A stretch of DNA of 64,000 nt from Trichinella spiralis. Taxonomy: Eukaryota > Nematoda > Enoplea > Trichinellida > Trichinellidae. Shown here in pieces: positions 1 through 64,000 of this stretch (position 1 is the first letter of the stretch; every line of letters begins with the position of its first letter). Both the position numbers and the translations under genes were made by a program. The notes under the pieces are model-generated. The model did not search any database. It was not told the origin of the DNA and saw only the letters and a list, made by a program, of their open reading frames with translations. The stretch spans positions 11,344,741 to 11,408,740 of the forward strand of contig CM012955.1 of assembly GCA_000181795.3 (NCBI GenBank), read 5' to 3'.

Positions 1-300
1 CAGAATCGTCTTTATCTTCGGTATTTTCGGCTTTCTGCTGACGATAAGTGACGCTTCACCAGTACAAAGCAGAAAATATATTTGGTTTCTATCACAAACG
101 TTATCAATATGTATCTTTATGAACAGCCTTCCATCGGCTTACAATGTAGTAGCAATATCTCGTTTCTTATTTCTTGCCAGTGGAAGCCAACCAGCAAGGC
201 CTTTGAAATAAACTACATAATACTTTTCATCGGCTCTATTCTCGATCTTTCACATACAATCACTATCGGCTCACAAGAATAGAGTAAACAGCATATTTAT
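1..300 (-). pseudogene. Decayed copy of the neighbouring minus-strand exon
   Basis: On the minus strand this stretch resembles the exon at 437-712, but in broken frames. One frame reads YYIVSRWKAVHKDTY and then hits a stop; it matches YDIVGGWKAIYNATY in the better copy. After a one-base frame change the next segment, NVCDRNQIYFLL (about 65-98), matches SVCHRKEMYFIL. A SKAL match farther 5' extends the similarity, and an in-frame stop lies upstream. The copy runs to the window edge, so it may be the internal part of a gene continuing to the left. The family is not recognised. The alignment was made by eye. A working gene with small introns hiding the frame breaks cannot be excluded. Confidence 0.3.
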
Positions 301-413
301 TTCCGGTAACTGTACCTATAATAATTATTGATATGCAAGATCAAAAAATAAATGGTGTTTCTATAATATTTTTTAAATACTGCTTAGCTTTTCGCCTCAT
401 AGTTATATATACA

Positions 414-443
414 TATTTATTTATTTATTTATTTATTTATTTA
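414..443. repeat. (ATTT)n microsatellite
   Basis: About seven perfect ATTT units directly after the minus-strand exon stop. A similar TTTA run occurs near 54365-54390. Confidence 0.9.
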
Positions 444-712
444 TATGTTAATTTATTATTGAGTATAAAATACATTTCTTTTCTGTGGCATACACTTTCA
501 GCATAAGTCGCATTATAAATAGCCTTCCAACCGCCAACAATGTCGTAGAAATGTATCAATTCTTGCTCATTTGTTGCCGTTTGTACTAGCGGCAACGTTT
601 GATTGAATGAGTAATTAGTCAAGAGGAACCAATAAGAGATTGATACATACGCCCAATAATATAACGCTTTTGACGACCAGTAAGAAACCGCGGCACAAAA
701 GTTGCCTGCCGT
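437..712 (-). CDS. Terminal exon of an unrecognised, Tyr/Trp-rich protein
   Basis: On the minus strand a plausible 3' splice site (ttttgttttaaag) is followed by 91 open codons and a TAA stop. There is no ATG near the 5' end, so this is an internal-to-last exon rather than a whole gene. The encoded segment is rich in aromatic residues: YYWAYVSISYWFLL sits near codons 19-32. It then has DIVGGWKAIYNATY and SVCHRKEMYFIL. I do not recognise the family. Support comes from a second, decayed copy of the same reading at 1-300, which suggests a small tandem family on the minus strand. No upstream exon was identified. The downstream sequence is a TTTA repeat that supplies AATAAA on the minus strand by chance. 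Confidence 0.35.
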   Translation of the reverse strand, partial: TAGNFCAAVSYWSSKALYYWAYVSISYWFLLTNYSFNQTLPLVQTATNEQELIHFYDIVGGWKAIYNATYAESVCHRKEMYFILNNKLTYK

Positions 713-2759
713 CTTTAAAACAAAATAATTATTTACAATAATGGAAAAGTCTCATTGCGCATTAATTGCAGACTTTTCATTAACATGCTGATTTGTGCTT
801 TATAACTTATCCAACAACGCCTTACTTATAATCAGAATCTGAAATTGAAAGTTAAGTTTGATATTTTACAAAAATGATATTGATCATTTGACATTTTTGT
901 ATTTTAGCTATTTATATTTTTAAATTCACAATGTCAACTTTGCAAATAAGGGAAGATTTTGAGTTCGAACCAAAAATGGAAGTTTGTTCAAGTCTCGGAA
1001 GTTTAAAAGTACAAACAAAGTTCGAAAATTTTTTTACTGCTTTTCTTGAAAATCAACTGAATACAGTAAGGAGCTCAAATTACAAAAATTTAAATGGTAT
1101 TCTTGTATCACTGTAAGAAATTGTTTCACTTTAAATGTGTTAACTTCTATTCATTATCATATTTAAGTCAATGTGTGAGTGTTTTTTCATAAAAAAATTT
1201 CTTTTGTCCTCTTTTATTATAGTTTTTTTAGTTTTTATTAATTTTTGGTTGTTAGTTTTTGAAATTGTTGTTGTATTGTTCATGTATCATTAGTTTTGCG
1301 TTCAATGAATGAACTAGTTTTATACTAATTGTTACTGTTTCTAATACTGAAATATTTATTTGGTGAATTTTTAAAGTGCCTTTTTATTGATTTATTTGTG
1401 CGTATATGTATTATATGCAATTAATTGGCTGATTGCGTGCGTGTTACTCTTAATTTTTCTTTTAATGTAGTATAATGTTTCAAACCTTTTACATTACGAA
1501 AAATTATCATAGATGTGATGCATGGTAGATACGAAGTATTTTTTCGCTTTTTAAATTATTTTTTTATTTTATTTTTGTTTCTAATATTTTTTCAAATATC
1601 TATAATTATGTTGATTATATATGGCAGCAGTCAGTTACTTGTGCATAATTATCAAGACGAGTGATTTTTGTTTGATTTTTTTTGTTTTGCAGAACGAATG
1701 GTAACAGTTATTTAATGAATGTTGTTTTGGCCAGCTGCCAGTTTTTATCTGACTTTTTCACCACATTTGTTTATATATTTTGTAGATTCTAGATAAAGCG
1801 ACAGAAGAGCAGTATGATGTGTCTGATTGTTACAACACTTCACTTCTACCATTTTCATTTGCATTATCGATGAAGAACTATATGTTTGATAAAAGTTAGT
1901 GAGCAGTGGAATTTTGACGACCAAATTAATGCAGACCAAAAACAAATAGGTAAATACTGATTTATTTTTTCAATTTTCAATTTAATGTTATGAAAAGTTT
2001 GCACATACTGCACTTTCAGATGCTGCATGAAAACTCAGTCATGAATTGCAAAATGGGAAAGCGGGAAAATTTGTACAAACTGACGGATAATATTTTGATT
2101 AAGGTGAGCATGATACATTTTTATTACTGTGAATTTTTGCATACACGAAAATTATTTAAAATTCTTTTATTTTCAACATATAAGGGTAGTTTAGCAATGT
2201 GTAAAAGGGAATTGGAACGTTTCTTCGACATTTTCAGTTTTTTGGGTTTAATCGCTTTTATTTGTAATTAAACAGTGAATTTTATCATTTCCAGGTGCAT
2301 CGTTTGAAACGCACTCATTTATGCAAATTTTCAAATTTTTGACAATTCATTTTTTCATGAATTTTGCACAATTTTTGTTCGTTTCAAAATTTCAATTTCC
2401 AAACCAATTTATCACGTTAATGAAACTGTTGCCCCATTTGCAACAGCGAGCTTCTGTTATCTTCGTGGAGAGTTTGCGTTTAGAGGTCTGTCTTGCAATC
2501 TTCGTGAGGTGTTCATTCAGTTTATCATTAGCTGCTGCTGACCTGATTTTTCCATATTTCTGCTCACAATCTTAGCTGCAATAGCAATCTTTCCATTTAA
2601 ATTCAAGACAAATATTAATTCTGCCCTACGGCCTCATCCAAAATGAATCATTAAATGTGTAATGTATTCAAACCGATATATGATTGTCCACATTGCAAGT
2701 TTGAATTGTTTCAGTTACTTTATTCACGATTTTTTTCAAATTATTATGTAAAATCAGCA
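713..2759. other. AT-rich DNA, only weak exon candidates
   Basis: No convincing gene. Two weak plus-strand candidates exist. An ATG at 931 opens 60 codons that end at a GTAAGA donor (1112). A second is 2020-2103, flanked by a tttcag acceptor and a GTGAGC donor, with in-phase continuation after the acceptor near 2294. The phases of the first and second do not match without another exon, and no family is recognisable. Confidence 0.4.
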
Positions 2760-2960
2760 ATAACAATGAGATCTGGTCATTGCGTGGGTTAGTTGGTCTG
2801 TAATTGTCATCTTTTTCACTTTGCCATTCATTTCATTTGCTGGAAAGTAAAATTACAAAAATTCTACGTGAAGTTTCCAAGAATCATCATCTTTTGTTAA
2901 AAAGCTTCAATTTAGACGTGTGTTACCACTTCCAGTTGCATCTTTTCCCCATAGTCAGTA
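2760..2960 (+). repeat. Diverged direct repeat, copy 1
   Basis: Shares scattered blocks with 3780-3980, including tcattgcgtgggtt and a ctttgc..attcat..cttgg/ctgg..aagt stretch, about 1.02 kb apart. Similarity was judged by eye and is moderate. It may be an old tandem duplication of non-coding DNA. Confidence 0.35.
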
Positions 2961-3317
2961 TTTTTTGTTGAATTAGTTATATTATTGTTGGATAATTGTT
3001 TATTAAGCTAGATGACAAATCCGTATTATCATGAAGAAATTATACATACATCTTGTTTGCTTTTTAAGTGAAATTATTGAATCATTGGTTCCATTACACT
3101 GTTTTATTGTATAATAGTCGTCTTGGTCACAAGTGAAGTCGAATGAGTTATTATTGTTCCACCAAGTTTATAGGTGATTAATTTTCCACTGAGACGGATG
3201 CGATTTGCCTTTTAAATTATTTTCCGCGTTTCATTTTAGCAAACAATAATGCATTAACGTCTGCTGTTCCTTATCTATTAGCAAATTTGATTTCAGTGAT
3301 TTAACATTCAATTGGTC

Positions 3318-3788
3318 ATGAATGCTGGTGCAGCGATAACAACTTTACGTTATCTTTGCCGAGTCCTTGCGCTTGGCGGCCTGTTTTGCTTGGTTGCTTG
3401 GATGTTCATTAAATATACCGCTGCTTCACTATTTCTGGACACAATCTCAATTCCAATGGCAATCGGATCTGCTGAATTTGCCGTCAGAAGCGATTCTTCG
3501 AATAGTGATCGTTGTCCTGTCTCGTCTCCAATTTCTCCTACAATGCTATTTTGCAACATGTCATACGGTAAGTACTCTTTTTTTTTAATTGCAATTGTCT
3601 CAGAGCTTATCCACTTTGGGGACGTAGTTTGTGACGCTTTCATTGTGAAACTGTGACACTTAGCTAATCGTAATTGATGAAGCATTTCTGTCGGTGCAGG
3701 GTTAAAGTGTATTTTTTTTCCTTTAAATATTTTACTGAAATTTTCATCAAATGTCACTTGGTCTGCAGATATTAGCTTTAAGCAATGA
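3318..3788 (+). CDS. Possible small two-exon membrane protein
   Basis: Exon 1 runs from ATG at 3318, 17 bases after a ttgatttcag acceptor, to a strong gtaagt donor after 3567. It encodes a signal-anchor-like start: hydrophobic residues about 12-30 (YLCRVLALGGLFCLVAW), then a Ser-rich stretch. A possible second exon starts at 3700 after gtgcag and stays in phase to a TGA at 3786-3788, giving about 112 residues. Exon 1 is also phase-compatible with the acceptor at 5040, in front of the ZP gene. That join would bury the ZP signal peptide, so I do not favour it. The topology resembles type II Golgi proteins, but no family is recognised. A 135-codon minus-strand ORF overlaps and lacks splice support. 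Confidence 0.3.
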
Positions 3789-3980
3789 TCGTATCATTGC
3801 GTGGGTTGTTAGCAGGAGCTGAACAGTATTCTGTTTTCTTGACTTTGCAATTCATCGTGCTTGGAAGTGAAATTTTAAACTTTGTATGTGGTGAAATTGA
3901 GAAGCGATAGTTTCTCACTGGATGATCAGCTTAAATTTGTGCGAGTGTTGTTATTTTTATTTAAAATGTTGTGTTGATCA
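3780..3980 (+). repeat. Diverged direct repeat, copy 2
   Basis: Partner of 2760-2960. It begins at the proposed stop of the small membrane-protein candidate. Confidence 0.35.
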
Positions 3981-5040
3981 GTTAATTAAGCCAAATAATA
4001 AAACAGAATAGCTGTAATGAGAAAATTTGTATAGTGAGTGTCTGTAGAATCTCTCACAGAGCGGTCGCATCGGTTGTGCAGTGTGACGATATTATTTACG
4101 TTCCTGATATTATTTACTCTAGCTAGCAGTTAGCTTATCTGTTAACGTGGAGTCGTTGTATGATTGATAGCATTTATTTTTTCTTTAACAAATGTTACGC
4201 CCGTGTTCGGTATCATGTATTATAGTAGTTGTAAATTTTCTCAATTTCATTGGATGTGTGAAAATTTTATCACTGCAAATGTGTTTTTCGCATAAAATGT
4301 TGATTTTACGAGCATTTTCTGGAACATTACTTTTCTAAATTAAGCCACGCTGAGTGGCATCAGGCAAGCAGAGTTGATATTGCTTTGACTACAATAATTA
4401 CACTGTTTTCAATAAGCAGTAAAGTGCGCATTGAAAATTGATTCAAAAAACATTAATGAACACTCATATGCAGGTTATTAATGTAAAAATTGCCGCCTGA
4501 GATAAAATTATTTAGCGCCTTTAGTAAATTGGAAAGTGTGGTTTAATTTTCGAAAAGCATTTATGAATTGGGGAAAACTGCTCTTGTCAACGCAACTGCG
4601 GTCACAGGGCGTGACATGCAGCGGTTTTAGGCTATATTTTGTGTGCTCTTCTACCGTATGGCTAAAATTATTGTTCAATATTGTGTTTTATCTTCCCAAA
4701 GTAGAAACAGATTATTTATTTAATGCGACAAAGTAGTGGCAGAAAGAGAAAAGTGTGAAAAATATTCGATTGAAAATAAAAACTTATTTGGAAAAGATGA
4801 ATTACAATTAAGTGAACCATGAAAATTATATTGGCCGTATGGGCATGGTGGGGCATAAAAACTGAACAGTCGACCTTCCATCTTCTTCGTACCTGGTGTC
4901 AGTAAGTATCATATCATTAGGCTTGTATTCAATCAAGCGGTGGAAACCAGACTTGCTGACCTGTCATGCAATGTCATTGGCTCTCTGTCAGCCAGTTTAA
5001 GATAGAAAAGCGAAATTCGTACAACTAAATCTCCATTCAG
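3981..5040. other. Intergenic AT-rich DNA upstream of the ZP gene
   Basis: No supported gene. It ends with the acceptor-like sequence ctccattcag, two bases before the ZP start codon. That is suitable for a cis-spliced 5' UTR or for spliced-leader addition. Confidence 0.5.
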
Positions 5041-5042
5041 AG

Positions 5043-5588
5043 ATGATGGCTAATTGGAAGTTAAGTGTTATTCTTTGCAACAGTTTGGCTGTGCTTGTGT
5101 TTGTCGACGGTGGGGTGTTGAAAAGAATACGACGCGATGAAGCAGCGGCATTGTATCGACAGGATGAAGTCGAAATACCAGACGAAGCGATAATTCAACT
5201 GCCGTATGCAGTTTTTCCCGAACCAAATTGCGCATATTCAGTGCACGCTGGTGGACCCAGTGGTCCGTTGATCAATTCCATTTCTATCGGAGATCTTGTC
5301 TACCACAAATGGAGTTGTGCCACATCATCACAGTCGCAAAAGCTTTACTGCATCTCTGTGCATAATTGTACAGTTGGCAACAATCGCCGGATGTATCCAA
5401 TAATTGATTCGAACGGCTGCACTTTAGAACCGTCAGTTGTACCAAGCGTTACTTATCCTAACGATCTCGAAGGTGGAATTTTGAGCCATGCTTTTTCACT
5501 TGGATTTAGCGATCCAACGTTAGCTTTTCAGTGTAAGATTAAGTTGTTGATTAAAGAAAATGGCGTGTGTCCAAGAAAAAAATGTTAA
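5043..5588 (+). CDS. Secreted ZP-C-domain protein, cuticlin-like
   Basis: A single exon of 181 residues. Residues about 5-22 form a hydrophobic signal peptide (LSVILCNSLAVLVFV core). A basic RIRRDE stretch follows that could be a processing site. From about residue 61 the sequence matches the C-terminal half of a nematode ZP domain. Visible family signatures are C-YSVHAGGPSGPL, GDLVYHKWSC, ISVHNC, a DSNGC motif and FQCKIKLL, ending in C-PRKKC, with the expected paired cysteines. Known relatives (CUT and CUTL proteins) polymerise in the cuticle. The usual N-terminal ZP-N half and the C-terminal membrane anchor are absent. The start is supported by an acceptor two bases upstream. An AATAAA lies at 5679-5684. 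An unseen upstream exon carrying ZP-N is possible but would have to bypass this signal peptide. Confidence 0.8.
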   Translation: MMANWKLSVILCNSLAVLVFVDGGVLKRIRRDEAAALYRQDEVEIPDEAIIQLPYAVFPEPNCAYSVHAGGPSGPLINSISIGDLVYHKWSCATSSQSQKLYCISVHNCTVGNNRRMYPIIDSNGCTLEPSVVPSVTYPNDLEGGILSHAFSLGFSDPTLAFQCKIKLLIKENGVCPRKKC

Positions 5589-8500
5589 TTTTTTACATAC
5601 ATACGTACATGTATGTTATATATATATATGATATGTAGGCGTGCGTGTGTGTGTGTGCTTCAGCATATATTTTAATCAAATAAAAAGCTTTTGTAAAGCC
5701 TTTGTTGAATATTATACTGCTATAAATGCTTGGTAATGGAAAAATCGAATGTTCTTCTACCATGATGCATGGATATGTATTTTGTTGGTACATTTGTATG
5801 CAGAGGTCATTGCGTTTATGTAAGCAGGTCAGCAGCCGACTTCTGATGTAATGATAATTGCAAATCAAGTTTACTTTTCTTTATGCAGAAAAAGCTGTCA
5901 TCTTGCTACATGAAATACAAATGAAACAACCTGTTTTCTGCATGACAGTGTTGATGGATCAAGCGTTCAGGATGGAACATTACTACTGCTGACCTGTCAA
6001 GATTCGTACAAAACAACATGCTTTTGGGGGAAAGAGCAAATTTTCAGCGAAACTATTTTTAAACAATAGCATGCCCATGTCAGGCTTGCAGCATGTTCTT
6101 ATGTTTCAGATTTTCAAAAAGTCGCACAACTTTGGAAAATTAAAAATTATTCCGCAGGTGATATTAGTTTGCTTCAGTGTGAAAAGCATTTTTCTATAGC
6201 ATGGCTTTTGCTGATCCGTTCGGTTTTTATATTCTCTTTTCTAAATCTGGAATGCTTTTTGGAATAGTAACTTTTTTCCTTATTTCCAACTTTATATATT
6301 CCTTTTTTTGCTGTATAAAAGAAACTGCATTTTCTAATATTGGCATATAGTATTTATGTAGAGGATAAATTACACGATTGATCTGATTGAAGGTTGAGGT
6401 CCATTGGTTTGGTATTTTTTTCTTTGCAATTGATACATTTGAAATGTCATTTATTATTTATGTGATTTATTCGGTGTGAATTAGCGATTGTAATTGCAAC
6501 GATCATTTCATTTTCATCTAAAGTGACAAGCTAAAAATAAAATTTAATTAAACATATTTTTGACTGTTTGCATCACTTTCATGAACGTCGGTTCTGAGTA
6601 GTTTTAAAAAGCATTCAAATGTTGAAAAGTAACTGAAACACTGACAGAAAGTAAAAGATGAAGCATGCTTTCTAGTAGTTCAATAATTGAATTATTAAAG
6701 TCAAAAACATATTTTGCATAACTTCACAACCCCATGTTGGACGTGTTTAAGCTGTTTTGATTTAGTTGATTTGTATTTTAATATCTATTCATGTTGTATT
6801 TCTTAAAACATTATTACGGGAGGCAAAGTTTTCAACACACACTTGATTTAAGTTTTCAAGTTGATTTTGATGTTTCTTCCAAAATTACAATTCAGTATTT
6901 ATATATTAAGCATAACATGAAATTATTAAAAGCTTTATCGGTAGAGTATAATCATTCAGATTAATTTTTCAAATTTCCAGTGCTTAAATTTTATCACAAA
7001 AAAAGAATATACATTTGTGCTTAAGCAGTCTGTTCGAATGTGAGATCAGTAAGAAATATATTTACTGTTAGATGCATTTTCAGATCATCTGTGCGTGTAT
7101 AGTTGCTTGTTCAAGAGAGAGATATTTGCCAAACTGCTCACATTTTACAGTTTTGAAATGAAAATCCACTTTGTACAAAGTTCGTTTTCGAATATATTGC
7201 CAAGCAAGCTTCACAAAGTCCAAACTCGCCAGTTTCTTTTCTTACTTGAGAGATGAGCATTGGATAAAATTTGGAACGTATATGAATGATTGAGTTGTTT
7301 GTCTTTAAATTCATAAATCTTTAATTTTCGGCTAATAGAAACTGTGTAAATCATTTTTTACTGCTTAAACATGTCAGCGTTTGCTGTTTGCTTCATACCC
7401 TTTGGCTAGCAGTAGTAATAGTAGTAGTAGTAGTACCAGTATAATATATTTATTATAATTGATGTTGAAACGTTCGGTTTAGTTCTTTATTGGCCTTTTC
7501 GCTTCAAGAAATAGCTTTAAATCAATTAACAATAAAATGATCAATTTCATTGAACAAGTGTTGACCAGAGATAGAAGGATTTTTATGAGAGTGGGAGGAA
7601 TTCGTTTTATCAAGTTTGTTCTGTTCAGAGATTCTGTCTGTATTTCTTCGCTTTCCGAAAGAAATTGTGCGTAATTAAAGGAAAATGCTGACGTAACAGC
7701 AGAGCATTTGCCAAACTTACAGCTGCTGAAAAAGCTGCAATTTGTTTTGCTTTTTCAGAAATATGACGGAAAAATTCCATATTTATCATTTTGTTTGCCA
7801 ACATCCGCTAAACAATATAAGACTACTTTATTATGAATGAATATTATTAATAGTACTATTATTATCAAAATGAAGGGATTCTTTTGGAAATGCTTTTTAT
7901 TTTATTTTTTAAATTAAACAAAAATCAATTGCAAACCGAATTTTTGCAATTAGCTATTGCTCAGTGTTGTGCAAATTGTATTCTTTTGGCAAGATTGATT
8001 TTGATACAATGAATGTTGCACGTTTGTTAAATCAGTTTCGACGTCTCTAGTTCAGCTAGCCACAGCATGAGCTTGCATCACAGGCGTAAAAGAATTCATT
8101 GTTTTTTTACTGGTCAATTTGATATTTTGCATCAACTCTTCATATCTTCTTTTTTTTTAATTTTTTGCTTTATGATTTTATTCGCCAGGTAAACGTTATC
8201 CAATTAAGTGGTTGCTTTTCTATTTATATTTCTTCATTTCCATTTTGTGATCGTATTAAAATTAAACCATAATCTAGTTGAAGAGGTTTGTGCAGTTTTT
8301 GAAAAAAAAGAGAATCTTTGTAGATTTAGCTAAAAAAATGCTTCAGCGTTCGATTCTTGTTCAGTTTTCTGCGACAAGTTCTAAAGTAATGTCAAAAGAA
8401 AGACGAAATACATCTTTTGCAACATTTCCATTATTATTTATACCAATAACAGGGAAATGGGAATTTATTTGCACTTGAAATATTCATGGAATGTAGCAGA

Positions 8501-11500
8501 TTTAATTTGGTTCTCTGTAGTTTGTGAAATGATCGCTGTGACTTTATGAAACCTGTTTGCTAATCTGCGAGATAAGAGAATATCAATGAAGCCGACGCTG
8601 AAAAATATCCTCATTGAATATAGCTTGCAAAAGGGTTACCATTTTATACTGTCTATGAATAAAACTCGGTCATGATAATTTTTAATCACATTAACCACAA
8701 GGCATATGTAAATATTATACTTTGCTTTATTTGTTTAATTATTATTATTATTCATTAGTCACTTGTACGTGAAAATTGATAATTTATATGTAAGATTATG
8801 CTGCAAATTTGAAAGAATGTACTGACGTGATGACAGAATTTTGTAGGAACTTTATTTTTTTTAAATATAACATTGAAACGAAAGACGGTAGTTGATCTGC
8901 GTGAAAATGAGTTCAAAAGCTTCTAAAGTATGCAATTAGCTTGTAGAATAAGCGTAAACGCTCCTTCTGTCTTATATACTATTCTTCTAAAGTGGTTTAA
9001 ATTCAAACTCAGCTCAACTGTTCAGAAATTTGAAATTTGAATGTATATGATTGTTTTCAATAAAGATCTTCTATATCTAACCATATACCATGTTCGTGGC
9101 ATTATTAGTAATAATTCTTAATTGTAGTAAAACTTTTCAAATTGAATTTACATTTATCACATATTTATCTTAGAATATCCTGAGAATATTCTACAATAAC
9201 TGAATGTTAAATGATTCATTTGAAGCAAAATGAAGAATATAAATGTTGAAATTTTTATTACGTTCTTTTGTTGAAAGATTTGTTTAAAGATTTTCAAGAC
9301 TTATTTTATTTTTACATTTTCATGAAAAAAGTGTAGTTGCAATGATTGTTATAATAGACTTATTTGATGAAATGCGGAAGCTATTTAACTAATTGTTATT
9401 TGTGACAGCAAGAAGACGATTTTGTACCTTTTGTCCTTCAATAATGATCAGTTTGTCCTTGTCCCAAAGTTACGATGACCTTCTTTTTTAAAAGCTAACT
9501 ATTTAAATGAAAAATGTTCTTCCACGTAACGAATGGGATAATTTAGATCGATTTTCAGTGTTCAGAAATCATCTAGGACGACAGGCAGCAATAGCCGGAT
9601 GTGTGAATGATTTTCTCGAAAAAATCCCTTTCACACCAATGTAATATTTTAGCAAAAATATTTCATTTCAATTGTTTCTGCTTTTGCAGTTTAGAAAATT
9701 GGAAATCGGTTAATTTGTAAAATGTAAAATATGTAACTTTTTGAGGCAACACACATCAGAAGTATCACAAATTATTGCTAATATTATTTTCTTTTTGTTT
9801 TTAATTTGTCAGCAACTTTGAAATTTGAATGTGAAAGCATGCTGCAATTAATGTAAATTAAATCATCTATTTAGTTGAAAATAGGTTATTCAAATTTAAC
9901 AAAAGCTATCGATTGATCAACTTTAACATATAGGGCATTTACAGCATATATCAAAGATAAATAAATGTATTGGATAAAACAACCCCAATAGCAGTATGTA
10001 TATTTGATTAGGAATTATGAAATATTTTTAATTACTGAAATTATCCAGTATGCAATACAGTTTTTGTTAGCCTGTAAAAAGGATCTTGATCAAATTTCTT
10101 TTACTGTTCAATTGCAAATGCTTCGTTCATCTTGAACAACAACAACCGATAACTGTTTGTTTATCATCAGGCTGCTAAAATCTATCTAATTATTTTTTTC
10201 GGATGTTTACGACAATGAAAATCAATATTAATTGATAATCTGCAATGGCAGGGCTTGAAAAGCGTTGATAATAAAAGTTTTTTCTTTTTACTTAAAAAAT
10301 ATGCATTCCAGATATTTTTAATATTTCCGTACTCTTTTTTTTATAGTAATGCGCAAATTAATATGAATCGATAAATTGCTTACAGTTATTTTAAAACAAA
10401 ATACAAATAAATAATTGTTGAGAAGAAGCGAGAGCACAGTTTATTTTCAAAATTAAATGAGATTTTATTAAAAGTGAAGTTTTCTAAAGCAACTTTATGA
10501 AGAAGAGCATCCTAGCAGTGCATAATTTTTCCTCTGTACTGATCATCCAATTCAGTTTTGTTGAATCGAATAAACTTTTCTCTTTTTGTCATCTTGAACA
10601 ATTGAATTTAGTTGACATAATTTAAAAATATTGACAAATGGAAGGAAGTTTTATCCCAATTTCAAGCGATTGTTAGCTGATCAGAATGTTTGTTGTTTCT
10701 ATGCAAATTTTGAATTTTTTTGCGATTTGTTCGCGTTGTTGTTTATTTTTTTGAATCATTACTATTCGTCAATGATGAATTTTTTTTTTAATTTTGCATG
10801 AATAATTTTCACTGACTGAAGTAACGTTTGATTCGTGTTTTCTTGCGTGCTTAGAATAAATAAGCGCTTTTCTCATGCTTGACATTTTGCCGAATGAGAA
10901 CGGCAAGCAGCACTTTGAAGACACGAAAAAGCCGATTCCACCATTGACCACTTTTGATTGATATTTTTTGGACAAATTTAATTTGTTTTTATTTTTTTCA
11001 ACTTGGAAATGATTTGCTTTCAGCAGCCGAATACAATAAGCAGGGAAATAAGCGCTTTGTTACTATTCTCTTTGTGACATCGAATGATATGATGAACGTG
11101 ATGAAAATTTCACTTGCAAAATTTGCAAAATATGCTTTTAGCTAAAGTGTCTTTTTGGTAAAAGTTTGCATGTTTTTTTCTTATTGTTTTTTGAATGGGG
11201 TGGGGTGGGGAGGTTCTACAAGCTACTTGAAATAGGCTATTTTTCAGTAGTCGATGATTCAGAGATGAAATGCTTGTCGTATCTTTCATTTGCTCAGCAT
11301 TATATACAGTTGTAATGATGATAGAAGGTTATATGGAACTTTGTCCATATAAATACCGATTGTGATAGGATTGCATGCAAACTTCTCATAGTTAAATTGT
11401 AGTTAAATTTTGAATAGTCATGAAGCGGTTTGCTTGTAATTTTATTGTGAGTACTTTGCAAAAAAGATCAGTATATAGAAAATATATATTTTGCCAAGTG

Positions 11501-11510
11501 ATTATTATAT
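5589..11510. other. Long AT-rich gene-poor stretch
   Basis: Contains the 3' UTR of the ZP gene (poly-A signal near 5680) and a GTA microsatellite at about 7411-7434. Otherwise only short, AT-biased open frames that mostly lack ATG starts or splice context. I see no gene. Confidence 0.6.
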
Positions 11511-11696
11511 TCATCTTGTGAGACAGACAATGTTGAAAATATTGACAAGCTTCAGCTTTGCTTGGTAAATTTGTTTACACCTTTCGTCGTCAGCACGCGT
11601 GCGCTGTTCACAAAGGGACAATTTAAAATGGCACCTGAACGATGCGTTCATCACGTCAAGAAGCTTTTCAAGGACCTTCCTATCTTTGAGTGACAT
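11511..11696 (-). CDS. Possible 61-residue small protein
   Basis: An ATG-started minus-strand frame with noticeably less AT-rich codons than the surrounding DNA. The product is hydrophilic and charged, with an Arg/Asp/Cys-rich centre (CEQRTRADDERCKQ). It has no signal peptide and no recognisable domain. No splice sites or poly-A signal clearly frame it. It could be a lone exon, a short gene or chance. Confidence 0.22.
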   Translation of the reverse strand: MSLKDRKVLEKLLDVMNASFRCHFKLSLCEQRTRADDERCKQIYQAKLKLVNIFNIVCLTR

Positions 11697-14600
11697 GGAA
11701 GTTTAATTTTTGACTTTTCATTCGCTTTGACGATGCTTTTTCAAAGGTGTCAACCTGTTCTTGAACAACACAATTGAAATGCCAACAAATATACATTCTT
11801 CGGCCGCTTTACAAATTAATTGAATTTCAATGTGAAATTTTACCAACAACAACAACAACATTTATTGGATAATATTTCTTTTTTATGAATGAAATGAGAA
11901 ATTTAAACTAATAATTCTGTTGTTGTTGTTCTTGTTCATTCATTGTCTATTTCAATGAATTAATAGCAGCTTAAATATTTGAAATGGGAATTGAAATTTA
12001 AAATTGACAACATTCTTTTATGTGACAATTTTTGATTATTGCTTAATAATGAATATCTATTTAATAACAAGAAAGCAATGAACAAGCGTCTTTACCCAAG
12101 TGTTAATAATAGCGTGGTTTTCTTTTTCCTTGTTTTCCATTGATCAGGCTTAAAATGGTTTTGTTTTTTTTGGTTTTTTTCATGATTAAGCAAATTTAGT
12201 TGCATTTTTTGAAACACTACTCTGCATACTTGATGAAAACTGATAATGGTGACAGATCATCGTTCGTCTTCAATAGGAAAAATGACTAATAATCACAAGA
12301 AACAACATTTGAGCGGGATTATTTTTGAAATATTTTATTAAAAGGTTTATTTTTTTTCTCAACAAATTACAAGCCTGAACGCGAATGCTGTATTTTAATT
12401 TGAATATATTCCAATGATAGAACTAATTTGGAACTTTGCAAATTTTGACATTTGAGCAGAAAAAAAAATTGTATGAAATTTTCACTTTTAAACAATCAAC
12501 TACAAATAATCTATCTTGTATGGGAGATGATAGTGCGTAGATTTATGGAGTGGTCAAATTTTTGGTTGTAAGCATGATGTTGAATGTAATTTAATACTGG
12601 TAAGTGACAGAATTTATTCTTGGTCAGTATAGAAAAATTGTACGAACGGGCGGTGTTAAATGTCGTTAATTACATTACTTTGACGTCAGTGAGTGTCAAT
12701 CGGAAAAATATCGATGAACTGCTTGCTGCTCTGCAATAAGGTTAGCTAAGTGACATGCGGAAATCTTGAATGATGTCACCGGCCATATTGTAAATTTGCT
12801 TCAAATAGGCGATTGGTTCAATTCCATAATGTAAATGGAATAAAATTAAAGCTTTTGTTTCATGTATGTATATAAAAAACTATAATTCTTGTGGGCGGTT
12901 GACAGTTTTTGTGACAATCTGTTAAAATTCATATTCTTTGTTTTTTCCATCAACGCATGCCGATGCTGATTTGCACATCATCATCATCATCTATCATAAG
13001 ATAAAGATTGTTGCATATTCTTCTCTTACTTTCATGTGTTGCATAATTAATTATAAGTTTTACACAAAGATTTGTTTCTTTTTTTTCGTATGATTCATTG
13101 CACTTGTTTGTTATCATGCTAAATATGAGGGCTAAATAGAATATGTTGGTATGCATTTTTCGACCTTTTCATTAATTTCATTTGTAAATTTTCTAATAAT
13201 TTTTTGACAGCATATTTTTACAAAAAAGGAAAAGAAAACCAACAAATTTATGCCAATGTATTGTGTGAGAAAATTTGAAGTCAAATATTGCAATTTGTCA
13301 TAATGTGATAAATTGATTTATCAGATCATGAAATTTTCAAATCGAACGAAGACCGTTGTGTAGGTATGAACACGTGCGTTCAAAATACTGACTAGTATAA
13401 GGTTAGCGAAAAAGGAAAGTAAAAAAGAGCATCATCAACACGCACATTATACATGTGGGGTGATATTTAAATAAATTTTCAAATATAGCGATTTTATTCA
13501 AATTGAATTTACTGTATATATATATATAGCGTTTCAGCTGTTTGCACAACGTTGCGTGCTTGCACAGCAATTTCAAATAAGCATCACCGAATCATTGCGT
13601 CAAACATTTTGTCCAAAATTGGTCCAACTATCACAATTTGATAATGCCATGTAATGAATGAGGTTTATTTATTTTTTTTCAATTAAAATAAATAATTTTA
13701 TCTTTAATTGGAGCCCAAATCTCGAAAAGAAAAAACAGAATTTGTTTCTAAAAGGATTTTGAAAAGCCCATCTTTTTTTGCATTGTTATATATCTTTTGT
13801 TATTTTGTTGTAATTAGTATTGTTGTTGTTGTGGTTGTGGAAATGCATATTCTGATTAGGTATCAATTTGAATATATTGTTTTCTGGCCTAATTTTTCAA
13901 ATGAAGAAAGTCGACTAAATTGACATTAATTATTTTATTCCAGAATGCTTGAAAAGCACGCGTGATGCATCGTGTTTGCACAGTAGAATCTCTTTTATAA
14001 TTTATTGTGCTATTCTTATTGTCATTCTGCGATGAAGACTCGTTCAATTTGAACTTCTCTACTTTCTCAACTAAATATTGGGATGAAAAATTAATTTTAT
14101 TAACAAGTTAAATTAATATATATATATACTTTAAACTTTGATAGTTTTAATGAAAAAAAATGTTAATCTGTTGTTAAGTTGACGTCGATCTTCATATTAC
14201 TACACTGAGCTGTGGGTTATTCATGAAGTTTCAACAAATAATAATAGTTGAATGAATAAGATTGGAAATTTTTCATTGATTTCTTCAAATAGTTCGAGCA
14301 TAATTCCAACATAGATTGAACGTAAATACGTCACTAGCGTGGGTATTTTACAATCTCATACACGAGACAGTTCACTTTTTTACGCATCATTTTAAATGCC
14401 AATCAGTGGATTGATTGTTGAATGATTGAAACGGTTAAAATTTAAATTTTGACGAACCAGCGAGTATTTCAAATTAAAGCGGGCGGTACATTGTGGAATT
14501 TCTTTATCTTTTTCAAATTTTCATATTCATTAAAATCAGTGTAAACATTTATAAACTGTTTGCATGAAGCTGAATTACGTCAAACGAGAGAAAGAATCCA

Positions 14601-14971
14601 ATGTTTAATAAGCGTTTTAATTTAACAAACAACATTTCAACATTTATTCCATACAATTAAGATTAACCAGCTTGTTATTTGAAATGAGATGAAATAAAAT
14701 TTTTTCTTAAAAGCGAAACATTTTAAATGTAATATTTCATCACAATTATCATAAAAAAATGAATATATGCAGCATTCGCGTAAATTGAATAGGCACGAAA
14801 TATGGAAGCAAATTTGAAAAATATTTTACTGAAAACAGGCTTTTTATACAAGTGGAATAACGGTGAAAAGCACTTCTAAGCAAACAAATCCAAATCTCTA
14901 TCTGAATATTCTAAAAGCATTAATAATATTATTTACATTTTAATGAATGAATAAAATTCAACTTTAGGTAA

Positions 14972-15005
<34 letters not shown>

Positions 15006-15380
15006 TTGTGCTATTTGTTCAAGCAAGTTTCGATTAATTGAATGGAATACACACAACTACTAGCTAGCATTCATTACTAAATCTTTATTCTGGCTTTTCA
15101 GAACTAATAACTATCCTTTTGAAGACCAGTTTTATTAATGTTGAGGTGTTATGAGAAATTTCGTCGTTGGTTGGTCATTTTACAACAATATTTATTTTTT
15201 CCTCATTCACAATTGACAAGATGTTTAATTTTTGTTTGTCGCTTTATTTCATGTTCTACGGGATATTGAAATATATATATGTATATATATATAATTTGAA
15301 TGAATTTGGATAATATTTTACTATTGTTGTTGTTGTTGTTGTTGTTCTGGAACGTGGTCAAGCTAGCTGAGAAAACGATT
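11697..15380. other. AT-rich intergenic DNA with simple repeats
   Basis: No gene seen. Holds an (AT)n run at about 14970-14994 and a (TTG)n run at about 15322-15346, shortly before the GC-rich 5' region of the cyclase gene. Confidence 0.6.
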
Positions 15381-15399
15381 AATTAATTTCTCAGTTTGC

Positions 15400-16214
15400 G
15401 TGACGACAGTTGGGTGGAATATTTCAGAAGCAGCTTTTCAGTCGTCGTCAGTAAACAAAGGGGTAACGGGAGACGAGACAAAGCCGACAACAGCGGCAGT
15501 TCGCCGGCTCCTGTCGTTAACTGTACATTTACTGTGTACTGAAAGTCGATTACGTCATTTTGCAGTCGGCGCTTGTGTTGGGCGTTGAATTCTAATGAGC
15601 AGTGCTGATTTTAGCAGTTGCTGTATTGTACGCTGGTCTGGTGAACGTTCACACTGTCTGCTGTTGTTTTCCATTCGGCACTGTGCGCAGTGAGCACAAA
15701 GACTTCAACTACAGTTTGACAAAGATACGGTCGCTTGTTCGACCACGCCCCAGCGGACCGTCGTCTGGACTCGGTTCCACATTGGGATTGGGCGGCGCCT
15801 CTGACCCTCCTCCCCTTCCCCCTCCCCACTTCCAACCCGGACTGGCTCGGCTTTGCTGTTTGGCCGGCTCGTCCGCTGCTGTTGTTCCCGTTCCGCCAGT
15901 CTCGTCCAATTTCTGGCGGCAATCTGTCCACGCCTGCTCTCGTGACAGGCACGTCCTCTGCGCCGCCAGTTGTGGCCAATGCCGTGCTTGCCAGCGTCGG
16001 TTAGTTTTCACATTGTCGTGAATTTTTTTATTTCTTTTTTCAAATTTTAAAATAATAATGAATAAATTTAAATTCTAATCTGCTGCTCCAGCTTTTCCCA
16101 TCTATCTATCTTCTTCCACTGCCCAAATCCCAATTTTACTACGCTTGCACATTTTGTCTGTTTCTTTTTTTTTTCTTATTTTTTTACAATAATATGCCAA
16201 CTGTGCTGTTGCAG
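15400..16214 (+). promoter_or_regulatory. GC-rich 5' region and probable 5' UTR exon of the guanylate cyclase gene
   Basis: Base composition rises sharply from about 15400 to 16000 in an otherwise AT-rich window, with many CpG steps and polypyrimidine tracts. A GTTAGT donor after 15999 and a gttgcag acceptor ending at 16214 define a plausible 214-base intron. The next exon starts at 16215 and the coding ATG is at 16327. The main frame has a stop at 16279-16281, so the leader cannot be coding in that frame. Open frames of 60-140 codons in both directions here look like by-products of GC richness. It probably contains the promoter and transcription start. Confidence 0.45.
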
Positions 16215-16326
16215 GATGCTTTTGCTGGACCGGTTTGGTCGACTCGACAAGCGGCGGCTGTTTCACTTCCGCATCGTTTAGCGTCGCTGCTATTCAAATT
16301 TCCATTCCAAATATTCATTGGTCGAA

Positions 16327-19300
16327 ATGTTGTTGTTGTTGGCCATGCGACGTGAAATATCCATCGCCGTTGTTATTTTTGCTCTGGTTCTGGTCGGTTT
16401 GGTCAGATTTGAATTTGCCGCGGATGTTGGGCCGGCTCGTCAACGGATCCTAATCGGATACTTGGCCGGTACGGTGATCAACCGTCAGCCGCCGATACTG
16501 TTGAAATTTCAAATCCCATCCGCTCCGGTTGGTCTGGGTCAGAACAATAATACGACGAGCAGGCGCAACGTTTCGACCACGCTCGATTTGTTGCGGTCAA
16601 TTGTCGGCACGTCGAACAACACCGGTACGAGGATGGCTAATGATCGCCGGCGCCGTCAAGGTTCCACGCTTTTCGACCATTCGGACCATCGACTTGTGGG
16701 CGGTGGTCATTCGAATTTGGATTGCAATTTTTCCGGCCACGTACTCAGCGCGCACACGATGAGCTTGGAGCGGATTGCCAAGTGCCTGCAAAGGCAGGGT
16801 CTTGTGCACCTGTCGCGCAATTTGCAAGGTAAATTTGTTGTTAGCTTTATTTGTCCTCACGGTTGATCGTTTTCTCTTGGACTTTTTGTTTGTCCAAACA
16901 GGCAGGCAGGCAGGCAGGCAATCTTCTGAAAAACCATACTTGTTATTTAATCTATCTCCAGTTTGAACTTAATCTCACTCAACGTGCACGCACGCGCACA
17001 GATACAGGTGTATGCATAGTCAATTTTGACTGAGAGAAGAGCAATTGTTTTTAGTAATTCTTGACAATACTGATTATGATAACATAAAGCATTTCTCTTT
17101 CCGTGTAGTTCAAAGCAAACATAGCTCTAGCTAGCTGCACAAAGTATTGTTTGAAAGAAGGAGAAAAATTGAAAGAATTAATTTTACGTAATTTCTTATT
17201 CAAATAATAGTGTGTGTGTGTGTGTCGGGAGGGGGGGGTTAGTGCGATTTGTCGAGTTCAGAATATTTCGTGGACAGAAATGGAAAATACTGACAAGTCG
17301 TATATGGAAATTTGTTGTATTCGTTTTGGTTTTCTTACGCTGTTTGTTGTGGGGAAAATTTTTTTTCTTTCATATCCAACTAAGCTTTAGGATCATCAAT
17401 CAATCAATCACACAACATCGGCACAATTTCTGATCGAAATTTTTTATTCTCTTCTGGCATATTTGTCGTATTTTGCATTCCAATATGAAAAATGAATATA
17501 TTCATTCTTGTACATGTTCAGGATGCTGTTCTTTTTTTTTTATTATCAAAGTTTCAACTGCAAATTCAAATCTGTTACTTTGGTTGTGTTGTATGGTAAT
17601 TTTTCTAATTGAACAAAAATCAACCACACTGTGATTGTTTTGCAGTTCACCAAAAATGGATTTATGATGTTCACAAAAGAGGAAATCTTTGTTTTGGATT
17701 ATTTTGAAATTGTATTTTCATCTTTTCCTTTCAATTCCACACTGATGCTGATTGTTGTTGGAAAATTTTCTCTTCTCTTCAATTTATAAATTCCAATGAA
17801 GATATTATTTATTAGAACTGTTTGTTTATTAGTGTTGTCAACAATATTCACCAGATATAAACGACAGTAGCAACTAGCGTACTGTGTGTTTGTGTTTATG
17901 CGTGTATGAGTGTGTGTGTGTGTTTATTTATTTTTCAAGTATTATTGTGTAATTTAAATTTGGAATTGAATGAATGTAAAATCTCGATTGCTTGCTTGAT
18001 GAAATAGCTGAACTGTATGATATATATACATGTGCAATGTTGATGCAAGCAAAGCAGAATTTATTTAATTTGTCGAATGATCAGTTATTTCTTCTATTTA
18101 TGTTTTTTTGCATGTAGTTGTGAATGAATGTAAATTTTTTATCCAATTTAAATATTACAATATGGGTAATGTTTTCCTCTTTTGTGATCGGAATGATGAT
18201 AATTTTTTTCAAGAAACTGTTTTACCTTGTGTATGTATGCATGTATGTAGAGAAATAGTTTTCCGTTCGGTTGGATTGTTGAAGCAAATGAATAATAAAT
18301 AAGGTTTACACAAGAAGTCGTAAATGTGAAAGTTATTTTGTTATCGGTTTGACGTTCCGGTTACTTTTGGTATGGGATACGACAATAACCAATGCCGGAC
18401 TGGACTGTTCAATTTCACATTTTGCATTGAATAGGAAGAACATGAAAAATGCGATATGATCGTGTTTCGGCGTTGGCGATGTGTTGTGCTTGTTCACAAA
18501 TAATTCGCACAAAAGAAGCCTGAACTTTGCGCCAGTTTGGAACATTCTCTCTTGTCCAAGGCAGGCGGGACCGGCATATACAACTGGGATGCATGCCGCT
18601 AACTTCTTGGGGGTGTGGGGGGGGGGTCTGCATGTGATAATTCCTTTTATTAAAGCAGAATGAATGAATGGCTGTGCCGTTTTGTTTGTTGTCTTGTTTT
18701 GCTTGGGTTCTTTTCCGACGACATTGTTGGTCAAGTTGGGTTTAGGCGAACAAGAAAGAACGACCGACCCCCGGCTTTGCCCTTGACCCCGAAGGTCTCT
18801 CCATTAAGTGGCAGTTTTATTGCTGATTAGATATGACACCATTTTTGGGCTTTACACTTGTAAGATTGTAGTCAAAAGTGTTGCTGCTGCTGCTGAACAA
18901 TCCACAGTAACTGCGGTATCTGTTTCAAAGATGGAACAACAACTCCATCCCACGCCAAGTTGAACAATTAAATTCCCACATATCCGAATCCCACGATTTT
19001 TCAAAGCATGCTCATCATTATACGGCTTTTTCTTCGTCTTCTTCGTTGAACAATCATTTCAACTTTCCCAATTTTCATCACTTTCTTCCACTGTACAACA
19101 ATTGGTGGGGTAAATTGCATATTTTTGAGCAAAGCAAATTTCTCAAATCTCGTCCTTCCAATACAATACTAGCACACACACACACACATACGTACATACA
19201 TACATACATACATACATACGTGTTCACTAGCTTTTCTAGTGGTCATTTGTCACAGATGACAACTTTCATGACAATTAACTGCTGTTTCTGCTTTTCGATA

Positions 19301-22300
19301 CTAAGATGAATAAGTGAATTTCATTTCCAACTGTTACTATATCAAAATTACATAGCATAATGAAAAAAAACAAGACAAAAAATTATTATCATATGTTATA
19401 TATGTTATAAATCAACCATTTTGTAACAAAGTAGAAAATCAGCTTTTCAAAATAATAACAGTGACTGATGATAATTTTTGACATTTCTTCTTTTCGAATG
19501 TTCATTTTGCGTAAATCAATGAACGAAAAAACTGTTGCAGATATTTAAATATTTACGCAAGTTGGCAAAAAATTACGAAACGAAACGTCAGAGTAATTTA
19601 CAAAAAAACCAACTTCCTGTTTGTCACATTTTGTAACTGCGGACGATAAGCATGTTGATTAGCGGCTTTTCGGTTGCGTCGTTTGCAGTGTCGTTTTAGC
19701 ATGGAAAAAAAAGCACCGCAGTCTGAGAATTAGATTGTGGAAATTTTGGAAGTAATAAAATAAATAAATGATGTTTTATTTTTCAAAAAAAAAATTTCAC
19801 TTGATTTGCTCGAGAGAATTTCAATATCTGCTTATTTGATTAGATTAATTTTATTATTATTATTTTGTTTGAAACAGTTTTATTCCATTTTTCCGTATAA
19901 AACATCTCCTAACATTGTTGCAATTCACGCATGTGAAAATGATCATCAGTCACGAATATTGCTGCTGCACAAATAGTCACTTGAAGTAGCAACAATTTTC
20001 CATTCTAATAATGAGTGAGAGAGACTGTTTGTTAGCCGCGACCAGCGTGCTTTGAATTTTGCATTATTTTCATAACGCATCGTGCGTAGTTCGGGTCAAT
20101 ATTGATAAGATAGAAAATTGAATGTGTGCATTTGAAATTATTTGCATTGATCGTCGTTTATAATTGATACTGATCACTGATCAGGTGAACACCACTGAGT
20201 GGTAATATTTTTTCTTTTAATGAAAAGTATAAATTTAAAGAAATTCTATTTCACTTTCAGGACACATAATTTCGGGTGCTTTGAAATACGCAATTGAAAT
20301 AGTGAATGCCAATCCTGACATACTGCCTGGCTATCAGTTGGACTTCATCTTTGCAGACACTCGCGGTTTGACCAAGCAGAGTAGGCGAGAGATCAATTGA
20401 TCTGTTCTAAAGGGGATAATTTGAATTGAAATCCAAAATTCAGGTGTCAAAGCAACCATGGAACTTTGGCAAAAAGGTGTCATAGCATTCATTGGTCCTG
20501 AAGATAGCTGCCAAACGGAAGCAATGATGGCCGCTTCACAAAACTTGCCAATGATCTCATACGTATGCATGCATCATTTTCTTTTACACTAACTATGTCT
20601 GTTCAATTCACAGTTGCCAAAATAGTGTGTTTGATGAATACAGTTTTCGAGAATATTGTTATTTCTTTTTTTTTGTTGTTTTTTATTTTTATTTTATTTT
20701 TAGAAATGCTTCGATCATGCTGTGTCGGACAAATCGAAATACAGTACTTTTGCAAGAACTGTACCGGCGGAGACGGAAATTGGCCGAGCGGCGATATCTT
20801 TGCTCAAACACTATTCGTGGCGAAAATTCGCCATAGTCTATGGTCATAATGATGTCAATAGCCATTTGCTTAAAACTGTTGTGGTAAATTTTGCTAATTT
20901 TGCCTGGAGCAGTGTATTGCTGGTTGATATGCTTGAAAATATTTTCCAGGAACTCAGCACAGCGGAAGGATTGCACATATTGAATATAAGCCGTTTTGAA
21001 GAACCTTACCGTTCGACCAATTTTGACGACCGTCAACGGATCAGTGAAATTGTCAGCGAGACCCATTTGAAAACAAGAAGTGAAAACAACTGTGAAATTA
21101 TTGATATTAATAATTCGTTCAAATTAAAATTATCATTTTAGTCTACCTGATGTTTGGCAGTGTGAGCGCCTTGCAGCAGATGCTTTACGCCATGGATGAT
21201 TTGGAACTGCTGAACAATGGTGAATATGTTATTATCTATTTGGAACCGTCTTACACGTATCTCAACCCTGACGACGCGATGATGAACTACTTTTACCGAG
21301 GTACAATACTAGGCTGCTGGCTATTGGGCGTTTTTATTTTTTCCTGATCAATCACTTACTTCAACCCTAGCAACACTTTATACTGTGGAAGAGTTTCACA
21401 ATTATCCGTTTGTCAATCGCATTGTCGATCTGAGTCGGTCTGTATTGGCCATTATACCAAGTCCAGTGACATTCACCGACAAAGCTTGGCAAGAATTTTG
21501 GGAAAAGGTAAATCAGTACAATGCACAGCCGCCATTCAATTTCTTTAACCCAGTCGGTAATTCGCACATTGGAAAGTATCCTGTGGTAAGATGATGGGAA
21601 GTGACATCGATGATGTATTTTTTTTTTCTTCTGGTAACCAGATAAAATTTTTGCATATGTAAATGCAGGTAAATCGCTATGCGACATATTTGTATGATGC
21701 AGTGATGCTTTATGCGACTGCTTTGCACGAAGAATTGCAAGCGGGCGGTGATCCAAGAAATGGTTCAGCTATTATTGGCCGAATTTTTAATCGTCGTTAT
21801 CAAAGTAATTTATTGACTGCCGTGAGCGAGGAATGATTTGCAGTTTCACAAAAGCGAACACACTCTTTGCAAATCTAGAAACTTGCATGTATGTGTCTGT
21901 TTAATCTACTGATACTGTTTAGGTATGCAAGGCTTTGAAATGCAAATAAACGAGCAAGGTGACGCAGAGGGAAATTTTACACTTTTAACACGGCAGCGAC
22001 TTGTCGACAGTCGATTTAATTTGACTTATGGGCTCATACCGAGCGCATACTTTATCGAGAAGAACGAAACATTACCAGTATTGTTTGTTTTGGTTTTTTT
22101 GATTTTATTTTATTTTTTTTTTGCGCAATGCATGTGTACGTGTGTGCGTTTGTGTTGAGTGTTGTGTGCTGTGTATTTGTGTCTGTGTGTGCTAACTTAC
22201 TTTGATAGGGTCTTTTATTTAAACGTGGCCTCAGAGTAGACTGGGCAGGCGGAAAACCACCTCAAGATGAACCAGAGTGCGGCTTTCGGGGAGAATATTG

Positions 22301-25300
22301 CGTTGATCAACCAAGTAAAGTTCCACTTTTAATTGTTGAATTAAATTTTACACTTATTTCATTCAAATTTAATCCACTGAACTGGTGTCTTTTTTCTTTA
22401 ATTTTTTAATTTAAGTATGCTTTGATTGTGCAATTTCGACAGTTATTTTTTACGCGAACTTTATATTGTTCTTTTCTTTTATTGTGTCTTGAATAAATTA
22501 AATGTAGATGATTCATTGACACAGGTTATGCTGTGGAAATTGTATGCGGTGCTATTGGAATTGTGATGCTGATCATGGCGGTTGTTAGTTTCATCTATTA
22601 TAGGTATGCTGCTGTATTTTTTTTTTCTTCTTCTTCTTCTTTTTGAATTCGAAGCTTTGATGCGTTATTGTTTCAGAAATCGTAAATATGAACAAGAACT
22701 TGCAGGTCTCATATGGAAAATCAATCCCAAAGAGATTCAATTTCATCCCTGTACAGGATATGACAATTTGGGCGGAAGTCGGGCAAGTTGATTTAGTGTA
22801 CTTTGCGTGTGGAAATTTCTCAATTCTCTCTCAACTCCACTCCAGCATTTATTCGCTTGTTACGCAAGTTGGTGCTGATAACTTTCTCGTTTAGGTAAGC
22901 TTGACTAGTCACGAGTCAGCGGATTTTTCATCTTGGATAGTTGATCCGCATGGTCTTGGTGTTTATCGCGGCTCATTGGTTGCAATAAAGGAAATTCGTT
23001 ACGCGAAGCGAACTCGTGAAATTACAAGAGCCACGAAAATTGAAATGAAAAAGGTTCAACTGTTGTGAATTTGCATCACGAATTATTCCAATTTCAACTC
23101 CCACCTTTCAGATGCGAAGTTTGCATCACGACAACGTGAACCGTTTCATAGGCATTATTGTACAGCCGAATTTCATTTGCGTCGTGCGTGAATATTGTGC
23201 TAAGGGAAGTCTTTTTGATGTTTTATTAAATGAAAATATCAAATTGGAAAATATGTTCATCGCGTCGTTTGTTGACGACTTGCTCAAAGTATACTCAAAA
23301 TGTGCGCAGTGTTATTTTGAGCACTTTTTTTAATGACGTGATTATTTTTTGAGGGCATGATCTATTTGCACGACTCAGAAATTCGGGTACATGGAAATTT
23401 GAAATCAACCAACTGCTGCATTACTAGTAGATGGTCTTTGCAGGTTTCAGACTTTGGCCTTAGTGAACTTCGCGAAGGGCAAATTTACATGTCACAAGAG
23501 AGTCAATTGATGGGTAAAATTCAGTTAGCATGCGAATTGATTGATTATTCGTTTGTAGTGGAATTTTTTTTTTGTCGCAGGACTTCTGTGGACCGCACCG
23601 GAACTGTTGCGAGAAAGTGTTGATCACATGCAACCGTGCAAAGGTACCCAACGAGGAGATTCGTATTCGTTTGGCATTGTGTTGCATGAGGTGTTTTCAC
23701 GCAACGGGCCGTTCGACGTTTATTACGAAGATTCGTTGAGCGGCGAAGGTAGATTTTGGACGGAGTTTGGACGTGACGTTTGATTGTGAAATTTATTTCC
23801 CATTTAGAAATCTTGAAAAATATCATACATACACCTTATTTTCGGCCAAGTCTCGCTCTTGTCGAATGTGACAAATACATATCTGACACGATGTTAGCGT
23901 GTTGGGATGAACGTCCCGAGTGCAGACCTGATTTTCGTCAAATTCGCATGCGTCTCAAAATGCTTTTCAAAGGGATCATGTAAGAATCAAAGGGTCAATT
24001 GTTTCGCAGAATAGGTTTTGCTAATTTCAATTTTGCAGGAAACAAAATATTATGGATCATATGATGGGAATGATGGAAAAGTATCAGAGCCATCTGGAGG
24101 AGTTGGTTGAAGAGAGAACGGAAGAATTGAAGGAAGAAAAAAAACGCACCGAAACTTTGCTTCATCGTATGCTTCCAAAGTAGGCTTTATGAAGTACAAT
24201 ATGGCCACAATTGTGGCCTTTCAATATATACATGTACATGTGCATGTTGTTGTTGTACATGTACGTGATTTATTCTGTTTGCCTATTATGAAGATTTATA
24301 ACTTTTAGAGTGGTAGCAGCTCAGCTCATGCAAGGCAGAGACGTCGTGCCGGAAACTTACGACTCGGTCACAATATATTTTTCTGACATTGTTGGCTTTA
24401 CGGCACTTTCCGCAGAAAGCACTCCTGTGCAAGTAAGGGCCTATAAAATGACTTTTATTTCCAGATGAGCGATTGATTATAAGCGGACGAAAATATTTGT
24501 AGGTTGTTGCATTTTTGAACGATCTTTATACACTTTTTGATCGTATTATTCGTCAATATGATGTGTACAAAGTGGAAACAATTGGTATATATACAGCTAG
24601 CCAGCTAGAATGATAGACAGATTGGCAGATTAGTATTGGAAAAAGTAAAATGCTTGTGAGGAAAAATTTTTTTAGGTGATGCTTATATGGTTGTCAGTGG
24701 CTTGCCAATTCGAAACGGTAACCAGCACGCAGGCGAAATAGCAACTATGGCATTGGAGTTGGTTGAGGCAGTAAAAGCGTTTCAGGTTCCGCACAAACCT
24801 GACGTGGCTTGTCTTCTTCGTATTGGAATCCATACGGGTCAGTGCATACGTGCTTCCGTATTGTAGAATGCTTATCGACGAATACCATTTGAAAAAATAC
24901 CTCTGATATTATTTGCAGGTCCTTGTGCCGCTGGTGTGGTAGGTAAAACCATGCCTCGCTATTGCTTGTTTGGTGATACGGTGAATACGGCTAGCAGAAT
25001 GGAATCGAACGGAATGCGTAAGTTTAAAAGTTCAAATGTTTTCCAAGTTGTTGTTTTTTTAGCGCTAGATATGTATGTTTTTGTGTGCAAAGTCTCTTTT
25101 CTGCCCCGTTTTGAATGTGTGTAACGGTTTCATTTTTAAAAGAAGAACAAGGTTTAGAAATAATAAAATATTTTTATTTTACAAAATTTCTGCGGTTTCA
25201 AAATGTTTCCAACGCGCAACCACCAACCTTTCATTAGTGGATTAGCTAACCGTTGGGCAAAATGCGTAATATATATTTCATTTGCACTCGAAAGTTCCTC

Positions 25301-27571
25301 TGAATGTTGATAATTGTTGACATTAATGTGGTGAATTGAAATTTGATTTGATAAAGTTTTCGCAAATTTTTACATTATCCTTTTCCATTGAACCGTGTTT
25401 CAGCGTGCGCAGTGTGTGTGCGTTTTTAATGATGAGCGAAAAATAAAACATCGCTTATAATTGAGCAAGTTATAGTTGAGCAGTGTGCAGACGTAGCTGT
25501 GAAATGCCTGTTTTTTTATGGCTAGTCATTTTTAGCATTAAAAATTCACTGCAGTGAAAGTACAAAACTTGCACTTGATAAACTCGGCGGTTATCTGCTA
25601 GATGAAAGAGGTCTAATTCCGTTGAAGGTAAAAACAACAACTGTTGACGTTGAACAGCTGGGAATTTCAAAAGCTGATTTTTCTTTTTCAACACACAGGG
25701 AAAGGGTGAGATGAGAACTTATTGGCTGCTTGGAAAGCAAGAAGCGGTAGTTTCCAGCCGACCGTCAGAAGCAAACGTCGAGGAACCACTGTTTTCGTCT
25801 TCTAGATTTGTTCGACCCTGTTCAGTGAAACAGCGGTCTAGAGGTAACAATGCTTACGGTGACGGACAGATGTCGATCAGCTTCTTCTGTTAATTGTGAA
25901 ATTTGTCGAAGTTGATTTTGCATTTTCATCTTTAGAAACAAGCTTGATTTCTATTCGAATGGAAAATGCGAGGTCTAAAATTCGAAGAGAAAATACAATA
26001 CTGGAAAATGCCAGCGTTTCGGCGGAACGCACTGCTCAGCCATTTGCTGCCGGAAACGACTTGAAAATGTTGGGAAAGTATCCGATGAAATGCCGACGTC
26101 GTGAAAGTGCCAAACAAGCGCAAAACAGGATTGCCGATGATTTCATCAACAGAAAGCGTTCCAATTCGTATCCGGAGAATATTCATTCTTTAACGGCAAA
26201 GGGCGGCACGTCCGCGCCGACGTTGCGAAACACGACATTGCTCACCAACCCCTTGTACTGCTCTACTCAGCCCAGTTCTTCAGCTGCTTCTTCTGGTCAA
26301 CCACTGACATTGATTATCGATAGCAAAGATTCATCAGGGTAAGATTGATAGATAGATAGATACACAGATAGATGGTACAGTGGGATAATTTTATTCTGGA
26401 TATAATTTTAAAAATTTCCCAGTCCAAGTATATGTTTGCAACCTTAATAATAATAATGCGTGCGGTTGCTTGCGCTTGCCTTTTCTGCGGTCAAACATTT
26501 TCAGACAACATTTGCCGTTAAAAGTTCACATCATTTTTTAAACTTTCTTTGATCATCCTTAATTAGTCAATTTATTATAAAATTGTAGTTCTCTTTAATG
26601 CTTGGTTAAAAAATATGTGTTACTTATTTTTCAGTTCAGAATCAAAAAAAATACTCAAGAGCAGTTATGTGGAACCAACCATTTTAATGTATGCAGTTAG
26701 CTGCGTTTTGATGTACTTTGTGTGGAAAAATAGTATCTATAACCTCTTATGCATTATACGTTGTTCAGAAAGTTATTCACAATAAGAATGATTATAACAA
26801 TAATAATAACGTAATGATTATAATTTGGAAAGTATTAGGGAATTTTGAAAATATTTTTTCAATGTTTTCAAATGTATTTCAAATGTATGAATGACTATTT
26901 TCAAATGTACGAAATGTGTCAAGTGGTTCTTGCAGGACAACAAATGTATTTATTGTGCAACATTTTAGTTAGCGCTTCGCAATTTTGCATTATTGTTCAT
27001 TCAATAATGAATGTGATGATCGTAACGTTTGATTCAACTTTTAAGAGGAATCATTCCGACTCTAGCGGATGGTCGTCCAGGTAAACGCAACTCAAGAGAA
27101 GATAGATCAACGTGCAAGTTTCCGGTAAAACGACACAGCTGCAGCGGTCCAAGAGTACCCAAGACTAAGTTGAACGGCATGAGCATTTCAATGGACGAAT
27201 TCGCTCTACCGGAGCATACACCTTGGAGAGCGCATGGAAATTTGTGGCAAGTAGCGAGCAACTGCAGCGAGCGTGCCGATATGTACGATCATTTGCCCAA
27301 TACTTGCAATGGTGCAGAATCGATCGGCGGCAGTTATCCAGAAGAATGTGGCGTCAATTGTCCGCTTTTGGAGCCGGTTGAGTATTTTGAAAATGCAAAA
27401 GTTGCAGATCATCAGTTCAGAAAAGACAGTTCGTCTCAGCCGAGTAACTCACCAATGGCATCCGCATCGCATTCAAATTCCACCGCATCACTTTGGATGC
27501 GTTTCTTGAAAAGTTCCATGAGCGGAGGTAGTGGAGAAATAAATGCCGAGCAGCAGCCGGGGATTGCGTAG
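16327..27571 (+). CDS. gcy-28: Receptor-type guanylate cyclase (NPR/GCY-28 type)
   Basis: Membrane receptor making cGMP. Twenty-seven exons join in phase to 1556 residues: 16327-16828, 20261-20380, 20444-20562, 20704-20883, 20950-21079, 21142-21300, 21371-21585, 21669-21804, 21923-22077, 22209-22314, 22525-22603, 22677-22782, 22895-23053, 23112-23288, 23354-23513, 23581-23748, 23808-23979, 24039-24179, 24309-24432, 24503-24584, 24676-24837, 24919-25017, 25536-25627, 25699-25843, 25936-26338, 26635-26688, 27046-27571. In order: signal peptide; ANF-receptor ectodomain (to about 607); one membrane helix (about 610-633); kinase-homology domain with [15 protein letters not shown] in place of HRD, and DFG; coiled coil ([17 protein letters not shown]); cyclase domain. 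The cyclase has both metal Asp (SDIVGFT, GDAY) and the guanine-specifying Glu and Cys ([21 protein letters not shown]), so it should be active. A Ser-rich tail of about 360 residues follows. Intron 1 is 3.4 kb. AATAAA lies at 28325. The family is certain; orthology to gcy-28 is inferred. Confidence 0.93.
16901..16920. repeat. (GGCA)n microsatellite in intron 1
   Basis: Five tandem GGCA units. Confidence 0.9.
17211..17238. repeat. (TG)n plus G-run in intron 1
   Basis: A TG repeat followed by a run of eight G. Another G-rich run lies near 18608-18626 in the same intron. Confidence 0.85.
19172..19219. repeat. (CA)n/(CATA)n microsatellite in intron 1
   Basis: A compound CA and CATA repeat within the 3.4-kb first intron of the cyclase gene. 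Confidence 0.9.
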
Positions 27572-28529
27572 CAGTTGTTCGTTCACGAGGACGACGAATT
27601 ACAAATGACGACAAATATGGACGATGAATTCCAACTGCAATGGAATTGTCCGAGCTATTTATTGCTGTACTTTTGAGCGCCTGAAATGCGCCCTGCACGT
27701 GCATGCCAAGTGTATTTTGCTTCTGTTGATTACTGTTGATTTTCGGGAAGAATCTCCCCGATTCACCCATGCCGGGCGCTACGCTTCTGAATACCGACCG
27801 ATCTGACCGCCCACTTTGCATTTGCATTTGCAATGATGAAAAAAGCAGACGGCTTCAAGTTATGAACAACGTTCTCTTTTTGAAATTGTGAACGTGAACT
27901 TTGTTTGTCTTGTTATTTATTTTTAGTTTGTTTTTCTTTTATGATTTGCTTTTTCATAAAACAATAGCAGTAAAAATTAAACATGTAAGGTGAATTTTTA
28001 CCTTTGGAAAAAGATATAATAACTATACATATAATTAATTCATCGATAATGTTTTTGTTCAAAAGAAAGAGCTTTTCACCAAAGCAAAACGTCTATTTCA
28101 TAATTATCGATTCTTTGAATTTGCTTTTTTGAATAATTTTCAATTACAATTTTATGAACAAATGTTGTAAAAAGATATGATAATGTATTATTTCTATTTT
28201 ATTTCACTTGAGAGAGAGAGAAAGAGAGAGAGAGAGAAAGGGAGAAAAAATATATGCACAATGATGCACAATACTGCAACAAACACAACAGTATGAACTA
28301 ACCAACTAAAATTAATGAAATGTAAATAAAGTTCATAATAAAAAAGCAAAAATGAAATTTAGTATTTAAAAGAATGAACAAAATCAAATTTGAAATAAAA
28401 AAATTACAATCAATATAAATAGATAAAAGTAGCTACAAAAAGTGCATGGAGAAGATAATATGAACAACAAACACTTCAACCGGAGGTTATTTTTTTCTGT
28501 ATGCTAGTTATACTGCTTAAAGTAACAAT
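27572..28529 (+). other. Cyclase 3' UTR and short intergenic spacer
   Basis: The 3' UTR follows the TAG stop. A canonical AATAAA lies at 28325-28330, about 0.75 kb downstream, and a GA-rich microsatellite at about 28210-28242. No other gene is seen before the duplicated unit begins. Confidence 0.6.
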
Positions 28530-28621
28530 GAAAGCAAGATTTTATTTACTGAAAAATATTCAGCATTTCTCGTTGTTTTTATCATGATATTCGCTTAAAC
28601 TTTGAGTACTTATTTTGAAAA

Positions 28622-28753
28622 ATGTCTGAGGTGCAATTACTGATCAAACCTGAACCGCCAATAAAATATAGCATGAGTCAATCGGCAATTAGAAATCAAA
28701 CGTCGTTAGCCCATCAGCAAACAGCCAATCACAAAAATGAGGTCAAATTTTAG
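28622..28753 (+). CDS. 43-codon ORF at the 5' part of duplication copy A
   Basis: An ATG-started frame encoding a hydrophilic peptide beginning MSEVQLLIKPEPP. The IKPE core fits the psi-K-x-E sumoylation consensus. In copy B a two-base deletion puts a stop after 15 codons (from 34124). That argues against a conserved function, or means only copy A keeps it. A CCAAT motif occurs just inside, so the region may equally be promoter sequence of the HMG-like gene. Confidence 0.2.
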   Translation: MSEVQLLIKPEPPIKYSMSQSAIRNQTSLAHQQTANHKNEVKF

Positions 28754-30505
28754 CGGGCTAAGCAGCATAAACCACTCATAACACTAATACCTACTATCAC
28801 AGCTGAACTGTGTTACAGATGACAGGGCAGAGCGACACCTACAAAAGGCCAGAAGTAACCTGATTGGTTATGCTGATGACTGGTCGGCGGACACAGAGGA
28901 GAAGCTAAAAAGCCAGCAGCGTAACAATGAGACAGTGGCGTGTGTGTGCTGCCGCGTCTGTGTATTATTAATTACGTAGTAAAACTGAACCTCCCTCTGT
29001 TATGAGTCGTGTTGATGATAGTAATAATGGGAACGAGCAGAAGTCCGCTACACATAGATGGCATGTATTACAATATAAATTTCACAAACAGCAACGCTGC
29101 CAGGCAATCAGTGTATTTAGCAGCAGTGACGCAATACCTCACAACTGAACTACTTGAAATGGCTATTGTTGTATAAAGTCTATACATGAATGACCACAGC
29201 ATCAGTTTAGCTATTCATGGAAACACAGAAATGAAATGATTTTTGAAAGGGTTGCTCAATGATCTTCAATGATGCTCAATAATCTTCAATGATCGCTTCC
29301 ACCAAGCAATAGATGTTATATATAAGGAGAAAGCTAACAAAATACGTTCTAGAATAGAAAAAAATGAATTAAAAATGTTTAAGAAAAGTGAACAATTTAA
29401 AGCAAATTTATAATTGCATTGAACACAATCACATTTAAATATTTATCTTGTGATGAACATATTTCTTATATACTACGTCCTATACATATTTGATTCATAA
29501 ATGCAGCTAGTAAATTGAATAATTAATCGTAATTATATTTTTGCCGATTCGGGTGTATGGTTTTTATTTATTTCAATGATTTTTAGGCAACGTCTGGAAA
29601 ATTTATGAATGCTAATGTTACTAAATATGTGGAATGTACAGACTCTCCTGGAAATGTTATCTGATAGCATTTTCATGCTTCAAATAATTCGAACAAATAA
29701 GAAGGCTAGAAACCACAGTGTCATTTTATTCTTGCTGACCAGAAAAGACTTACTGTAAATCAGTTTGTTTAAAGCGGTTTTGTCTATTGTTTGTGTCATT
29801 CTTTCCAGTGTACTGTTTTAATTTTTCTGTTTTATTATTTATTCACTGAATGCATTTCAGGTTACTCTTTTCTACCAGATTAACTTTGTAAAAGAAGTGA
29901 CGTATCCATAACAACTTCGAAGATCACTTCAATTTGTTTCGGACTGTGATATATTCATCATTTGTATAAGTTCATTTCAGCAAATTTACTCTTTATTTGC
30001 TGTCAGAGATACATTATTTGGGATACATCACTACAATATACTATTGTCAATTGAAAGGTAACTATAAAATACGGCTTTTATGAAATGATACCCATACGTT
30101 GTGATAAACGTTTTGATAAATTATTTATGTTCCTGTTTGTTTATTATACATAGGTCTTTAATTTCGTGCATAAGCCTATTTCATAAAATGAATTTTTAAT
30201 AATTGTGTCTCTGTTTTATGATGTTTTTTTTATTTTATGATGGCAATTTTTTTATTTTGAGGGGTTTCTTTTGTTGCTTTCCCATTTTATGCATTTGACG
30301 TTATTAATAGTTACTTTGATTTTTGAAGTCACTAAATTTTATTTTTTGTGTATTAAATTTTGGTTTTCTGCTTTCTATTAATAAGTTTATAGAAGAATGA
30401 AAATGTAGCATTCTAACTTGCTGAATGTTGAATTTAAACATTTCATTGCTTTAATTCTTGTTGTGTGTGTGCATGCTATTACATTGATCTTCACTAGGTG
30501 TCAAA

Positions 30506-31406
30506 ATGTCAGAAGCATATAAACCATGCATAAGTCCTTACCTATATTATATCAATTGGAATTTATCGAATTGCTCATTTGCGCTCACCGACTATGATTT
30601 TGAATGTGTTTTCCTAATGTGTGACCGAAAGTGGTTCAGCATGCCTTCTGATGAAAGGTTAGATTGGAAATATAAATGTAAAAATGACCCAACAAAATTT
30701 ACCCCTCATCCACTCTTGGAGAGATTAATCAGAGGAGTAAAAGGAAATGCTTTTGACGAACATCCTCCTATGTGTAAACATTATAAAGTAAGTTTATTTA
30801 TTTGTTTTTAATAACTATTTAATGAAGACAACTCTTTCCTATTTTGAAATTTTTTAAATTTTAAGACTTTTGCTACAAGTAAAATTATTACTATTATTTG
30901 TTTTTCCATCAAGGAACTTGAAGACTTGTCTTGTACTTGAGTGATAATTACTGAAATCAGTAAAAAAGGTGAAAACTCACTTCACTGAAATATTAAAAAT
31001 GATTTCATTTTAGATATAAACATTTATGAATAATTTGAGATGGAATTTAAAAAGTTTTGCATAATTATTACACCATTATCAATCAATCCAGGTAGTAAAT
31101 CATTTGGGCAGATGATTGGCCGGATAGCTAATCTACCAGTTAGTTTGCCATAAAGTTGAATAGATAGCTAATCAAAATCAGTTTGTGGGTATATATTGGA
31201 TCAGTCAGATGAATGGATTTTTAATTTAATATGATAATTATGATAATGATAATAATATAATGATAAGTGAATGTCATTAGTAGTGTATTTTATTTTTGCA
31301 TTTTTAAATTTTATTTTATCTCATTGTAGTAGAGTTTTGTATTTTTTCATTTTTAATAATAATAAGTTTCCTTTTTTAGAAAAATCATTGGTTCGGATGG
31401 ACATGA
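30506..31406 (+). CDS. Divergent HMG-box protein, copy A
   Basis: Two exons (30506-30787 and 31380-31406) joined in phase 0 give 102 residues. An acceptor (cttcactag) lies a few bases before the ATG. The donor is gtaagt and the second acceptor ttttttag. AATAAA follows at 31465-31470. Residues about 8-60 keep the spacing of an HMG box: SPYLYYINWN at the start, CVFLMCDRKWFSM in the middle (compare the usual W-x-x-(L/M)), and DERLDWKYKCKND in helix 3. HMG boxes bend or bind DNA, and the family is usually nuclear. Extra cysteines and the weak match make this a tentative assignment. The C-terminus ends KNHWFGWT. Its partner at 36006 shares only about half its residues although the surrounding DNA is almost identical. 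Confidence 0.6.
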
Positions 31407-31740
31407 AAGATATCCATTTGAGAAATCTGCTTGATGATAAAGAATGATGCTTACTTAGATATGGAATAAATGATTTTTCATATACTCTACTCACCTATAT
31501 ATAAATGAACAACCTACTGTGTTAAGATGTTATTGAAATTGTCATCAATTATTTGAAATTTTGATGCATTTTATTTTGTCATAATTATTTGTATATTCAT
31601 TATTATATATTAGCAAAGTTTTTAACATAGTGCTTCCAATGATGATCATGATCAATGTTTTTGATCTGTGACGACACTTTACCATAAATTCTCTCTTTTA
31701 ACTAATTTAATGTAATTCTGATTGTTTTGTTTAAATAAGG

Positions 31741-34031
31741 CTATACATAGGCTGATGCAGATAAATGTCGAACCAGATATTATTTTTGGCATGAAAAGAA
31801 AATTTATATGAATTATGAATTGTTTTTGAATTTTATATGAAAATTAAAAAAAATATCACTAAATGGAGAGAAAATCATCATCAAAAAGGAATGAACAGAT
31901 TAATTAAAAATATAAATATATAAAATATTAGAAACGAAAAATAATTTTTCATTTGATTAAATGAAATTGATAAAATTAATCATATGTGAAGTTCTTAATA
32001 AAAAGGTAAAAATGAAATTCATTATTTACAACAAATGAAGAAAATGAAATGTGAAATAACAAAAATTACTAGTAACATAAATTAATAAAAGTAGCCATGA
32101 AAATTATATATAGAAAATAATCTCAATATCACTTGGGCGGCGGATGGCATAACTGCAAGTCTTGTAGCTTGTAGTTCAAAAGACTCGAGTTCGAATCCCG
32201 ATGACGGATGAAAAATGTGATAGCGATTAATTGCCAGTGTTGATCTAATGATCAAATGCTGTGGCAATGATCGACCTACTCGAGGTGAAATACCGCTGTC
32301 CAAAGAAAAATCAATACACAGCATGCACTAGTTAGAAGTACGCAAAACGAGCTATCGCCTGTGTTAACGGGGCGAAGTTCTGATGCGATGACATCCGGTG
32401 AACTGACCGGTTGCCACTATTCCTAACAGCTCTGTGTTAATACAAGCCGATCTCAGGCCTCCTATATCGGAACTGGGAAATAAAGGAAAAGTACCTTTTT
32501 CTCATGATTTGAATATTAAAATTTGATATTTTGGTTTTGAGATTCGAAAGAAAACAAAATTTACTATTCGAGAAATGCATTGCAGTATCACACTGGATAT
32601 TGCGAAATCAAATTATTACATAAATTAACGAGTAGGGTACTGCAAAACAAAATTAGCTGCTGGTGAACACTAACCCATTTCCAAGATGAAGTAGAATACC
32701 AATAGTATTTTTCATCACTGTTTTATCCTTCATTATGTTCACTTTATTCACAATTTCTGAAAATATGCATAGATGCTTCTGTTCATGCATTCTGTTCCCA
32801 GAATTCATGCAATCTGATTCATAATTGACATTCTATTGTCAAAAACACCATTCAATGTATTTGTTTCATCAATTCTGTGCATAAGTACATTAATTTAATT
32901 GCATAATTCAATATTCACTTCATAGAAATTATTTTCAATAAATGATTCCCAGCAGAACAGTTTTATATAATTGACGTTTAATGTAAAGTGTAAATTCAAA
33001 AGTAGTGTTTCTTTCGATAGTTTCAGAAAAAAATACAGCAGCATTTGTATTACAAATTAACGAATTCAAAAATTATTTTGTGGCACGCTATATCTACAAA
33101 GCAAACAAACAACAAGGCACTGTCTAAAAAACTGCATAAATTGGCATGCACGCAAGGGCTTTTACCCTATGCTTCATTATGTTAAGTAACAGTGCTTTTC
33201 GTGACAGTTAAATTCAAATCACACCAAAAGCAGACGACCTACTACTTAATAACCCAAATTGCATGCAAATTTTTAATCGAATGCCATGCGTTTGTTTATT
33301 TAGCTTCAGTTGCCGTGGCTGTTGACTTGCGGTGTGCAGTGCATGCGCAAAGACTCTGTTTACACCGCGATAACGGACCAACAATGACGCAATAAAGACC
33401 ATGGTTTCTTGGTTGTTATTCTATTATTTCTTTAAATTTATTCATCTACATTTAGAAAAACATAAATAGAACGTGGACTTCAACGATTCTTTTGGTAGGT
33501 TGCATATTTTTTAGTTTCATTGTTATTTTTAATTACATTTTTAATATTATGCATTGATCTTGTAACCTAGCAGCATAATTTAAATATATACAAAACCGTG
33601 AGCAGACATAGAGCTATATTTTCTGGAAACCTTACGGTTAAATTGACAAATGGTTTACTGCCAATTTTTTTAGATGTCCGACAATTAGACCAGTAATCAT
33701 TTACAGATGTAATATATGTATATGGTGTTTTAATAATTTAGATTGTTGTTCATCGTAAATTGAAATACTCATATCGCATTGTGAAGATGAAACTCGAAAT
33801 TATTTTCGTAAAAAGACATTATTCATTGTTACATTTCACTTCAGTTAACGAGAGGGTTGTATTTCAAATATGCAAATCATGTTTTACTAAAACGTTTGTG
33901 TTATCAGTAACAAATTGCTTATTCTCTTAACTGCTGCGCTGTGGCTACTGATAGCGTTAGACAACGTTCAGCTGGTGTAGTTTATTCCCAGTAATTTCAG
34001 GCTAACTGACTGCAGCGACTGAACAACAAGC
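31741..34031. other. Unique spacer between duplication copies
   Basis: AT-rich DNA without a supported gene. It carries the SINE-like element at 32132-32491. The remainder shows no matching sequence in the window. Confidence 0.5.
32132..32491 (+). mobile_element. Probable tRNA-derived SINE
   Basis: The head resembles a tRNA gene: an A-box-like tggcataactgcaag, and a B box gagttcgaatcc inside an imperfect T arm. An AGTCTT/AAAGACT pairing stands where the anticodon stem would be. It is followed by about 280 bases of much more GC-rich sequence than the neighbourhood, with a CCGGT..ACCGG hairpin. The tail is A-rich (gggaaataaaggaaaa). This is the architecture of a Pol III-transcribed SINE. The anticodon loop is too long for a working tRNA. 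The exact ends and any target-site duplication were not identified. Confidence 0.5.
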
Positions 34032-37000
34032 GAAAGCAAGTTTTTATTTACTGAAAAATATTCAGCATTTCTTGTTGTTTTTAACATGATATTCGCTTAA
34101 ACTTTGAGTACTTATTTTGAAAAATGTCTGAGGTGCAATTACTGATCAAACCTGAACCGCCAATAAAATAGCATGAGTCAATCGGCAATTAGAGATCAAA
34201 CGTCGTTAGCCCATCAGCGAACAGCCAATCACAAAAATGAGGTCAAATTTTAGCGGGCTAAGCAGCATAAACCACTCATAACACTAATACCTACTATCAC
34301 AGCTGAACTGTGTTACAGATGACAGGGCAGAGCGACACCTACAAAAGGCCAGAAGTAACCTGATTGGTTATGCTGATGACTGGTCGGCGGACACAGAGGA
34401 GAAGCTAAAAAGCCAGCAGCGTAACAATGAGACAGTGGCGTGTGTGTGCTGCCGCGTCTGTGTATTATTAATTACGTAGTAAAACTGAACCTCCCTCTGT
34501 TATGAGTCGTGTTGATGATAGTAATAATGGGAACGAGCAGAAGTCCGCTACACATAGATGGCATGTTTTACAATATAAATTTCACAAGCAGCAACGCTGC
34601 CAGGCAATCAGTGTATTTAGCAGCAGTGACGCAATACCTCACAACTGAACTACTTGAAATGGCTATTGTTGTATAAAGTCTATACATGAATGACCACAGC
34701 ATCAGTTTAGCTATTCATGGAAACACAGAAATGAAATGATTTTTGAAAGGGTTGCTCAATGATCTTCAATGATGCTCAATAATCTTCAATGATCGCTTCC
34801 ACCAAGCAACAGATGTTATATATAAGGAGAAAGCTAACAAAATACGTTCTAGAAAGGAAAAAAATGAATTAAAAATGTTTAAGAAAAGTGAACAATTTAA
34901 AGCAAATTTATAATTGCATTGAACACAATCACATTTAAATATTTATCTTGTGATGAACATATTCCTTATATACTACGTCCTATACATATTTGATTCATAA
35001 ATGCAGCTAGTAAATTGAATAATTAATCGTAATTATATTTTTGCCGATTCGGGTGTATGGTTTTTATTTATTTCAATGATTTTTAGGCAACGTCTGGAAA
35101 ATTTATGAATGCTAATGTTACTAAATATGTGGAATGTACAGACTCTCCTGGAAATGTTATCTGATAGCATTTTCATGCTTCAAATAATTCGAACAAATAA
35201 GAAGGCTAGAAACCACAGTGTCATTTTATTCTTGCTGACCAGAAAAGACTTACTGTAAATCATTTTGTTTAAAGCGGTTTTGTCTATTGTTTGTGTCATT
35301 CTTTCCAGTGTACTGTTTTAATTTTTCTGTTTTATTATTTATTCACTGAATGCATTTCAGGTTACTCTTTTCTACCAGATTAACTTTGTAAAAGAAGTGA
35401 CGTATCCATAACAACTTCGAAGATCACTTCAATTTGTTTCGGACTGTGATATATTCATCATTTGTATAAGTTCATTTCAGCAAATTTACTCTTTATTTGC
35501 TGTCAGAGATACATTATTTGGGATACATCACTACAATATACTATTGTCAATCGAAAGGTAACTATAAAATACGGCTTTTATGAAATGATACCCATACGTT
35601 GTGTTAAATGTCTTGATAAATTATTTATGTTTCTGTTTGTTTATTATACATAGGTCTTTAATTTCTTGCATAAGCCTATTTCATAAAATGAATTTTTAAT
35701 AATTGTGTCTCTGTTTTATGATGTTTTTTTTATTTTATGATGGCAATTTTTTTATTTAGAGGGGTTTCTTTTGTTGCTTTCCCATTTTATGTATTTGTCG
35801 TTATTAATAGTTACTTTGATTTTTGAAGTCACTAAATTTTATTTTTTTGTATTAAATTTTGGTTTGCTGTTTTCCATTAATAAGTTTCTAGAAGAATGAA
35901 AATATAGCATTCTAACTTGCTGAATGTTGAATTTAAACATTTCGTTGCTTTAATTTTATGTTGTGTGTGTGCTTGTTATTACATTGATCTTCACTAGGTG
36001 TCACAATGTCGGAAGCAGTTAAAATACCCGTAACTCCTTACGTATATTATCTCAATTGGAATCTAGCAAATTGCCCATTCGCGATCACTGACCGTGATTT
36101 TGAATGTGTTTTTCGAATGTGTGACCGAAAGTGGGACAGCATGTCTCTTACTGAAAAGCAACCATGGATGGATAAATGTTATGATGATAAAAAACCATTT
36201 GTCGCTCATAAACTCTTAAATGAACTAATGGAAAAAGTAAAAAAAGATGCTGCTGGCGAACATCCTGCTACGTTTAGGCATGCTAGACCTTCTCCAGTAA
36301 GTTTATTTATTTGTTTTTAATAACTATTTAATGAAGACAACTGTTTCCTATTTTAGAATTTTTTAAATTTTAAGACTTTTGCTACAAGTAAAATTATTAC
36401 TATTATTTGTTTTTCCATCAAGGAACTTGAAGACTTGTCTTGTACTTGAGTGATAATTACTGAAATCAGTAAAAAAGGTGAAAACTCACTTCACTGAAAT
36501 ACTAAAAATGATTTCATTTTAGATATAAACATTTATGAATAATTTGAGATGGAATTTAAAAAGTTTTACATAATTATTCCACCATTATCAATCAATCCAG
36601 GTAGTAAATTATTTGGGCAGATGATTGGCCGGATAGCTAATCTACCAGTTAGTTTGCCGTAAAGTTGAATAGATAGCTAATCATAATTAGTTTGTGGGTA
36701 TATATTGGATCAGTCAGATGAATGAATTTTTAATTTAATATGATAATTATGATAGTGAATATCATTATTAGTGTATCTTATTTCTGCATGGTTAAATTTT
36801 ATTTTATCTCATTGTAGTAGAGTTTTGTATTTTTTCATTTTTAATAATAATAAGTTTCCTTTTTTAGAAAAATTATTGGCGCGGATGAACATGAAAGATA
36901 TTTGTTCGAGATATCTGCTTGATGATAAAGAATGATGTTTATTTAGATATGGAATAAATGATTTTTCATATACTCTACTCACCTATATATAAATGAACAA

Positions 37001-37228
37001 CCTACTGTGTTAAGATGTTATTGAAATTGTCATAAATTATTTGATATTTTGATGTATTTTATTTTGTCATAATTATTTGTATATTCATTATTATATATTA
37101 GCAAAAGTTTTAACACAGTGCTTCTAATGATGATCATGATCAATGTTTTTGATCTGTGACGATACTTTACTATAAATTCTCTCTTTTAACTAATTTAATG
37201 TAATTCTGACTGTTTTGTTTAAATAAGG
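34032..37228 (+). repeat. 3.2-kb direct duplication, copy B
   Basis: Second copy of the unit at 28530-31740 in the same orientation. Differences outside the coding exon are single substitutions and small indels, such as a two-base loss in the 43-codon ORF and a shorter AT-repeat near 36745-36770. Confidence 0.9.
36006..36888 (+). CDS. Divergent HMG-box protein, copy B
   Basis: Two exons (36006-36296 and 36868-36888) give 103 residues with the same intron position and phase as copy A. AATAAA is at 36953-36958. The HMG-like pattern is clearer here: TPYVYYLNWN, CVFRMCDRKWDSM, then LTEKQPWMDKC, which resembles the usual D-x-E-K-x-P-[WYF] element. A basic tail follows (EKVKKDA). A base change in exon 2 makes an earlier stop than in copy A, so the end is KNYWRG. 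About 49 of 94 aligned positions match copy A. Changes are concentrated on amino-acid-altering sites, while EHP, DFECVF and CDRKW are kept. Both copies have intact frames and splice sites, so both look functional. Confidence 0.62.
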
Positions 37229-38011
37229 ATGTACAGACGCTGTTATACTTTCAAATACTGCATGCTTATTGGTAATAGAAGTAGTACCCTAGAAAATTAG
37301 AAATAAAAATTCCTAGAATCCTCTATTGATACGTACAGAAATTTCTTTCATGGAATTCAGGTTCAAGTTTCATTCAACCGTCTTACCGATTTGTTATTTT
37401 CATTAATGCAACTTGTTGAAATTCACATGTATTTGCCAATTTTAATATTTTTCACAGTATTTTACGGGCATCATTGAAAAAGAGTGTTTTTTTTAATTTC
37501 AAACTAGCACGCACCTAACATTTATATTAACAAAGAATAATATTGTTTATTACACTATGGGATGAGCGAACTGTAAATTTCTGAAGTACAAGTATTGAAC
37601 AAACGGCGTTTAATAAATAACGCTGTAACTTATTGGTTGTTGTATGATGAATCTTCTTGCAGAAATTAGTACCAGCTAACTGAAGCTCAACATCACATTA
37701 TCTGTAACGTTAATATGAAAAGATCATTAATACAGTGGAAAGTAATAAGTAGAACATCAGAAGTAAAAGACCTGAAAAATATATATTCAACAGTTAAACA
37801 TGAAAACTTAGAATTTTTTAAAATCTCTAGAATATATTAAGGCTGTTTGAACTCGTTAACTGTGTTTTTTGTTTCATGCTATTTTTAATTCAGTTTTGCT
37901 TTCATGAATATGTTTTAAATCATACGTTATCATTATTAAATTGCACACAGATTTGTTTTAAAATTTATTCCCATAATTTATACTTCTCATACAGACTGTT
38001 CTGTTTGAAAA
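37229..38011. other. Intergenic DNA right of duplication copy B
   Basis: No gene seen. Near its right end it includes the AATAAA (minus strand, 37969-37964) that would serve the microprotein at 38012-38212. Confidence 0.5.
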
Positions 38012-38212
38012 TCATTTTCTTTTTCGTCGTGGAAAATGGATTCTTTTGTTTTCAACTGCTCTGTGACCAGGAAATCTACGACGCATTCGCGGAATTAATT
38101 CTCTAATGAGAAGGTACAGAATCATCAAAAGTACGGCCAGAAGGATGTGTGCGTTATAGGTGCCACCATGTAGGTTCCATACGTCAAACGTTTTTCCATT
38201 ACCACGATCCAT
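38012..38212 (-). CDS. 66-residue single-pass membrane microprotein
   Basis: The minus-strand ATG at 38212 lies just downstream of a good acceptor (ctgtctgttttag). A gtgagt donor for the preceding 5' UTR exon lies at 38317-38311, giving a roughly 96-base intron. AATAAA occurs 42 bases past the stop. The product has a polar N-terminus (about 24 residues, with NGKT), one hydrophobic helix (HILLAVLLMILYLLI) and a strongly basic tail (RMRRRF..HFPRRKRK). By the positive-inside rule the tail should be cytoplasmic. No homologous family is recognised. The splice signals, poly-A signal and membrane pattern together support a real gene, but its small size keeps confidence moderate. Confidence 0.45.
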   Translation of the reverse strand: MDRGNGKTFDVWNLHGGTYNAHILLAVLLMILYLLIRELIPRMRRRFPGHRAVENKRIHFPRRKRK

Positions 38213-41200
38213 TTTTGTCACTAAAACAGACAGAATCAGTAAATAAACACTTGATTATAAAACAGAAAATAGTAATTTCATACTCAAGACTCTAATCAAG
38301 ACTGTAAGATAACTCACGAGCAACGTTCACGATATAATAATAAGAAGTAGTAAGATAATAAGAAGAAATGTATGATGAACATGTAATGGAGTTTTACTGT
38401 AGCGAATATACTGTATCAGGATACTTACTTTTATTTATATGCTATTATTGTTATTATTTCAGAAATTAAATTAAATTAAAGACAGTTTTTATTAGTGTGA
38501 CAGTGTTTGAAATATAAAATGATAATAAAAGCAATGTTAATAATAGAATCTTGAGTGCCATCAAGGAAACTGTCATCTTTTTTAGCATTGAAAAGGAAAT
38601 TATAAACTGAAAAGAGAATAATTCATGCTTAGAAATATTAAGTTAACTGTATTAATGTAAATTTTTTATGATTTTATTCTGATTATAAGTCAAATTATTG
38701 CTATTCAGTATAGCAGCTTTTGAAAATATGATACTTTTCATTAAATTTGCATATGAAAGAATTATTTTTGAAATTTCTTTATTACTGTTGTTATTATTGT
38801 TAATCAAGCATCAGAGTATGCGTTTGTTTTTGATTCTTGAATACACCTTTTTTCAAAATTTTGAGATGGCATACTATTCGGTTATTTTAAACCTGCATGC
38901 TGCAAACTTGCAATTTTGCCAACCCGTCGACAACCCATGCCAACAGTGTGGCTTATTCATCACTCAATTTATCTTAAATAAATTTATGCGCATATCTTTT
39001 GTTTTCTTCTCTCAACAGCAGTTTAATTTATACAACTGATTTAAATGAATAGTTTCGACAACCACAACAGCAACGGCAGTTCAACTTTTGCCATATGCTA
39101 AACTGGAATAAATTTTTGAATGTAATTTTTTTGAAAAAATGAGCAAAAATTGCACATAATTATATTTTGTGATATTGTTTTCAGTTTCATTTCATTTAAA
39201 TACTGTTTGTGGATGAATAAAAAAAGAAATGTCAGATTCAAAAATTGCCCATTCTCTGAATGGTGTTTTTCTTCAAGATTATTGGCAAATTATTTTTTTC
39301 AATATTAATTAATCCAAAGTCAATTAAAATGGAATATTCAAGATTTTATCGTTATTTGCATTGGAATGAATTTGTTCTTCAGAGTTTGTGATCTTTTCCT
39401 TTGGTCATTGTAATTTTTTGCTTTGAATAAACTGTTTTGTTCATCAATTTTTCGTGTGAAAAAGTGCAAGAACAAAAATTGCCCCACTGCGTGGGCTTGC
39501 TACAGGGGTTTGGGCTTCGTCATTTTTTGACATTTTTCGTTTGCTGATCTTTTCACAAAATTTGTTACTGTTTTGTTTTGTTTAATGTCTTCAGATTTTT
39601 CATCAACGAGTCAAAAAAGAAATGATTAATAACAAATTGATATGATCATTTTGCATGTTGAAAATTTATGCATTTTTCAAAAGCATCATTTTGAAAACAA
39701 CAAGTGATTAGTTTTGTTTGTTTGTTTATTGGCCGGTTGATTTGCTTTTGCAACGGTTGCTGCGATGTGATGTATCATTCAGTTGGTGAAATGAATGATA
39801 AATTTGTTATAATAAAAATGCATCTTTAGGCTTTTTCAAATTAGCAGCTGACCGTGTTCAATGGTCAATAAGAATCTTGTTAGCGGTTGTTGAAATGCAA
39901 TTGTGCCAACAGTCACGTCCTGGCATTTCAAGTGCGGTCGTCAAGCGACGATCTGCTATAATTAATCTCTTTTCGATTGCGATCTTCCAAATCCCCTGTG
40001 GCATTTCCATCAGTAAGCAGTTGGTGTTCCAAAGCCATCCACCATTGGATCCGTTACCGTTCAAAATTTGGATAATAATTGTTTCGTCAATTTTAATTTG
40101 AACACGGTCAAGCGTTGAAAGAAGCGCTGAATCAGCGTCTGTTTCTCTGAATGAATTTCATTCTGTGATTTTCAGAAGTGAACGTTTATAGTTTGTTCAG
40201 TAAAATGAAAAATTCACTGAAACAAAGGTCGAACAGAAAACGATGACAGCAGTAGCGATGAATCACTGGAAGAAGCTGCTGCTCTGATGAAAGTGAAAAG
40301 GGAATATGCATTTGGTCAGAATGTTGCAAATTGGCAAAAACTCCACTGACACGAAACGATATTGTTCGTGTATTTTTTTTTGTTTCCTATTCAAAGCGTG
40401 GGAAGAAGAAATATTTCGAACGTCGGTAATTCCATTTTTTCCCATTGGCAAAGTGACTTGGAATGCGGTGTTAATGAAAAAAAGAAAAAAGTGCAATATT
40501 TAAAACGAATTGAAAAGTAATGCACGTTTTATTTTGTGTTTTCACGGCTAGGCAAAACCGGTGGAGTTGATATTCAAATTTTCATCAAATCACAAACACC
40601 AAAAGCAATGCTCACAAAGCAATCCGATGAACGTAATAAATTGAAACAATTCAATTGTTTTTCCGTTTATTCTTTCTTATTATTGCTATTTTTAAAAACA
40701 GAGTCGAATAATAATATGCAAAAGAGTTTAATAAAGGTCGGCCGATTGGAAAGGGAAAAATGCACAGCTGCCGGTTGAAGCAAGCCACGTCAAGCGCGTC
40801 GGCTTCAAATTTTTGCTACAACGACGAACAAGCGTGCGGAAAACAATGAAACAGAAAAAAAATTAAGAAGAAGAAGAAAAAAATAATAATAAAAAGAGAA
40901 AAATTGTAACTGTGGAAAAATCAGTTTTCTAAAATGCTTTTTTCTGCCTTTTTCAGATCGCAACTTCACCAGCTATGCTTTACGTGAGTGAAAAAGCGGG
41001 CGATTGTTGTACGCTTGAAAGGAACGTCGCGTTCAAACAAACGGCAAACAAAAACGAAATTCCCCCCAACGACGGGTGTGAAACTAACTGACAGACAAAA
41101 AAACAACGACGACAACGACGATTTTGAAAAATTTTCATTTCCAAAAGTATTCTATTACAGACTTATGTAAATTTGTTTGTTTTTGTTAAAATTTACGTCA

Positions 41201-41447
41201 GAAAAAAGTGTGAATAAACTTTTATGCAAATGTATACATACATACATACATACATATATCATGCATGTATTTTTGAGGAAAGAAAAAATGGTAAAACTAT
41301 TAAGATATGAACAAGAGAAGCATGTTACCCGATACTCTGCTGTATTTTGTTCAGTTTTGGTTTTCAATTCGTCTTCTATGAAATGAAAATGCTAATGAAT
41401 ATGTGTGCATATTTCTTCTCCACTCTTCTTATGCTTGTTCGCTTGTT
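38213..41447. other. AT-rich interval and 3' UTR side of the POU gene
   Basis: Includes the 5' leader of the minus-strand microprotein and, at the right, the likely 3' UTR of the POU gene, with minus-strand AATAAA candidates near 40530 and 40665. An (ACAT)n run lies near 41234-41258. Short open frames here lack coding character. Confidence 0.5.
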
Positions 41448-42791
41448 TCAGTTGGACTGTGGGAACGGTGGCAAGGGGTTGAGTGAGAATGTCGGATTGT
41501 GCGGCGACATGCGTGCCATGGTCAACTGGACTGGCGGACGGTTGCTGGACAAATAGTCAGCCGGTGAGCGAGCAAAATGTTGATGATGCTCCAGTTGATG
41601 CTGCTGCTGCTGCTGATGGTGGTGGTGGTGGTGGTGCTGCTGGTGCTGCTGCTGAAATGCAATGCTCTCTGGAACCGGGACGGATAATCGCGGCGAAGTC
41701 ATGCGCTTCTCCTTTTGCCTGCGATTGCAGAACCACACCCGCACCACTTCTTTTTCCATCTGCAGCGATTCGGACAGTTTGGAAATTTCCGGCGCCGTCG
41801 GCTTGGGACATTTGACGAACTGTTGCTCCAAGACAGCTTTGACTGAACTATCGATCGATGTTCGCTTTTTCCGCTTGCGACCGTGGGCGTTGATTTTCTC
41901 GACTGGATTCTGGCTGCAGACGGAATTGTCCGCTTCTTCGAGCCACTTCTGCAGCAACGGCTTCAACTTGCACATGTTTTTGAAGCTCAGTTGCAAAGCT
42001 TCGAACCGGCATATCGTGGTCTGGCTGAACACGCTGCCGTACAGCGTGCCCAGAGCCAGGCCCACGTCGGCTTGGGTGAAACCGAGCTTGATCCGGCGCT
42101 GTTTGAACTGCCTGGCGAACGCTTCCAAATTGCTGACGTCTATTTGCCCCTCATCGCCCCAACTCATCTCGGTCGGCTGCACGCACGAGCCGAACTCGCC
42201 GGCCGCAAACGGTCGACAAGGGCGTCGGCCCGCGTACGTGTCCACCAAGCCCAACCGGCGCGTTTCCAACGGCACCACCGGTAAGTGCTGACTAGCATGA
42301 TGGTGGTAAGCCACCGGCGAATGCGGGACGGTGGTGTTAGCAGCGGCAGCCGCGGCCGCGGCCGCAGCCGCCGCCGCAGCAGTCGAATTCAAATAGTACT
42401 GGTTCCAGGCGTTGCCGTAGTGTTGGGGCAGTTTGGCTAGTATTTGCTGCGTCGGGGGCTTCATCAGATCCGCCGCGGCCGCCGCTGCTGCTGCTGCCGC
42501 CGCCGCCGTGCTCGACGAACTGCAGCCGTAGTCCCACTGGCCACTATCCAGACTGGCCAGTGGCCACTGGGACGAAGCGAAAAACGGCGGTGTCGCCTGA
42601 TAAGGCATCCAGCAATTTTCCGCCGCCGCCCCTTGCTGCAAATCACCACTTTTCCCTTGTCGTTCAAGCTGCGGTGGGTCTGAGCACAAAGCGACCACAA
42701 TTGAAGAAGCCGATGACGACGACGACGACGACACTGACGACACCGACGGCACTGATGGTACCGACGAAGGCACAATCCCCAAATTGGACAT
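41448..42791 (-). CDS. ceh-6: Class III POU-homeodomain transcription factor
   Basis: An intronless 447-residue frame. The POU-specific domain spans about residues 217-287 ([58 protein letters not shown]). A short linker precedes the homeodomain at about 304-364, with [10 protein letters not shown] at its start and the DNA-contacting helix [14 protein letters not shown]. These signatures are those of class III (vertebrate BRN1/2/4 and OCT6, fly Vvl, nematode CEH-6). Members bind octamer DNA and act in neural, epidermal and excretory cell fate. The N-terminus has Ser-rich and two poly-Ala tracts (12 and 14 residues); the C-terminus has mixed poly-Gln/His. Lack of introns and high GC set it apart from its neighbours; intronless class III genes are also usual in vertebrates. 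Confidence 0.93.
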
Positions 42792-45700
42792 ATGTCTAGC
42801 CGAGCGGGTTGAATCTCATCAGATTTGTTATTGTTGTACAACGGAGAGAACAAGCCTAATGCCAGCAGTACAACGACGACAATCGTAACAAATAGCACTG
42901 CACCAGATGGCGCTTTCGATGCAAAGTCGAAATCGTCTGAGACTGGCTGTTCAGCGGCCAATTATTGATACGCTTTTATGCTAAAACGCTGGACGTAATT
43001 TCCTCTTCTGTACGTTTGCTGGTTTAACTGTACAAAATACCACGCTACGAATTCATCAATAAGTAGTGCAACAAGCTTGCCAAACCAACCTTCGATGTCG
43101 TCGAAATTTGCTGACCAACAACCGAACTGAATTTCCACACGCCGGATAATTTCGTCTTAAAACTGCAATTGGAGAAATTTTGAATGGAAGCTGAAAAATA
43201 AGCTCCCAACATTTATTTCAAAAGTTTCAACATCAATGGGAAACTGTTTACGCAATTTGAAAATTGATTTCACCAACGATCGTCAATATTATGCGTCATA
43301 CTCGAAATGGCGGGAATTTGCTCAATCTCCCTCTCTCTCTCCTCTCTCTCTCTCTCTCTTTCCACCAACACATTATACTGTATGCCTAGATATCTGATCT
43401 AGCTTTAAAATTTTCTTGACAATCTTTTACTGATGAAAGATTCAACTTGTGTTCATTTTCATATTTTGTAAATAAGCTAATTGTGATAATATGAAATTAT
43501 TGTTTGCAATTTTGATTTTTTATTCCAAATATCGCACCGATTGAATCATCGATGATAAATTGCTAGGATTTTGATGCAATTTTACAAAAATGTGTCACGA
43601 CTGCTAAAACCTATACCAAAAAAAAACATCAATAAAGTGATTCAGTTATACACTGGCTGAGATCATCCTTATACAAATGTTAATCACAAATCTGTCATGA
43701 TGATTGTTTGCTTTTTGTTTTTTTTCAACTCTACACCAAGAAAAACCACTCAATTATGAAGTGAAGTAATAATACGAGCAAGAAGAAAGCAAACAAACAC
43801 GAGCAAATTGTTCAACATAATTATGCTAATGTAAATTGGAGATGATGATTTTATGCAAATAAAATATGAATTCAGTTCAAGTCAACTATTTATTCACTGA
43901 TACACATTAAACAGCATCATTCCAATAAACGACTGCATGTGCAATTAAATGGAGAATTTTCATGATTTATCTTTTAATCTATTGTCGGTAAGCGTGATTT
44001 GTTTGCATGACATTTATTACTTTTAAAAAGCTTTTCCACAATGTAATTTTTTGTTTATTTCTTTGTTGTTTGTCTTTATTTTCAAAATATATTCAAGCTT
44101 TACAAATGCAGTCGTTCAATGCAGCGATTGTAGCTGTGCAATTCTTTTTTTTCGCATCTTACTTTATATCACTTGTAACAAAGGGTGTGGACAGAATTTT
44201 TTTTTGTTCGTCACTAGTCTCTTAGTCATTCGCATTACGCAGTGTGTTTTCTTTTATGTTCGATGTTTACTTTTCCATCGCTTCATACTGAATGAAAACA
44301 AAAATGCAAAATAGAAATTTTAATTGACAACGTTATACTGTAGAGTCGTTTGAAAATTTTCTAATTTTACCAATCACTTTCACATTTTTACAAATAAAAA
44401 ATCAACGCAATAATTTTTTCAAATCCTAATAAAATACTTCAAAAAAAATTCAAGAAAAAAATTACTATAAAACTTGGTGATTTGAACGCAACCAGTTGAT
44501 TTTTGAAATACATGTTTTACAAAATTTAAAACATTGAAGATAGAAAACAAAAAAGTATTTTTGATCCATTGTCTGCTGATTTTGAACATAAAAATTTATC
44601 TGAAAGAATATCAGTGATTTACAGCTAGTAGTTGTTCATCGACAACGTTGTGTACAATCTTTCCAATTCACCATCACATTTTTGCAAATATATTTCTAAT
44701 AAAAGAATGTGCCAGATAAACAATAGTTTTCATCTTATCCAGTTTTTTACAAATTTCACACATCGCAAATTTTTTTTGCTTTTTTAAATTCTTTCTTTTC
44801 AATAGCAAAGTTGCAAAGCAAAGTAGGAAAATTTTTTGTCAGTTGAAAATTTTCAGCTTTTAAAAAATACTTAATATTATTTTTTTAATGTTCTAGACAT
44901 GATTCTAATGGATTTTTTTAAATGTCGATATTTTTCATCAATATAATTTTAACAGTTGACAAGTAAATTGATATAAAAAATTATGATTTTCAAGTTATTT
45001 CTGTTCTGACGCAATGCTGATAACATTTTTCTCTAACATCTTTAAATCGTATCATTAGGTATGCTGAGCAATTAAAATATAAAAATTGACTGTTTTATTT
45101 TGAAATTTAGGCTTCTACTTTTTAATCAGAAATGTTTCTTTACAAAGTGACGCATCGTTGGAAAATTTAATTTCTACAGTATGATAATTTTAAAGAGTTA
45201 AAAGTATTATTATTTAAATTAATAAGTAACTGAAAAAAATCAATCAAATTAAATAAGCATAACAAAGTCACAGATGATATAATTATTTGAAATCGATTAC
45301 TAATTAAATTATAGTTTTCAGTATAAATTCATGCACGATAAATAACAAATACTGATGATGCTTGCGTATCCTTCAAATACTTAAATGCTTTATGTATATC
45401 TGTATAACTTGTGAAAAAAATTACATATTTTAACACTCCCGCGTACACGCTATTCGTGTTTATGCATGCTAAAAATTTTTCATTTTTTAAGGTAATTACT
45501 GCCTACTTGAAATAAATGATGATGCACATATGCGACAAATAATTTTTTGACTACGTTAACTAAAAATAATACAAATAAGTATTTTAAGTAAATTAATAAT
45601 TAAAACGAGAGTTTTTTAATGAAAAAACTACAGTTTTATAATAAAAATAAAATTTTAATCAAACTGATCAGCGCAGAAAATTCTAGCCTGCAAATCTATA

Positions 45701-45866
45701 AGTGGTTTACGGTAGTCATCAGTTGAAAACGGGGTTTATCGTCGGTGTGTACGGAATGTGTTTTAGGTACTTGAAAAACACACTCAAATTCTGAATTGTG
45801 CATTTTAAGTATTTTCACTTCTTTGTAAACAAGCAGTTTATTGTTTGTTCATTTCAACAATCGACG
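42792..45866. other. Divergent intergenic region between POU and GalNAcT genes
   Basis: Upstream region shared by the minus-strand POU gene and the plus-strand glycosyltransferase. A (CT)n tract lies at about 43328-43360. No further gene is seen. It probably holds regulatory DNA of both genes. Confidence 0.5.
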
Positions 45867-47694
45867 ATGGATTGGAACCAGCGATTCAAATTGTCATCCT
45901 TTATAAAGTTTGCTTTTGTTATGTTGCTCATTTTTTCACTGTGCTCACTGCGTTACGGGTTAGTATCCGACATGTATGATGTGCGAAGCGAAACCATCAG
46001 AAGATTAACAGACTACTTAACCCATGCGCGTGTTAACGGTGTGATATGCCGGCCATATTTTCTCGATGGTTTGACAATCTGCTTCGTATGTTACATCTGT
46101 GTGCATTAATAATTGTTGTATTTAGAAGATGCTTATGTTGTAAATTCGTTGCTTGTCCAGAACGTTTTCTACAGCAAGTTTTCGCAGTTCGGTTTCACAA
46201 GAAAGTTAGGTAAATGTGATTTTTTTGTTTCATATTTTTTATTATGGGATTTTTGTAATTTATTTGAGTGAAGTAATATTATTTGATGATGAATATTTTT
46301 TGTTTGTGTGGTGAATGTTTTAAAATGTTTCTTTTTTTTAATTTTAATTTAAATGAATTTTAGATGGTTTGTTTAAAGTGAATTTGAGCTCACCTACTTT
46401 TGAAGAATTACAACGTAAGTTCCAAGAAGTTAGCGACGGTGGACTGTATGTCCCTCGAAATTGTACATCTGTTGACGACGTGGCTATTATTATTCCTTAT
46501 CGTGATCGAGAACGCCATCTTCGTACACTTCTGCTTAATCTTCATTCTTTCTTAATTAGACAGCAACTTTATTACAAAATATTCATCATAGAAGAGGTAT
46601 GGAGTTCTATTAAATCAAGTATATATTTTTCCAATGTCACTTTTTGTCTTCAGGTTAAAAGGCAGACATTCAATCGTGGGAAGCTGATGAATGTTGGTTT
46701 TTTGGAAGCGATGCGACTGCATAATTGGACTTGCTTTGTTTTTCATGATGTGGATTTGTTGCCGGAAAACGACTTGAATTCTTATTCGTGTTTAGACACG
46801 CCGAGGCATTTGTCCGTAGCAGTTGATAAATTCAATTACAGGTATTTGAGAGAAGGTTTTATATTCTATTTCTCATCGTTTTGTGCATTGTTATTTACAA
46901 TTGATTAATCGTATATGTTCGAATGTTTGCTGTTTCTAATTAATTAATTAATTAATGACAAGAAGAAAGCGGAAACATTTCAGACGATCATGGATTTGAG
47001 TTGCTATTTTAAAGTCAGCATGCGCAAACAGAATTGTTAGTTTAGCGATGATGAACTGATTTTTCTCCCATGCTTGTTAATTTTGATGTTGGCATGCTTT
47101 TGAATTGATGGCAGGTGTTTGTAATTTATAATTTTGACATTCTTTTCCAATTTATCGTATTTGTCAAACGTTGCCAGTGTTCTGTGAAAGTTTAATTATA
47201 ACGTGCCGTTTTATAGACTACCGTACGCGTCGATTTTCGGCGGCGTGACTGCTTTGACTGCTGAACAATTTCGGCGCATCAACGGTTTCAGCAATGAATA
47301 TTGGGGTTGGGGTGGTGAAGATGATGATTTTTACATCCGGTAATTATGTTTTTAATTATATATTCACTTGAGTGAATATTTTTCGAAGAAGGGGATGTGT
47401 ATTTCTTCTTTTTTTTGTTTTAGAGTAAATTTGAAAAAATATATGGTTCATCGCCATTCGGAACAAATTGGCCGGTACAAGATGATCAAGCACAGTTCAG
47501 AATCGTTGAACGAAGCAAATCCGTGCAGGCATGGGTTGCTTCGTGAAACGTCGAAACGGTGGAGAATGGACGGGCTAAATTCCATCAGATATGCCATTTT
47601 GAATATTACCGAACATCAGTTGTTTACACGTATATTGGTGGATCTGCGCGAAGTTGTGTTGAGAAATGGAACCAGACGTATCTGTAAAGTGTAA
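45867..47694 (+). CDS. bre-4: Beta-1,4-N-acetylgalactosaminyltransferase (GT7), paralog 1
   Basis: Golgi type II enzyme expected to add GalNAc beta-1,4 to GlcNAc. Exons: 45867-46068, 46126-46209 (optional), 46364-46596, 46654-46841, 47217-47339, 47424-47694, giving 366 residues in phase. A signal anchor lies at about residues 12-32. GT7 motifs: IIIPYRDRERHL, FNRGKLMNVGF, the metal-binding FHDVDLLPEND, PRHLSVAVDKF, IFGGVTALT and WGWGGEDDD. The residue before FGG is Ile. In vertebrate GalT1 this is Tyr289, and Ile or Leu there favours GalNAc over galactose (established for the family). The exon 1 donor is weak: GTTTGA at 46069 is chosen because it matches the end of exon 1 in the paralog, and GTGTGA at 46039 is an in-phase alternative. 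AATAAA lies at 47838. Confidence 0.87.
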
Positions 47695-49739
47695 CAAATT
47701 TCATCGTCACATTCAAAATTCATTTTATCACTTGCTTCCATTGTGAACTTTTTTTTAAAAAATTTTTATCTTTTGTTGTTGTTGATGTTGTTGCTGTTGC
47801 TGTTGATGTTGCTAATGATGATAATGATGATCATTCAAATAAATTAATAAAACTAGTTAGTGGAAAGTGTGTGAATTGAGCATGTTTCTCTTCTTCTTCT
47901 TCTTTTTGTTTTGAACATCAAATAATTTAGCCTCTGCATTCGTTCAATGGTGTAAAGTTGGCTTGTCAATGCACGGATATTTGCATTTGTCCAATGACAG
48001 ACACGTGACGCGTGCGATGCACAATATATTTGCTCATTACAAAGATGAATGATAAAGTAGTGTTGTTCACTTTTGCGATGACGTCATCAACAATTTGCTT
48101 GTAACCAACACACTGATATATATATATATATATATATGTTCTGCAATTAGTTAGTGGTGTTGGGGTTGGAATTTTCAGTTCCGGTGGAATTGTTGTTTGG
48201 GCAATGTGCGGAAATTGAATAGCACAGCAAAAAATAACGTCGACAGGAAACGTTGCCATTTCACAAAAGCTAACTAAACCAGTAACGCTATTGTATACAT
48301 ATATATATATGTATGTGTATAATTAATTTCACCGTTGAATCGTGAATAAAGCAGTGAAAGAATAAACAAAGCTGACGTGCGCGTTGTTGACGTTGCACGA
48401 GCAAAATTTGAATAAGAAGACAATAATTTCTTTTTTTTTTGTTCTTAAGTATCATTTGTAGAAGCGCTCATCAACTGTACCTGGAGGAATTTATCATAAT
48501 TGACGTGCTGTAGTGCAGGTCACTGACTGCGTTGCTACAGACGTGAGAAAAGGCAACAAAGAATTCACACTGCAATTTAATATTATTATTAATATTTTAA
48601 ACTAATTTTTTATTGTTTTCTTTTTGTTTTGAAATTTGTTTGTTGTTGTGCTTTTCAGTTGTTGTGGCCTCGGACATGTGGTGAAACGTACGAGATTGGA
48701 CGACGACAAATCAGGGCCAGTTATAAGCCACCGCCCCGAGGCAGTATTTTCCATTTATTTGATCCAACGTAGCCTCAGTTTGAGCATGCTTACTTTAAGA
48801 GCTTCATCCATTTGTTCTCATCAATAGCGCACACGATTGCACATTTCACTTTGATGCATTCTATTTGATCCGAATGTGAAAGAAGATTCGTCGTTGTCGT
48901 CGTTTCAATTTCAAGGATATTGTTCCAACGATCAAGTATTGAATTGTGAAATTTGAATAATAACCGTAATAGCAGGTAAAATGATAGTATTCGACGATTG
49001 ATGATGATTCGTTGGCAAGCGAATAGCAATGGCTAGTTGAAAATAATTGTTGCTTCAATCGTTTTCAACATTGTTCACTGACGACAGGTTATTATTGTCG
49101 GTTTGGCCGTTTTTGTGATTCGGAAGATGAATTTATAGTCCGATTATTTTTGCAGGCAAACATGAGAATGTCAAATATTTGTGCACGACAAACGATCCCG
49201 TCATTATGCCGATGGTAAGCTGTGACTGATGAGCTTAAAAATATAGCAAACTGTTCGCTGCATTTTCACTTCTTCTCTGCACCCTGTGCGCGTTGTTTCT
49301 TCTGCACTTTGGTGTTTTTTTTTAATTTTTTCACTTTCCTCTACCTCTTTTTGATCGAATTATGAAATTCAATTATTAAAATTGGTAATTTATCATTTCC
49401 GAAAAAGGACGAATTTATTTTTCATTTTCTTTTTCTAGAATTTGTGCTTTCGGTGCAGACGCAAGCGTGCAGTTAGTTAGTTCAATTGTCCGCAGTAACG
49501 GAAACTAGATACATTGCCCGAGGGATTTTTTCTCGTCTCAACTGACCAACGTACTGTGAAAGGCTATTTTCATTATACCTGTGAAATAGAAGAACACAGC
49601 AGAAAGACTGAAAGCGAGAGCGACAGAAACAGAGGGAAATGTCTTCATATTCACTTGTTCACTTCAATATGATTAATTAATTGTGGAGAATAAAGAAATT
49701 TACAAAAAAGTAAACCAAGAAGCAAGAAACACGACAACA
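47695..49739. other. Spacer between GalNAcT paralogs with possible 5' UTR exons
   Basis: Contains the paralog 1 3' UTR, a TTG/GATG-rich repeat at about 47775-47832 and a (TA)n run near 48117-48137. Possible non-coding leader exons of paralog 2 have good splice sites (for example 49155-49214, between tttttgcag and GTAAGC, and an acceptor near 49439). Their frames do not join to the coding ATG. Confidence 0.4.
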
Positions 49740-52698
49740 ATGGATGACAGTCAAGTTTACAGTAAAGAAGCACGTTGCGGCTTTACTTCATGGCCGCACT
49801 GTTTGCAGGTGACCTTCGCCAGCTTGTTGGTGTTGTGCATATTTTGTATTTACGTTTTGTATCCTTCAAATTCATTTTTGAACTTCCAAGACGATTTCAA
49901 GCAAATCACTTTATCATCATCACCGTCATTGTCCGTGTCGTTGTCGTCGTCGACACCGATAAATAGTAAAGAAATTTGCCGTCCGACATCGCTTCGTTAT
50001 GGTAAATAAATCGTTTGTTGATCTTGTGAAATATTACCAATTAATATAACTGATCACTTTGACGAAATGCCATGCAAATAATGGACCGAGTTGATGATTA
50101 ACACTGGGATTTACAATTAATTGATTATTCTACTGGGGTGTACGACTGTTGAACAATTGAAGTTTGCTTTTGGCACGCAAAATGCGCCGCTGCGTCGCTT
50201 ATTCCAAGCGTTGCAGTGGAATTTGAATAATATTTTTCACTGTGGTAAAACGCGCCCAGCCGGGAAGCTTTTTCTGCTTCGCTTTCAAGTGCTAGTAATT
50301 TGTCAGAAGAGAAAGTTTTTCCATTCAAATTTTACCACCGCTGCTCGTACTTTGAGCGGCATATTTCTCTACCACATTCACTGTATCTGTCCTATGTTGA
50401 CCGTTCATGGTCGCAACAACGGTGCAATTTGGTGCGCATATTCAATTATTGTCGACGAATTTATTACTTTGCCGTTGTTTCAATTTAAATTTAAATTTTA
50501 CTGAGCATTTTACACTAGTTTACTTTTTTCTTTTTTCGCCTTCATTTTCAATTCAGTTATCAACGATGTGCATCACACTGTAGTCAATTCTCCTCCCTCT
50601 AGCAACACTTCTATTCACTTCCACTCAGCAAATGCAATAATGTTCAGAAGAGCATGTATTCCAAATGTAGACATGTATAATATACATATGTGCAAAATAT
50701 TCAGTTCTTCTCTTTTTTCTTTCTTTTTCCCAATTTTTACAAACATCTCAACAATTTACATTCTTTTTATTTAACTTCTTTTTTATCCACTGATAAAGTT
50801 TTAATTTATAACTGAAAACAAAAATAAACAGTAATAATTTTAAAACTTCTCAGGCATGTGTAACATTTTATTCTTGTTTTTAAATATTATTATTACTCAT
50901 TCGACTTTTTATGATACTTATGTGCTGCATTTCAGCGGTAAGCTTTGCTTTTCAGATGTTTCAGTTCTGCACATGCGTTCCTCGGTTGCAATTTTGGTCT
51001 CATTTTAGCTTTAACTCTTTTTTTATTGCTCATTTATTGAAGTTTCTAATATTTCAACATGTTTCATGCTAAACAACAAATATATATATAGACATGTGTG
51101 TATGCATAATTGAACAACATAAATATTAATGCACAATTAAATGCTGCTTTTATTTATGAAGCCATTTTTTTTATGGCAATTTATGGCGGCGGCGGCAATT
51201 TTATGCTTTTCACAGTTGCTCACTTCCATTAAGCTGAAAACATCTGTTCTAATGGCTAGACGAAAGCTTCCAACGAACTCTGCACAATTCAACCTGTCTT
51301 TACAAAATGGATATAAAAGAAAGAAATAATACCCACTATTGCAATTATTTAAAAAATAATTATATCAACAACTGTTTCGACAAATAATAAAAAATTTTTC
51401 CTCTTTATTTGTTGTTGTTACATTATTTATTTAGATGGAAAATTGAACGTGAAATTCAGTTCACCAGAATTTTCCCAACTCGAAGCCTTGTATCCTGAAG
51501 TGAACAACGGTGGCAGTTTTTATCCACAAGACTGTATACCCCCAGACGATGTTGCCGTGATTATTCCTTACCGGGATCGTGACTTGCATCTCAGGACGTT
51601 TCTGCTAAATATACATTCCTTTTTGATGAGGCAAAAGTTGCACTATCAAATTTTCGTCGTTGAACAAGTAAGCATTCGTTGCTGGGCTGGTGGAGACGGT
51701 TGCAATTTTTCCCTAATTTCTCTGCTTTTTATTGTCGGCGTTTGTTGTTGTGATCACGTCTGCTTTTCAAGGTTGCAAATCAGACATTCAACCGGGGAAA
51801 ATTGATGAACGTCGGCTATGTGGAAGCACAGCGTTTGTTCAACTGGAGCTGCTTGGTCTTTCACGACGTCGACTTGCTGCCGGAGAATGATTTAAATCCA
51901 TACTGGTGTGTCGACACGCCACGTCATTTATCCGCGGCCGTGGATAAATTCCAATACAAGTACACTGTTATTTTTATAATAACGCCTATAAATAATAAAT
52001 ATTTATATAAGTCAATTTGTATATTGTGAAATACGGAAATTAAGTTTCGCTTGAATAGCTTGTTTTCAGACTTCCTTATCAGACAATATTTGGCGGTGTT
52101 TCAGCTTTAACTGCGTCTCAGTTTGAGGTGATCAACGGCTTCAGTAACAATTTCTGGGGTTGGGGTGGAGAAGACGACGACATGTATTCGAGGTAATAAT
52201 ATAAAATAAATAAATTACAGTTCTTTTTTTACCCACCCACCAACCCACGCACGCATTCATTCTACTTTATCAAATTCAGTCGCTGTGAACATTTTCTATA
52301 TTCTTTGTTTCGATCAAGCATCAACATCATTGCGAAAATTAATGATAAGTTTAATGGCAGTGATAAAAAATTTACATTGAAGCATGACAACAATTGAAAA
52401 ATTATTTTTCATATATTATTCTTTTAGGGTGTTGTTAGGTCGCTTTTCAGTGCATCGACATCCGGGAAAGTACGCACGCTATAAGATGATCAAACATCAA
52501 CAAGAATCAATGAATAATGCAAACGCTTGCCGATTTAATCTTCTGAAATTCACAAATATACTCTGGCGACGAAGTGGACTGTCCAATTTAAATTACCGTC
52601 TGCTCAACATTTCTGTAAACAGGCTGTACACCAAAATGACCGTTGATTTGTATGAAGAACAATCGCGAAGGGAGATTCGCAGATTTTGTGCAGGATAA
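49740..52698 (+). CDS. bre-4: Beta-1,4-N-acetylgalactosaminyltransferase (GT7), paralog 2
   Basis: Exons 49740-50001, 51435-51667, 51772-51959, 52070-52192 and 52428-52698 give 358 residues. The last four exons have exactly the lengths of those in paralog 1 (233, 188, 123 and 271 bases), which shows tandem duplication. A membrane anchor lies at about residues 21-42, followed by a Ser-rich stem. Catalytic motifs are intact: IIPYRDRDLHL, FNRGKLMNVGY, FHDVDLLPEND, PRHLSAAVDKF, IFGGVSALT and WGWGGEDDD. The donor-specificity residue before FGG is again Ile, predicting GalNAc transfer. Exon 1 joins exon 2 in phase across a 1.4-kb intron. I found no convincing equivalent of the extra 84-base exon of paralog 1. 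One acceptor is cttttcaag (AAG). AATAAA lies at 53134. Confidence 0.87.
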
Positions 52699-53259
52699 TT
52701 AGTGTAAGAAAACTTTTTACTATATGCATCCTCTGTTATTGTTATTATTATTATCTTCTTTACGCGATTGGTGATTTCACTTTCAAAATGCCTTAGTTGG
52801 AAAGCAAGAAATACAATATATATATATATATATAATAAGCAGCAATTTTATACTCAAAAATATTTCTTTATAATTTAGCACTTTATAGTTTATGAAATTA
52901 TTCTGAAAGTACTCCATTTTCAAGTGCAAATTGTCATTACTGAAGCTGTATAAAATTGCCAGGTTTGGTGAAGCAAAGTTAATTCAGCAGTTGCTTAAAA
53001 TTGCGCAATTTAAATTTACAGATGAGTTTGCATCTAGATGAGAAAAGGTATAAACTTTCATTAATATTTCAAGCTAACAATAACAATTGGAAAACATCTC
53101 AATTATCAAAAAGTCATTGGAACAAAATTTTACAATAAATAAAAATTCATGGAATAAGTTGTTTTTCAAATATTAATTATTATTCAGATATGAATATTGT
53201 TGAAATTGAAATCATTTCCAGATAGTCATTATTATATTGCTCACTTCATTCCATCAGCG
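52699..53259. other. Spacer with (TA)n repeat and paralog 2 3' UTR
   Basis: A (TA)n tract at about 52818-52834 and a poly-A signal at 53134-53139. An acceptor (atttccag) ends at 53220, leading into the next gene. Confidence 0.5.
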
Positions 53260-56200
53260 ATGAATAATATTGAACATTTGTTAAGAGAAAAAAAGGAAAA
53301 CTATTATCCACACTACACACAGACCGAACATTCTTTGTTGAAGGAGATGAATGATTCCTTTTCTTCCGTCTTCTTTTATAATATCCACTGCGGTGTATCC
53401 CATTTGTTTATGACAACGCAGTGGTCGGCAGTCAAGGATCGTCGGACGTGTTACCTCCATCTGTGTCTGCTTGAAGAGAAATTTCAATTCACGGTATCTT
53501 TTTTTGATTTCCACTTCTCTATCGAAATGTCAAAGTTCAATAATTAAAAAGAGCACACAGTAATCACATGTTAATGTTATGCGTAACGCATGCTAATAAC
53601 TAATATTTTCTCTTTTTTTATCACACGCTGATAGCAAGTTTGAATAATACAAATTTTCTGAATAGTTCATAAAATTATACACACTATTTTATAAATTATA
53701 TTTTGAAAATATAATTTTTAAGTAATGAATAATTATCTTCTGAAATAAATGATAATTTATACGCTATTGTTAAGTCTTGTGCATTTCGACTAATCATCTT
53801 GAAACATAAAGTAAGTATTTTTCGTTAACTCGAAGGCAATAGACACCAATTAACTACAGTAGCAGGAAATGAGCATTATGGAGGACTGTGTTGTCGATAT
53901 AGCTATGTGCAACAACAAATGCTGACGTCTGCATTTTACAGTATACTTCATCGAGTGTTTTTCTTTTCTGAGAGGTAAATAATATAAATAAAAAATGATC
54001 CTTAATAAATATTCAAAAATACTGTAGTAAAATAAAAGCTTCAAAAAATTAAACGCATGTAATTTTAACGTAGTTTTTTTACATGTGCACAGTATTCCTT
54101 TGTTTCGATGTTAGGTACTGCGAACGCAGACACTTAGTTGCCTGGTCATTTGCATGATTAATAAGATATTTTAATTGTTGGTTGTGTGGAAAATCTCTGA
54201 TTGAACTTGATCAAATTGAACAATATATTTTTCTACTTTGATCATTTTGATATTTTTTGATTGACTGACTTTTATAGAGTTGAAGTTGCCGAATGAACAC
54301 TCAAAAATGAACGAAGAATCCAGTATTGTTTTGATTGGCATTTATATATTTTTATATAAATATTTATTTATTTATTTATTTATTTATTCACAATATTATT
54401 GCTGAACAGTAGAATAATTTATATGTGATAGTGAATTATTTTCAGCTTACATAGATGAGGTTGATGCGTTTTTGGCTGCAGAACACAGTTATATTATTTT
54501 GCTAAGAAGATTACCGACTAGATGTATTCCAGATAGAATTGTAAGCCGAAAAATCAATACATTTATAACTTTCAGTTTTCTCAGCTTTTGAGAACTTAAT
54601 GATAGGCAACATTTTTCAGATTTTTTCTTTTTTAGGTGATATTTTTGCAACAACTTTTCGCTGGTTTCGGTTTATCACCGAATGATTTCTTTTTTCAGCG
54701 GCGTTTTGATGAGCAGTACACTGGCAATGCATTTGTCAGAATTTCAGATTCACGTATTGTTGCTGAATTGAGAGAAAGAGATAAAATAATAGTTGAAGGG
54801 CGTGAAGTGACCATTATGATGACATCTGACGCTGGAATGCGACGGGTAATTTTCATACAAAATTGCATTTGTTTACAACTTGTGTCATATTTTGTTTAGT
54901 ATATCACTTGGCTTGATTTTTATAAATAATATTTGTTTCAATTGAAACATTATAAAAAATCACTAAAAAATTAAATTACTCTATTTTAAATTTGCTTTAG
55001 TTTATGGAATGTGGTTATGCAATGGGAGCAAATAGCACAACAACTTTTAGAAAATTGTTTGCTGGATACTTCACTATCGATGCAGGAATCGCTTGGGCGC
55101 AACAGCTACTGGAATCAGAAAATGAAAGCTGTTTCATTTTTATAAAACCTCTACCGATCCGCATAACTCCATCTCAGGTATTTTCATGTCTTGGAAAATT
55201 TTGTTTACATCTTCGTCTGGGAGGTGTTCTTGATGTTGAGGTATTGAGTTTTTTTTGTATTTTATATTTGGTCTATTTAATTTATTGCAGCTTTCACATT
55301 TATAGCTATTTGCAAGCCATATATTCATTTTGTGTATGAAATCGAGTATATTTGCCGCTATTGGAGCGGAAGTGCTTCGTGCGCAAATTGCTGGAGGCAG
55401 TCTAATTGATGCCAGTGGTGAGCTAATAGCTCAGCACTGTATTGGCGAGATACTTGAATATTTAAAAGAAATGAAGATGCGATTCTGTGGTGTATCATAC
55501 AGTAATGCGATTGGAAATTCAGGTACGTTTTTTCTTTTCAAGCTTATTAAGCGCATATATATTCTCAGTTGCTTAATTACTTCGACTTATTGAGTGTAAA
55601 CTGTGTTCAATTTGAAAATGAGGCGTAAGTTAAAAATGAAAAATAGTCGTAATGTTTTATTACCTGATTTTAAAGTTAAATGGTCCATTGAAGCGTTGTG
55701 CAAGAAACCATCATGATATTTTAAAGCAGTCACATCATTACAGTAATAATATAATAAGGAATAGTAACTCAGTGATTATTTTTATTGCTACTGTGACGTA
55801 TTTTAACTTGCGCATATAGGTTGCTGTTTCTTTTACCGTGTACTTTTGAGCAAATATGTAATATGATATAATGCAATGTAATATAATATAATGCAACATT
55901 ATATATCATTCTATTTCATTTCATTTCATTTTAGGAATTGACAGCACACCTGGATCAGCAGTGTATCATAATTTGCTGCAACTTCCAGAAGAACAGAATC
56001 TTATTGCATATTCAAACCCAAGATCTTACATGCCCACCCTTGTAGAAGGTGGCGATACAATGCAAATAGAACGACGTAAGAGGAGCATAAATGCTACATT
56101 AATAAAAATAATTATTCATGTTTGCTTTAAGCGTTAGCTTTTTTAATTGAAACTTTTAAACAATTTAAAATGCTCCTTTAATTTTAGCACTACCATTAAC

Positions 56201-56479
56201 GTGCAGCTCAAGATATTTTATTATTGGATGCTTGCCGCATGATGTGCAAAATAGGGATATGGAATTGTTGTTTTCCATATTGAAATTTGTATACTAAACT
56301 GCTAATTTATTTCATTTTTAAGCTTAAAAATTTTTTTGTGTTAGGCTTTGGTAGGTGGTATAAGGTGCGTTCATGATGGATATGGTGTATTTCATTCAGA
56401 AGCGGAAGTATATTTCACGGATGAGGCTATGGCAGACTGGATACGTCAACGTTTTGGGCAGCTGAGTGTAACTGTTTGA
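53260..56479 (+). CDS. Divergent three-quasi-RRM RNA-binding protein (hnRNP F/H or ESRP-like)
   Basis: Seven exons chain in phase: 54446-54540, 54636-54845, 55001-55177, 55306-55522, 55935-56075, 56188-56288 and 56345-56479 (TGA). They give about 358 residues. Three RRM-like units are visible: YIILLRRLPTRCIPDRI..GNAFVRI; CFIFIKPLPIRITPS..GELIAQHCI; and RYFIIGCLPHDVQNRDM..SEAEVYFTDEAMADWI. The beta1 LP pattern and the weak RNP1 fit the quasi-RRMs of hnRNP F/H, GRSF and ESRP proteins, which regulate splicing. The 5' end is uncertain: an exon with ATG at 53260 precedes, but its obvious donor (after 53493) is in the wrong phase. An in-phase donor is GTGTAT after 53392. Sequence divergence is strong, so the subfamily is an inference. 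AATAAA lies at 56697. Confidence 0.62.
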
Positions 56480-57384
56480 TAAGATTTTTCTTAATTTTTA
56501 TTTATTATCAGTTCTTATTTTTAACGCTTGCATTTGAAAAAGATTATGCTGCTATGCATCCGTCAGTAAATTACATTTTTAAACTGTGAATATTAATATT
56601 TTAATACATGATGAATAACTTGCATGAAAAGCAATAGCATGCAGATTATATTGTTTTATTGCGTAATGACGAATCGAGCTGTATGGAAAATAAGTGAATA
56701 AAAAATAATTCATGCTAAATTAATGCATCACTGAAGAGTATCACTGATATTTAACTTTATCGAGCAATTGCTGGTCGTTGAACGGGCTATTTTGAACGTT
56801 TGATTTCTTTCTGTGTTTTGGAAAATTAACTTTCAGTAACAATTATTTTTTTACATGCTTAATTTGTCTTTATTTTCCCAATTTTTCCCCTTAGCGTTCA
56901 TTGACCACGCATTATCAGTTGCTAATGAAGCCGATGGCCCATTTTACGCTGCTACTGCTATCTATCCCACGAAGTCCTCAATATCAGATAAAACTGAGCA
57001 GAGAGTAATGTTTGTGATGGTGACGGTTGAATGTGCTCTGATAAAAGACAAAGTCATTTATATTGTTCAAATTACGCCATTTGATTGGCACCGAAGCCAC
57101 ATCTACAAGCGAACGTTTTGAGCAAACAGATGTAAACAATATGATAGACATCAACGGTATCAGCCACAGCGATCGCCGGGTCAAGCGCAAATTGCAATAT
57201 ACATTTGTTGAATTATGTACCTCAAAAGCACTGTTTAGGCAATTTATTCAACAATAAAAATATATTTGCGTATTTGTTTGTTCTGTTGCGTTGCTGTGTC
57301 CTAAGCAGTGCATCAAAAGTGAAACAAACGCTTGACGGCATTAATGCAGTCGAACTTGGAAATGTACCTTGGATGAGTGCACAT
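56480..57384. other. Intergenic, one unassigned exon-like stretch
   Basis: After the RNA-binding protein 3' UTR, a tttttccccttag acceptor near 56894 precedes 75 open codons to TGA at 57119-57121 (FIDHALSVANEADGPFYAAT at its start). No ATG-bearing upstream exon fits, and the family is unrecognised. It may be a gene remnant or chance. Confidence 0.3.
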
Positions 57385-57940
57385 TTCACTTAAGTGTACA
57401 AAATTCTGGCCTAGCAAAATTCCCTGTAGCTAATTATACGGTAATATAATGGACAAGTGCAAAATTTGGTTAAGTGAATCATTTAGCTGAGGTACACGGG
57501 ATTTACTGTTCACAGTATATAGTCCTCGACTGCACAATAGACTCGTTCCTGGCCGCTTTACGTTTATCATCAGCCATAACAAATTCAAAACATCGACTGC
57601 TTTTCCAAGAAGTTACTCACAAGGAAGCTGCTGCAGATCTGGCGACAATTCAGCCGTATTTTTACGAAAACAGCACAAATCAAACAAACCTTAACCGAAT
57701 TGAAGATCAGCTAGTAACACTGGTACCACAAAATACAATTCAAGCCTACATTTCTGACTGTATTTTACTTAAAATAAATGGACATTTTTCACAGCAAATC
57801 TATTTGTAGATGTGAAGTTATTGCTCCTTTCAATTATTATTCTGCATAATTCCCAACTTTGAATAAATGCACAACTTGGATAAGTGCATGGAAATTCTTG
57901 CCAAATTCCATGTACACTTAACGAAGTTCACTTGACCGTA
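57385..57940. mobile_element. Small inverted-repeat element, Tigger/pogo-like
   Basis: The right end reversed (TACGGTCAAGTGAAC, then TTAAGTGTACATGG..TTTGGC) resembles the left region (TTAAGTGTACAAAATTCTGGC; TACGGTAATATAATGGAC..AAGTGAA). Short TTAAGTG/AAGTGCA words recur inside both ends in both directions, like the repeated transposase-binding motifs of pogo/Tigger elements. The ends are imperfect and the borders approximate. A 111-codon frame inside (57474-57809) starts at a non-ATG codon and has no recognisable transposase motif. This is best read as a non-autonomous or decayed copy. Confidence 0.35.
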
Positions 57941-58190
57941 TTCACATTAATGCATCGTTAGTGCTAATGTTTTGCAGTGCTGTTTTAGTGATTTGGCTTC
58001 TGCGTCAGTCTAAATTTAAAAGGTTACGCTGAAAATAATAACATGGCTGATATTTAAAAATCGAAAATTGTAGAAGTGTTTAAAAATGAATACTAATTGA
58101 GAACAGTTCTTTGTAATTTTTGCTAAACGTTAAATAAATTGTCACCATTGTTCTGCGGTAATATGCATATTTAAAATAAAATTAAAGCAT
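57941..58190. other. Spacer upstream of tRNA-Arg
   Basis: AT-rich, no gene seen. It provides the 5' flank of the tRNA gene. Confidence 0.5.
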
Positions 58191-58263
58191 GGGCGTGTGG
58201 CGCAACGGATAACGCGTCGGTCTACGGAACCGAAGATTGCAGGTTCGAATCCTGCCACGCTCG
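58191..58263 (+). tRNA. trnR-ACG: tRNA-Arg (anticodon ACG)
   Basis: A 73-base cloverleaf. The acceptor stem GGGCGTG pairs with CACGCTC with one G-U pair. The A box lies in the D arm (tggcgcaacgg). The anticodon stem is TCGGT/ACCGA with loop CTACGGA, placing ACG at 58224-58226. The T arm GCAGG/CCTGC encloses TTCGAAT, and the discriminator base is G. There is no intron. A TTTT Pol III terminator lies six bases downstream (58269). The A at the wobble position would become inosine, reading CGU, CGC and CGA. It closely follows the usual eukaryotic tRNA-Arg(ACG) pattern, so it should be functional. Confidence 0.97.
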
Positions 58264-58963
58264 AGATCTTTTCCTGGCAAAGTGTCTTATTACTGAATGT
58301 TTTGTCGTCTTTCGAGAAATAAAATTAATTGATAAAGAGAAACTAACAGAACATAGGAGACGCAAAACGAGTAGCAAATCGATGGATTTCACGTTGCTGA
58401 AAATTATTTCCTCTGTTGAAATTTTAAAGTGCGCTTATGATTGCTTCGTTGTTTCAAAAAATTGCTTTTCAATTGTTGGTGTATTGTCTCATTTGTACTT
58501 TAATATTGAAACTGCCGTGCAATTCGATCTGATATTTGTTTCCACACATTTATAATTAATATTTTTTGCTTAGATCGCTTCAATTCAAATATAATTTAAT
58601 ATCACTGAAATGTAAGGTTAGAGTTACTGTAATTATTTTGACGTTGCTGTATGGAAAAACTTAATTATATTTTAAATATGCATTTTATTTGAAATCAGTT
58701 GAAAATATTTTAATTTAATGATTTCATTTTCTAAAATTCAATTCTCTCATGTGCAGGTATTTTTGTTTATTTTATGCCATACTGTAGATTCAATTTGCAT
58801 TACGTATAACGTTGCATTTTCAGATTTCTTGGTATCAGGTATGTTATTCATGTGACTATTAATCAGTTTTGATACGGCGATTCTTTTTACTTTTTTGTTT
58901 AAATTTGTATTTATTGTGATAATATTTTCTTAGAAAACGTTGTCGTCATTAAATGTAGAAGGC
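58264..58963. other. Upstream region of the NOP2 gene
   Basis: AT-rich, probably the promoter and 5' UTR of the methyltransferase. Acceptors at about 58757, 58823 and 58933 suggest one or more leader exons. A coding upstream exon is possible because the frame stays open back to 58934. Confidence 0.4.
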
Positions 58964-61478
<2,515 letters not shown>

Positions 61479-62284
61479 AGAAAAATAGTGTTTTTTTGTT
61501 ATATCTGTTATCCGTTCTGTAAGGTAGCAGGTAATTTCTTCATTTTCGAGCCGGAAACGACAACAGTGTATGCATAATTAATGCATGAAATAAACTGATT
61601 GCTGGTAATTTCAATTTTATGAACAAAGTCGACTTTGCAGAGAGAAGAATGAAAAATTAGAAATACAGATTAGTGACCAGGATAAATATTGTTTTGTTCG
61701 GCAGGCATTGTTTTCATAAATGCTGATTTACATGATCTGCACAGGTGGAAAGCTGGAGACTGTTCTTTCGTATTACTTTTAACTTTTTTCGGAAATTTTC
61801 AAACGATTTCACTAGTATGCTGTCGAAAACATGTATAAAATGCAGGTCTTTATTATTCTGATCAATAGTCTTCTGTCCGAATGCCGGTAATTTTGCCTGT
61901 ACAGAACAGAACAGAACAGTTATTTCACGATAAGGATAAAAAATTAAACGAAGGCAACATAAACGAAAAACAGATAAACACTTCGTGATATTAAAATTAA
62001 AATTTCTGAAAAGAAAGCAGGAAATGTCAGTCGCTGTCAGTTTCTTTTTTCAAGATTACCTTTTGATATTTAACGACTGGATTTCAATCAAATCAAATGT
62101 ACGGACAAGTTTATATAATTAGAGTATTCCATTAAAGCTGATTTCAATATTAAATTTCATTTTTCCTATCGATTTCTGTTTTTTATGTAACATAAACGTA
62201 AACTATAAGAAAATAACAGAAAATTTGTCGTAAGGTTTTCAATGCCCTGAGACCCAGCTATTGAACAGTACTCGCGCGTTCTAT
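61479..62284. other. 3' UTR of NOP2 and intergenic DNA
   Basis: Poly-A signal at 61589-61594. A short gaaca repeat occurs near 61902-61918. No gene seen. Confidence 0.5.
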
Positions 62285-62700
62285 TATTTTTTTTTATCGC
62301 TTTTAACGTTCAATTGAATTGAATTTCTGAAATTATTGCTGTTAAATAATCATTAATTACTGCGAATCAAAGCGTAAGCGTCGCAAGTGTTCCCTTTGCT
62401 TAAAAGCACATTTCATGGAATATTGTCTTAATTGCCATAATTTTCATTGTTACGCATCTGAGTGATACCGATACCACATGTATGGCTATTTGAATGTACT
62501 TTCGCTACGCAGCAACTATGTAATGGCGATTTGCATAATTACTATAATATGAGGTCGCCCAGGGTTAAACATCATTGCAAATGCTAGGAAATTAAAGAAA
62601 TCCACTATTCATGAAATACTACTTTGCTCACGCACGGTAGCTCTGCGAATTTTCATGGGTATCCGGTAGTATGTACAGTTAAACTTCTTCCTGGATGTCA
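62285..62700 (+). repeat. Diverged direct repeat near window end, copy 1
   Basis: Matches about 63600-63985 at an offset near 1.3 kb. Shared blocks include gctgttaaataat.attaatt, tgcgaatcaaagcgta, and later ggttaaacat.attgcaaa followed by ctaggaaattaaa. No open frame is conserved between the copies. Confidence 0.5.
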
Positions 62701-63599
62701 AAAACTATGCCGCACTGTAAAAGAATATAATGATAAGTGCAATAAATTTTGTGCTAATTAAAGGTATGTAAATTTTTAATAACCCGCATTGGATGATTTT
62801 TTGAGAAATTTGATAAAGCTTACGGTTTGAGCATTTGAAATTTATGGAATATAAGGACTCGCACATTGTACGAAAATAGCTTTCTAATGTGATAATTTTG
62901 AAAAATTCTTATCTCTGAATTGTAATAAGTGAAAAAAATTCAGTGAACAAAGGTTTATAATTTTGAAAGTTCCTGTTGCTTAAATGAAAAATCAGGAACA
63001 ATTCTTATTAAAATACATTTCTTTTTTCAGTGGAAAACATTGATAGTTATATTGTAAAAATTAATGACATCATTCAGTATGCGTAGTAATTTTACTTTTA
63101 ATTTCCATTCATTTTTATTTCGACTTCGCTAAAACGTTAATTCAGTTTCACTTTTTTCCATATATCTCAACAAATACCCAATCAGGAGCTGTCAGTATAA
63201 TTTTATAATACTTAGCAGATAATTCTCTACCGATATAAATTAGTTGCCTTAATTTTTACTGAAAAAAATTTTTTTCGAAAATTGCAAAATTTCATGGGCT
63301 ATAGACTTGGTTGTTTTTGCGNAAAATCGACGAAAAATTTGTTTTCAAAATTTGGACGTTTTTTGATTGNTTTTAGTTTCATATTNGATAAAAGNAAAGA
63401 GTTTNTCTAGNAGGGTTCAACCCAGNCCTAAACAATAATTGCTGAATAAATGGGCTCTAAATTTATCGACTGCCTATCTTAATACATGGGGAAATTTCAG
63501 CCAATCTTCTGATTCTCTTCCAACGGAAAGGAGAGACTTNCCAATTTCTGTATATAAAGCNATTTCTGGCTTCCAATTTTTTACAATTCTCCTCATTTA
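62701..63599. other. AT-rich DNA with ambiguous bases
   Basis: No gene seen. Single Ns begin at about 63322 and become denser to the right, consistent with low-quality reads at a contig end. Confidence 0.5.
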
Positions 63600-64000
63600 T
63601 CGTTTTTTTACGATGAANTTAAANTTGAATTTCATNAAATTGTTGCTGTTNAAATAATTATTAATTGCTGTGAATCAAAACGTATGCGTTTGTAAGTGTT
63701 TACTTTGCTATAAAGCAAACATTTTCATGGAATGTGGTTNCCCGTTACCATCCTATTTTTATGCATTGAATTTCTGNAATGATAACCAAATGTGTGGGCT
63801 ACTTTTGAATTCAAATTCACAAAGTAATAACGGTGCAATGGTGATTTTCTTAATCAGTACAATATGTACACCCCCAAGGTTAAACATAATTGCAAAATAC
63901 TAGGAAATTAAACGAATTCACAATTCNTGTNAAACNATTGGGCGCATACATGGTNAGTNCTNCCGAATCTNCATATATNNTNNNTATCTGGANGNNATGG
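63600..64000 (+). repeat. Diverged direct repeat near window end, copy 2, low quality
   Basis: Second copy of 62285-62700. Many Ns, especially after 63920, limit any comparison. The 72- and 77-codon frames here are interrupted by ambiguous codons and are not credible genes. Confidence 0.45.

Follow-up and report, generated by a model that had tools for sequence, protein, structure and literature searches.

A tandem pair of HMG-box-like genes in Trichinella spiralis with a divergence peak in the main coding exon between nearly identical introns and flanks

The window, that is, the whole stretch of 64,000 nucleotides of Trichinella spiralis DNA analysed here, contains two tandem copies (A and B) of an HMG-box-like gene in which the main coding exon is strongly diverged and the surrounding non-coding DNA is nearly identical. 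It is very probable, in our opinion, that this pattern results from an old tandem duplication, interlocus gene conversion of the non-coding DNA and selection against conversion of exon 1, following a burst of protein divergence. The title of the original prediction stated that the coding exons "diverge far faster" than the introns and flanks. This wording is misleading, since it is the flanks that seem to have been reset.

Based on self-BLASTN and base-by-base alignment, unit A with gene copy A (28530..31754) and unit B with gene copy B (34032..37242), both on the plus strand, form one long match with 94.3% identity over 3,235 columns. The spacing of the units is 5.5 kb. The duplication itself had been correctly recognised in the original prediction, but the units begin about 2 kb before the start given there, and two further coding exons per copy were added to the main exon that it described. 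An assembly artefact, which had been considered as a possible objection, is unlikely, because both copies recur in another T. spiralis assembly, from which the records P0001 and P0010 stem, and both types occur in T. nativa (P0004 for B and P0009 for A, taken as neighbours in that species). The genome (53 Mb, 14 contigs) was searched for additional copies. Among the best candidates, the copy B protein gave two matches, the T. pseudospiralis protein gave the two copies and one match with an E value of 1.01, and the DNA of unit A gave the two units and 26 pieces of a dispersed repeat; no third paralog was found among them.

The dispersed repeat is located in the 5′ end of unit A (28599..28773, plus strand, established by the genome DNA search) and is also present in unit B. 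It has at least 26 partial matches elsewhere in the genome, which are 71–88% identical and lie in both orientations. The repeat is MITE-like, and a few of the matches form neighbouring inverted pairs. Self-comparison also detected a 150-base repeat just outside both edges of unit A (28307–28459 and 31971–32121, 78% identical), which may represent an older duplication edge or a dispersed repeat. Since a further copy of 28307–28459 lies elsewhere (G000:C3:10596345, 86% identity), this repeat was not used as evidence of an old duplication edge; the 31971 copy was absent from the matches listed in that search. The segment at about 32137–32215, with the B-box-like GTTCGAATCCC, presumably resembles the head of a tRNA-derived SINE. 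No tRNA gene was found in 28000–38000 using ARAGORN.

The coding model of copy B follows the annotated record P0001 and includes exon 1 (36006..36296, HMG-box-like, 97 aa), a 17-residue exon 2 (36549..36600) and a 22-residue exon 3 with the stop codon (36868..36935), all on the plus strand. Exon 1 of copy B is 100% identical to P0001 and P0002, and its same-type relatives are P0003, P0004 and P0005. In copy A, which is likewise encoded on the plus strand, exon 1 (30506..30787, HMG-box-like, 94 aa) is an open frame with the same-type relatives P0006, P0007, P0008, P0009 and P0011, and its first 51 residues are those of the T. spiralis record P0010. Exon 2 of copy A (31040..31091, 17 aa and one base) was placed on the basis of its homology to P0001, the annotated model of copy B, and exon 3 with the stop codon (31380..31447) was placed using the frame of P0001, P0004, P0006, P0007, P0009 and P0011. 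The full proteins consist of 133 (A) and 136 (B) residues. Upstream, intron 0 of copy A (30058..30497, plus strand, GT...AG in the sequence) lies between exon 1 and a 5′ exon ending at 30057, which is taken as untranslated. The partial record P0002 of T. spiralis uses the copy B splice that matches intron 0; in it, the 5′ exon is spliced just ahead of the ATG and is read as coding. It should be noted that three frames of exon 3 are open for some way, and that the annotated relatives show both the small exon 2 and the adopted frame. The record P0010 (68 aa) differs from the adopted model in the splice and in the exon 3 frame, and P0004–P0009 and P0011 vary among themselves in exon joining; these deviations are taken as probable model errors.

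Differences between the two copies are concentrated in the coding sequence. With gap columns and the outer 10–15 bases of the units excluded, 88 of 402 coding sites differ versus 57 of 2,774 non-coding sites (Fisher p = 3e-45), which bears out the earlier observation of a diverged exon within near-identical non-coding DNA. Along the units, A and B differ at 11/1,458 sites far upstream (0.75%), 1/58 in exon 0 and its neighbourhood, 17/439 in intron 0 (3.9%), 1 of the 8 bases ahead of the ATG, 77/282 in exon 1 (27.3%, plus a 9-base gap), 4/252 in intron 1 (1.6%), 2/52 in exon 2 (both amino-acid changing), 11/267 in intron 2 (4.1%, plus a 21-base gap), 9/68 in exon 3 (13.2%) and 12/292 in the 3′ flank (4.1%). 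According to the base-by-base alignment, the exon 1 peak rises at the ATG and falls off at the 5′ splice site, within a few bases in either case, and exon 3 forms a second, smaller peak beyond the 4.1% of the intron. In the exon 1 proteins, 50 of the 94 aligned residues are identical, a slight correction of the 49 of 94 noted initially. With about half of the residues changed, the contrast of 27% in the exon versus 0.75–4% outside it looks steep. Non-coding divergence rises nearer the gene, as seen from the far upstream part compared with introns 0 and 2 and the 3′ flank taken together (40/998 sites, p = 5e-8). However, the increase towards the exons is uneven, as intron 1, which lies between two coding exons, is little diverged.

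Under the codon model GY94, exon 1 has a dN of 0.428, a dS of 0.237 and an omega of 1.80, and omega = 1 was not rejected for it (likelihood ratio p = 0.12). For all exons together, omega was 1.70 (p = 0.12). Values of 0.02 and 0.04 for exon 1 dS were rejected (p = 8e-7 and 7e-5, respectively), the intron divergence being 1.6–4.1%. Since its dS is far above the intron divergence, exon 1 appears to be older than its flanks; judged by silent sites, it is probably older than the introns and not young and racing. Equality of exon dS and intron divergence with dN/dS below 1, which had been named as evidence against the original prediction, is not what these values give, and they also favour the branch of that prediction in which conversion homogenised the flanks. 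Based on the Nei–Gojobori method, exon 1 carries 12 silent differences in 53 sites and 65 replacement differences in 229 sites (bootstrap range of pN/pS 0.75–2.7), and a silent change is present in 8 of the 50 codons with an unchanged residue. Replacement changes in exon 1 thus seem to roughly match silent ones in frequency, or to exceed them.

Codon positions 1, 2 and 3 of exon 1 differ at 35, 29 and 13 of 94 codons. In neutral simulations, 13 or fewer third-position changes occurred in 1 of 2,000 runs from A and 5 of 2,000 runs from B. This deficit is not a clean proof of positive selection, because a shortage of conservative third-position residue changes may cause part of it. The same contrast in exons 2 and 3 (4, 5 and 2 of 39) was not significant (p = 0.33). 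The replacement changes are unevenly distributed over exon 1: raw pN and pS are 0.39 and 0.22 in codons 46–94 versus 0.16 and 0.23 in codons 1–45. By helix, as predicted in the B model, residue differences amount to 9/13 in helix III, 10/16 in the fourth helix, 3/11 in helix I and 3/17 in helix II. Strong diversifying selection, one of the two explanations offered initially, is consistent with the third-position deficit and the point estimate of omega, but the likelihood ratio and the result for exons 2 and 3 weaken it. Such selection is possible, mostly in the past, and falls short of a formal demonstration.

Relatives of both copies were drawn from a protein collection (5 of 5, 6 of 12 and 12 of 29 candidates returned). 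Copy-A types were found in T. nelsoni (P0006), T8 (P0007), T9 (P0008), T. nativa (P0009) and T6 (P0011), and they are 93–95% identical to T. spiralis A over 48–94 residues. Copy-B types were found in T. nativa (P0003 and P0004) and T. murrelli (P0005), with 87–89% identity to T. spiralis B. Copy A of T. spiralis has 5–6 differences in 91–94 residues from that of T. nelsoni, T8 or T9 (5/94 for T. nelsoni), and the distance between T. spiralis B and T. nativa B (P0003) is 11/97 residues, whereas the paralogs A and B of T. spiralis differ at 44/94 residues. For the non-encapsulated T. pseudospiralis, one type (P0014) was present among the records returned. It is about equidistant from both copies, with 44/94 residues different from T. 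spiralis A and 47/97 from B.

In the exon 1 tree (nine rows, built without the near-duplicate nat2_B and the short T6_A, and with a partial nat_A of 58 aa), the A types split from the rest with a support of 92, and the B types are united with a support of 99. The tree has a long stem (0.47 + 0.64 substitutions per site), from which T. pseudospiralis branches off, and short tips. This shape suggests that the burst of residue change occurred mostly on the stem, ahead of the living encapsulated species. A tree constrained to pair T. spiralis A with B is worse by 111.6 log units (AU p = 4e-43), and by this test a duplication that happened only in T. spiralis is rejected. With four A rows, four B rows and one outgroup, 28 fixed A/B differences were polarised: 7 are A-derived, 8 are B-derived and 13 are unlike the outgroup in both copies, and for this reason a one-sided acceleration is not claimed. 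The parts of PMC4740406 and PMC13334664 drawn on here date the radiation of the encapsulated species to about 7 and 5.6 million years and their split from the non-encapsulated species to about 21 and 18 million years, respectively. Since the exon 1 types are shared across encapsulated species, these dates indicate that the exon split predates the radiation.

One flank can be compared between species: three protein records extend through it for 37 codons, with three differences. Over this 111-base flank, which starts at 29861, no difference separates the two T. spiralis copies, each of which has a stop in the frame concerned. The three other records, T. nativa B, T. murrelli B and T9 A, all depart from the T. 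spiralis pair by the same three residues, and T9 A carries one additional residue difference. The flank is not split as the exons are, so within-lineage conversion would explain it. The exons group by gene and the one readable flank does not, which agrees with the earlier proposal that conversion homogenised the flanks while the exon escaped. Exon 3 of T. spiralis A has V as in T. nelsoni A, H and N as in T. nativa B, and L as in both B rows; exon 3 of T. spiralis B has Y as in the A rows of other species. Such a mosaic, seen with a single outside B row (P0004), is what occasional conversion would leave.

We suggest the following history for the pair. An HMG-box-like gene would have been duplicated in tandem ahead of the separation of the encapsulated Trichinella species, and proteins A and B would then have diverged strongly, chiefly in helix III and towards the C-terminus. 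Non-coding DNA would since have been transferred repeatedly from unit to unit by interlocus gene conversion. In T. spiralis, this conversion is likely more recent than the split from its relatives, and therefore the promoter-side DNA and the introns would look young. Conversions that overwrote exon 1 would have been purged by selection, because the two proteins may now do different jobs. Exon 3 is possibly less well guarded, hence its mosaic look. Both gene conversion as the exchange process, as opposed to repeated unequal crossing over, and selection as the guard of exon 1 are what we infer from these patterns. The three-part account covers nearly all of the observations, and its weak points are intron 1 and the thin flank evidence.

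The sharp steps at the ATG and the splice site, the point estimate of omega and the third-position deficit would also fit a scenario in which the gene was duplicated recently, in T. spiralis, and point changes in the exon were then driven by extreme positive selection. However, both exon types are present in other species, the pairing of T. spiralis A with B is rejected by the AU test, and exon 1 dS is several times the intron divergence; this reading is hardly credible. It is also conceivable that a third, more distant paralog, as DNA or cDNA, overwrote exon 1 of one copy before the encapsulated species split, and that the age of the flanks is honest. Such an event would yield divergence across the whole exon, including silent sites, with edges near the splice sites. 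Yet no third copy was among the best candidates in the genome, which leaves the original suggestion that the exon came from another paralog without support. Moreover, flanks at 0.75–4% would have to be at least as old as species splits of 5–7 million years, and the readable flank stretch has three differences between species and none between paralogs. We regard an overwriting paralog as very improbable.

The same very low probability is assigned to a strong constraint on the non-coding DNA, which would have remained alike without conversion while the exon was free to change. The promoter-side DNA is indeed near-identical for about 1.5 kb in both copies, but part of it is the dispersed repeat, and in one stretch the species differ and the two T. 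spiralis copies agree. The flanks could also have been homogenised by repeated unequal crossing over or re-duplication with retention of the exon. Tandem copies 5.5 kb apart are suited to this process, and it would leave young flanks too; on the other hand, only two copies were found among the best candidates, and an exon-sized island needs exchange on both sides, for which short conversion tracts seem simpler. Its chance is small, if slightly better than that of constraint.

The divergence-peak pattern in T. spiralis is real and of a kind already known in other animals. As described in the relevant part of PMC3924837, the red and green opsins of primates, with a peak in exon 5, are tandem paralogs whose introns are homogenised within species by gene conversion, while the functional exon remains distinct between the two genes and clusters with its orthologs in other species. 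In the opsins, two exon 5 residues carry most of the functional difference, whereas 44/94 residues differ in exon 1 of T. spiralis. For colobine RNase1, the same source reports an intron and UTRs diverged far less than the coding sequence, and a coding tree in conflict with the tree of the whole region. RNase1, as presented there, is a digestive enzyme of known role, and its independent duplication is contested, while the pairing of A with B is rejected here for T. spiralis. The portion of PMC7042247 on ruminant CEACAM32 describes the same divergence-peak signature; unlike the present pair, CEACAM32 is a member of a multigene family with Ig-like domains and has a known testis-specific expression. 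In snake three-finger toxin genes, according to the section of PMC2474615 consulted, the introns are highly similar and some exon segments are strongly different between paralogs. There, exon segments are switched among five genes; in T. spiralis there are two copies, with point changes and a 9-base gap, and each copy has its own relatives elsewhere.

No description of the T. spiralis pair was found among the matches listed in the Trichinella literature on the HMG box, maelstrom, gene conversion, duplication and selection. No paper was found for the gene name Tsp_05567, and the main text of PMC13334664 contains neither "HMG" nor "gene conversion". The pair illustrates how a comparison of two paralogs can point in the wrong direction: the exon gives the impression of hypervariability, yet more likely it is the flanks that were reset. 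With a single small exon as the target, a distance of 5.5 kb between the copies and available genomes of the encapsulated species, conversion and selection could be weighed cleanly against each other at this locus, as in a natural experiment.

The likeness of the proteins to the HMG box was assessed using PF00505, the curated cut-off of which is 25.4 bits. Copy A gave no HMG match and copy B reached 18.7 bits. Among the relatives, the B types of T. nativa (P0003) and T. murrelli reached 18.5 and 16.1 bits, respectively, T. pseudospiralis P0014 reached the cut-off with 25.4 bits, and no HMG match was obtained for T. nelsoni A and T9 A. Among the 30 places listed in the PF00505 search of the genome, copy B was the only one of the pair, and it was below the cut-off. 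With PF09011 (HMG_box_2, Maelstrom-type), P0014 and P0003 scored 15.8 and 14.5 bits, both under the cut-off of 22.4 bits, and neither copy A nor copy B was listed. The profile A2, built from seven sequences, matched NHP6A in PDB at positions 4–71 (E = 5e-4), and the other 10 rows had E values of at least 0.15. A Foldseek comparison of the models of A and B with PDB gave no match at E ≤ 0.001. DNA-binding and DNA-bending HMG boxes usually have a basic surface. The exon 1 product has a net charge of +0.7 and a pI of 7.6–7.7, and this near-neutral predicted charge does not speak for DNA binding. Nucleic-acid binding is a putative activity of A and B, suggested by sequence likeness. Tentatively, and with more against it than for it, A and B could be imagined as diversifying partners that act on chromatin or bind nucleic acids, for example to defend the germline genome or in sex-specific chromatin. 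Loss of the A/B difference would then be harmful in all encapsulated Trichinella, and selection would have shielded the exon of 94 residues from continual conversion for at least 5–7 million years, the time since the split of these species. On this reading, the pair might rank with the steepest exon-versus-intron divergence peaks. The locus also draws attention to an HMG-like gene whose two forms seem bound to stay different in a parasite lineage.

Several other open frames were detected in the window. A frame of 455 residues on the minus strand (41448–42815) contains a POU domain and a homeodomain, and the frames at 5001–5588 and 24660–24866 match the cuticlin C-terminal domain and the adenylate/guanylate cyclase catalytic domain, respectively. 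The frame at 46357–46908 matches the N-terminal region of glycosyltransferase family 7. It and the frame at 51353–51805 may form another tandem pair, of greater age, which could serve as a control for exon conservation of the ordinary kind. Based on self-comparison, the segments 46652–46844 and 51770–51962 are 73% identical, and a direct repeat with 71% identity is formed by 62293–62613 and 63596–63929.
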